Assembly: GCA_026874595.1 (NCBI GenBank)
Contig: CM049312.1
Location: 65,504,929-65,568,928, forward strand
Source: Sipunculus nudus
Taxonomy: Eukaryota; Annelida; Sipuncula; Golfingiida; Sipunculidae
Direction of reading: 5' to 3'
DNA: 64,000 nt
A program made the translations under genes and the position numbers. This document shows positions 1 through 64,000 of this stretch, one piece after another (position 1 is the stretch's first letter; each line of letters starts with the position of its first letter). The notes beneath the pieces were generated by a model. It saw only the letters and a list, made by a program, of their open reading frames with translations. It was not told the origin of the DNA and made no database searches.

Positions 1-131
1 CCGGGAAGGGGGCCTTCCAATCACATTTCCCCACACATACACAAACGGAAACTTGCAGTTGGATATACCGTTAATAAACTCCAATTAACACTTCCGAAAC
101 ACACACATATATTTTCGCAATATAAATGTTT

Positions 132-667
132 GAAAGTTGTGTACAACAATGCTTTTAGAAAATTTTGCGTCTCCCAAAACACTGCAGCATCAGCAAAAAA
201 AATATGTGTAGTCACATTACTTTCGATGCACTGATGTGGAAACAACTATATTCATATAAAGAAAATAACAGAATTTGACCACATGTTTGTTAGAAAATTG
301 TATGTATCTGTTTATATTTAAAGTCAGACTGTTTCATGTTCAGCAATAGAAGATTGTTATTTTCTCAATATAAATGTTTGATTGTATCAGTCTTTGCTGT
401 AATTACAGGAAACCTAACATAAAAAATGTGAAAGTTGTGTACAACAATGCTTTTAGAAAATTTTGCGTCTCCCAAAACACTGCAGCATCAGCAAAAAAAA
501 AATATGTGTAGTCACATTACCTCTTTCGATGCAGTAATGTGGAAACAACTATATTCATATAAAGAAAATAACAGAATTTGACCACATGTTTGTTAGAAAT
601 TTGTATGTATCTGATTTATATTTAAAGTTAGACTGTTTCATGTTCAGCAATAGAAGATTGTTATTTG
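132..667. repeat. Imperfect tandem duplication, offset about 298 bp
   Basis: Two copies of about 235 bp lie at 132-364 and 430-667. They share the run from the ttgtgtacaacaatgc motif through the cccaaaacactgcagc stretch to the agaagattgttatt end, with a few substitutions and small indels. A shorter aatataaatgttt motif precedes the first copy and recurs between them. No coding frame spans the copies. Nothing else is seen in the first 130 bases. Confidence 0.85.
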
Positions 668-1024
668 GTTGTAGTAATATATAAATAGCAGCGTATAAAG
701 CCTACATCGTGTTTTATCTGTAATAATATTGATCTTTGACTTTTATTTTAATTTTTTCATTGTTTATGTATATTTACCTTTAGTCTGCAATGAATTATTA
801 TTATTATTATTTTTAATATTATTATTATTATACTTTGTATTTTTTTTATCAGTGATGGGCCCATAATGTGGTCCGACGCCCCCTGTGCCCCTGTGCGACG
901 TAAGTATTGTCGCACTTTAATTGGTGGGGGTAACCGCTTCTATTGTTCATTGCTTGCTTAACTAAGTATTATGTTCATCTGCAGAGTTTCCTTCCATTTT
1001 CAAACTACATGACAGGAGATTATA
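668..1024. other. AT-rich non-genic stretch
   Basis: AT-rich sequence with a short (TTA)n tract near 797-832 and a T-run near 840. No exon, RNA gene or transposon end was recognised. Confidence 0.6.
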
Positions 1025-1210
1025 CTCGATAATTCTGGTGTTAATTAGGTTCGGTGTACCACTCTTGCGGATCCTGAGTTTGCGCCATACCCATTAATGG
1101 GTCATAACACCGGGGAACCCCTGAATGGCGCACTCGTTTGTGAATGTAACACGACTGTTGGGTACAGTCTTCCCATTAAACCTACAGAGCGCTCCCCCTG
1201 GGTGGGTGTC
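1025..1210 (-). mobile_element. tRNA-derived SINE, 5-prime-truncated copy
   Basis: Read on the minus strand, this matches the body of the SINE at 14588-14960. It has the cagtcgtgtt segment, the cacaaacgagtgcg segment, a ggggttcc segment, and then an aagagtggta / accgaac segment in the same order. The tRNA-like head with A and B boxes is missing or unrecognisable. Confidence 0.6.
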
Positions 1211-1887
1211 ACACCATTAATGATGTGAACGACCAGGTTCTTTTAAGAGTCAACTGGCTGAAACACTCACATACGTACACTCCAAAAACTAAATAAGGCA
1301 TATGTTAACAAAACAAATCAATATATATTAAAGAAAGAACACGCCTACATTCTCTGGAGAGGCGCTCCACATGTTGAATTACTGGTTTTCGATAATAATC
1401 ACAGAAATAAATATTAAGTCCGTTAAACACAGAACACAGAGTAGTCCCTTGTTTACACTTCCCCTGATCACATGACACAAGTGACATCGGAGTGTTGCAC
1501 TGCCCGCTCACCGTTTGTACGAGCTCTGTTTACAGTACAATCAGTTCATTCACAATGACACGGAGCTCCCAACATCAATATCAATAGTCCGTTGTTGTAC
1601 AGGTTTAACTCTCAAGACACAGTTCAGGCAGTACTCACTAATCAGCGCACAGATGGTTCTTTCTTGACTTAGTCTTAGCTCACAGATGATATCTCCTTGA
1701 ATAATCAAGCTCTAGGTAACCGAACATGCTTCCACACTGCGATTTACAGTTCCTCCACAGTTACGCTTTTAAGAAAAGTCTTTGGCCTGTTCCTAGAAGC
1801 GCTCAAAACAGGTATAATCAGAAGTTTACCAATGAGAAACAGCGTATCATGGGCCTCGCTTACATCTGACTAAAAGTCGTACGTACT

Positions 1888-1923
<36 letters not shown>

Positions 1924-2949
1924 CAATTATTCTTCTCATTCTGATATGATAAGGTATGGTTTGAGCGATTAATTTTGTGTTTTTACTCATCGGTCGCGAA
2001 AATGCCTTGAATTTCGTCAGTTCCAAAGTAAAATTCAATTGCTATATATCAAATGTCAACATAAACTCCAAATAAAGAAAACCAAGTTTTATTATTCATT
2101 ATTTTCATTAGGCCGCTTTTTCTGCATTTTTTCCGTCCTGGTTTGTGTTAAATATACAATATTGCTGATTTCCAAAAGATAATCGATTTCGTGCTATCCC
2201 TTTTACTGTGCTATCTCTCTTACTGCTAACGTGCGGGTAACCTGGGTTTTGGTGTTGTAGGACCGGGAGCTTGGGGTTGGAGGGGCAGGGGTAGGGGGGA
2301 CGGGAAAGACTTCCCTTGCGATCTCACGGTGGTTGCAAGACGTTTGGCATAGTGGATTGTGCAGCTAAATATTTTATCGCCATGCTGATAAAATACTACT
2401 TGGATTAATGCTAGATATTAATCTAAAATTTGTATTATATATACCTCTTATTATTTATTATATAAAACACCAATGTTTACCACTTATTTCACCCATAAGA
2501 TTTTACAAGATAATCGTAGACATGTGCTGAGGAATCGTTATTATATAATCTGATATACTCAGGAAATAGCTGAAATCTTATTGATACAAAGGCCTTGCCT
2601 TTTATTCTCTCTTTCCAGATGGAAATTATTCCCGGCGTGGACATCGTGCCAGGACTGGCTTTATTGCAATAAAGAGTTGAATTTGAAAATTTGAATGTTT
2701 TGTCTTTTTTTAATTTAAAAAGTAAGATATATCAATAAAAATCCGGCTTATTTTGCACGAAATATGAATGAACGAATTTTCTCTAAGACTCTGTTGCATT
2801 AACTATAATTTATTCATTGGTATATAACTTTGGAAAAAAGAACAGTAAAGTTCAGTAAGTTCATTTTGACACTGAGCACAATAGGAACTCAATACGCGAA
2901 GGGAAAGGTACCTGATTGAAATCTTTCTAACATCGGAGGGGCTGGATTT

Positions 2950-3003
<54 letters not shown>

Positions 3004-3753
3004 AATACTTATAAAAGAAATTTCTTGTCGCGAGCACAGCGCCATAGAGAGATGTTAAAAAAATGTGTGCACATAGCTTATTGTGACAGTAACCCACTGA
3101 AATTCTATATTTTCTTTACCTTTTTATTAATGAATTGACCCAACATTCCTCCTCTCAGTTAATACATCACCTAACCCCGGTAAAAAACCCAATACACCGG
3201 GTTAATCAGCTATTATATATATATATATGTGTGTGTGTGTATGTGTATGTCCGTTCGGCATGATCTTTTATTCTATGATTCTCTAATTCTCTGTTAACTT
3301 TTAATTCTCTTAAACCAGCTTGACATCCCCTTCCATCTCATTTCTAAATCTCCCTTAAATAGAATGGACTGGACCACGTCTACCGTTACATTTTCTATTC
3401 ACCAATCAGGAAACCCAGTATCCCATACACACTTAGTCATAAATCATTTTCGGGTATCTATACACTAGTCGGGCTCTACTATAATCGGGCCTTATGAGTC
3501 AGTATACTCCTCACCTGTGGTGTGTCACGCTCCTTTCAAAGGGGACATTTTGAGCATATAAGTGTACATAGGTATTATTTTTTGGTAGGGTATAAGAATA
3601 TTTTAGAAGTGTCCAAACGTGTGATCAAGCGTCCCCCCCCCGACAAGTAATGAGCCCTATGGGGCACTTGGATCTTCATAGAAGTGGGTGCAAGATCATC
3701 AGCGACAGGAGCCGTTTAATCTTAAGGTTAATTGGGCCATTTCCTTTTGATCT

Positions 3754-3805
<52 letters not shown>

Positions 3806-4557
3806 ATATAAATAGCTTATTTATGTAATATGCATTTAGTTGTTATGAATGAAAACATGACAAAATATATGTATATTATTATATCAAAAATGAAAACAGA
3901 ATGTTTGCCACCAGTTATTTCTGGATAAGACTTGAAATGAGGGATCGATGAAATTCACTTATTTACTTTTTACAATTTTATTTTGTTTTCATGCAGTCAT
4001 GTAGTCTGTGACTAGAAAAATCCAGAATTACAACTGCATATTAAAGTATATCCTGCTGTCACGGTGCTAACACGTAGTCACAGTGTAGTAATAATACCCA
4101 TTGTGATATCACATTTTCTGACATGCGCGCTTGTATCCCATACCTCTAATATTATATACAAACCCCTTGTATCAATAAACTCCACATTTGTAGTATTTTA
4201 CCAGAGTCAAGATACCGCACGTGAAATGTTACTCTACCACCAACGACATCATTTCTTAAATATGGAACATTGATTTAATTATTTTATTAAATCAAAAATA
4301 AATTTGCGAAAAAAAAATCATTGTTGTACCCGCCGTCGCCGAAGCCGCCGTTGACGGGGGATATAGAAATGTGGAGCGTCCGTCCGTCTTTCTAGCTGAG
4401 CGTCTGTCCGTCCGTCCAACCGTCACATATATGATGTTTACACAATAACTTGAATAGAATTTTGCACGGTCATTAAACCTGCAGTATTGATAGAACTCAT
4501 GAAGGCCTCGAATGTGAATGACCTTGATACATTTATATTGATACCTTTATATTGCAG
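1211..4557. other. Non-genic stretch with microsatellites
   Basis: Contains (CA)n at 1890-1919, (TA)n at 2948-3001, a mixed (TA)n(TG)n at 3212-3245, a poly-C run near 3632 and (TA)n at 3756-3811. A possible LINE-type tail (cagatgg ... aataaagagttgaatttgaa) sits near 2620-2695. Near 4370-4425 there are gtccgtcc tetranucleotide repeats of a kind common in mollusc repeats. I looked for the upstream exons of the BRICHOS-like fragment at 4558 here and did not find them. Confidence 0.5.
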
Positions 4558-4668
4558 GACCGATTACTCCGCTGTATTCCGTCATTGGAACGCTTTTTTC
4601 TGAGTAACTTTGACACGCACAAAGTTCCAGACCCGGCAAAGGAAGAGTTCAATCTACAGCAGTATCAG
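4558..4668 (+). pseudogene. BRICHOS-like exon, paralogue of exon 4 of the 30 kb gene
   Basis: A 111-bp open exon lies between an acceptor (tttatattgcag) and a donor (CAG/gtctga). It encodes 37 residues, exactly the length of exon 4 (29801-29691) of the minus-strand gene. Shared motifs include LLRC, the block FLSNFDTHKVPDP and EEFNLQQ. Compared with the 30 kb gene, the second cysteine (RCF) is phenylalanine here (RFF), so only one cysteine remains. No upstream exons (signal peptide, first BRICHOS strand) were found between base 1 and this exon. The copy is therefore 5-prime truncated, or its first exons lie outside the window or beyond recognition. I call it a gene fragment because its terminal exon is frameshifted, but this exon itself has no lesion. 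Confidence 0.7.
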
Positions 4669-4938
4669 GTCTGATAAATTCCAATTTTCTTTGCAAACCA
4701 CAAAACACTAAAACATATACCGCCATGCTAATACATATCTGACTTGAATGAAATTTAATACACAGTATGTGACCGTTCGCGGGAGAGGTCAATGATATCA
4801 TCTTTGCCATATCTGAAACTATCCTCAAGCTAAGTTTTGGTAACTGGCGATGTAAAACTAACTCTGTCTTCATAATTACTGTCCAAAAATGAATTTGAAT
4901 TACCGTCATTTCATTCATATCTGTCAGTATATATATAC

Positions 4939-4999
<61 letters not shown>

Positions 5000-5767
5000 T
5001 TAGACGCATCACCTATCTTAGTAGGCGTAACATGGTTTTAACACCCAAAGAGATATCGCGACAATCGAGATTCTCCGAGATATGATATACTGCACATAAT
5101 ATGGCACTACATATTATCTCCTGCGTTGGGTAAAATGCACCAGCTTTATCATATGTGGAGGGCTGTGAAAGCAACCCTAGAGTTAAAGATACATTTTTCA
5201 TACACGATTTAACTATCGTGACCCTTCGTTGGTCATTTAATGGACTCAACCCCTCGATGTTAGTTCTCACTTACTAATGTTGTTGACAAGAGCTGAAAAT
5301 TTAAAAAGGTTTTTATCTCGAAACAGTAGTTGTAGTTTGTTAGAATCGTGTTTTTGTGATAATATTTAGAACGCATCTTTTATTATTTTTAGTGGTTTAT
5401 CCCTAATTTTCATTTCACAACCATATGACGAAGATGATTTTATCCTGAAAATTGGTCCATAATATGTACACATTTTATGTAAGATAAGACAATTCCTTTA
5501 TCCGCGCTCGAGGGCCATAGCCATTCACTAGTATACTGAGCCGATCTTGTTCTGGAGCTTACAACTGTGTGATTGATGAACCGTGACATTTTTCTGAATT
5601 GTACTTATTTGTACACCGTCTTCATTTGAATAACTTGTTATTTAAACCTAACTCTTTTTTTTACTTTTCCTTATATTTGTAAATTCGTCTTACTGGTCAT
5701 ACAATGGGTAAAATAAATATCTGCTTATTCCAGTTCAGTATAAATCCTTTGTTTTTATAAACAACAG
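4669..5767. repeat. Intron of the BRICHOS paralogue with (TA)n tract
   Basis: A 1099-bp gt...ag interval between the two paralogue exons. The equivalent intron in the 30 kb gene is 448 bp. It holds a (TA)n tract at 4928-4996. The open frames on the opposite strand here (near 4649-4918 and 5013-5270) have no recognisable content. Confidence 0.5.
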
Positions 5768-5945
5768 ACACGTCACCAATCGCCCAAGACTGAGGAAATA
5801 CTAGGGGACGCTGTACATCAAGCCATGGTGATCACAGAGCAAATCCAAGATACGACTACCCTGACGGAGCTCACGCGACAGATGCTAGCCGATTACGCCC
5901 TCTACCGGGAAGAGCCGTTACCAAGGGACGCTGAGATACTGCAAG
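5768..5945 (+). pseudogene. BRICHOS-like exon, paralogue of exon 5 of the 30 kb gene
   Basis: A 178-bp open exon between acceptor (acaacag) and donor (CTGCAAG/gtcagg). It has the same length and phase as exon 5 (29242-29065) of the minus-strand gene. It encodes 59 residues plus one base. Conserved pieces are the start x-R-H, MVITEQIQDTT against MVVTEKIHDTT, and the end LYREEPLP. The MV(I/V)T(E/D)xI segment resembles the ITM2 BRICHOS segment MVITDRIEN. The reading frame continues correctly from the exon at 4558-4668, so two consecutive exons remain intact. Downstream the expected last exon appears only at 15203, after the MULE remnant. Confidence 0.7.
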
Positions 5946-7173
5946 GTCAGGCCAGATGATTTTGTTCAGTATTTGTTATATAAATGTATACAAATATATG
6001 CTATATTCTACAGTTATACATTTTACGGGTGTGATTGAAAGTCGGAGAGATCCGGCCGGAGAGACCCGGAGATAACCGGAGATGTCAATATTTCCTTAAA
6101 ATTGAATCCACTTGGTCAGAAAAGTTCACAGGAATTACTAGGCATGCATATTTTTTTCAATCACAAATCAATTACTGATTAAAGTTGTTAAGATCATTTA
6201 GATATACCGTTTTTCTAGTCCGGAGACCATCCGGAGACGACCCAGAGGGAATGGCGGCTAAGACAAAGCCGGATGTCGGAGTGTACAACCCGGAGACGTC
6301 AATATCTCTAGTATCATAAGCTATTTTGAGTTCAATTAGTTACTGGTATAACATATACTACATATCTTTTCAACAAAATTACAAAACCAGGTAGACTTTG
6401 ACTATTTTTCCATTTTTACAGCATTTATAAGACCTGTGTAAGCCTGGAGACGACCCGGAGAGAACATGTGTAGTCGCCATATTTCGCTCCCCCTTCGAGC
6501 ATTATATCGGGCATTGCGGGACGGGTTATATAGTGGAGCAGTCATTCCTGTATTAACACATACTTTTAGTGGATAATAATTTATAAATAATTAATTGTAA
6601 AGAAATAACAAAGAAATTTTGAATATAAACATAATAAATAATAAATAATACATAAATACTGTTCACACAAATTTATTAATGCACATAATGAACAAGCACC
6701 ATATAGCTAGTATTTGTGAATAGACACATAAAAGTAAACATGCAAAGTATCGTACGCATACCGATTGATTCTTTCACAATAGAAACATTTTACTGCCTTC
6801 TACAATAATAGGGCCTACATGTAAGGGTATATACCATATTTTTCACAATAACAAGAAAAAGCATAAAGAAACATAAAATCTCAGAAATTACAAATCATAT
6901 ATATACACACACATATAAACATATATACAATTGTATACAAAACTGTACACGATTAATTACTTTTACATCATTTACAGATGAACTCAATATCTTCTGAAAT
7001 TTCGTGGGACACGTGGGCTCATAAGTTGTGCCACCAGCTCTCACATACTGAACATACAATCATCTTATTATAAAGATAGTCAGGATAACCACAAGCACTG
7101 TTAATCTCTTTTATACGATGTGCATGCTTTATATTCATTATTGGTGTGAAGGATTGTTTTTCTAAGCATTTTA
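5946..7173. other. Non-genic stretch with a cluster of ccggagac words
   Basis: Between about 6035 and 6465 the word ggaga(c) with flanking cc occurs repeatedly in an otherwise AT-rich stretch, in three clumps near 6040-6080, 6218-6300 and 6440-6465. The rest (6540-7170) is AT-rich with no recognisable gene. The transposon remnant begins at about 7174. Confidence 0.5.
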
Positions 7174-7769
7174 TTAAATATTTTCTTCGTATATCCATTC
7201 ACATTTTTTATTACTTAGCCAACAACCTAGCCTATTATACGCGAATTCTACCGCATTAGCGATAGCATACACACCACAATCTCTGTGATTATTTTGAAGT
7301 ACAGAGTTTGCTACATAACCGGGTATTTGGGAATTGTTGGAATTATAAATTTGACTTAATTGAATCTCTGCCGAGGAAGTTAAACTCTTGGAAACCCCGC
7401 GTAGACTATCAATTATGAAAAGATTCCCCCTTCCCGCCGTACAGAAATAAGCCAATGGGAATGGCCATTGTGATGAACTTGGATACAAGGGCCTTTTTTA
7501 GAACTGACATTTGTAAAACCTTGTTCTGGAACGATCCATTGGTTTGTTACTTCATTATAATATGGTGTTAAAGTTGTGTCCTGAAAACCTAGGATACCCG
7601 GAAACTGTTTCTTTAAAATTATTTGGGCCGCTCGAATGTGTTTATTTGAAAGCCATGAATCATTTTCTATTTCTCGTTTATTTTGGACAGTGAGGCCTAG
7701 CTCCTGTAACCAGTATCGCACTTTATTAGAGTCTTTTTCTGGGGAATCGCTGTTGAGCACTGGTAACAT
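7174..7769 (-). pseudogene. Ulp1/C48-type cysteine protease domain of a Mutator-like element
   Basis: Two overlapping minus-strand frames (7769-7413 and 7488-7174) are separated by one frameshift near 7450. The first has a WLSNKHIRAAQ-type start, a QFPGILGFQDT segment and the histidine context GHSHWLISV. The second has IIDSLRG (aspartate) and HRDCGVYAIANA (cysteine nucleophile) with a preceding VLQNNH. The order His, Asp, then DCG-Cys is that of ubiquitin-like-protein proteases of family C48, which some Mutator-like elements carry at the C-terminal end. It lies downstream of the MULE transposase remnant on the same strand. The frameshift makes it inactive as it stands, unless it is a sequencing error. 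Confidence 0.7.
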
Positions 7770-8810
7770 CGATTATGACTTTGTTTTGTTTTGAAAATTT
7801 ATATCTGGTAAAAAGGAATCTAACTTTGTTTTTTTTTTTTGTTACCTCCTTTTATTCCGAAATCGATAATGCATTGCGTTTAAGCTAAAGCCTTTTTTTC
7901 TTTTTTATGTGGAGTTATTTTATTCGTCTTATTTGGATTTTGATATTCGTTTGTTGCCTTTTGACTATGATCCGTAGGCAATCTGACACAAGTACTTTTC
8001 TGATTATTACTTTTTTCATTGGAATTCGGAATGTTAATTGATGCATTACTACTGATGGGGGTTGAAAGCGATTCGGTACTTTGGTTCATCTCTTTACTTT
8101 CACCAAAATCCAGCCTGGTCCTTACACGTTTCCGTGCCGAGTTTTTCAAAATAGATTTTGGGGTTTTCGCTTTTGAAGAAATATTAGTAATGGAATTTTG
8201 GGTTCAATCTAGCACAGGGGTTTTTGGGGTTTGAGAAGTTATATTTAACGACGTGTCGGTATCAGGAGCCGGTTCAAATTCATATGTAAAATCTGTTTTC
8301 CTTGGTTGGTTCCTACCAGTTTTTCTCGCGGCCCTTTTTGTACCTCGCCTGGACATTAGTGACACATTAAGTTTCCGCTTTTCATCAGTTACCTCTAATC
8401 CGATTGATTTTCGAGCGGCCAAAATATGATAGCAAACATTGGTTGCTTCCCATTGACATTTCTCCGTTGGAAACAGTGTTACTGCGTATTTATTTCCATT
8501 AGTCCCTTCGTCAAGAAAATTAGCAAATTTTGGAACTAGTTCTATTTTTCCCTTATTATTTATGTCCTGTGCCCTTTAAATATGAGTCAAATTTTTTAAC
8601 AAAGTCAGTTTTTATTACATTTTCTTTATTCTCCGAATCGTTGTCTAAAAGATCTGATTTAAAAGTTTTTGGTTCTGACATGAATTGGTTTATATTGTTT
8701 TTAACTTTATCTACAATGTCCTCTGGAGCGCAAGAATCCGCGGGGAAAGGTTGGTCGTCAGGTGTTACTAGCAAATGAAGAAATTCCAATTTCAAGTGAT
8801 ATGATCCCAG
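7770..8810 (-). pseudogene. Basic linker region of the Mutator-like element
   Basis: Minus-strand frames at 8795-8556, 8422-8204 and 8149-7880 are hydrophilic and rich in K, R, S, T and N. Examples are the basic run SRRGTKRAARKTGRNQPRK and PTDHSQKATNEYQNPNK. They sit between the transposase core and the protease. The frame changes between them indicate indels or stops. No domain is recognised. The arrangement fits a disordered, possibly DNA-binding or nuclear-targeting linker in a transposase-protease fusion, which is inference. Confidence 0.45.
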
Positions 8811-10129
8811 ATTGCAATAGCCTCTTAGAAATTCTCTGAAATAATAATTTTGAAGATAGTAAAACGAAAGTGTCAGTGTGTCTACTGGAGCCTCCTTCCA
8901 CTTTCTAAGACGTTTAATGACGGCATTAAAATACTCCGCTCCATTGTTTGTTATACCCGGAGCACTATCGTAAACGTTAACTCTAGCACGGGCCTGTTAG
9001 CATATTTCAGCAAATCCGATTTCAGGTGTTTATTAAAGTATTCTACAACTAAATCATTCCATCTGTTCCTGACAATTTGTTTCAAATTCATCCGGAGAGG
9101 CACTGTGTATTTATTTTAAGAAGGATACTTTATATTCAGCCCACTTACCGTAATCATCATGTTTAAGCACATATCTTTTCAAGTCATTTTTTATATGGTT
9201 CCAACAGTGGACGATGGAGAAACACTTGGAAGAACAGCTTCCAAAGCATTAGAAATTCCCCGCTCTCTATCCACTACAACTGTAATTTTACTGTTTTTAA
9301 GGTTTGGCACCCGCCTTATTAGTGATGTTATGAAGTCTTCATGTTCATATTGTAGTTTTTTAGCATGCACCAGTAATGCTAACGGAATGAAAGGTGCCTC
9401 CTTGAAAAAAAAAGTGCCTAAAACAAATCGGAGACACATAGAAATTCCCCAGATTAAATGTTGTGTCATAAACACAGTACATAGGACAAGATTTCCGATT
9501 TAGCCATGTGAGGACCAAATTCTGGATATGTCTTGACTTCATAAACAAAATCCTTTAGTTAATGAGCAATTAAATTGGTATTATAAAAATCATCATGTGA
9601 AATTTTCTGTGTATTATTCCCATACTGAACTGTGTTTCGGACTTGTTTCTTATGTTTTGGTCTGCGCACGGCTTCATGCATGACATGTTTACTTTTACTC
9701 ACCGATTTTTTGGTAAACTGAATAGGGGGGCTCTTGAAAATTCTCCTTAATTTCTCACAAAACTGAGGGACATGTTCTCACATGAGGAAATCTTCTTTGT
9801 TTACAATGGGCATGAGCTTCGGGCTCAAATTCCGTGTGGCCACCAAGGTAATGGACTAAAACTATGTGTGGATTATCTATGAGCCACCAAGCTTGCATGA
9901 GAAAAAGTCCCTACTTTACTCAGTTTATGGTACAGTTTCTTTATAAACGCAGGTTCTCCTTTCTTGGTGGGATATTTCTGTGTCCCGTTATTTTGCCGCC
10001 AGGCGTCTGAAAGACAAATAATGGGAAATTTATTGATTTCATTCTTTAAAATTTGGCATTTTTCTATGCGACATGGTTCCACCATATCAAACGACGATAC
10101 TAATTTTACTAGTGCACATACAACAGATA
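8811..10129 (-). pseudogene. MULE transposase domain remnant (Mutator-like element)
   Basis: Read on the minus strand from an acceptor (ccttcacag) at 10130, frames run S-V-V-C-A ... MVEPCRIEKCQ, then a HCKQRRFPHVRTCP metal-binding-like motif near 9780. Next comes FIPLALLVHAKKLQYEH and ITVVVDRERGISNALEAVLP near 9250-9390, the second acidic block of MULE transposases. HCWNHIKNDLKRY follows near 9200, reached by a one-base shift; it is the CxxH motif of the family. Then comes ITNNGAEYFNAVIK near 8930-8980, the NNxAExxN signature. Several frameshifts and stops are present (near 9215, 9500-9870 and 8830-9100), so the copy is dead. It lies between the exon-5-like and last-exon-like pieces of the plus-strand BRICHOS paralogue. 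Confidence 0.7.
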
Positions 10130-10566
10130 CTGTGAAGGCCCAGTTAGGTAAGTATGCCCCACACTAATTTATCTACCACATTTCGTTAAATAATTTAAAA
10201 TATCATTCTTAAGGCCGAAAAAAGGCTTGGTTCTAAGGCACAGCGCGCATCAATTTCTATCCCCCGCGTCAATTTTTTTTTTATTTGACTTTCAATAGAA
10301 TCTTACCACTTTTGAGCTCCAGCCGCTTGGACTTTTCTTTCGAGAAGATAAAATAATACAAATTTGATAATATTTCCTTTGTCATGTAGTTGTTTTACCT
10401 GTTTAGCAAATAAAAATATGTGATTATCATGCATTTTTATCAAAACATACAATAAAAAGGAAAAATAAAATACCACCCGCCCGCACCGATTTCTGAAAAA
10501 TGTGCCTGAGAACCTAACTTTTTTTTTTTATTTTGGCCTAATGCGACTGTAATGCTTTACACTTAC

Positions 10567-11485
10567 TTAGTTTAGCAGCATCGCCGTTCGTGTTGATCAA
10601 AAACACCTGCCCCCCATGCCGCTGGATGGCTGGGTCAGTACACACATGACAGTTGTCCTTGTTCCTTAGCAGAGTGGCAGCCTCTTGGTACGTTAGGGTA
10701 TGGTGTTGTGCTGTTTTGAGGACTGTTTAGGTAATGATCCTGCTTCTAGTTGTGGTGAACACTGTTCGGGGCCCGACGGGGAACCTCCAACAACTTGCAC
10801 AGGGTCCGACAGGATACAACAGCCACGACCTTTGCGCGATCTCCTCTTGTAGGGGTAGGCATCCTCCCATAAGATACTCCTGTCTGGATGTCATCACGTT
10901 CCTCTGTTGTTGGTTCGATCAATGCTTGCAATACACGGAAACGTTAACCCATTTCTGGAGTCGGGCGCTTCTCCGTTTGCCGACCTCTGAACTTCTTTGC
11001 TGGCAGAGTACCGTAATTCCCTGTCTTCCGACCACAGGACTTGGTTGCTGGCGGAGTACTGTACTCCCATGTCTGCCGACCACTGGACTTGGTTGCTGGC
11101 GGAGTACCGTACTTCCATGTCTGCCGACAACTGGACTTGGTTGCTGGCGGAGTACCGTACTTCCATGTCTGCCGACCACTGGAATTGGTTGTGGGCGGAG
11201 TCGTGCGCTTCTCCGTCTGCCGACCGCTGGACTTAGTTGCGGGCGGAGTCATGCGCTTCTCCGTCTGCCGACAACTGGACTTGGTTAAGGCGTCCTCGTA
11301 GGCGTACAAAGAGTGGTAGGCCGATCGGTAACATCAGAAGAGTGCGGTGGAAATGGAAACGGCGAATTTCTCTGGGGAAGAGCGGGCCATTCGTCTTTTG
11401 ACAGTGTTGTGGCATTTGCTGAGTCGGTCAAGACAGGCACTGATGTAGAGGGTACCGGAGGGTCTGGATGCCCCACAGACTTGCA
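10567..11485 (-). pseudogene. 5-prime exon of the Mutator-like element with coding 48-bp minisatellite
   Basis: Minus-strand interval with an acceptor (tctttcag) before 11485 and a donor (CTAA/gtaagt) after 10567. A 437-bp intron joins it to the transposase exon starting at 10129. The start encodes GHPDPPVPSTSVPV and KDEWPALP. A frameshift near 11300 leads into about seven 16-residue units of the type KSSGRQTEKRTTPPAT (about 10945-11290). A segment TLTYQEAATLLRNK with NCHVCTDPAIQRHGGQ lies near 10570-10700. Each unit is 48 bp. Assignment to the transposon rests on strand, spacing and matching splice sites rather than on a recognised domain. Confidence 0.5.
10945..11290. repeat. Minisatellite, 48-bp unit, about seven copies
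   Basis: Direct repeats of the type ttgctggcggagtaccgtac followed by ttccatgtctgccgacc, with period 48. The units alternate between an atgtctgccgacca type and a cgcttctccgtctgccgac type. The period is a multiple of three and all three minus frames stay open through the array, so several long overlapping frames arise here. The minus frame reading KSSGRQT...TPPAT is the one consistent with the neighbouring exon content. Confidence 0.85.
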
Positions 11486-12031
11486 CTGAAAGATAAAAAC
11501 AGCAGTAGATATTGTAATAACACGTTAATTTTATTCAATGTAATGTGTGTTTTGTTAAATGACCTTAAAAGTGTTGATCTTATAGCACAGATCTACAAGC
11601 AGTCCTAACTTGAAGCAAGTCAATTCTGTTTTTTTTTTTTTTTTAATTCTTATTAATCCTATGCACGATTCATTCCTCTTTAGTCCCTGTGTAATTATAT
11701 TTCTCATATTCAATGTGTTATAACATCTCAGAGGCCACCCCTCTGTACGATAAATCATATCATATTTAACTGTCCCTGTACCATTTTTTTTTATTGTTTG
11801 GTTTCTTTGTATCGTAGTAAGAATGGATGCAAGATTTAAAATTAGTGGGCACAGAGGGAGGAAAGTAAGGGAGGGGGTGCCCCCTCACAGAGTGTAGAAA
11901 ATTTCAAAAATTAAGTCGAGAATTAGTGGAAGGGAGCACTCTAAGTCCGCCCCAGCCAGCATATTGCATCGTTATCTCCGAGTGTGGCATCTGCCACACC
12001 TCGGGGTATTAGTGCCCAATGTTTTCAGTTC

Positions 12032-12077
<46 letters not shown>

Positions 12078-13680
12078 TCAGCTTGTCATCTTCCTGAAAT
12101 ACTGTTAAAATTTATTTTTGCATACTTTTATTACACCACCCCTGTGTTAGTACACTTCGTGCTTTTTCTTTAAAAAATATTATATATGTCACCCCCTTGA
12201 GTAAATGAAATAAAAATCACTTGACAAGGTCGATATTAACAATGGTTTATTTTTGTCTTGCATTACGATCAGTCTTTGAGTAGATCTAAGAAAAATCCAA
12301 AGTGAGTGCTGCGACAAAAATATCCGGCTACATTAACAAAGACAATTAAACTCTTTTGATATACATATTATGCCCTGTTGCCCACTTATTGTTCTTTATA
12401 AGCAATCCTCACGGTGTAATTACAATCCGTTAACCTACAACCTGCGTTTCCATGTGTCCTCTCTTCAGTGTTTAACAAACAGGCATGAACATAAAAGCTT
12501 ATGATATATATAATTATATGCTTTGACTTAATTACAGCTTTTCTGTTCACGGAAAGTTTTTTTTTTTTACTTTTCAAAATTATGAAGTATAAGAAATATA
12601 AATTACAAATAATATTTTAAATTCCGTTTGGTTTTAGTAGCATCATTTACCCGTCTACGCACGTTCCGACCCCTTGGCACGTGTCATGAGTGACTTCACC
12701 AGGTCAACAACGGCACTGGTACAGAGCGGAGCCAGAGACATATTTCTGACGACATGAATTGATGTCTGATGGAATGGAGCAAATCAACATATAATTGCAG
12801 CCAGTGGCCCTAGTGCGAGCGAACCGGATTACCATGCGTTGGTCATCTTTCTGGATAGATGGTCTAACTTCGGGCTAAAGTCGACTGTACCTGCATGGAA
12901 ACATAATTAGCATTGGCGAAGATGAAAAATAACACACACAAAGCATTACTCCATCCATGATTACACCAGGACGGCCACTCTTGTTCGACGACCAGGTGTC
13001 GCATGTTTAAAATTGGAGCTGGATGCACAATGTGATTAAAATTCTTTGCACTTTGCGCTCCCTAGTGTTCAAACCCAGAAAAGCTAGCTATACAAAGCAG
13101 CGGTTACACGAAAGATAACTGGGACCACTTCGTGAGGAGCGTAACCCTGAAGAGTATTCAGAAATGATTAAATGATTAAAATGCCGTATCATAAAGCAAG
13201 AAGGTATTGGGGTTATTATTCATTATACCTTACATGAATCTCATATTGTACTTTAAGTAATTTAGCACACCCCCTCCCCCCCCCCCGACTTTTGTATCAA
13301 TACGGGAAATATCAGGGGGAATATTGGAGTTCTGTCACTGTTTAAGATTTATCACACACCTTTTATCGGCTAAAATCAATTCATTCTCTCTACCAGTCAA
13401 TACCGTTGAATATTTGTCTTTTTAAACATGTTTTACTAGGATGGTCAAGTTGGTTATGCAAGTGATGAAATGTATGATTAAACACCAATTATACAGATTG
13501 GATATGACACATAATGTTTTCTTTCGGATACTGTAATGTATAGCATATGTTTGTATATTAATTTGTATTACAGTTACTAACAAGTGGCCTATAGGCCATG
13601 GCGCTCAGCTGAATAAAAGAAACCTTGAACAAAGGGCAAAATGACTCCCACAGCACTAAAAAAACATACTTTTACAATAG
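11486..13680. other. Non-genic stretch with (CT)n tract
   Basis: Contains a T-run near 11630, (CT)n at 12034-12074 and a poly-C run near 13268-13286. No exon is recognised. The frame at 11964-12173 is mostly a by-product of the CT repeat. Confidence 0.5.
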
Positions 13681-13940
13681 ACCTTAGATATAGGTTACAG
13701 TGACCTTATTCTACACCCAAATGGTACCATGTACCCATCTGATTAATAGACTGTTATAATCATGTTCTTTCACGCAGCTTGCAACATATAGGTCACAGTG
13801 ACATTATTACAGGTTTCAAAAAAACTATTTACATTTACATGAACCTCCCTGAATCTTAATCAAATTAGAACTGAAAGATGTTCACATCATGCTCTTTTGC
13901 ATATCTTACAGAATATAGGTCACTATGACCTAATTTCAGG
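13681..13940. repeat. Three spaced AGGTCA-type palindromes in a repeat module
   Basis: Inverted repeats with 3-bp spacers occur at 13692-13706 (aggttacagtgacct), 13790-13804 (aggtcacagtgacat) and 13917-13931 (aggtcactatgacct, perfect). Each is in a similar context (atataggt...), at spacings of 98 and 127 bp. The module resembles the GGTCA-rich repeats at 23540-24170 and 43240-43860. Confidence 0.6.
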
Positions 13941-14587
13941 TTTCCAAGGGGATTTGTATCGAAATTTACTGGATGTACAGTTAGAAGTGCCTGTGTCTAA
14001 AGGTTACATTTAATTTAACCTATATAATCTAGCTAATTCTATTTACTACCTATGAGACTTCATCGTCAAGACTGTTTTGTGCCATCGGAAACTTCTGAGT
14101 CCGAACTCCCATTATATATATATGCTAGGCCTTTGCGATCACTTCCGAATAAAACTCTAGAAGATAACACCCATGGAGAAAAAAAGTTCCGCATTAACGA
14201 GCGTTTAATTGGCCGCTGTAGGAGACTCCTAGCCCGAGCCGGGCACGTTTGAGTGCTCCTGATGAAAGCTTTAAATATGCAAGTTAACATAAAAGCCCAA
14301 AAACAGATTTCCTCATTCAAGAGTATTATTTGATATTATCTATGTAGGAAACTCGTGTCCCGGTCTCTTTAGCCCCTACGGATAACTCCTTATTAGAAAC
14401 TCCTTCGCAAAAGAGGAAACTTCCGCATTTTTGAGTATTTCTTGTGTCCTATTGGACACCATAGACATTTTTTTCAACCATTTTATTTGTTCTTCTAGTA
14501 AATTTATGGCTGGTCCCTGCCCTTTGGGAACCTTGGGTTAATCTCACTTATCAACTCCATGTTCATGCTTCTCAAAAAAAGGGACAA
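13941..14587. other. Non-genic stretch with a repeated ggaaactcc-type motif
   Basis: A motif of the kind gtagga(g/a)actc(c)...cccg recurs at about 14218, 14345 and 15121, suggesting a decayed local repeat. The open frames at 14052-14252 and 14066-14320 have no recognisable content. Confidence 0.4.
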
Positions 14588-14960
14588 GCTTCTGTGGCTC
14601 AGGGGTAGAGCCCAGTAGTCAAAGCCGGGAGATCATGAGTTTGAATCTCAGCCAACAGAATGAGATTTCTCACGGTCGGCCCCGACCCAGGGTGTGCGCT
14701 CTGCAGGCTAAAAGGGCGACTGTGCCCATCAGTCGTGTTTCACTCACAAACGAGTGCGTCTTTCGGGGGTTCCTCTGTGTAATGACTCTTTAATGGGTTT
14801 GACACACCCAGGCCCCCAAGAGTGGTATACCGAACTTGGTTGACACCAGGAACATTCGGTATAAGCCCCTATCACGTAGTCCGAAACCGGAATGGAACTC
14901 TGCAACATATACTTAGTTAAGCAAAGCATGTAAAAATGGAGGTGGCTACCTCCACCAAAA
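14588..14960 (+). mobile_element. tRNA-derived SINE, full-length-like copy
   Basis: Starts with a tRNA-like head: A-box-like tggctcaggggtagagc and B-box-like gagtttgaatctca. A body follows containing gtcgtgtttcactcac, aaacgagtgcgtctttcggg and gtcacgtagtccgaaaccgg-like pieces, ending near the tacttagttaagcaaagcat tail. The same head, body and tail order recurs at 38098, 49362 and 59398. The A and B boxes are internal RNA polymerase III promoter elements in tRNA-derived SINEs. The tRNA head would not fold as a functional tRNA, so this is not called a tRNA gene. Confidence 0.8.
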
Positions 14961-15202
14961 AAAAATCTTTAAATAGAGACTTCCACAGTTTCGACATTTT
15001 ATTCTGCCCGAGGGCATTCCTGACCTACCGAGCCCTCTCAGGTTCTCCTTAGTAAAATTTGTATCAGCTAAAGAACAAATATACTTCTACAAACAAATTC
15101 AAATATATTATTCTGCTCTACAGGAAATTCCTAGTCGGTCCAGGCCCCTCTTCGGCCCTTCGGGATCTGGTACGGTGTGCCGGCTAATCCCCTCCCTCAC
15201 AG

Positions 15203-15368
15203 GGCCGAACTTTATCCACCTCATGCGACTATCTGGTTATTTGTCCGTATCCTAACGACCGCAAGTCCTACTGTGTCGGACATCACACGGGAGCGAATTT
15301 CTTCAAGTGCTTGTATTGCCCCATGAAGTCACCACGGAGACTTGCCGAAGTGGTTGTAAAATCATGTA
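15203..15368 (+). pseudogene. Frameshifted last exon of the plus-strand BRICHOS paralogue
   Basis: After an acceptor-like ctccctcacag, the sequence matches the final exon of the 30 kb gene almost codon for codon: S-C-D-Y-L-V-I-C-P, then Y-C-V-G-H-H, then GANFFKCLYC, then a cttgccgaagtggttgtaaaatcatgtaa end. A run of four C (15319-15322) replaces the five C of the intact gene, so the frame shifts by one. It then reads PMKSPRRLAEVVVKSCN instead of the cysteine-rich end. Sequence before 15203 resembles a local repeat rather than the start of the paralogous exon, which carries the REKR site. The exon is therefore also 5-prime eroded, or its start is altered. It probably belonged with the exons at 4558 and 5768. 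Confidence 0.65.
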
Positions 15369-18300
15369 ATTAGATTCGGGGAATATCTGCATTCGTACCA
15401 TCGAAGGCACTGAACCTAGAGATTAATGTTTACATGTAAGATGAATAGATTTAGTATGTTTCCTTTAATATTGCAGTCGCTAGTGGGGGGTTATGCTTAC
15501 ATAAATATTGAAGATTAAATATAATTGAACGTTAACAAGCTGTCTTCTTAAAAGAACGTGAAAGTGAAGTCAGATTTGAAGATTCAAAGCTGTAAAAAAA
15601 CAATAGGACTGATATAAAAATAGTTTATTTGAAAAAAAAGTGTGATTGAATTATTACCTTTGTTTTACCATAAATGTATTTGTTGAATATATAATCAGTT
15701 ATTAGACAAGATGAACAGGGTTCATGGCAGACACAAGTCCGGTGTCACGTTTAAAAATGTATTTGTCTACATAGACTTTGCTTCCCTTAATTATCAATGA
15801 TTGCAAGATGAATATACATACTATAGATTGCATAGGTGTTTATGTATTTGTATATGTTATCTTTTTGTTATCTTGATTTTAAGGCATTAAGTATTGTTTC
15901 TGTCTGTTACAAACTATACGATATAATATTATCCGTCATTGTATTATTCAAATCTATTTTCACATGCTTTTTAATGAAATTTGTGGTATCATGATTCATT
16001 ACTGTACTAGGCATGTATATATGTACTGTTTTCTTTCATATATGATATTGCTGTAGAATATAAACATTTGACAGACTGAATGCTGGAAAAACAATAAAGT
16101 AAATCAGCATTAAATTGGTTTTATTTTATTTTGATAATATTGTGCGAGGACTTGCATGATGTTTTCTTATAATAATTTTCTGATGAGAAATATGATAATT
16201 CATATTCACGAAGGCAAGAAACTGCAACAATAGGGATAAAATAAACAAAATCCGAAGTCTGCTCTGCTAGCTCTGGTCACACGGCCGTGTAGGGGAAATA
16301 TTTCATTCATACGTTCATTGCTTGATGATCCAGTTTTTCATGATCATGGTCTGGTCTGAAATGAAAATCTCCATGTTTCAATGAGAAAACCTCGCGGATT
16401 TTTTAACCGAAATTACACACCAGACAACCCGAAAGTGAAACATTTTGTATACTTTTATAAGAATGAAAGTGAATTTCAATATCAGCAAAGGCCAATTTTA
16501 TGTGATTTTGACCTGTTATATGGCTTAGGGGGTCATCAGTGTTTCAGAATCAATGGCGCTTGACACAATGTCATAAACACATAGGTTTGGTCAATATTTA
16601 TGGGAAAACATGATTCTGTTTTCTTACTTTGAGTGGTTGTTACCTTTAATATATCCTTTAGTCCATATGAAATACAATCCCGTAGATAATCCCGTCTATT
16701 TAATAACAAATACAAAAAAAATATAGTGTCACTGGCCAGACTGTAAAATCAAGATAGACTGCCGTAAAGGGTAGTTTCCCGAAATATACACTTATGGCAG
16801 CTCGCATATGTTAATTGCTCATGTGTAAAATTAGTGAAAAAAATCAGTGTCACTAACTGTAAGTTTAATTCTCACTCGTGTTAATTCAGTAGCCTATTGT
16901 CTGTGGGACACAAAGCCACAGTACCACGTGGACTTGGCTGATTTAACTTACCATTTATTTGATTATTCAATACTGACAACACGGATATGACAATGTGAGT
17001 CTGTTGCACTGAAGATGAAAAAACTTAAATCCTGAATACAATATCGCTTAATAAAATGATGTAGGATGCTGGTTCCCTCACCTATTGGAGCATAACTATC
17101 ATGCAACCACATCTCTCCTATTCGCATGAGGGGAGAAATATTTTGCTCTTTTATATAGCATTTGAGGGATACCTTGCTTAGCTATACGCAGGACAATTCA
17201 ATACTGAAGTTCATATATACAGAAAAATAATGCCTTAGTACAGTGTTAGATGTCGGTGTGCATGTTAAATCCAATGAGGGTAAGATCGCTACACAACGTC
17301 ATCTTCACTATAAAGAGACATCGGTTACTAGTACAGTCATTTTGTAACATGACCTCACACAAATTGCAACAAAAGATATCCCGTTTGTTTTGTAAACCAG
17401 AAGGTATCATTTTGAACATATGAAAAGTCCTAAGATATTCTCCTGGGTGAAAGTAGTAAAATTTAGGAATATCTAAAATGGCTGCCAGAAGGACTAGAAT
17501 CCATCAAGTTTAATTAATCAAAAGGTATAATTATATGTAATACAACATTTACATGTTTTTTTGCTCGCAGAATCCAATTCTGGTAATTATTTGCTAATTT
17601 AAGGACTCCCAAGGCCCGTAAGTGGAAGTTGATGTGGGAACGGTCTGAAGCTTTCGGTGCGGTGGGGTGGGGGTGGTAGCACGACTCAGTAGGCATTTAT
17701 ATTGAGTGGGTAACCTTAACTTGGTTATGTGCAGCGATTACCTACCCTTTTGCACTGATATCGTAGTGATTAGATATTCAACAAACAGGGATTGACCAAT
17801 ATGCTGTGATAAAACGGAATTTTTCTCACACATGGTAGGTGTTGTTAGAAAGAATACTAAAACAGCCAGGATTAGTCTGGTTAATGTCAAGTGACGCGGC
17901 GCCTGCATCTGAAACACCCATACAGGTCATCAGATGCAACTGTCAAACTAACTGCAGCACCTTAAGAACCACGTGCAGAAAGAATCACATAGCGTGCACC
18001 CTTGATTGTTGAAACTACAGGGGCTCTGGCTGCGTACAGGGTTGACAGCGGTCAAGGAAAGTCAGGGAGAATATTATGTTTTCAAGGACAGAGAAAAGTC
18101 AGGGAATTTCCTGAAAAGTCTGGGTAAAGTCAGGGACTTTTTAATGGCTATGGCGACTATAGTTGAGTATCAGGTAGCAAGGCTTTTTATCTCATGAGCC
18201 AGAATTCAATAATTCAATACTACATTTTCATTTTTCTTTCAAATAAAGTTGTGTTGTGTCTGTAGGTATAATCTTATTTCTCTTTGATTTCTGTACACAC

Positions 18301-18860
18301 ATGTAAGTTGAGGATTCATAGCATGGATACACAAAATTAATACCAACCATTAATTAAAGGCCACCCGTTTCTTCGCAGTAATACAAAACTAATATATAGT
18401 ACTAGTAAAATATTTTACACAAGGACATGAATCTGCACAGGTAACAAAGAATAAAGGCAGGACAGAGTGCAGTTACTTTGATCCACTGACGTGTATGGTT
18501 CTTTGAATATTACATTGTCAATTCTAAATTTCTAGTTTCATTTTGCCTTGCTTTTCAGTTACAAGTTTTCAGATAAAAATTTGGTTTGCAGTTGAATGAT
18601 GTTTTTAGGAAGAAACTGAATTTTGTGGGTTAGTTTTTTCCTAGAAAACCAGCTAAAAGTCTGGGACTAGTCAGGGAAGATGAATGCTAACAAAACGTTT
18701 GCTGATGGGGCATTTTCAACATGTGGACCTTCTCATTGGAATGAACTTTCTTATGATGATAAATGCAGCGAAAACATTGACGCATTTAAAGAAAATTGAA
18801 AACGTATCTTTTTCGACTAAGTTTTCATTAAAGTTTAACTCTCGTGTCATAATATTCAGA
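15369..18860. other. Non-genic stretch
   Basis: AT-rich sequence without recognisable exons or transposon ends. Frames at 16381-16563 and 17514-17696 are short and have no identifiable content. A GGTGGGG-rich patch lies near 17655-17675. Confidence 0.5.
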
Positions 18861-19638
18861 CGACGCCACTTATTTGCAAGTCGGTTAACAGAAAATGCCG
18901 CTTATTTGCAAGAAATTCTGAAAACCAAATCATTTTCCTAAATGTTATCATCAGAAACGCGCCGCATAATCGGAAGCCTCATAATCGCAAAATTTCGATT
19001 AACGCAAGGGAAAATATGGGCAGAAAAGTAGAAAACTCACGTTAAATGCAAGTACTTCAGTGAGTGGGTGAGTTGTGTTTGTGTTATCCCAATAATGATC
19101 ATAGCTTAATTACCCTCTGCTTGGTGATGCAGTTCGATACGATCACAGTACACATCCCTTTGAAGTGGGTTAAAAATGGTAGGTTAAAAATACATCACGC
19201 ATATTAAACACCTTGATCACGAGAGCAAATCTTAATTAGCTTGAGTTTGTTTGTCAAACAAACTTTGTTTGCTGGCTGTCCCATGGTTTGTTCCTTTGAT
19301 GATACTCATAATAGAATTGTCAAAGGCTCTTATATAAACTTACATTGTTAACCCCTTATGTTTGTTATGTCTTGTCAAAACATCTCTTCTATAAAAGACC
19401 AGCAAATTTCGAGTCATGTCAATCATAAATGGCAAGCGCAAAAGCAACCATCTCTACTTCTTTATCACAATATAAATAGTGTTACAAAACAAATGCTAAA
19501 TTAATTAGATATTCGGCGGTCCCATCGATCATTCGGCTTCCTCTTACACATGGTAGACGATGAACTTCGCCTAAATGCAACTTCGGTTAATTGCAACATT
19601 TTGCTTGACAAAAACCTCTTGCAATTAAGCGGCTTCGT
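18861..19638. mobile_element. Non-autonomous element with inverted ends (MITE-like)
   Basis: The left end has gccacttatttgcaag at about 18865-18880, with a second gccgcttatttgcaag just inside it. The right end has cttgcaattaagcggc at about 19619-19634, close to the reverse complement of the left motif (14 of 16 match). Related ttaattgcaa and ttaacgcaa words occur just inside each end. The span is about 780 bp with no transposase frame. The superfamily is uncertain. The exact target duplication could not be read. Confidence 0.45.
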
Positions 19639-22600
19639 TTGTATTTTAGTATTTTTTAAAGCGCCGATGTATATATATATATATGTATAAAAGTAGGCGC
19701 TATATAAAATGAATAAAGCTTAAGTTTAAAAGTCAGAGATTTATTCTGAGTTGACTACTGGCTACCCTGTGCGTAACTCACAACAGACACCTTGTGATAA
19801 GGATGGGCAAGATGACATCTAATTTAACATGTGATCATTACATATCTACATGATTTTATTCATTTGGTGGTTAAAACAAGGCACCCGTCGGTCGTAGTGC
19901 TCAGCTGAAGTTGATCTTGAAGGTAAAAATCTAAAATAAAGAATAATGAAGATAATATCTAAGAGGAAAATGTAGTATAAGCTTAATATTGGTTGATATG
20001 ATTGTTTTGAACTGATAAGTTAGAAAATTGTTTCAATAATATTATATTCATATAATTAATTATAATTATAATCAATATATATATAAATAATTATATTTAA
20101 TAATACTTTGTAATCTGACCATGTCTTTTCTAATGATGAAGCTGAAGCATGTGAGCAATTTGTAAACATGTAAATTTGTAAACATCTTTTATCTTATCAT
20201 TTTTTTTTCAATTTTATAAATTTTATACAGTTACCATAAAAGTATAACGTCCCGAGTCCATAGGTGCAAGGCCTTAATGGTGGGGGCAGGGTATGGAGGT
20301 GCTGAATTGTGAGAGTTTCAACATCTCTGCATATACATATGGGATGTGAAATTTAATTCAACAGTTCGAACAGGAAAAATAATAGATGCATAATTACTGA
20401 ATATTTAGAAATGGACAGACAGACAGGTAGATCAACAAGGTTGATCACCTTATTTCCCTTTCCCCTGAGACAGGAAAATAATGAACAAAAGTTTGCATTA
20501 AATCCTCACTTTTTATTTTATCTTTTTTTTTAATTTAAAAATTTCAAAACATTTGCAATATAACATATATATCTGGATAAACATGTATAAGTCAATTCAA
20601 AATCCTGAATATCAACTTCATTTATCGCTCATTTTGCTCATGCAACATTACATTATTTTTGGATTAAATCTTATTTCAAATCATAACTTGATCAAAATTA
20701 TTCAAAAGGAAATTAGTTTCTTTAAAAGTGCCACAATAGCTCAACATGGCAACTTGCAGATTACTTTGGAGTTAAACAGCATTTCAGTTTTGGAAATGCA
20801 GTGCAAACAATAACAATCATTCCATTACACTTAATGTATATTGCTGTTGGGGTGGGATGGGGAGCGATTTGAGAATAACTGTGCACCTTTCACAGCAGGT
20901 GTGACCTCCAGTGACCAGCAGTGGGCAGTTTTAATCTTAACAATGCAAGTGAATACAGTAGTGCCCCCCCCCCCCCCCCCCCACCAACAACACCAAAATT
21001 AAATCCATATGTGTATAATGTGAAAATCAAATCAGCATTGCTTATAGGTATAAAATGTGCCATGGTCAAAGTTGGGCAAAATTTTAGGCACTGATTTTAC
21101 ACTTATGCTAATATTTTTAAGAATTTACAAAATTGTAATCTAATTTCTTTCATAGAATAAAATATTGATTAAATAGTTGTATCATTGAAAAAAAAACTCC
21201 AACTATAGCAGCTACCATGCTAAAACAGAAAATATATTTATTGCTGTTTTGATAAGGTAACCGCGATTCTATTCAGGCTGGTGTTCTCCTATGCAGGAAT
21301 TTTAGCTTACGGATATGAGCTTACGCGTAAACTTCATATATATATTTGTTACAAGCATCCATTTCAGGAATGACAAGAAATGACAAAAATTTGGTGATCA
21401 TTATTACACAATTTGCACAAAATTGGCAAAATAGGTAATAACCTCATCAAAGTTCCATTCCCTACATTTTGCAAAATATCATCTTAACCTATATATGTTT
21501 GGATTTGCACACGACCTATCTTGTCATATTTTTTATAATGATTCTGAGGTTTAAGAGGTATTCATGACACACTGAAACCATGTAACTTGTCAAACCACTT
21601 ACTAACCACTGTTCTGAGCACAACGTGCTAATTTCAACAATTATTATTATTATGTAAATCGGATGATCTGATAAGTTACCTGCAATTAATTTTTCACCCT
21701 TCAGTAAATGTCAGTTGCATCATTTGCATCCATAATAAATTACTGCTCTGTTCAAATTTTAGCAACCCACGCCGAATGGGTACCGGGAGTAATTAATTAC
21801 TATAGACCTGCTCACATCCTCTATTTATTTATTTTTTGGGGCGGAGGTATAGGAAGACCAGATTGATTGATTGGCTACTGACAAAGAACTTATATTTAGA
21901 GGGGAAATAACCCACAGTTATAGGTCCAATTCTTTATGACATATATTGAAGAGTCGGACATCGGTGGTATACGTATAAATGGTTAGATTTAAATCTCCTA
22001 TGTTATTACTTTTTAATTTTGTTTTTACTCGGAGGATTATTCTGGCTTCTCTCCATTTTATCTACTGCCTGTAGATAGGATGGGCCTACGGAAGATGGCC
22101 CGAATGATAAGTTTGCCCTTACGTTTTCGTATGGGAGGTACCATGTGGGCTCACGTCCAGCTTCATGGCATCCTGAGTACCTTGGGCATATACTAGCCCT
22201 TAAATAAAAGTGACCAATCTATAAGGACACTTCCAAATTTTTATTCTCCTTCCGTTATCCTGTCCCATATCACCTACTTCTTCATATCACTTATTCTCGC
22301 CATTCCTTCCTTGCGACTCCTCACTGGGCCTTTTCACTCATCACTATCTATTTCATATCTTACATTTTATCATGTCATGCTCCAGGAATGGTCACATTGT
22401 TTACCTTCTGCGAATTTGAAAGGATTGGCTTTAGCAGTAAAATATATTAAAAATTATAAATAGTATATAAATTAGGGATTGTAAAAGGATTTTTAGGTGT
22501 GGAATCGCTCAAAGTAGAGAAACAGTTCAGATGGTGGTGCCTTAATAGTATAATCGGCGTGGTTCGGAGCCCTGTTTACCTCTTATTAGTGGCCTGTAAG

Positions 22601-22724
22601 ATTAGGCATATATTTTCATACAATGTCATTTACTGAGTAGAAAGGTTTCTCTCCCACTTGTACACTCAATTATAATTAACTATTTTAAATAGAATAAGTT
22701 TTTGTGCCATCGCAAAAACATATA
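19639..22724. other. AT-rich non-genic stretch
   Basis: Holds (TA)n at 19669-19684 and a poly-C run at 20964-20982. No gene, RNA gene or clear transposon was recognised. Frames such as 20553-20813 are short and AT-driven. Confidence 0.5.
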
Positions 22725-23493
22725 CAGTGAAACCCCGCTAACGCGACCACCTGCGAGACCAGGCAAAGTGGTCGTATTAGCGGGATGCTTGTACATTAGA
22801 CTGCCAATATTAACGCCGTCGATAATATGGGTATTTCATGTTCATGTTAAGCTGTTGTCCCTGTTTAATTTAAAATTTAAAATATAAAGAAAAATAAATA
22901 ACAAAGAAATATAACACCCAAATGAAACAAATAGTTGGCTTTGAAGTCAGTCTTAGAGCATTGGTCTTAACAGGAAGATGGTCTGATGTCGAAAATGTAT
23001 GTATGCGTTATGTGTCAAGTGTTGTGAGGTTTTCCAAACTCCATTTTGATTGTTATGTTAAATGCTAATCTAACAGCCGCACTCAACAAGCAATGTAACG
23101 GACCTCGGAGTCCAACATCTATTGATGTGTATAGTTTATTATCTAAGTCCTAGCTGGGCGATGAGCGTGTCACCTGCTCAACGGGCCGCGGTCGCCACGG
23201 GCCAGTGGTCTTGATACGGCTAAATAATTAGGACTATTATCTAAGTCCATACTTGACGATGAGCGTGTCATCTGCTCAACGGGCCGCGGTCGCCACGGGC
23301 CAGTGGTTGTCATACGGGGGCTGATCTGAAGGTCGGGACCAAAAAAATGTGGTTGTTGGTCGTGATAGTGGGGTGTACGTGTTACCGAAGCGTTTTATAT
23401 GATAATTTATATTAGACATTTCTTGGACCAAGAAAAAAGGAAATGTCAGCGGGGTGGTCGTGTTAATGGGGTGGTCGTCATGTGGGAGTTCAC

Positions 23494-23495
<2 letters not shown>
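22725..23495. mobile_element. Pogo/Tigger-like non-autonomous element
   Basis: The left end after TA is cagtgaaaccccgctaacg, with cgaccacc following. The right end read in reverse complement is tagtgaactcccacatgacg, with cgaccacc following and a second ctaa/cgaccacc-like block inside. Termini of the cagt(g/c)aaacc type after TA are typical of pogo/Tigger-like Tc1/mariner relatives, so the class is inferred. The element is 771 bp with no transposase. The right target site has decayed. A GC-rich direct duplication lies inside it. Confidence 0.55.
23138..23317. repeat. GC-rich direct duplication, offset 98 bp
   Basis: Two copies of about 80 bp begin with attatctaagtcc (23138 and 23236). Both contain gatgagcgtgtca, ctgctcaacgggccgcgg and tcgccacgggccagtgg. 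They differ at only a few positions. The block is much richer in GC than the surrounding sequence and lies inside the pogo-like element, so it may be an insertion within it. Confidence 0.8.
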
Positions 23496-23525
<30 letters not shown>

Positions 23526-24256
23526 GCCCTCCTTACGGACCAGCCAATCCCCAATTTTGAGGGAAAATATGACTACTTCGAAAGTTGTCTGGTTCACAAA
23601 AAATGCATCTGGAAGAGTAAAGTCAAGGTGACTCATTTGTGATTTTAGTATAAACAATTCATATATCAAATTTAGACAAATATTGAGTGGTTCAAAAGTG
23701 ATGATGTCCACAAAAGAAGTATTTCGGCTGATTTGACTTGAACATGAATGTCAAGGTCACCGGTTTTTGATTTTCTAAGAGTTTGGAAGAAACATTTCGC
23801 GTACCAAATGTAATGAAAAACAAATTGATTGGTTCAAATGTTTTATTTCGGGTTATTTCACAATGCAAATGGAGGTCAATGTAATCAATTTCAAGTCTTT
23901 ATCGAGAACAAATTCACAAGAAATCTCAGAAGGAATTAGCAGTAGTTTCGCTGATTCGACTTTGATGCGCCTGGTAAAGGTAAGAAATTTAAACCTTATC
24001 CTTGAACGTGGTTTAAACCATTTGTTTATCAAATTTGATGGAGAAAAATATGCAATACTTCCAAATGGTATGGGTTTCACACTTTTTTCCTGTTGATTTC
24101 AACTTGACAGTAAAAAACAAGGTCTCCTATTTTCAAACTTTTTCACACCCCCGCAGGCAAGGGCAGTCCTAGTTATTTTAAACTGGCTGAGACTCACACA
24201 CACACACACACAAATGAGAAAGTCGTGTTAAAAAATCAAAACAAATATAATCAGAA
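23496..24256. repeat. (TA)n followed by ggtca-type module repeat
   Basis: A (TA)n tract at 23500-23525 is followed by repeated modules with aaggtgactc / gtcaaggtcaccgg / ggaggtcaatg, each next to a ggttcaaa...gtt context (about 23560-24110). The stretch ends near the gggcagtcctag motif at 24150-24168. (CA)n lies near 24196-24211. The frames here (23454-24096) are repeat-derived. Confidence 0.5.
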
Positions 24257-25621
24257 CTATGCTATACCGCCGTACATCCCCTTCAAATAGAACTGGCGCT
24301 TGTGCATTTGATCTACGCCTTGTTGGCCCGTCATTTTCGCTTCGTGGCCCATCTTCATTACATCCGATTGTAGTGACTGGGAGGCTTCTACCTTCGATCC
24401 ATCCGGATCACCGCGTTTATCTCGCGCAATTCTGACAAAAAAAATATCATGACCTGGAAAGGGTTATCACTTCCGCCAGCATATTTGGCAAGCTCCCAGT
24501 ACACTGGCTAACTGTACACTTCGCGTCGGCACGTGTTTCCACCGCAGACGTCACGTCCGGGGGTTGCCCTACACTGTCACGTACTATTTCTGAGTTCCGA
24601 TTAGATCTCCATATATGATTCGATCCCTCGCACCCTATGTTTCCTATCGCTAAGTCAAAAACGGCATCTCCGACTTCAATCACTTCAATAAGTCCAGCAA
24701 AATGAGACAATCTAACTAATCATGGTTGTTGGAAAACGCCTGACTGAGCCATAAAAAAGCAAACTGTGTCCGTTGAATCTTGCCGTTTACCCCCCCCCCC
24801 CCACCCCCTCACCCCTCCCCACCCCACCCCAACAAATGATTGAAGAACTACCGCTATCCTCTAGAGCAGTCAACCCGACTGACTGACAGTGTTTATCCGA
24901 AGCCGAACTAGCAAGGTTTTGATTTTGACTTCCTGACAACCGGTGAAAATGACTCGTCCTATGCTTCGGTGTAACCCCCTGACTGCCACAAAATTTATCC
25001 CCTCGCTGTTCAACAGCTGAGTACAAAGCTTGTAGGGTGGACCATGGCCTCGACCCGGCTTTGGTCTGCTTATATTCACGCGACCTGTGCAAAAAAAAAA
25101 CAATTACGTATAAAGAAAGTATGCCTCCTGATGGCTTATTCGACCGATCACGTTATCCGCGTGCTATCTCATGTTTCTCTCTCGGCTGGGTTACTTGCAG
25201 ACTTTCATGGGAAGCGCTATTTCGGGAGCATACCGTAAAATCGTGTTGGCCATGGGCCTCCGTAATCCAGCTATCTCTGCCATTCTAAATATAATAAAAA
25301 CACAGAGAGGTCCTTGCTGCAACAATTCAGAATACTGTCCATGCATCAGTAAGTCCACTCACTGGTTGAAGCCGTAGCCTATATCTGCCCTCTCGATCCA
25401 ATGGTCAAGGTATCCACAAGTCGTGCCGCGAACTGACTGGGAGTTACGCCACAAGGACTCTGGCCTAGAAGTACTAAACTTGTTAGGATAACCCTCCCCG
25501 GTCATCTGGTAACCCTTAAAAAGAGCTCTAGACGCTTGTTGACAAATTCTTGCAGAACATCATCATTTTACCCTCAAGCTTTCACACATTCGACAATGGA
25601 CTTCAAAGACTCCATGTTCAT
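24257..25621 (-). pseudogene. Broken multi-exon coding remnant of unknown function
   Basis: On the minus strand several segments join in frame through normal-looking splice sites. One at 25548-25363 ends ERADIGYGFN with donor CCA/gtgagt. A 78-bp intron leads to 25284-25195 (MAEIAGLRRPMANTILRY) with donor CAA/gtaacc. A 110-bp intron leads to 25084-about 24815 (SREYKQTKAGSRPWSTLQAL). A further segment at about 24708-24454 reads LSHFAGLIEVIEVGD. A last segment at 24431-24257 ends QFYLKGMYGGIA and stop. A possible start at 25621 (MNMESLKSIVE) is separated from 25548 by stops and frame changes. The last two segments are parted by only 22 bp. Protein-like composition and consistent phases argue for a once-real gene. 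The breaks argue that this copy is dead or misassembled. I do not recognise the family. Confidence 0.45.
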
Positions 25622-27820
25622 GGCTAAACTAACAGACTTTACAACTGATCCGCGTAACATATACAAAAGAAATCTTTAAACGTAATGAAAGAAGCGCTGA
25701 CAAAGCAAAGCGGTGGTATCCTTACAAACCGACGTTGGTTGCACAGAAAATCAAAAGACGCACGAGTGGACGGATAAATACAAAGTATGTTATATTATTG
25801 TCTGAGTACACCAATCAAAAGAAAACGCTTACTTGTCGTGGGACACCACTTAACAAATCACCACAATCCACGGTAATCAAACTAAACAAAACAGCTCAAA
25901 ATGTCAGATCTTAATATTTGTCTGAGTACTTAACAAGCACACTCTGAGTGAAGTGTGTATGTGTCAAGACCCAGCACTGACTCTCAATTTCAAATATTAC
26001 AAAACATTAAATAGCCCAGAGAGGATATATCAATCACCAATATGAAAAATTCGCCAAATAAATTTCGCGAAAGGATGTCAGGCCTTAAACGGCCAAGCCT
26101 TTCTTTACAGTGCTCTTGTCATTAAAGGTGAAATTCTCAAAGCCACGCTTGCCATAAAATGTCACACCCCAAAAAGCATGGACAGTCCAGTTTCTTTTAA
26201 ACCGGCTTATAGTAACAAAAGCACATACACAGATGAGAAAGACGCGTGTCACAAAAACAATAATCATGGAAACTTACAGTTCTCTGGAGAGGCGTTCGAA
26301 GCTCAAGGCACAATTATCATATCACTGAATCTACATTCAGACACACGGATTTAATCAAACTGATCCAATGTATTCTGAAGCAGAAAACTAGACATCTCTA
26401 GCTTTAAAAACTGACAAAGTTAGAGAAAATGAGAACCCATATTTTGGAATATAATGAATATCCCCAAAAATGCGTAAACATGGTAACAACAGATTGAGAC
26501 AGCTACACATCAGAGGAAATGCCATGGAATGGTCAATATAACTAGCTACAGTCTATGCGGGTACGATAAAATTTGACGAAGATATAAAGAAAAAGTGAAT
26601 TGGTATTTTTTTATGAAGTTGATCTCGACCTTTGACATATTGACATTAAATAAACATCAGACTTCCAGAACTTTATAGGTTTTATTACCAGTATAAGATT
26701 CAATGGGATTGCTTAAACATTATGCCCTGTAGAATGCCATATGTCTGACGCAAGAACAAACAGGGAGACGAAAAAGACAACAGCTTACAAACAAACGGAT
26801 ACACTGACACAACGACACATAGCCTTCCAGGACATTTGGTTTTCATTCAACCCTATTAGCTTTAGATCGATTGCTACAAATTTGTGGCAAGTAGAGTGCG
26901 GACAAACACACAAGCACACAAACAGACATACGCAAATAATATGCTTTCAGAAATCTTTAACTTCCGGCAAGCAACAGACACACAACACTAAAAGACATAC
27001 GCAACTGACCGACATACTTGTAGAAATCTTCGATTTTCGGCAAGCAACAAGCGTAAGTTACTTCAAAATGTAGACATGGAATTGCACACTAACTGTATAC
27101 CTGCACAACATTTACATTCTGAAGCTACCATGTTTTTATATTTTGGGACACTTTACGGCAGCGTACCTTCATTTGACCGCCCGGGCTTTTTTTGTTGACA
27201 TTGTGGAGTGGTTGTACACTAACATATTGCACTGAGGAGGATAATATAATCATAATTCTAAATGGTGGATTTTGTTGGGAGTATATGTTAAAAAGATCGA
27301 AACCACATGAAGTAAAAAACAAATAGAGTTAGATGACTGAAATCTTCATTGAAAGGTCGACGAGTTTTTGGTCCTGTTTCCCTCTAATTATCGTCCAGGC
27401 CTATGTTTGTTGAGAACATGTGTATCTGAATCTCTATTAAACCCCATAGCGTATAAATACCGGTCACCCTTACATAAAGCAGATTTTCCTTATATTTTGC
27501 TACATTAATCATATTGATAACAGTAAAAACTTCTTGTCACTCTTGTGACCATATGCATTTCCTGTTCTCAATCTCGCTAATAAAACCAGCGATATTGGCT
27601 CATTGGACCGTAACACTTAATTCCAATATCGTTATAGACTGATCATGATCATAAATACGAGGACGTTCAGCGATCTATGCACAATTCCTTAAAATGACCG
27701 TCTGATGAGAACTAGACACTTTCGCCATTCACTGAATCTTCAGATTTTATATCAGAGAATTAAAAACAACACCATACAAGGCCTCACATCAACAAATCCA
27801 CATAAAATAATGACATTTTA
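25622..27820. other. Non-genic stretch
   Basis: No recognisable exon. The frame at 26741-27073 is built from repeated aca/cacaca/gacatacgc words and two similar cggcaagcaacag segments near 26950 and 27035, so it is probably repeat-derived. Confidence 0.5.
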
Positions 27821-28545
27821 ATGCATTTTATTTTATTTTATCAATTTGATTCTTCCAATTTAGTCTTCTAATCCAATAAAAATATGATAAAAGATATTAC
27901 AATTACAATTACAATTGAAGAACATATAGGGAAGTTTCAGTTTCACTACTGGGATAAAGTAGATGTGCATTTGACTCAAATTAAAATTTCGTTAACAACA
28001 AAATATTGAAAGTAGACATACAAGTATAGTTCCTAGTCAATCTTGAGTATATATAATGATTTTGAAATTATCGATAATTAAAATATAGGTCGTTTAAGAC
28101 CAAACCATGCTTCACACATGACATTGGACATATCTGTCATTAACCCAAACAAACGTACATATCGCATAGAGTATTTCTGCATTACACTACCTGACTTTTT
28201 TTCCCATCAGGTTTTAATAAACCAGATTTTATATATCCGTTCAGTATTCCGTTTGAGGTAATGTAAAATAAACTTTAAACTGCATGCCGATAGTTTGAAT
28301 TTCTCAGGTCAAAAACAACATCGCATCTTCATACACGAATTAACCTTATCAGTCCCCTGAGAAAACGATTTACTTAATTTCCAATTAAATGTTATGGTCA
28401 ACATATATGTAAACACTACAACAACCAGTGACTTGAGTCCTACAAACATGCATTTAATGTACTCATCTTACAAACTTAGCATCATTGGGTCCTGTGATAT
28501 GTTAGATAATCGTGAGTTACAAATGCAGATAGTCCAATAATCATA
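27821..28545 (-). other. 3-prime flank and untranslated region of the BRICHOS gene
   Basis: Lies downstream of the stop codon of the minus-strand gene. Read on the minus strand, AATAAA-type signals occur at about 27837-27827. Segments of this flank recur in the array: the gatgtgcatttgactc segment near 27960 matches the one near 34200, and the caggtttt...ttattccg-like segment near 28208 matches the one near 34450. The 28490-28545 part matches 36280-36345 and 47490-47555. Confidence 0.5.
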
Positions 28546-30470
28546 TTACATGATTTCACAACCACCTCGGCAAGTATCTGTGGTGACTTCATGGGGGCAA
28601 CACAAACATGCAAAGAAATTCGCTCCACTGTGATGCACGACATCACACGAGTTGGGATCGGAAGGAATTGGACACATTACCAGATAGTTGCATGAACTGG
28701 ATGACGTCCGAGCGTAGCGGACAACCATACCGGCATTGCCCGGACAAGGTTCCATGTCGATGAGTGGCGCACGTTTCTCTCTGGACAGATGATCCGTCTC
28801 TTCGTTAAGATCAACATTTCCTAAAAGAAGGATGAAGATAGTTTATTGAACACAATAACAACAATTTTTATTTCAGGGTGCTTTGTATTATTATCAAAAG
28901 ACGATTGACTAAATTGTTTTAGGAATTCTTTGAGTGTTTATATGATTTACATCATTATTTAGAACATATTTTCGGAGAACTGGTGTTTTAGAATACTGTT
29001 TTTACCACCGCATCATGACCCTGACACCTCATCCTAGTCCGAAGAGTTATTATTTAAAACTGACCTCCTAATATTTCGGCTCCCTTTGGTAATGGCTCTT
29101 CCCGGTAGAGGGGTGAACTGCCGAGCCTCTCGCGCATAAGTTTCGTCAGTGCGGTCGTATCATGGATTTTCTCAGTGACCACCATATTCTTATGTTCTGC
29201 TCTCCCATTCACTTCCTCCGTTTGGGGTAAATTGTGACGCCTCTGTGTTAAAAAATAACTGAATGTAGTCACGATTTATCTTACCTTCAATGACATAATT
29301 TTCTGTTCTGTCATAAATGAACTATGCATTATCAAATTGTTCATATCTTATGTACATTACTTTTTATAATAGATTCTGAAATTTGGACAATTGCACAAAA
29401 AACTATATTTCGTTACACTCAATGGAGAAGGTGACATTTTAAATATATACTGCAGCTGGCTTTTTGTCCATGATGGTTTTAAAGTTGTTCAATTTGCAAA
29501 ATCTAAAACGGTCGCAAAATAAAATCTTCGTGCATAAGAGCCCCATGCACACAGGTAAACATTTTTTATATTGTAGCCTCATTGGCGTCCTATCTAAATC
29601 ATCTATGCCTATTACTCGCAAGATATCTGTTGGAAATATTAATATTGGGATATGCAGTTCAGAGGTACAGACTGTGTTCAGACAACCAACCTCGAACTGT
29701 TTCAGGTTGAATTCCTCCGTGGATGGATCGGGCACTTTCTGTGTGTCGAAATTACTCAGGAAACAGCGGTGAATGAATGGAGTACAGCGAAGTACGCGCC
29801 CCTGAAATACATTGTTTATGATGTATAATTATGTGTGTGTTTGTGTGTTTTATTTGCTGAGGCGACCATTTTAGGCATTTTATCACCGTTTATTCCGCTT
29901 ACAGAATTTACCGCACACGTATCTCTCCTGTTAAATGTAAGAAGTTAAAAATATTTATGGTTTCCTCACCGTTGTAAACTCATACATGAATTTGTTCTCC
30001 GGCAGATCCCTGTGAGCTGGAACGTGAATGTACACAACACGGTTTTCCTCATCTATCTTTGTGTCCTGAGTGAACAGCGCCCCGTGCTCGGACACAGTCA
30101 TGGTGTGGTGCTGTAAATATAGCATGTTTAGTTATTTGGCCAAACCATTGCAACCTTTCACATATTGTTACCTCATACCTCATTTTCTGAAACGAGGGCA
30201 TTCATATCAGCCTCATAGCTTTTTATATTCCTGTTTAAAAAATGTGTTTGAAATTAAGTATGTAAGAATAAATTGTCGATACCATATAGAACACAGAGCA
30301 CCTTGAGCAACTTTCAGAAATGGTGAAAAAGGCCCACGAACACATGCATTTCGGTAACCTGATATCGTAAGCGGCCATGAAAAAAATATGCCTACCTTTA
30401 AATTAGCACAGTAACACACTGACAAGATTGTCACAATCAAAGCGGCACTGCGAAGGTCCCCCATGGTCAT
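28546..30470 (-). CDS. Secreted BRICHOS-domain precursor with cysteine-rich C-terminal peptide (ITM2-like layout)
   Basis: Five coding exons: 30470-30396, 30110-29970, 29801-29691, 29242-29065 and 28820-28546. They give 780 bp and 259 residues, with all phases consistent and gt/ag sites. Residues 1-21 form a signal peptide (AALIVTILSVCYC core). Residues about 50-160 are BRICHOS-like: MYEF then a cysteine strand R-C-F-L around residue 85, matching the ITM2 pattern LYDF...KCYV, then KNMVVTEKIHD against ITM2 HMVITDRIEN. Residues 182-185 are REKR, a furin-type site, as in ITM2 proteins. Residues 186-259 are a 74-residue tail with nine cysteines, ending CRGGCEIM. In known BRICHOS proteins the domain acts as an intramolecular chaperone for a hydrophobic or amyloid-prone segment in the secretory pathway. 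Some annelid antimicrobial peptides are released from BRICHOS precursors. A similar role here is inference. ATG 30464 (accATGG) is an alternative in-frame start. Confidence 0.75.
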
Positions 30471-30787
30471 TTCTGGATCAAACGTTATTTTAAAAAATCC
30501 TAAAATCATGACTTGAATTTTTAGATGAAAAAAACTTAAGGATTGTTGAGATGCATCGTCTGTGTTTTATAGAAATTTATCGTTTATTTAATCGAATATG
30601 AAAGCGAAATTATAAAAAAAATTAAAAAAATAAATATGTAAGGCTAATCTTGCCTTATGTCTTTATAGAGAAATATTCGAATTGAGTAATACTTTTTCAC
30701 CGGTCCGAGTTGTGCACGAACTAAATTAATTTCTCCAAATAGGTAACAGATAATAACAAACTATAAAAAATGAGTTTGACTACTTAC

Positions 30788-30825
30788 CGGTATTTGCTCG
30801 ATGCTGGTTGACAGGTCCTGAACAA
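30788..30825 (-). other. Non-coding first exon of the BRICHOS gene (predicted)
   Basis: A perfect donor (ACCG/gtaagta, at 30788/30787) lies about 35 bp downstream of the TATA-like box, on the same strand as the gene. The next acceptor is probably tgatccag just before 30472, two bases upstream of the first ATG. This gives a 5-prime UTR exon of roughly 38 bp and an intron of about 315 bp. The transcription start is estimated from TATA spacing only. Confidence 0.5.
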
Positions 30826-30836
30826 CTGGCAAACGG

Positions 30837-30859
30837 CTATAAAGGCCATACCTTTATAG
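30837..30859 (-). promoter_or_regulatory. TATA box inside a perfect inverted repeat
   Basis: The sequence ctataaagg-ccata-cctttatag is a 9-bp perfect inverted repeat with a 5-bp spacer. On the minus strand TATAAAGG (30858-30851) lies about 30 bp before the predicted first exon of the BRICHOS gene. The mirror box faces the other way. Confidence 0.55.
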
Positions 30860-31114
30860 GTTCAAAAATGTTCGTTACGTGACCTTAAGCCCCGCCTTCT
30901 AACAACATGTGACCAAATTAAAGATCCCTGACAACTTCAGATATCTCTAAATAGTCATATGTGTTATTCTGATAGGTCGCGCACCAAAACTCAACTTTCA
31001 TTGGACGGTTTCTCAGTCTGAAGTGCGTCCTTTAATTCCACCATTCAATTAGTTTAAACTATACTCTCTCTTTCTGTCTTTCTCTTCTGTCTCTCTATCT
31101 CTCTCTCTGTCTCC

Positions 31115-31209
<95 letters not shown>

Positions 31210-32737
31210 TATAATGTTGCGGTCGGTCGTCAGGTTAATCCTGTTTAGTAATGATCAGGCAATTAGCTGTAAGAGTAAAGGTAATAAAACTACAGAGGGA
31301 GACCGGGAGGTGTACACAGAAATGGATATCAACAGATCATGACTTCTTTGTAGCATTCTAAATTGCCAATGAAGTGTTCTAAGCCAGCCACTAGTCTTCG
31401 GTGCGTACGTAAGGAGCACACGCCAGGTTTTCTGAGTTAAGTAAAGCTATATTCAGTTGGTGACAAGTTCAGATGCAGCCCATGTACTGACTATTATAAG
31501 GTCACAGTAAATCATGTTGTTGCTCTACTCTTGGTCAGGTTTTGTAATATGTGAGACTATCCATAGGTATAGGCCTACAGTACTGAACAGTCTAAACATA
31601 CAACACTATGGTCAGGTACATTGTACACCATCATGTCCAGTTATAGCTGCAAATATTCAGAGAAATTTAATTTTACCTGTTCAATATATGTTTTATACAA
31701 AAAAATTATCTTCAGAAAATGCCATAATCGAAGGAACATGAACAGACCTGTGGCATTATATTGGTAAATGTGACCATATCCTCACTTTTACAGCCATGTT
31801 TTTGACATGTTATAAATGTTATAAATGTTAATCAAATAATTAATTTGATTGTTTATGAAACAGTTTTCATCATTTATTTCATCCGTCTAAACTATCTAAT
31901 GTATGTTATAAAATTTTAACAATATTTAACAGTCGATTTGGTATGGTGTAATATTTGTAGAGCAGGGCATGTGCTTAGAAAGAAAAAAGGCTTGCATGTA
32001 AACATGTTAAAGACATAGAACCTCGTATTCCGTATACCGCACACAGATTAATTCTTGTAAACTAAAATCTGTGCCCAGCGGAAGATTGAGAAACACACTT
32101 AAAAACATAAGCTGACATTAATTAAATAACACACAGTGCTTTTCTTCTGAAGAACGTGACATACTTTGAATTGTATATTAACATCTTCTTATAATAGCAC
32201 TTGAGCATGTTTGGCAAATAGCACTTGATCCAATAGCCTCTTATAAACCATCATAAGATGAGTCCCTTACTTCAAGATCTCATGAAGTACCAGTGATAAG
32301 ACATTCAATGAGTACCCATAGGTCATCGGGTGTAAATTCCACAATCGCGGATACTAAGAGCAAAGCCTGGTCAATATATTTAAATTACGAATTGGTTAAA
32401 ATCATTTCTTAAGGTAGTCATAAAATATCGCACGAACTTTGTTTGACCACATGTGTGTAACACGTTTTGTTCCAACATGCCGTGTGCCTATAGCCTGTGA
32501 TTGATTAAGGATTTTGGCAATGACATGATATTTATTTAGCCTCACTTCGCCTAGCGTCTGAATAAAATGAGACATCAGAAGGTTCGCTGCAAAAACAAGT
32601 TGAAATTGATGTCATACATTGCCAGTTATCACGTAACATCTTAGAAGAACATAATTCATGACAAACAATGTACACTGGGATAGCTTCGTGAGCATTAATT
32701 AGCGAATTGAAAATAAATTGGATTAAACTGATCATAT

Positions 32738-32796
<59 letters not shown>

Positions 32797-33400
32797 TGTA
32801 ATAACAGTCAGACTCAATGAGTAGTAATACAGTTCGAATAACATGAATGTTATTATCTGGACCAAGTATTGGTCTTCATATACTTGATGGCAATCAATCT
32901 GATTGATTCCTTAAATTTTAAATAATAATTTATTACACTGGGGTAATTCTTAAATTTGTTAACACATGAATTTAAATGACTTTCCAACTCTTTCTCGATT
33001 ATCATGAGGGTTTTCTGTTCAACAATGTTAAAACAAAGCATTATTTAAACTTTAGTCAAAGTTACTTAGACTACACACAAAACACCTTCCAATTTATATA
33101 TTTAAAAAATGTATTTATTTTTTAAAAAGCTTGTAATTTGTAAAGCAGACTGGCAAGTGAAATAAATAAGACATTATGGGAGAGGCTTAGATCGTGAGTG
33201 GCCCATCCCACATTTTTCGGTACAATAAGGCAGAGGTTCTAGTAGACAGGTATCTTCGTAAAGTTTCCAGTGGCAAAATAGGTTAACTCAAAACTACTTT
33301 TCCTTAGGATTTAGAAAAAAAGACACTGGCTTATAAAAAATTATAACATTTACAGGCCAGAATGGTCCATTTCACAATTACAAAGAATTATCAGTTGTCA
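30860..33400. other. Intergenic stretch with long microsatellites
   Basis: Contains (CT)n then (TA)n at 31063-31206 and (TA)n at 32743-32794. A segment at about 32620-32745 matches, in inverted orientation, 45110-45245. No exon is otherwise recognised. Confidence 0.55.
32620..32745 (-). repeat. Dispersed repeat, copy 1 (inverted partner at about 45110-45245)
   Basis: Read on the minus strand it begins tgttgatatgatcagtttaa, with tccaatttatttt next. The plus-strand copy near 45125 begins tgttgacatagtcagtttaa with the same continuation. Both stay open in the same frame and encode (D)(M/I)(I/V)SLIQFIF(N/S)S(L/F)I. The family is not recognised; it may be part of an old transposon. Confidence 0.55.
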
Positions 33401-35035
33401 TGACAGGAACGTATACGTTGTATATGCACTAACTTTTCTTACGAGACATAATATATACTTACTTTCAGGGGAATGTACATTGGAAAGATGTTATGATATG
33501 CTAACTAATTATCTTATCTATGTTATTCGGCTATTTTTACAGATATAATGATATAGTGAATAAAGAAATATGAGTGCATTCTATGTTCATTGGCGTTGTA
33601 GACACTCTGTCACATCGTATGAGATACGCTTACGACTGCTATGAAAAAGCATTACCCACTGTAATAAGAAGACCTTTAAATTTAGTTGAATCCAGTAAAT
33701 ATATAACCAGTGTATAAGTTTAAAACCAGGACTATATTACAAAGTATGACTGATAAAACTTGACTTCTACACCCACAGGCTTTGCACAACATAAAATACA
33801 CTATATATTATAGACAAGGCCCTTTATTTCCATTACTATAATTATAGCCAGGGCCTTTGTTGTGTCAGGCGCTTGTGATTCTTAAACACTTCTGAATCCC
33901 TAAATGCAGGTCCTATTTACACCAACTTTGATTTTCTGATATGTTGCTACAGGTTTTGTGTATATAAAAGAAGGAATTCTACCAATAGATGCCTCACAAA
34001 GGACAATAAAACTAAAATAAAAGCATTGTAATTCTGATCGTTTTTGTTTTTAATTTTAGTAATTCACATCAATAACATATGAAACATATCAGGCTATATT
34101 AAGATGTTAAGATCAGCTATTTGTTAGGTAATCAGAAGTAAACTGAAGTTAAATGCGAAATTTATATCTAATCATCTAACTAATGGGATATTGTAGATCT
34201 GCATTTGACTCCAACTACTATTCTGATCAATTCATTAACAAGAACATGAGTAAACGAAGACGCACATAGTTATGGTTTTTATGCAATATATAACATTTGC
34301 AATCACCGGTACAACCATCAATAAGGTTCTTTAAAAAATACTACAACCATAACACCGGAATAATGTATGTTATTGATTAAGTAAACCGGACATATAAAAT
34401 AACCCAATACAGAAAAACACCATCTGAAATTTGTTTTTTCCACAACAGGTTTCAATCAGATAGAATTTATAAATGCATTGATTAATTATTCCGGCTGCGA
34501 TAAATTAACATAAATTGCGTGTACGTATTTTTTATTTTTGATCTTCGAACGGTGTACATAAGTAATGCATTTATAGTGAAAACGTTTGAATCATTCAAGA
34601 TTATACCACCGACAAACCGAGTTTTTATGGATAATTTACATTATTCATCAAATTTGAAACAATATCACACTACATAGAAATATTGATTAACCGTCAAGTT
34701 AAGTTAAAAGTTTTAGGTGGTAATAAATGTTGGTCTTAAAAAAGGACCTGGTATTGATATACACAAGACGTGTGGGTATCTTATGGTCTCTTTTAAAACT
34801 ATTGTGTTAGGGTTTGAGCAGGTTGTTATTCAGAAAAAAAAACACGTATGCAGCGCTTGAATCATATGTGGAGGTACTTTGCGAACAAAAAAATATAACA
34901 TTTTTAAATATTTCAACATAAGTAACAATTGGGATATGGCCGATATTAAGCACGCACTGTCATCAGATCAAAGAAACTAGGGAGTGATGATGAGGACCAG
35001 TTGTTTACCGCAGGAGTCTGGAATAGAAAGGAAAA

Positions 35036-35299
35036 ATGTTTCGTATTGCTGTACCTGTCTTATTATTATCTTATTGGATACTCGCATGGCCGTCCATGAC
35101 AAAGTTAAGCTCAACTGTGTCAAGAGAATTGAAAATTTATCTGAAAGCGGTATATCCATCAGAGAAACCAGAGCATAAGAATTTGAACACTAATTTGTCA
35201 AACAAAAATCCGCAGATCAAATCAAATCAACGATTTTCCCTTTTTATATTTATCATGTTAAAGCGCTTACCATTTAGGTTCGTTCAAAAAGATCATTAA
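35036..35299 (+). CDS. Putative small secreted protein frame, array block V
   Basis: An 87-codon frame starts MFRIAVPVLLLSYWILAWPS, which has the form of a signal peptide with likely cleavage near residue 20. A charged stretch follows (MTKLSSTVSRELKIYLKAVY, then PSEKPEHKN). Blocks X (37088), Y (48303) and W (54118) align here but lack the ATG (aagttcgta in place of atgtttcgt) and have stops or shifts. X and Y carry a cleaner TATA-like box (cctatataagcacgcactct) about 100 bp upstream, where block V has only gatattaagcacgcactg. The real product, if any, may be spliced; an acceptor-like ttttcgttgcag occurs at about 35404-35415. No family is recognised. It could be a chance frame. Confidence 0.3.
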   Translation: MFRIAVPVLLLSYWILAWPSMTKLSSTVSRELKIYLKAVYPSEKPEHKNLNTNLSNKNPQIKSNQRFSLFIFIMLKRLPFRFVQKDH

Positions 35300-35853
35300 T
35301 GAAGAAGATAATACACCATTGCAATAACCTGACCGAAGGAGGTGATATGATAAATAAAATCAAACCTCTCGTAATAAAATAGTGATTGTGATGTGCATTT
35401 ATTTTTCGTTGCAGACCTTATGCATGTCTACAAGTATCGTTTCTAAGTCAGTATAATGCCAGGGAGAGATAAAATTTATTGTGCATCTAGATTTGGAATG
35501 TACGACTTATATTCATACCCTATTTCATCAAATACCTATGAACTATATAGCAGTTATCAAACTAATTTTAAAGCAGACTTTCTCACCTTTGCAACAGACA
35601 AGGCAACGTATTGCATTATGAAGTGATCATTAATGTCTTTGGACGCACGCATCGGGTCAACACATAGGATTCTCCTTCTTTTAGGTAGCGAGGAGGAGTA
35701 TTAAGTAAACCAGTCAAAATAGTCTTGAGCAGAACATTTGAGTAACATTTCCAAAATCGAGGAAGAAATATAATTACTTTTATATATAGGTAGATTTCAC
35801 TTGCTATTCTTAAGGAAGGAAAATTAAAATATGAAAACGTAGCATTACACATG

Positions 35854-35935
35854 AAGAGAGAGAGAGAGACAGACAGAGAGAGACAGACAGAGACAGAGAG
35901 AGAGAGAGAGTGAGAGAGAGTGAGAGAGAGAGAGA
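35854..35935. repeat. (GA)n / GACA microsatellite
   Basis: Interrupted GA repeat with GACA steps, a conserved position in every array block (37867, 49090, 59163). Frames through it are compositional. Confidence 0.9.
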
Positions 35936-36127
35936 CTAACAGACAGACAAACATAAACAGACAGACTAAAATATTTAAAGTGAAGACTGTAAAAACGGAG
36001 TATTTGTGCTTATGGACTTTTATAAATTGTTTACAGAGTACAGAATGAAATGAGAGGAGGTGATAGGAAAGCTCAGGCTTTTGTCTTTGTATTAGTGCAT
36101 TTAAATGTAAATGCTATAGTCTACATT

Positions 36128-36200
36128 TTACCGGATTCTGTAGTCGAGGGGTAGGCCAAAGTGTTACTAGTCAGGAGGTCGGGAGTTAAATTTTATATTC
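36128..36200 (+). mobile_element. SINE head fragment
   Basis: ggattctgtagtcgaggggt, then aggccaaagtg and caggaggtcgggagtt, match the first 65 or so bases of the SINE copies at 49362 and 59398. The body is absent. A second head-only fragment with the same downstream flank is at 47337. Confidence 0.6.
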
Positions 36201-36279
36201 AACATGTATGTCAACACAGCCTCTACTAGGGTCATGAATATAAAAATAAATTCAAAAGAAGTCTTACATTCCCGGTGGT

Positions 36280-36382
36280 TCCTGTGATTTGCTAGATAAT
36301 TGTGAGTTACAAGTGCAGACATTCCCAAAATAATAGTTATATTTTTAGAGGCACTTCGAACAGTAGCTGGCGTGAACTTCAT
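36280..36382 (-). pseudogene. Relic of the BRICHOS last exon and 3-prime UTR, block V/X junction
   Basis: The sequence gctagataattgtgagttac followed by aagtgcagac matches the bases just downstream of the stop of the 30 kb gene (28500-28530). On the minus strand an ATGAAGTTCACGCCAGCTAC stretch matches the exon stretch ATGAAGTCACCACAGATACT, with an inserted T that breaks the frame. Only the last 45 or so coding bases are recognisable. Confidence 0.55.
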
Positions 36383-38097
36383 AATGAACTATTAAATAAA
36401 ACTTAAAAGAACATTACCCATATTTACAATTATAATATTAATTACAAATTAGACTGTAGGAACGATCATGAAAGTACCAGTAGGTCTACAGATACAACAG
36501 TATAATAATCGAAAATCCACCTTGTGATTAAGATTGCAAGAGATAGAAGGGACAGTTTGCTAGTTTCTTTAATATAGAAATAAATAACTTAATCTTTAAC
36601 TTATAGACATGACACCAAAACAACAAATTGCTGGTGATTTAATAATATTTCTGTCATGAACCAAAACAAACCAAGACAAACCGAGCCTTCATAGAAAAAA
36701 ATTCATTACTAATAGAACTGTTAAATACCACAAAATGTAGACGTATGGATAAACCGCCAAATTAAATTAATATTTTTATATGTTAATCCAAAAAGGACTT
36801 GGCACTGATTTTCACCAGAAATGTGAGAATGTTAAAGTACCTTTCCAAATGATCGGGTTGGGGTCTTAGCGAGGTGTTATTCAGAAAAAAGACAGATATG
36901 CAGCGCTTGAATCCTATGCTGAGGTACTCAGTGGAAAAATACAACATTATAAAATGTTCGAACATACCTAACAATTAGGTTATAGCCTATATAAGCACGC
37001 ACTCTCATCGAATCAAAGAAACTAGGAAGTAATTTTGAGGACCAGGTGTTTACCTCAGGAGTCGGGAATTGAACGAAAAAAAATTTAAGTTCGTATTGCT
37101 ATACCTGTCTTTTAATTTTCTTATTGTATACTCGCATGGCCAAATTTGACAAATTTAAGCTTAACTGTGCCAAGAAGATTTAAAGTTTATCTGACAGCGG
37201 TATATCAATCAGAGACACCAGGGCATAAGATTGTGAACACTAATTTGTAAAACTAAAAATGGGAAGGCCAAACCTAATGAATGTTTTAGCATTTTAAAGC
37301 ACTGACCATTTAGGTTCGTTCATAAAGATCGTTTATGAAAGAAGGAGATGTCATTATTGAGGATATCAGACCTCTCATAATAAATTATTGATTGATATAT
37401 GCATTTTTTTAGTTGCAAACCTTTATCATGCCAAAAAAGGATTATTTCTAAGTTAGTATAATGCCGGGGAGAAAAAAAAAACTTATTGTGCATCTAAATT
37501 TGAAATATACGACTAATATTCACACCCTATGTCATCAAATACCACTGAACTGTGTAAAAGATATCAAACTAATCTTATAAAGCAGAACCACCTCACTTGC
37601 GCTAGAGACACTGCAACATATTACACTATGATGTGATCATTTATGTCTACGGACGCACGGAAGCTTCAACACATAGCATTATCCTTTTCTGGGTAGTGAG
37701 GACGATTTTGAAGAAACCATTCATCACAGATTTGAGCAGAACATTTGAGTAACATTTCCAAAATCAAATTAGGGAGGAAATATGATAACTTTCAAATATG
37801 GTAGACTTTACTTGATGAGACTAACGATAAAAAAAGTAAAATATGGAAACGTAGCGTTACACATGGGGAGAGAGAGAGAGAGAGAACAAAAGAGACAGAC
37901 AGACAGAAAAACAGACATACAGACAGACAGATTGAGGTATGTTAAAGTGAAGGATGTTATAGTCACATAAACCTTTCTTGCCTAAGGACTGTTTTTTACT
38001 TTCTTTCATTGTGAAGCATGAATGAGAGGAAGTGATTGCAAGCTCAGGCTTTTATCTTTACAGTAGTGCATTTAAAATGCTAAAGACAATATATAAC

Positions 38098-38362
38098 CGG
38101 ATGCTCTGGTCGATGGGTAGGCTACAGTGTTCCATACCAGGAAGTCTCTAGGTCAAATCACAGCTGAGGCGTTGAGAATACGCCTTTTGGGAGTTTCTTG
38201 AAACGAGTACACCCAGGACCAGCATGCAAGGCACACAGAACCTGGGTTACGCCAGGATAATCGTGTGTATCCCCGACATGTAGTCCGAAACCGGAAAGGA
38301 ATTATGCATAATACTTAGTTAATCAAGAATTTCATTACAAAAAAGAGGCGATTATCTCCCAA
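38098..38362 (+). mobile_element. SINE copy with internal deletion, block X
   Basis: Same head and tail as the copies at 49362 and 59398. It lacks about 95 bp between the head (ctgaggcgttgaga) and the acgccttttgggagttt segment. The B box is degenerate (tctctaggtcaaatc). Confidence 0.75.
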
Positions 38363-39000
38363 AGCATATACTTGTAAATATATGAAAAGTACTCTACTTG
38401 AAATACATGGCCCCGTGATTTAGTTAGGGTGAGCGGAATTGTAACAGAGGTTCTGCGTTGTCCGCTTTCTTTTCAGGCTTACAACTATTGTTTAACCACG
38501 GTGCAAGTTCAAGTTCGGGCTGCAATACCTGTCAATTAAGAGAAGACTTGACATATTAATTTTTTTTTAATGTAATATATATTCCCGCTGGCTATAACAT
38601 CGCCTGCAGTGGTGGCTCAGTGACGTGATACACGGGGTCACACTGTTCTGCACTTGTCATTTCAGCTTAGGCCCCTGGACATATTGCATAAATCTGTTCC
38701 GATAAAATTTACATTCGGCCAATATAACGTAATGTCCATCCCATAGTTGGGATCCGGAGCACTTGCACATAATAAGAGTTCCGTTCATGAAGTCTTGTTA
38801 TGGTAAACAGACATAGTAAACTGTATTTACTAACACGGAGAACACTATCAAACTGAAGGGGAGGTCGTGAGAACGCTGCTGGGATGGTTTTGCTGGGAAA
38901 CTGTTGTATTAAGCACAACTAACTGGTAGTATAAACGGTTAGGCATAATATTGCTACTGTGTTTCCCCCTTTAAAAAAACGCAATTCTTTATCCCGATGT

Positions 39001-39055
39001 AAAATGTACATTTTCGAAGAAGGCCACCACGTACATGTCTGTAAAAAATTTGTCT
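39001..39055 (+). other. Short cysteine-bearing frame, block X copy
   Basis: A frame reading RNSLSRCKMYIFEEG then HHVHVCKKFVCC and a stop shortly after. Its sibling in block Y (50346-50442) reads RNSLSRCKIYIFEECHHVHG then CKKNC. In W (60354) it reads CKIFILETSHHVHGCKN. Downstream is gcacccag/gtaagtc, then a 41-bp gt...ag gap, then a second frame (KETDADLQLTNSELSC) that is open in X and Z and broken in Y. Frame retention over four copies is suggestive, but no start codon, signal peptide or family is evident. Confidence 0.2.
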
Positions 39056-39944
39056 GTTGTATTTCTAACGAAAGGTGAAACGTGATGAAAGCACCCAGGT
39101 AAGTCAATAATTTTATACGATAAGGAATGTATGTTACAGAAAATAAAAGAAACTGACGCTGATTTACAACTGACTAACTCAGAGCTCTCTTGCAACCTGC
39201 TGATGCGTGATTATTTCAGAATTTTTATCGGTTTGAAATGTATTCTATACGTGGTACTTAATGTTACAGGTGCAACACAACATGTAAAACCCAAATTAGG
39301 ACACAAGTAACCACCAAATAATGAGCCATGAACACGGGCTCTGATCTTGTCAAAAGGGCAAGAACATAGCCACGTGTTTTTAACATGATTGGGACAAAAA
39401 ATCGGTGCATTCTAAGTTTATTGGTTTCATAAACAATATAGCACTCTATCTTATGAAAAACGATGATCACTTCTAGAAAATGCATTAACCACTGTTAATC
39501 GAAGACCTTAAAGTTTATTTGAAACAGATAAATATATAACCAGAGTATTAGCACATAACCAGGACTATATTTTAAGGCATGGCTGATACAAGGAAACTAT
39601 ATCTTCGATTTTCCTAATTATATTTCGTATTGTTGTATTTTCATGCCACAGTGAATATAGATATTCAAATTCCACATCAGGTTATAAGTAAAAAACTACC
39701 ACCCGATGTTCACAAAAGAAAATCAGTGTTATATAATGACATTGAATTGCTGATTTATTTATTTTTTATCATTTCAGTCACTCCAATTTTAGTCCTCTAC
39801 ATCAAAAACATACAATAAACATATCAGGCTATATTCAGATGTTAAAATCAATTATGTGTTTTGTTGTCACAAGTATACTGAAATTAAATGTTAAAATTCA
39901 TGTTAAAATTAAATCATCAAACGACTGAGATAATATAGATAATG

Positions 39945-40090
39945 TGTAGTTCACCCATTACACAAGTGAGGTACACAAAACCTTGGTGAGGCCAGGATAA
40001 TTGTGTGTATCACCCGTCACGTGGTCCAAAACCGGAATGAAATTCTGCATAATACTTAGTTAAGCAAGCATTACAAAGATAATTTAGTTA
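39945..40090 (+). mobile_element. SINE tail fragment, block X
   Basis: Matches the last 140 or so bases of the SINE (ccaggataattgtgtgtatc, then ggtccaaaaccgg and atacttagttaagcaagcat). The same fragment with the same left flank is at 51325 and, with a longer left flank, at 61430. Confidence 0.65.
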
Positions 40091-40935
40091 TCCTCTTGAT
40101 TTTCTCCAGATCACACAATTGGCATTTATTGCAGCCCAATCCGAGGAACTGAAGAACTGAATTCCAACAAAATTATACATTAAGACTAATTGGAAAAAAT
40201 ATATGGTTCCATAGTTTAACAGAATAATTACAGGATGTAATAGTACCGGTGTTTTAATGAAATTAGTTAATAGGATAACTTAAATGCAATCAATGTGTCT
40301 AATGTCAGATGAGTTAGTTTCCCCTCACATTTATCTCCTGTAGTATTTAATGTAAATTTTGGAACAATCGTTGTACGTTTGCACAACATATTTTTATTTT
40401 TTAAAAATCGTGTGGCGTGCGAACGTGTGGGAAGCTGTCGTTGCTTATGACGTCTTAGCTATAGCTTGCCTGCGGTAAATATGAGCGATAATACGAGAAC
40501 AACGCCGTCAATGACAGAGCAGGCTATGGCTCACTTTTATCCATCAAATCGAAATCATATGTACAAGGGCGTCATTTTATTTAGGTATCGACGGAATACT
40601 AAAATACAAGGCTAACTATTAATATCTGTCAGAAGTGTGACCACTGATGCAAACTTTTAGAATTCCAAAGTTATTCAAGGAAAGTAAGGTTTACACCTGT
40701 CGTCCGTCATGTATCACGGCATAAGTTGATGCAGTGTGACCGCATTTATCCCAAAATCGATCCAGTGATTCCTGAACACCTGACATCTCTAAATATACTT
40801 GTTGCACATAATTCCTGACAAAGAAAACGATTTGCGCATTCATAATTTCGGTCAATGTTATTCCAGATATTTACTGCTCAGTTACTGGATATATCGCTCT
40901 CCGCTTCCGCGGGCTTCAGCAGACCGCCGAAGTAA

Positions 40936-42466
40936 AATCTAGCAGACTCGCTTTAACAAAGGGAATGCCGCCGCTCCACCTGACACCGCAGCATAATAGG
41001 CGTACAGTTGAGTTAATGGGCTTATCATGTCTTAATTGCAATTACCGCACGACTGACACTCGAGGCCTTGCAGGGCTTCTGACATATGATACTACAGTCT
41101 GTAAACTCCTTGATGAAAATATGACATATTATTACGAGTTTCACATCTTCCACGCCCATGTAGGATTTGTTGTAAAATGTAATTTACAAAACATTTACAT
41201 TTAATAGTCCCCATTAGCTCAATATGTGTGGGACACATAGGCACGAGACAAAGGCAAAGAACACAGAAGTCTCGTAGTATATGTGTCTAATTAGATTCGC
41301 GAAATATTCCCATATCTGTGGTGATTTAGGAAATTAATGAACAAATCACACACAGAAATCGTATCACGGAACACATGGCATATTGACCAGATCTACTGTT
41401 TAACCATTCGATGCAAAACAAGGTTTCTGCTAGAACCCAAAAGGATTCTTCAGAGTGGACTTAATAGGGACCTTTCATGGCTCCAGCTAGAACCTTAAAG
41501 ACGGGTTCTTTTTAGAACCTCCTACAGTTTGAATATACTGCTGTTCTGATTATGTTCTCTCACGTGTTTCCTATCATCGAAAAGATTATAGAACTGTGTA
41601 TTTTTTTCCCAGTGTAATGAAGAAATGAACCTGCAAGGGATTCAACATTAACAACGATTAACATTAGAGGCATACAAATTTGCTGTATGTCAATTACGCC
41701 TTTTAACACCCGCCATTATTTTGAATATGTTTAATTAAAATAACTATAAACTCATAAATTAAAAAAAAAAATCTTTAAAAAACATACCACACAATGATTT
41801 TGATTAAGAACACGAAATAGGCTGCCGATATGCATGTGGTATTTGGTAATTGTTAACTATCGTAGCAAAACGTTCTGACGTTCCCTTTTTCTCTATAGTA
41901 AATAACACCTCAGGGTGTATCGACCAGGAAGCTTTACAGTACTGAGTTTGTATTGGTTTTCGTGCCCTCTTATCGTTGATATTACTTCAAAGCTTCAAAT
42001 ATCACTCATCTAAGTTATTTGCGAACCACCTACGCAAAGATGATATATACTTGAAACGCCCGTTAATTTTTTTTTTATAACATAGGACCAAGGGTTTGAT
42101 ACGTGTTCATTTCATCGAATGCCTGATCGACGCGTTTTCGTTCCTGTTGACAAGTGAGTCCATATCCCACCTGACATACTATGCCGACAAAAATATCCGA
42201 ACGTATGCCCCCCCCCCCCATCCAATACTAGTAAAAATACCAGATCCGAACTAGAATATTATGTCGGCGGGTATGATTTATTAATCAATGCACAAACGAT
42301 GCAGAGGACCCGCTATAGAACCATTCATCAAGCACCAAAATAAAAACATTCGGCGTCTAAGTAGATTTGTTCCTTAGGTCTTTCCATTTACAAAATCGGC
42401 TGATGCTAACCGGAAATAAGATGTGATATTGCAAACTGAAGCCCTTGATGTCCAATTTGTAGCTAA
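40936..42466. other. Segment present in block X and absent from block W
   Basis: Block W runs directly from cagcgggcttcggcag (62398-62413) into a ctcaatttatgatatg region. In block X the two flanks are separated by about 1.5 kb. The segment has an agaaccc / gggttctttttagaacc inverted motif near 41430-41520 and a C-run near 42208. The 79-codon frame at 40965-41204 is not recognised. No target duplication was seen, so this could be an insertion in X or a deletion in W. Confidence 0.4.
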
Positions 42467-42543
42467 ATATACACAATTTATGATATTACTTTTAATAAGA
42501 TTGCTTCGAATTTTTTTTTTAATTTTGAGGGATTTTTTATCTA

Positions 42544-42586
<43 letters not shown>

Positions 42587-45109
42587 TAGTATTATTATTC
42601 TTCTTATTATTATTATATCTGTCGTTATTAATATTGATTGATTAATTATTATTTATAATTTTATATCACTTCGATTGATTTCAACTATGTTGGATCAATT
42701 TATAACCGATAAATAGATTATTCTAAAAGTATGCCTTACAATACGTGGGGGTCATCAATTATGTATTCTTGTCTGTGCAAACAATGTGATAATTGATAGA
42801 TCTTGATGGAAGGTGAGTAAGAACTTTATGACTAGTCATATACTGGGTCCTGGGACCATAAGCAGAAAATAATACGGCGTGTAAGCCCTGCTGATAATAT
42901 ATGATATTGATCATCCTCCGGCCAAACACTGTATCTCCAGTAAATACACTAATAAATAGTTAATTATTACTTGCATGACAAGGAAAACTATAAACATTGC
43001 ATTGTCACCAGTCATTACTCAAACACATCAGCTACTTGGGTTAATTTTTATCTGAAAAGTTTTTCTGATTATGACAAATTATAGCAAATGCGATCCTTAT
43101 GTTGTAAAGACGATGCATTAATCAGTAAATTTTCTCACTCTTTCGAAAATTTAAGAGTATATTTATTTCAAATGTACTCTAGAACATAATGATTTAAAAC
43201 ATGACGTATGTATGGCTTATCACTAAAGCAAGACCCCTTATAATTTTTGGGTCATCAGGTCAAGTGTCAAGGTCACAGGACCCACTTATCTAAAAAGATT
43301 GTGGATGCATTTTAAGCCAAACGTTTTATCCCAGACTTTCATCTTGCGAATATAGCTGAAATGACAATAGGGAAATGAACTTTTTGAATTCGGAATCACA
43401 CTGTCAAAGGACGAGCTCATATTGACAATCCATTCGCAAAATTAGTTTATTTACAATAACTCAGGTTTGGATAGAAAACTGGGTTTTTATTAATGAATAA
43501 TAACTAAAAGTAAAAAGCATTTTGATCTCAGGGTCCCGGTCGAGGTCACATGTGAAGTCCACAGGACCCATATCTTTAATTGTGAATGTGGATGCATTGG
43601 AAATTACTCTTTTCATCCCAAACTTCCATCTCTCATATATGGCTTCTGTAATTTTTTAGGTCATCTGCTCAGTGGTCAAGGTCACTGCCCCCACTTCTTT
43701 TTTAAAAGATTGTTACGAAATCAAAATGCAGTAAATTCAAGGATAATAAGTTCTAAGACTTTTTAGTCACAAGGTCACATGACCCATATTTTGAAAAAGT
43801 CATAAAAATATCCTGATAGACAAAATCAGCTGAGCGTCGAGACTCATGGGTCCCTAGTTATTAATACATGAAATTCTATTACGCAAATTCCAGCAATATG
43901 TTATTTTTATGCCTTATCGTTTTAAATATTAAGGATTTAGTTATTCAAAGGTACTTGTTTAGACTTGTGTTATTTAATGTTTATTCTATGTAATACAATC
44001 ACAAGTACAATATTCATCTTGTGTTATTTCTCTTCCATCAGCTGCAACCTTTAATGTTTGCGATGTCATAACGTAATGTATGTACACATTCTAACACTAC
44101 CAAGATTCAATCTTAAAAATGTACTTTGACAAATAACTGATATCTTTAACCTGGATCATGTTTAATTCATCTATACTGCTTTTTTGTTGAATGACCATAT
44201 TGTTTTATGGTTCAGCTGTAATTATATGTTGGCAAGGCATTTAAACTAAGTAGACATTATTCTATCATACCAGAAAATGCCTGCAGAAACTGATGTTTAT
44301 TGTGCCCATGTTCAATATCATCCTTTCGCGGATGAGGTTGTTTCGTTTGGATCTGAAGTTTTGCTTTTTTATTTTTTCTAAATCCACTTATTCTCATATT
44401 TTTTTTTCTGGGAATGAATACATAACATTATCAAAAGATTGCCGGTGTTGAAAAGAATGATTGTTTGAAAATGTAAAGCATGTCTAAGAAGATATCTTTC
44501 TGTGATAATTTATATGATACACTTAAACACTGCTTGGTATGTCATCAGGTTAATGACATAATGACATTTCGGTTGATGTGCTGTTAAATAAAAGACCTAT
44601 ATAAATGCTACATCCCTAGTATATAACATATGTGGACCTGATGGAAAGATACCCTATAGGGATTAGGTTTATGTGATAATGAAAGATGGAATTTGTTCGG
44701 AGATTAAACACCGGTAGACCACAAAAAAAGAAATGTTGTAATTCCTTACAAAAATTACAGACAAAATCTAGTACTGATTTGAAATAAGTAACTTGTTTTG
44801 TCAGATGTGCCAGTAGGGAATGTGTTTGTGTGAAAGCTTAATAAGCTTGACAATGGGTAAGTGTTAACGTTACTGAACCAAAACATTTTACGATCATTGT
44901 TAGCAAAGAGGAATCCCATGATCATTCAGGTGCTAACAACTTGACTAATTCATACAATAATTTTATTTTATGATTCATGTGTTTCACGAATCTATCCCAT
45001 CCATTGTCATTGTTTATTTGAGAACAAATATTTGGGCTAGATATTCATTATTATTCACACTCGGGCTATTTGAATTGTATTTTTATTTATCGGACCTCAA
45101 AGCCATTGC

Positions 45110-45245
45110 ACGAATATTTGATAAGTATGTTGACATAGTCAGTTTAATCCAATTTATTTTTAGTTCATTTATTAAAGGTTGTAAAGATTACCCATTTACA
45201 ATGTTAATTTTTATTATGAATTCCGTTTTCATCAGATATCACGAA
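45110..45245 (+). repeat. Dispersed repeat, copy 2 (inverted partner at 32620-32745)
   Basis: Lies within a 93-codon frame (44970-45251). Residues DIVSLIQFIFSSFI parallel DMISLIQFIFNSLI of the minus-strand copy at 32.7 kb. Similarity fades after about 40 codons. Upstream, the frame holds a tttcacgaatctatcccatc segment that resembles tcacgaagctatccc of copy 1, hinting at an internal duplication. Confidence 0.5.
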
Positions 45246-46095
45246 CAATAAGATCATGAAAGAAAAATTCTATATGGCCACATATGGACTTTTTTTTTAC
45301 TATGAAATTTTATTCGGCCTTTCTATTGAGACGTTTGAACGGAATAAGACGAAATAAATGTCATGCCCATGCTCATAACCTAGACACACGGCAAGCACCC
45401 AAAAAAGCAAAACAAAACAATAAAGGGTATCGGCCACTGGTGGTGATATGATGTTTCCTGCGATATTATCAGAAAGTTTTAAGAGAGCATTGAAAGCCAT
45501 TTTGATAGGTGACTGCAGCTTCTTTTTAACCAAACACTGCGTTCAGTCGCCGCGACTGTCTGTTTTCTGCGACTCTTTGCAGTCACAAAGGTTTCTAGCT
45601 CACGTGAGATTCGATGGTGAAATATCTGCTTACACGAGTGGGTCTATACACGATGACCTATAGATCTCCACAGAGTAACGTTTTAATAAGTGTACTTCAA
45701 GCAATCCTTTAGTATGTGAGAAATCCACATTAATTTATTGTTGATTCTAAGCTCTTTAAACCAATGTTATTCGACATACATGCACAAGTGCTGTATTACC
45801 GGGCCGTTTGATATCTAATTTAAGAATATCACGTTCTTCAGAGGAAAAGCACTCTGCAATAATTGACAAATCAGCTTATATGTTCAGCAATGTGTAGTAC
45901 ACCTTCCGCTTGTTTTTTTTCATGAGTTACCCCATTCCAAAGCGTTAAACACGCTATTAATCATGTATGAGTGATATGTTTCGACGTTTGAAGTGTTACC
46001 CCAACATAATATTATAACCTTAATATAGTGCATACCTTTCATAAAGTACATATGTAACGTAAAAGAAAATAACGTTAAAGAAAAGGCAGGATAGT

Positions 46096-46157
46096 GGATC
46101 GTATAAAGAGAGAGAAGAGAGAGAGAAGAGAAAGAGAGAGAAGAGAGAGAGGAGAGA

Positions 46158-46188
<31 letters not shown>

Positions 46189-46457
46189 GGAAAAGAGAGA
46201 CGAAACGAACAGAAAGAGGGAAGAGAGAGAGGTGAGAAGGAGAGAGTCGAGAAGGAGAGAGAGGGAAGAGAGAGAGAGAAAGCGAGTGAAGAAACAAACA
46301 GAAAGAGAGAAGGGAGAGCGAGCAGAGAGAGAAGAGAGAGAGAGAAAAAAAGAGAGATATGTAGAAGAGAGAGTAGAAAATATAGAAGAGAGAGAAGAGA
46401 GAGATAGAGGGAGAGAGAGATAGGAGAAAAAGAGAGACAGAGAAGAGAGAGGAGAGG
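46096..46457. repeat. Long GA-rich low-complexity tract
   Basis: About 360 bp of nearly pure purine on the plus strand, (GA)n with AAG interruptions, then (TG)n at 46468-46483. It produces open frames of over 100 codons on both strands (R/E-rich and S/L-rich) that are compositional. Confidence 0.95.
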
Positions 46458-47489
46458 GGTTTGACATGTGTGTGTGTGTGTGTGGTTGTGCTTGTTTGCT
46501 ATTTAAGATGATTAGAATTAAGATAACATGGTCTCCTTTGTGTGTGCTATCATACTAAGAGGACAATCAGTTTATCATAAAATTAGGCATTCGATCAACC
46601 TCATAATGTTAACTTAATATCATGACTTCGTCAAAATGTGTCCTATCTACACAAACTATAACTCAGTTTATTCGTCCATGCCGTCGCCATTGTGATGTTT
46701 GATCACATATCAACCTGGTTGTATGGGTCTTTCAGTGTGTCGTCTTTTCGTCTGATGTTGTCATCTAAGTCTGTTTGCGTGTTCTTTTATCTGACATAAA
46801 TCATTCTACAGACCAGACTACAATTTCCGCTCTGAAAGTGATACAATTAAAAGAAACTGAATATTTGTTCTGTCTCTGTATGATTTCAACTTAGGGCCAG
46901 GGCTCGACCTATGATAGTCTAGTTTTTATATTATTAAGTATACGAAAAAGTATTATTAAGTTGAATTAATATCCATAGTGTCAAACTGTTTTTCCATAAT
47001 GCCCAATTATGTGGTTTTTAGCCAATAATGTTGTCCATTACGTGACGGATTTTCATTGCAAAGTAAGACTCACTTGCTGAGAGTGATAAACTCAGATTTA
47101 GATAGGATAAGTTCAATACTGTCTGCAAACATTTATCAGATTAAAAAATATTATTGTAGATTTTGTGTTTAAAGGATATTTAAAGTGAAGGCTGTTATAG
47201 TGAGAGCGTCAGTGCTTATGGACTTTTATACATTTTTTACAGAGTACAGAATGAAATGAGAGGAAATGGTAGGAAAGCTCGGGCTTTTGTCTTTGTATTA
47301 GTAAATTTAAATGTAAATGCTACAGTCTATATTTTACAGGATTCTGTAGTCGAGGGGTAGGCCAAAGTGATCCTAGTCAGGAGGTTGGGAGTTAAATTTA
47401 AAATTCAACATGTATGTAAACACAGCCTCCGCCAGGGTCATGAATATAAAAATAAAATTCATAAGAAGTCTTACATTCTCGATGGTTCC

Positions 47490-47590
47490 TGTGATATGCT
47501 AGATAATTGTGAGTTACAAGTGCAGATATTCCCAAAATAATAGTTAGATTTTCAGAGGCACTTCGATCAGTAGCTGGCGTAAACTTATGA
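47490..47590 (-). pseudogene. Relic of the BRICHOS last exon and 3-prime UTR, block Y
   Basis: Second copy of the relic at 36280-36382. It has gctagataattgtgagttac with aagtgcagat, then a cacttcgatcagtagctggc segment matching the minus-strand end of the last exon. There is no open coding frame. Confidence 0.5.
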
Positions 47591-49104
47591 ATTTTAAATA
47601 TAACTTAAAAGAACATGACCCATGTTTACAATTATAATATAAATTACAAATTAGACTGTAGGAATAATAATGAAAGTAGCAGTAGGGCTACAGATATAAC
47701 AGTATAATACTCGAAAATCCACCTGGTGATTAAGATTGCAACAGATAGAAGGGACAATTTGCTAGTTTCTTTAATATAGAAATAAATAACTAAATCTTAA
47801 ACATATAGGCAGGACATCAAAACAAAAATATGCTGGTGATTTAATAATATTTCTGTCATGAACCAAAACATTACACCACCGACAAACCGAGCTTTCATAG
47901 AGAAATTTCATTAGCAATAGGACTGTTAAATACCAAAAAATGTAGATGTATGGATTAGCCGCCAAATTCAGTTATTATTTTTATGTGTTAATAAATGTTG
48001 ACCCAAAAAGGACTTGGCACTGATTTACACCAGAAATGTGAGTATGTTACAGTACCTTTCCAAATTATCGGGTTAGGGTCTTAGCGAGGTGCTATCCAGA
48101 AAAAAAGACAGGTGTGCAGCGCTTGAATCATATGCTGAGGTACTCAGAGGAAAAATACAACATTATCAGATTTTCGAACATACCTAACAATTAGGTTATA
48201 GCCTATATAAGCACGCACTCTCATCGAATCAAAGAAACTAGGAAGTAATTTTGAGGACCAGGTGTTTACCTCAGGGGTCGGAAATTGAACGAAAAAAAAG
48301 TTTAAGTTCGTATAGCCATACCTGTCTTTAATCTTCTTATTGTATACTCGCATGACCAAATTTGACAAATTTAAGCTTCACTGTGCCAAGAAAATTTTTA
48401 AGTTTATCTGACAGCGGTATATTACTCAGAGACACCAGAGAATAAGATTGTGAACACTTATTTGTAAAACAAAAAATCCGCAGGCCAAATCTAATGGACC
48501 ATTGTCAATTTTTATTTTTAGCATGTTAAAGCGCTGACCATTTAGGTTCGTTCACAAAGATAGTTTATGAATAAAGGAAATGTCATTATTGACATTTTAT
48601 CAGACCTCTAATAATAAATTATTGATTGAGATATGCATTTTTTTTTAGTTTCAAACCTTTGGAATGCCAAAATGATTATTTCTAAATTAGTATAATGCCG
48701 GGGAAAAAGACTTGTATTGCATCTAAAATTGGAATATATGAATAATATTCACACCCTATTTCATCAAATCACACTGAACTGTGTAAAAGATATATAACTA
48801 ATCTAATAAAGCAGAACTTCCTCATTGTGCTAGAGACACTGCAACATATTGCACTATGCTGTGAACATTAATGTCTACGGACGCACGCATAGCTTCAACA
48901 CATAGCATTGTCCTTTCTAGGTAGCGAGGACGATTTTGAAGAAACCAGTCATCAAAGATTTGAGCAGAACACTTGAGTAACATTTCCAAAATTAAGGAGG
49001 AAATAAAATTACTTTTAAATGTGGTAGTCTATACTTGACGTGACTAACGATAAAAAAAGTAAAATATGGAAACGTAGCGTTACACATTGGAAGAGAGAGA
49101 GAAG

Positions 49105-49143
<39 letters not shown>

Positions 49144-49361
49144 AGAGAGAGAAAAAAAGAGACAGACAGACAAGAAAACAGACATACAGACAGACAAACA
49201 GTATTTTAAAGTGAAGGATGTTATAGTCACATAAACTTTCATTTTAAGGACTGATTTTGACTTTCTTTCATAGTGCAGCATGAAATGAGAGGAAGTGATT
49301 GCAAGCTCATGCTTTTGTCTTTAGTGCATTTAAATGTGAATGCTATAGTCTATATTTTACC

Positions 49362-49717
49362 GGATTCTGTGGTCGAGGGGTAGGCTACAGTGTTCCATAC
49401 CAGTAAGTCGCGAGTTCGAATCTCAGCTATGGCGTTGAGATTCTTCACGGGCGACCCCCACCCAGGCTAAGTGTTCAGGATGGGTAACGGAAGATTATAC
49501 TCCACAATCGTGTTTCACTCAAAAACGAATACGCCTTTCGCGAGTTCCTCGAAAAGACTACACCCATTACCAGCATGTGAGATACACAGAACCTTGGTTA
49601 TGCCAGGATAATCGTGTGTATCCCCGATAGGTAGTCCGAAACCGGAAAGGAATTATGCATAATACTTAGTTAATCAAGAATTATATTACAAAAAAAAGAG
49701 GCGATTATCTCTCAAAA
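49362..49717 (+). mobile_element. tRNA-derived SINE, full-length copy, block Y
   Basis: The head ctgtggtcgaggggtaggct carries the A-box-like part and cgagttcgaatctcagct the B box. Body and tail match those at 14588. The tail ends near atacttagttaatcaagaat. It occupies the same position as the copies in blocks X and W, so the insertion predates the block duplication. Confidence 0.8.
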
Positions 49718-51319
49718 TATATATTTGTAAATATATGAAAAGTACTATTCATGTAATACATGGCCCTGGTGATTTACTTAGGTTGAGCGGAATTGTAACA
49801 GAGGTTCTGCGTTGCCCGCTTTCAATTCAGGCTTACAACTATTGTTCAACCACGGGGAAAGTTCAAGTTCAGGCTGCAATACCTTTTAATTAAGAGAAGA
49901 CTTGACAGATTTTAATTTTTTAAAATGTAATATATGTTCCCGCTGGCTATAACATCGCCTTTTGTGGTGGCTCAGGGACCTGATACACGGGGTCACACTG
50001 TTCGGCGCTTGTCATTTCAGCTTACGCTCCTGGACATATCGCACAAATCCGTTGCGATAAATTTCCCATTCGGCCCATAGACCGTAAAGTCCATCCCATG
50101 GTTGGGATCTGGCGCACTTGCATATAATAATAGTTCCGTTCACGTGGTCTTGTTATGGTAAACAGACATAGTACACTTTATTTACTAACACGCAGAACAC
50201 TATCAAACTGAAAGGGAGGTCGTGAGAACGCTGCTGGGATGGTTTTACTGGGAAACTGTTGTATTAAGCACAACAAACTGGTAGTATAAACGGTTAGGCA
50301 TAATATTGCTCCTGTTTTTTTTTTGTTTTTTTTTCCTTTAAAAGAACGCAATTCTTTATCCCGATGTAAAATATACATTTTCGAAGAATGCCACCACGTA
50401 CATGGCTGTAAAAAAAATTGTCTGTATTATTTTTAACGAAAGGTGAAACGTTATGAAAGCACCCAGGTAAGTCAATAATTTTATATGATAAGGAATGTAT
50501 GTTACAGAAAAGAAAAGAAACTGACGCTGATTTATAACTGACAAACACAGAGCTCTCTTGCAACCTGCTGATGCGTGGTTATTTAAGAAGTATCATCGGT
50601 TTCAGAAGTATTCTACAAGTGGTACTTAATGTTACAGTTGCAATACAACATGTAAAACCCGCATTAGGACTCAAGTAACCACCAAACAATCAGCCATTTA
50701 ACACGGGCTCTGATCTCATCAAAAGGGCAAGGACGTAGCCACGTGTTTTTAACATGATTGGGATAAAAAAATGAGTGCATTCTACGTTCACTGGTTTCAT
50801 AAACAATACAGCATACTATCTTATGAAAAACAATACTGACTGCTAGAGAATGCATGACAACTGTCAATCGAAGCCATTAGAGTTTATTTGAAACAAGTAA
50901 ATATATAACCAGAGTAGAAGTACATAACCAGGACTTATTTCAAAGCATGGCTGATAAAAGGAAACTTTATCTTCGATTTTTAGAGTAATCTTGATATTTC
51001 CAAATTATATTTCTGATTGTTGTATTTTCATGCCTCAGTGAATATAGACATTCAAATTCCACATCAGTTTATAAGTAAAAACTACCATCCGCTTCACAAA
51101 AGACAATCAGTGTTAAATAATGATATCGAATTGCTGATTTATTTTTCATCATTTCAATCATTCCAAATTTAGTCCTCTACATAAAAAACATATAAGAAAC
51201 ATAACAGGCTATATTCATAAGTTTAAATCAGTTCTGTGTTATGTTGTCACAAGTATACTAAAATTAAATGTTAAATTTAATGTTAAAATTAAATCATCAA
51301 ACAACCGAGATAATATAGA

Positions 51320-52735
51320 TAATGCGTAGCTCACCCAGGACCCATGTGAGGTCACAGAACCTGGGTGACGCCAGGATAATCGTGTGTATCACCGGTCACG
51401 AAGTCCGAAACCGGAAAGAAATTCTGCAAAATAATTAGTTAAACAAGAATGACAAAAGAGGCTGTTATATCTAAAAAAATAAAAAATACTATTTATGAAA
51501 TACATGGCCCTAGTGATTTATTTAGGTTGAGCGGAATTGTAACAGAGGTTCTGCGTTGTCCGCTTTCTTTTACAGGCTTACAACTCTTGTTTAACCACGG
51601 TGCAAGTTCAGGTCCCGGCTGCAATACCTGTCTATTAAAAGAAGCCTTGCAGATTTTAATTTAAAAAAAGTGATCCCGCTGGCTTTAACATCCCCTGTTG
51701 TGGTGGCTCAGGGACCTAATACACGGGTCACTCTGTTCTGCGCTTGTCATTTCAGCTTAGGCCCCTTGACATATCGCACAAATCCGTTGCGATAGATTTT
51801 AAATTCGGCCCACGGACCGTAATGTCCACCCCGAAGAGATATTGGGAATATGAAGACCCATGTATGAACTAGTTTAGACTGCCTCTTGTTTGAGACCTGT
51901 CGCGCCTTGTTATGTTAAGCAGATATAGTTAACTGTATTTACTCGCGCGAAGAACCCTATCAAACTGAAGAGGAGTTCATGAGACCGCTGTTGGCCTGGT
52001 TTTGCTGGAAAACTTTTGTATTAACAAAACAGACTGATAGTGTTAAAGGATAAGGATAATATTGCTCCCGACTTTGTCACTTAAAAAGAACGCAATTCTT
52101 TATCCCGGTGTGATATATATAAGTTTTCGGATAATGCCATTACTTACATTGCTGTAAATTGTTTAAAGATAGGTGGTACGTGATATACAAAATGAAAGAA
52201 CTTGGGTAAGTCAATAATTTTAGATGTTAAAGAATATAATTATGTTACAGAAAAGATAAAAAAAACTGAAGCTGATTTACAACCGACTCACACAGAGCTC
52301 TCTTGCAAATTGCTGATGCGTGGTTATTTCAGAAGTTTTCTCGGTTTCAGAAATACTCGAAACGCGGTAATAAATATTACAGGGGCAATAAAACATGCAA
52401 AACCTGCATCAGGACTCAAGTAACCACCAAATAATCAGCCATTTCACACGGGCATTCGTCTTATCAGAAGGGCGAGAAAAATAGCACTAAGAGACACGTG
52501 TATATAACATGACTGGGATAATAAAAATAGATGCAGTCTAAGTTCATTGGTGTCATAGATAATATAGGACAATATATTAAGTGACACTGATGACCGTTAT
52601 GAAAATGCATAAACCACCGTTAATTGAAGTCCTTAAAGTTTATTTGAAACCAGTTAATATTTAACCAGTATATAAGTACAAAACTAGTACTATTTTTCAA
52701 AGTATGGCTGATAAAACTTTACTTCTAAATAGAAA
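51320..52735. repeat. Array block Z (partial unit)
   Basis: Starts within a SINE tail (51325-51470) and continues into sequence that follows the internal SINE in blocks X, Y and W: tacatggccctagtgattta at about 51501, the acgcaattctttatcccggt cysteine-frame region at about 52090, and the acagagctctcttgcaaatt region at about 52290. Ends near gtatggctgataaaacttta (52702). Confidence 0.75.
52202..52423 (+). other. Open frame over the second half of the cysteine-frame region, block Z
   Basis: A 73-codon frame ending HAKPASGLK. Its core KKTEADLQPTHTELSCKLLM parallels block X KETDADLQLTNSELSCNLLM and block W KETDADLQLTKTGLSCNLLM. In X it continues to a stop after about 60 codons. In Y a TAA interrupts it and in W a TAA interrupts it later. 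The listed start lies in what looks like a 41 to 45-bp intron (gtaagt...ttacag), so the true frame probably begins after that acceptor. No family is recognised. Confidence 0.25.
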
Positions 52736-53600
52736 TTTAATACTTATAAAAGGAATTCACTCCACCATTGTCCTCAATGTTCTCTGAATACGCGTTGCGT
52801 ATGACACTGTGCCATACCTCATTTTAAAGGTTATTGTCCTCGCAGGTATTATTAATAAATTTTTATTGTTATGTATTTTTTTATTTCCTAGCAATTAAAT
52901 TATTAATTTACCAACAATTGATAACATTCTTTTTCATAAGTTGAGGAAATTAATTATCAGACCTGTGATTGAGATGGGGAGTCTTTCCGATATAACACAT
53001 TGTTTGGTCATAACACTGAGACGAACCCCCCCCCCCCCCCCCCCTCTCAATTCACCTCTGAAATTTGCCCTATATAGCAGGGGACATCTGGATCCCTCAC
53101 TTTTTCCCGCAGTTACCTCACCGATATGAAAATGAACAATTTTAATGAACACATCATTTGGAGTGATTTTCGACTGGTTTCTAAATTACGTGTACGCCAT
53201 CACCGGAAACAGCCAAACAGTTGGCGGCAAAGATCGAAATGCCTATAATAACGGCCACGTGGTTACATAAATCCCTCCAAAAACACAAACGATGGCTTTC
53301 CTTCCTTATACCTACACTATACATTATTCTAACTTACGCCACTACATTCAGATATTTTTAATATTGCAATTCATACATTACTATCAACCAAAATCTGGAC
53401 ATCTCCATCCCTCTTGGTCTGGTATTGACTATTTACAAACCAACCAGTTCACAATATTTCTCTTCGTTTAACGTATATGAAATCTCTTTTCATTACACGC
53501 ACAACGTTCCTCAATTCATCCGTACACTGCCCTCCCCCCCCCCCCCCAAGACGTAAACACTCGGTTTACCGGGTATATTAGCTATTAAATACAATAAACA
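52736..53600. other. Unduplicated stretch between blocks Z and W
   Basis: Contains poly-C runs at 53026-53044 and near 53527-53547. No exon is recognised. The 62 to 72-codon frames at 52934-53152 run through the poly-C/poly-G tract and are discounted. Confidence 0.5.
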
Positions 53601-54208
53601 CAATATATATAAGTAAATCGTAAACATATAGGCAGGACATCAAAACCTCAAATTGCTGGTGATTCAGTAATATTTCCCTCAAGAAATCAAAATATTATAC
53701 CACCGACAAACCGACTTTTATTAAGAAATCGTATTAAACATAGAACTGTTAAAATACCACAAAATGTAGAAATATGGATAAACCGCCAAGTTAAGTTATT
53801 ATTTTTATGTGTTAATAAATGTTGATACGAAAGGGGACCTGGCACTGATTTACACCAGAACTGTGAGTTTGATACAGTATCTTTCAAAATTATCAGGTTA
53901 GGGTCTTAGCGAGGTGTTAAAAAAAAGACAAGTGTGCAGCGCTTGAATTATATGCTGAGGTACTCAGTTGAAAAAAAATATAACATTTTAAACTGTTCAA
54001 ACTCAGCTAACAATAAGGTTATAGCCTATATTAAGCACGCACTCTTATCGAATCAATTGAACAAGGAAGTAATGGTGTTTACTTCATGAGTCGGAACTGG
54101 AACGGAATAAAGTATAAGTTCGTATTGATATAACTGTCTTTTAGTTTTCTTATTGTCTTCTCGCATGGCCATCCTTATCAAAGTTAAGCTTAATTGTGCC
54201 AAGGAGAT

Positions 54209-57200
54209 TTAGGCCCGTATGCTAAAAAGCTGACTAAGTAAACCTGATATAGTCCATGTATCTGCTTAATCTCGTTCTGGCTAAAGCGGGATTATCAGTG
54301 TAGTATAAACGGTATGCACAAAGGAGGACGAAAGAAGGTTTAGCCAGACCAAGTACTAACTCCTTAAACCTGGTACTAAACCCAATATATGAATATTAAT
54401 GAAGGAGGTCTACAGGGCCACTATGGGGATTTCCCACGGAAAACAACAGTTAAGAGCAATTTTACTGCTGTCCTTTGCTGTACAGTGAATGTTAGGGCTA
54501 GTGACTGTGTAATAGTTGTGTTACCAATCCTATAAAACCTCCTACAACTGATATGTTGGTTAAAACATGTAAAATGAGCATCTTTAGTTCAAATTTTAAG
54601 CCATGCTGAGCTATTGTGATGGGTCTATGATCATTACAAGCCCGGATTTTTTATTTTTTTCCAAAGGGGGATGTCAAGAGACATCACAGTATATATTTAA
54701 AGGGTGAATTATATAACAAACACACAGTTAATATACATAAAAATATGCATATACTTTATGTTATATGGTTAGGCACTTGTGTGATATTTGGAGACCCCCC
54801 CCCCCCCCCCACCCTAAAATGTTGGTGATTTTGAAGGCAGTTATAACTATATACATTTCCCGGCTTCCCAGCATCAAACTGAAGAGCTTTATCAGTGGGG
54901 ACTGATATACAGGATTTTAATATGTGAGTAGATATTGGCCTTTAGTTACATATGGATACCAAATTCTCCATGCTTTAATCAAGCCATACAGGAATTGTTA
55001 CCTCTGACTTTTAGCGATATCAAGTAATTATCCTTAAAGATATTAGTATAAATTAATGAACCGCACCTCTTATAATGACAGTAAGCACGCAACGTAATGA
55101 GCCTCTAAAAATGCTGAGGCCAGATATGAACTATACTAGGATTTATAATACCATATATTAAATATTCTGGAAATCTATGGTAAATAATGCATTTTAGGGT
55201 ATTCGGAGAAATATTGTGCATAATTCAAAAGTCGGATAAAAAAAGGTTATTGAAGGGAGCAGGGAAGGGGTGTCCCAAACCCCAAAAAACCCTCTCTGGA
55301 TCTGAACTTAGTTCAATCTCTTTCGGTCAAGCCAGTAAAAAGGAAACACGATACTGACCCAGAAAGATCTTGGTAAACATCATGACAGTTCCTGCAGAAA
55401 TCTCCTGGAAAACGCTGTATTAGCTCCCTGAAAACCTTGAAACTTACATTTTCTGAATGTTATTTGCTTTTTGAACAAAATTTATAATAATAGCTCAAGG
55501 AAATAAAGTAATGCATATACTTCACACATGTACCACCCTGCTTGCAGTTTTTGGACAATATTGCCACAAACAGCTGCTCATGATGGTCACCTCACAGGTT
55601 TTACGTTTCACAAAAATCAGTCAATTTGGAGCAATAAATGATGAAACAAAGCTCCAGTTTCCCAATAAAATGAAGCAAAGATTGCTTCGAAATTTACTGC
55701 GCTTATTCATCTATATAGCTCGACCTACTGTATTTGAATATTGGTGCCATCTAAATGTTTAAGGGTTTACACGGAAATTCAAGATTGGAATTGAGACTTG
55801 CACCTGACTTTTAGTAAACTCTGCACTCTAACATGTGACTTGTCTTAAATTAATATAGAAAGAGCATCTCCGTCAGACCTTTAATCCCTTTTTAGTATGG
55901 AAATATATACAAAAACATAGGCCGAATACAATTATTGAAAAAATATGAATTACAAAAATTAGGTATCACTATAATCAGTCAATTTTGAGTGAAAATCCAA
56001 AATCCAGCTACAATCTCTGAATATAAATAATAATGCAAGGAATCCCTTGAAAACTGCATAATTCTTTTTCTTATGAGATATTGGCTCTCTCTGTGATTTT
56101 GAGACTGACATTCCAGAGTTTTGTGAGAGTTTTACCTCTGAACAATTATGATATTATCATGATCATAAATTATGATACAATTATTACCACTAAAACTGGT
56201 CCATTAAGCAAAAAAAAAAAATCCTCCAACATGTCAGTAATTATTGCATAATAATTGATAATAATATGTTATATATGTGACCCTTGGATATTTTTATAGA
56301 CTGAAAAATGCTGTAGTAGCACCACCTTTTTTTCATACCTATGTATATTTGCAGATAAAATTGCTAGGCTGACAAATAGCATTCACAGATGTTATTTTAG
56401 ATACTTTGCATTTTTTTACCATTACAATAAAATAGTACTTCTATCAAATATACGTTCCAATGATTTTGCAAAGTATTTGTCCAAAGATGTCTTTTAAAAA
56501 TAGGACTAACATTGATAAAATTTCAGTGCAAAAGCCCTGTATTGAGTGATATTTATACAAAAGCACGAATTTATCAGTTCACAGGGACTGTTGCGAAATT
56601 TGTATTATATGTAGATCTTACATTAATTCACTTTATGACCATGGGGTGGGGGGGGGGGGTGGTCACCAGAACTTTTTTGTAGGCTATCTCAATGGTTATT
56701 TTTAGACTTGCAAATATCATGCTGCATGCATTTTTGTTAGCACTATAAATGAGTCTGATTATATCAGGGATTTGGCGCGAAGTAAATACTGTTCATCATT
56801 ATTAAGTCCATGATTGAAAAGCATGCATGCTCTATAGTGATCATCTTGTTTTTACGTACGATCATCAGTGACGCAATTTTTCGCCCACAGTATCTCAAAG
56901 GTAATATTTTCTGATCTTGCTCAAATTCATTGGTATTGAAGACTCCAGATCAGTGGCGTGAAAGGCCCACTGAAAATCCAATATGGCCACCAGATTAAAA
57001 TGGACGATTTTTTATCACGCAGTATCTCAAGAGAATATGCGTGATCTTTTTTTCCAAGTCCATAGGGATGTTTGGTGCCCTTGAAGGCTCCTACCCATCA
57101 CATTACAGACCTCACTAATATCTAATATTCTTTCACAATTTTTAAATCTATTCTAATTACCAAGAGGGGCAATGCACCTCCCAATTTTAGACTCCTTTTA

Positions 57201-58478
57201 TATCTAATATGGCTGTCAGGCAAATATTCAAAAACTCTTGTATATTATATCAATAACAGATAATGCCTTGATTTAAATGACTCATACTCCTTATTAAATT
57301 ATTTTGGATCCCATACCTCAGTCCAGTATATGACACCAAAAATAATACCAGATAGCTACCATTTTGAATAACAGGTAATATTATTATTATTAGTATTGGT
57401 ATTAGTATTTGAGCAGTTATCATGGGTCGAATATTTTAGATAATCTTGTTCATTCCAAATTCTAGAACCAAATACCTATGATATATATTCTGTAAGAGGA
57501 TGCGAACTTTTACACGTTTTAACAAAAGGGTAAAAATTCATATAAGCAAATGAAACTGAGCTTGATATATAATTTTTATATTAAATATGGCAACATCATA
57601 GAAATTACTTTCATGTAATATTTTATTTTTCTATTGAGTAAAGTTTTTGTATACATTTCCTTGTGTTTAGTTTTTTGACACTCTACCTGGTATATAGAGT
57701 ATAAATGCACGTCGAAATGACTTTTATATTGCACATGAAAATGACCTTGGTCTTCCGTGTCAAATGCTTTTGGTAAGGAAATATTTTCATAAACTGTACG
57801 AAAAATGTTATGAGATTTGTTATGTTCATTTTATGACTTAAAAGGTCAATGATTAATGTCAATTTTATATTCAGTTACTAGTGGATCAACCATTGGGTCT
57901 ATGGTATTAAAATATATTGATAAAGCCAGATTTCAGCATCTTTTTTAGTTGCAGTCTGTGTCAAAGGTCATGGACTAAAACAGTAAATAAAATAATATTA
58001 TACGGTTTAGTGCCACAGATTTACATGCTATAACGAACATTTAAACACAATTCCAAAAGAAAAGTTATTGTTATATTCCTGCTTTTTTGCTACAAATCAA
58101 ACGTATTACATGTGACACTGTTTTTCCTAATTTTATCATAAGGGTCTTCAACTAGAATTGCTTTGAGAGCCAATATCAGTATATCACATGTATTTAGGGT
58201 TAATAAATTATTTGAGTGAAAACATTTTTATATATTAATACTTTTAACAGCCCAGAAAATGGTTCAAATGCAATCCATTCCCATGAATTTTAGTACTTAG
58301 TCCGACCTTAAACTACCCCCCTACCAGGTCTAACTTTTTGCTTAAATCTCAAACTAAAATGCAAAGATAAACTCAGTTTATCTCTAGTCTGTTTTTGAGC
58401 ATACGGTCTAAATTTTAAGTTGGTCTGCAGATTAAAGTGAGACTAACCATTAATCGGCCTTTGTGCATACGGCCCTTA
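54209..58478. mobile_element. PIF/Harbinger-like insertion with TTA target duplication
   Basis: The element spans 54212-58475 (4264 bp). Its left end is ggcccgtatgctaaaaagctga. Its right end in reverse complement is gggccgtatgcacaaaggccga. A second ccgtatgc/cggtatgc motif lies within about 110 bp of each end (near 54310 and 58400). It is flanked by TTA on both sides (54209-54211 and 58476-58478). The uninterrupted site gatttaaagtttatctgaca is present at 37178 and, slightly altered, near 35130 and 48393, so both boundaries are read directly. A 3-bp TWA target duplication with short inverted ends is characteristic of PIF/Harbinger elements. No transposase or Myb-like frame is visible inside, so it is non-autonomous or eroded. 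Confidence 0.7.
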
Positions 58479-59397
58479 AAGTTTATCTAACAGCCGTATA
58501 TCAGTCAGAGACACCAGCGCATAAGATTGTGAACACTAATTTGTAAAACTTAAAATCAGCAAGACAAACCTAATGAACGATTGTCAATTATTATTTTTAG
58601 CATGTTAAAGCGCTGATCATTTAGTTTCGTTCACAAAGATCGTTTATGAATGAAGGTGATGATACTATTGAGCATATCAAACCTCTCATAATAAATTATT
58701 GACTGAGTTGTTGATTTTTTTAGGTTGCAAACCTGAGGCATGCCACAAAATGATTGTCTCTAAATTAGTATAATGCCGGGGAGAAAAAAGACATCTAAAT
58801 TAGGAATATACGACTAATATTCACACCCTATTTCATCAAATACCACTGAACTGTGTAACAGATATCTAACTAATTTCATAAAGCAGAACTTCCTCATTTG
58901 CGCTAGAGACACTGCAACATCATGCACTATGATGTGATTATTAATATCTACGGACGCACGCATAGCTTCAACACATAGCATTATCCTTTTCTAGGTAGCG
59001 AGGACGATTTTTAAGAAACAAGTCACAGATATGAGCAGAACGTTTGAGCAACATTTCCACAATTAAGGAGGAAATATAATAATTTTCAAATATGGTAGAC
59101 TTTATAATTCTAAATATTAAAAAAGAAGAATACTGAAACGTAGCGTAAAACAAGGGGAAGGAAGGAGAGAGAGAGAGAGAGAGAGAGAATAAAGGAGACG
59201 GACAGTAAAGCAGACATACAGATATATACAGAATGAGGTGTTTAAAAGTGAAGGATGTTATAGTCACATAAAGTTTTCATGCTTAAGGACTGTTATTCAC
59301 TTTTTTCATAGTGCCGCATGAAATGAGAGGAAGTGATTGCAAGCTCGGACTTTTGTCTTACATTAATGCATTTAAATGTGAATGCTATACTCTATAT

Positions 59398-59755
59398 TTT
59401 ACCGGATTCTGTGGTCGAAGGGTAGGCTACAGTGTAACATACCAGGAAGTCGCGAGTTCTGATCTCAGCTGAGGCTTTGAGTTTCTTCACGGGCGACCCC
59501 TACCCAGGGTAAGTGCTAAGGATGCGTAATGGGAAGACTATACTTCACAGTCGTGTTTCACTCACAAACGAATATGCCCTTCGGGAGTTCATCGAAAGGA
59601 GTACATCCAGGACCAGCATGTGAAGTACACAGAACTTGGGTTACGCAAGGATAATCGCTAGTATCCCCCAACCCGTAGTCCGAAACCGGAAAGGAATTCT
59701 GCATAATACTTAGTTAAACAAGAATTACAAAAAAGAGGCAGTTATCTCTCCCAAT
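59398..59755 (+). mobile_element. tRNA-derived SINE, full-length copy, block W
   Basis: Head ctgtggtcgaagggtaggct, B-box-like gcgagttctgatctcagct, then body and tail collinear with 49362-49717. The tail ends atacttagttaaacaagaat. Same position in the block as the X and Y copies. Confidence 0.8.
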
Positions 59756-61429
59756 AAATATATTTAAAAAAAGTATTAAACATGGAATACATGGCCCTGG
59801 TGATTTACTTAGGTCGAGCGGAATTGTAACAGAGGTTCTGTATTATCCGCTTTCTTTTCAGGCTTACACCTGTTGTTTAACCACGGTGAAAGTTCAAGTT
59901 CAGGCTGCAATAACTGTCAATTAAGAGAAGCCTTCACAGTTTTTTTTTAAATGTCTTATATGTTCCCGCTGGCCATAACATCGCGTGTTGCGGTGGCTCA
60001 GGGATCTGATACACTGAGTCACACTGTCCTAGGCTTGTCATTTCAGCTTAGGCCCCTGGACATATCGCACAAATCTGTTGCGATAGATTTTACATTCTGC
60101 CCATAGACCTTAATGTTCATCCCATGGTATGGATCTGGCGCACTTACACATAATCGTAGTTCCGTTCACGCGGGCTTGTTAAGGTAAACAGGCATAGTAA
60201 ACTGTATTTACTAACACGCAGAACCCTATCAAACTGAAGCGGAGGTCCTGATAATGCTGTTGGGATGGCTTTGCTGGGACACTGTTGCATTTAGCACAAC
60301 AAACGTGTAAACGGTTAGACATAATTTTGCTCCTGTGTTTTCCCGTACAAAAGAACGCAATTCCTTATCCCGATGTAAAATATTCATTCTCGAAACATCC
60401 CACCACGTACATGGCTGCAAAAATGTTGACAGTTTTATTTTTAACGAAACGTGATGACAGAACCAAGGTAAGTCAATAATTTTATATGTTAAAGAATGTA
60501 TGTTACAGAAAAGCAAAGAAACTGACGCTGATTTACAACTGACTAAAACAGGGCTCTCTTGCAACCTGCTGATGCGTGGTTATTTCAGAAGTTTCATCGG
60601 TTTCAGAAGTATTCTATAAGTGGTACTTAATGTTACAGGTGCAATTCAACATGTATACCCGCATTAGAACACAAATATAACCACCAAATAATGAGCCATT
60701 GAACACGGGCACTGGTCTTATCAAAAGGGCGAGGACGTAGACACGTGTTTTTATCATGATTGGGATAAAAAAAATGGGTGCATTCTAAGTTCATTGGTTT
60801 CATAGACAATTTAGCATAATATCTAACGAGACACAATGCTGACTGCTAGAAAATGCATAAACCACTTTTAATCGAAGACCTTAAAATTTCTTTGAAACCA
60901 GTAAATTTATAACGAGTATATAAGTACATAACCAGGACTATATTTCAAAGCATGGCTGATAAAAGGAAACTGTATCTTCGATTTTTAGAGTATTCTTTAT
61001 ATCTTTCAAATTGAATTTCGTATTGTTACATTTTCATGCCTCAGTGAATAAATATATTCAAATTCCTCATCAGGTAATAAATAAAAACTACCATCCGATG
61101 CTTCACAAAAGACAATCAGTATAAAATGTATAATCATGTATATTCATGACATTGAATTGCTGAACTATTTTTTTTATTATTTTAATCATTCCAATTTTAG
61201 TCCGCGACATCAATTACATATAAGAAACATATCAGGCTATATTCAGATATTAAAATTAGTTATGTGTTGTGTTGTCACAATTACAAGTATACTGGAATTT
61301 AATGTTAAATTTTATGTTAAAATCAAAACATCAAACGACTAAGATAATACAGATATGCATTTGACAACAACTACTATTTTTATCAATCCATTAACAAGAA
61401 AATGTTGAAACATTATACCTGACGACAAT

Positions 61430-61575
61430 ATGTAGTTCACCCAGGACACATGTTAGGAACAGAACCTTGGTGACGCCAGGATAATCATGTGTATCACCCG
61501 TCAGGTGGACCGTAACCGGAATAGGATTCTGCATAATATTTAGTTAAACAAGCATTACAAAAATAATTTAGTTAG
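61430..61575 (+). mobile_element. SINE tail fragment, block W
   Basis: Same fragment as 39945-40090, with gccaggataatcatgtgtat then ggaccgtaaccgg and atatttagttaaacaagcat. Followed by aataatttagttagcc as in block X, unlike block Z. Confidence 0.6.
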
Positions 61576-62966
61576 CCCGGCGCTAATTAATCTAACGCAA
61601 GAGTCTTCTGGATTTTCTCAAGATCACACAATCGGCATTTATTGCAGCCCATTTTGAGTAACCGAGGAACTGAAATTCCAATAAAAATATACATTAAAAC
61701 TCATTGGAATAAATATATGGTTCCACTGTTTAACATAATAATTACCGGATGTAATAGTACCGGTATTTTTTATATAAATTGTGAAAAGGATAACTTTAAT
61801 ACAATCAATGCGTCTATTGTCAGAGGAGTAAGTTTCTTCTCAAATTTATCTCCGTTAGTATTTAATGTAAATATTGGAACAATCGTAAGTTTGCACAACA
61901 TATTTTTATAAAAAAAATCATCGTATGGCGTGCGAACGTGTGTGAAGCTGTCGTTGCAAATGACGCCTAAGTTATAGCTGGGCTGCGGTAAACATGAGTG
62001 ATAATACGAGAACGACGCCGTCAGTGACAGAGCAAGCGATTGCTCACTGGTATCCATCAAAATGAAAGTCATCCGTACATGGGCGTCATTTTATTTAGTT
62101 ATCGACGAAATACTAAAATAAAAGGCTTACTTTTAATATCTGTCAGAAGTGTGACCATTGATGCAAACTTTAAGAATTCCAAAGTTATACAAGGAAAGTG
62201 TATCACGGTATAACTTTATGCAGTGTCCGCATCTATCCCAAAATCGATCCAGTGATTCCTGAACATGAGACCCTCTAGAAATAATTGTTGCACATAATTC
62301 TTGAGAAAGAAACTATATGCGCATTCATAATCATCTCGGTCAATTTTAATCCAGTGATTAACTGCTAAGTTACTGGATATATCGCTCTCCGCTTCAGCGG
62401 GCTTCGGCAGATTATACTCAATTTATGATATGATATTTAATAAGATTGCTTCGAATGTGTGTGTGTGTGTTGAAGATCTTCGAGTCAGATTATCAGACAA
62501 TCTTTATTGTGAAGGATTGTTTATCTATTATTATAATTATGATTATTATTATTACTATGTTGTATGTGTCATTATTGATATTAATTGATTAATTATTATT
62601 TATAATTTTATATCACTTCGATTGATTTCAACTATCTTGGATCATTTTTTAACTGAAATATAGATCATTCTTAAAGTATGCCATACAATACGTGGGGGTC
62701 ACCAATTATGTATTCTTGTCTTTGCAAATTATTTGATAATTGATAGATCTTGATGTAAGGTGAGTAAAGAGTAAAGACCTTATGTCTTATACTGGTTCCA
62801 AGGACCATAAGCAGAAAATTATACGGCGTGTAAGCCTTACTGATAATATGTGATATTGATCATCCTCCGCAAAACCCTGTATCTCCAGTAAAAATACTAA
62901 TAAATAGTTCATTATTACTTGCATGACAAGGAAAACTATAGGCCCATTGCATTGTCACCAGTCATT

Positions 62967-63121
62967 TCCAAATAACTTGAAATGTTACTGTATTCTAGAA
63001 TGGTTGATTATGTGTACCACTGATAATCAGTTTGGCTATAAGAAAGCACTTGGCACTGAACTCTGCATTTACACTCTCAAAGAATGTCCAAACTAATCTC
63101 GGTTCAAAGATGTTTTTGTGA
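62967..63121. other. Short gap after block W
   Basis: Similarity to block X ends at about 62960 (gtcaccagtcatt). No separate feature was recognised before the LINE fragment. Confidence 0.4.
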
Positions 63122-63350
63122 GCCCTTGACGCTACAGCAGCTTTCGACAGATTGCCATATACATCTTTTTTCAACAAGCTCTTAGGACGAAACCTTTCCA
63201 TTTTATTATTAGAGCACTTGGTATATTAATCAGTTTACGTATGTCAGATGGAACTTCACAGATTAAAAAAACTTCGAGGTCACAAACGAATTCAAGGGGA
63301 ATATTTTCGTCTTTGTTATTCAATATTTACATGCATGACGAGCGTTGACC
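63122..63350 (+). pseudogene. LINE-type reverse transcriptase fragment
   Basis: Plus-strand frame LDATAAFDRLPYTSFFNKLL, then GRNLS, ends in a stop. A second frame further on reads GIFSSLLFNIYMHDE. These match the non-LTR retrotransposon reverse transcriptase blocks of the type LDAxKAFDRVxxxxLFxxL and QGxxLSPLLFNIYM, in the right order and spacing. The Y/FADD block was not found downstream. Stops and frame changes show it is dead. Confidence 0.6.
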
Positions 63351-63504
63351 ATAATAATCAGGCAACGGGATGTTGTGGATGTCAGTTATGAATATAACAC
63401 ATTTCATAATATTGATTTTGACAAATCTAAAACAGTATGTATGCATACTCTCTCACAAAAAACAAATGGGGAGGTTGGTAAGTACTGAAGGGCAGTGATT
63501 TTAT

Positions 63505-63556
<52 letters not shown>

Positions 63557-64000
63557 CCTCACTCTGTATATTTAATTCTAATTACATAATATGGAAAGTG
63601 TGGGTGTTAATATTTATTTTTGATTCAAGTATCAGACCTGAATTATACCTTAACTGTGTTTCCGAATGAATGTAATTGCTTAGCCTTGATCACATGGCAA
63701 CATGGCAACAACAAAATGAATGTAATTGCTTAGCCTTGATTACATGGCAACTCTATTCAGTTTGATTGCATTTTCATTCAGCTTTTGTGCACACCTTTCA
63801 TGAATTGCATCTTTTGTGACTTGTCCGGAAAATATATGATTGGCTTACACATTGTTTATGAATCTTGCTTGAAGACACGTTATGTGTTGAGAGTCAGTTA
63901 GAAACTGGGGCGAAGCCCTGAGCAAGGGCTTGGTAGCCCCTCTACAGTATATAGTTGAAAGGAAGAATTTTATACATCACCTCAGGGACTTTGCAAGTTT
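63351..64000. other. Right edge: microsatellite, short duplication and hairpin
   Basis: (TA)n lies at 63509-63551. A short direct repeat, gaatgtaattgcttagcctt followed by gat(c/t)acatggcaac, occurs at about 63667 and 63718. A stem-loop with two nested stems lies at 63908-63941: ggggc...gcccc outside, agccc-tgagcaa-gggct inside. No exon is recognised. Confidence 0.6.

Follow-up and report, generated by a model that had tools for sequence, protein, structure and literature searches.

The question raised by this locus is whether a minus-strand gene with a probable signal peptide, a BRICHOS-like domain and a cysteine-rich tail belongs to a known kind of BRICHOS proprotein or departs from it. Within the window (the whole stretch of 64,000 nucleotides of Sipunculus nudus DNA analyzed here), the gene has five coding exons spanning 30470-28546 and encodes 259 residues followed by a stop codon, and all four coding introns are of the GT..AG type. 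This model had been proposed in a preliminary description of the locus and was reproduced here in each of these respects; it is also supported by a second copy of exons 3 and 4 whose splice sites are intact and which shows purifying selection. Three upstream signals together suggest that a 5' non-coding exon precedes coding exon 1: a TATA-like box (30858), a GTAAGT donor following 30788, and an acceptor just ahead of the start codon, before 30472. The box and this exon account for the right edge of the region as first delimited (30859). The features of the gene are as follows.

30852..30858, minus strand: TATA-box-like element TATAAAG
30788..30830, minus strand: putative 5' non-coding exon; the left edge is the GTAAGT donor and the right edge is placed by guess, ~30 nt past the TATA-like box
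30396..30470, minus strand: coding exon 1, with the start codon and the probable signal peptide (residues 1-25)
29970..30110, minus strand: coding exon 2, with the first BRICHOS-like strands and Glu69 where the conserved Asp is expected
29691..29801, minus strand: coding exon 3, with Cys78 and Cys85 (the conserved first BRICHOS Cys)
29065..29242, minus strand: coding exon 4, with the domain's loop, its last strand and its second helix, and Leu149 at the position of the second conserved Cys
28546..28820, minus strand: coding exon 5, with the linker, REKR, the 74-residue nine-cysteine tail and the stop codon
28771..28782, minus strand: REKR furin-type site, residues 182-185 (position derived from the exon coordinates)
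28549..28770, minus strand: cysteine-rich tail of 74 residues, beginning APLIDMEPC

We consider it likely that the gene encodes a divergent BRICHOS-type secreted pro-chaperone or proprotein, composed of a signal peptide, the domain (residues ~26-160), REKR and the nine-cysteine tail. The signal peptide would direct the precursor to the endoplasmic reticulum, where the BRICHOS-like domain would hold the cysteine-rich tail during disulphide formation; late in the secretory pathway, a furin-type convertase would cleave after REKR and release the 74-residue peptide. This path is inferred from other BRICHOS proteins in which, according to the available text of PMC9714404, the domain acts as an intramolecular chaperone for a C-terminal peptide that is released by a convertase. 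REKR and the tail were both found in the translation as previously stated, and the RX[KR]R pattern by itself is weak evidence, as it is present in 9.7% of 5000 shuffles of the 259-residue protein. The proprotein layout is already known, and what stands out, judged from the sequence, is a domain in which the second conserved cysteine and the conserved Asp are both replaced.

The preliminary description had missed that the gene has relatives nearby. Copies of its parts were found across the window at the following positions.

4558..4668, plus strand: paralogous exon 3, with an intact frame and GCAG/GT splice sites; Cys78 is kept and Phe replaces Cys85
5768..5945, plus strand: paralogous exon 4, with an intact frame, ACAG/GT splice sites and the phase kept; Leu stands at the second conserved Cys position
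12671..12885, minus strand: broken paralogous exon 5, with an in-frame stop and shortened around the convertase site
15206..15369, plus strand: broken paralogous exon 5, with a frameshift and an unrecognisable upstream part
36202..36382, minus strand: relic of the gene's 3' end and 3' flank
47408..47589, minus strand: relic of the gene's 3' end and 3' flank

The paralogous exons are 67% (exon 3, over 36 residues) and 60% (exon 4, over 57 residues) identical to those of the gene. Over their 96 codons, 22 differences fall at first, 20 at second and 48 at third codon positions (p 0.0003), and dN/dS was estimated as 0.20 by NG86 (0.265/1.31), 0.23 by LWL85 (0.239/1.05) and 0.31 by YN00 (0.294/0.958). 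Simulation of neutral evolution (500 runs) gave a mean of 52 and a minimum of 42 amino-acid changes, compared with 38 observed. Bootstrapping gave a median omega of 0.21 and an upper limit of 0.42, the lower side being uninformative; only these two values are meaningful, since saturated replicates were set to 0. For the relic at 15.2 kb (39 codons), dN/dS was 0.31 (NG86) or 0.55 (YN00), and none is claimed for that at 12.8 kb because its synonymous rate is saturated. A search of the window for a complete second gene found exons 3 and 4 alone intact and recognised no copy of exon 1 or 2. Taken together, the paralogous exons, the broken tail copies, the relics and the low dN/dS indicate that the gene is a member of a locally duplicated BRICHOS-like family whose domain exons are under purifying selection.

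The tail cysteines 27, 33, 55 and 67 are retained in both broken exon 5 copies, as expected for a disulphide framework; at the position of Cys57, the 12.8 kb copy has Cys and the 15.2 kb copy Tyr. With nine cysteines the count is odd, so a disulphide-linked dimer is possible. With 3 K+R against 7 D+E the tail is acidic and lacks the cationic character expected of annelid BRICHOS antimicrobial peptides. A membrane-lytic peptide of the arenicin type is therefore improbable; the tail more likely serves as a secreted peptide in defence, mucus or signalling. No Pfam family matched the tail, and it had no likeness to the tails of OAF, LECT1, TNMD, ITM2B, GKN1 and GKN2 (z -0.7 to 0.7; ITM2B 0.5). Searches of viral contigs with the tail and of bacterial and archaeal genomes with exon 4 likewise found no relatives, and these collections are poorly suited to animal genes, so the negative results say little on how widespread the gene is.

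The most probable alternative is an ordinary annelid-style BRICHOS host-defence precursor, in which the tail would act as an antimicrobial peptide after secretion and the domain's divergence would be without functional meaning. The window does contain a local duplication with decayed copies, which is common among defence gene families, whereas the acidic composition of the tail argues against such a role. Among known proteins, HfBRI-75 and HfBRI-91 of the annelid Heteromastus filiformis come close: the available text of PMC10745061 describes BRICHOS precursors that have a signal peptide and a dibasic site, and whose peptides of 75 and 91 residues contain 11 cysteines and are not markedly cationic. 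Compared by description, they share with this gene the layout, a similar peptide length and the non-cationic character, and differ in having 11 rather than nine cysteines and in the conserved BRICHOS cysteines marked in the figure legend, one of which is missing here. These precursors thus lend the host-defence reading some support, but in the same portion of the paper their authors state that nothing can reasonably be assumed about structure or function. We regard this reading, which is compatible with a divergent pro-chaperone, as a tentative possibility that deserves consideration, if on balance an unlikely one. A soluble precursor with a long cysteine-rich released peptide had been put forward as a new, third arrangement of BRICHOS proteins; it is not new, since it is already seen in HfBRI-75/-91 (PMC10745061, available text) and in OAF (Out at first), a secreted protein in which a signal peptide and BRICHOS are followed by a putative convertase site and by a tail of 70 residues held by four disulphides (PMC9714404, available text).

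Whether the domain is BRICHOS was examined by profile and pairwise comparison. The search against PF04089 (Pfam BRICHOS), which the preliminary description had named as a check, returned a weak match to the domain alone (13.3 bits, E 0.1) that is not significant, being below the curated cut-off of 25; of 24736 families, no other was listed for the domain at E values up to 10. This outcome answers to one half of the refuting result named there, the lack of both a significant profile match and a fold match. The full 259-residue protein had no match in Pfam at E 10 and none in a PDB sequence search. Because the Pfam model starts near the conserved Asp, we built a longer profile that includes the strands ahead of it from nine human proteins, whose sequences were checked by Pfam match alone, with domain borders chosen by hand. 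Eight of them match PF04089, and OAF matches its own families PF14941 and PF22873. The gene scored 21.3 bits without and 21.5 bits with OAF in the profile, a score reached by none of 2000 shuffles (best 9.1 bits). When the subfamily of each protein was left out, the eight real proteins scored 13.2-36.1 and OAF 4.0; the longer profile thus fails to recover every relative. Its controls were shuffles and 2157 frames from a six-frame reading of the window. Among these frames the single exons of the gene were not outstanding (best 6.9 to 7.4 bits): with an ITM2 profile, the paralogous exon 4 frame ranked top at 8.6 bits, the exon 4 frame of the gene itself came third at 7.4, and an unrelated frame at 12641-12754 scored 8.2 bits, so single exons prove nothing.

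Pairwise comparison with the nine human BRICHOS-type domains gave the best scores for ITM2A, ITM2B and ITM2C (z 8.9, 6.6 and 8.4), followed by GKN2 (z 5.1), with 0 of 300 shuffles reaching the observed score in each case. The remaining five were unconvincing: LECT1 (z 2.4; 8 of 300 shuffles), OAF (2.1; 14), SFTPC (0.9; 55), GKN1 (0.2; 110) and TNMD (-0.3; 169). The spacing of the core block is fixed: the first conserved Cys follows the Asp position by 16 residues in all eight human domains considered (OAF not among them), and Cys85 follows Glu69 by 16 here, across a splice junction. Judged by the longer profile, the BRICHOS-like motifs noticed earlier exceed chance. Chondromodulin-I and tenomodulin are membrane proteins, and their tails have no sequence match to that of this gene. 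Gastrokines 1-2 are soluble BRICHOS proteins with a signal peptide, and the sequences used here lack a nine-cysteine tail.

The residues of the domain depart from the canonical pattern at two of the three positions described as conserved. The first BRICHOS Cys, on strand 4, is present as Cys85. The second, on helix 2, is Leu149, a point that the preliminary description had missed; Leu is also found in the paralogous exon 4, and Leu149 is independent of the splice model because exon 4 is a single uninterrupted frame. Where strand 2 ends, Glu69 replaces the conserved Asp. With Leu149 at this position, the usual hallmark disulphide between strand 4 and helix 2 cannot form, and, as both of these residues fail, we do not file the gene as a canonical BRICHOS member. 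The available text of PMC9278091 terms both BRICHOS cysteines strictly conserved. In a survey (PMC9627735, available text), Asp is conserved in 97% of single BRICHOS domains, Asn occurs in 2.7%, and Glu and Ser jointly in 0.3%, with one Glu at this position among multiple-domain proteins; sequences were admitted to it only if their PF04089 E-value was under 1e-5, so domains like that of this gene would have been excluded.

The high ITM2 scores bring up a second alternative, namely that the hydrophobic stretch near the N-terminus stays uncleaved as an anchor and the gene encodes a type II membrane protein with an ITM2-like layout after all. The hydrophobic core is short (Kyte-Doolittle 11-residue maximum 2.69, from residue 9, and 1.44 beyond residue 30), and the 19-residue hydropathy maximum (1.65, at residue 6) is close to 1.6, the value usually required of a membrane helix. 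However, only about 13 strongly hydrophobic residues are present, preceded by about eight residues. Cleavage after Cys21, which we take to fit the usual small-residue rule, also counts against an anchor, as does the position of the upstream in-frame ATG within the inferred first intron. The stretch is probably a signal peptide, as had been proposed, and a type II anchor is improbable. Part of the earlier comparison with ITM2 stands, in that ITM2A/B/C (BRI1/2/3) are the best pairwise matches of the domain and likewise carry a furin-type site past it. The tail does not fit: ITM2 proteins are membrane proteins that release a short C-terminal peptide with one disulphide (23 residues in BRI2, available text of PMC9714404), whereas this precursor appears soluble and its tail has 74 residues and nine cysteines. 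The domain also differs from theirs in lacking the second cysteine and the Asp.

A chance resemblance, with the gene encoding an unrelated cysteine-rich secreted protein, would explain why no Pfam match exceeds the cut-off, why two hallmark residues are absent and why five of the nine pairwise comparisons are unconvincing. It sits poorly with the 21 bits on the longer profile against 2000 shuffles, the ITM2A/B/C and GKN2 scores that no shuffle reached, the fixed core spacing, and a convertase site and tail placed as in BRICHOS proproteins; we consider it quite improbable. To read the gene as a divergent OAF-type or chondromodulin-type copy, both being families with a long cysteine-rich tail, is more doubtful still: OAF has BRICHOS, a putative convertase site and a cysteine-rich tail in identical order (PMC9714404, available text), but the gene matches neither PF14941 (OAF_N) nor PF22873 (OAF_C), the pairwise z values are just those given above for OAF and LECT1, and the tail cysteine spacing is, by eye, unlike that of human OAF. 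OAF also keeps the Asp and the BRICHOS disulphide (PMC9714404, available text), both of which this gene lacks. An OAF or chondromodulin tail was rejected as a candidate identity on the OAF profile searches and the tail z values.

If the gene does encode a divergent BRICHOS-type pro-chaperone, its domain may have found another bond. Cys78 sits seven residues ahead of Cys85, and a Cys78-Cys85 bond on the expected hairpin of strands 3 and 4 may substitute for the hallmark disulphide and lock the domain in its place; that the two face each other assumes a hairpin turn half-way between them, which is a guess. In the paralogue, Cys78 is kept and Phe stands at 85, which counts against such a bond being family-wide. 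Our rather doubtful proposal is a BRICHOS subfamily without the helix 2 cysteine and its redox-sensitive disulphide, with Cys78-Cys85 as a replacement in this gene, whose pro-chaperone action on a cysteine-rich peptide would be independent of redox state. According to the available text of PMC5867881, a GFP fusion of C. elegans C09F5.1 with one BRICHOS cysteine replaced accumulated in the endoplasmic reticulum of COS7 cells. Neither a BRICHOS domain without the second cysteine nor a selected family of such domains was found in the available portions of the literature searched. A natural, selected family without the hallmark bond would, if true, reveal which parts of the fold chaperoning needs and test whether the BRICHOS redox switch is dispensable; Pfam searches would then appear to miss part of the BRICHOS repertoire.

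Other features of the window were recorded as well. The 3' flank past the stop codon (28545-28401) can be aligned with those of the copies, at 15370-15506, at 36.3 kb and at 47.5 kb. Segmental duplications in blocks of ~0.5-3 kb with 72-87% identity occupy 34597-62966; one pair joins 48397-51321 with 58476-61355, and another, 35971-38177 with 47176-49440, holds both relics of the gene's 3' end. In 10 of the 20 open frames of at least 110 residues, Pfam searches gave no family above the cut-off, and DUF7017 and DUF485 were weak matches below it. Three adjoining open frames on the minus strand (7416-8996), situated after the intact exons of the paralogue and before the broken copies of the tail, contain a CxH-type segment without a Pfam match, which presumably resembles a transposase zinc finger. 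A tandem repeat lies at 10731-11333, with copies 96 bases apart and a 16-residue unit, and is open in frames of both strands.
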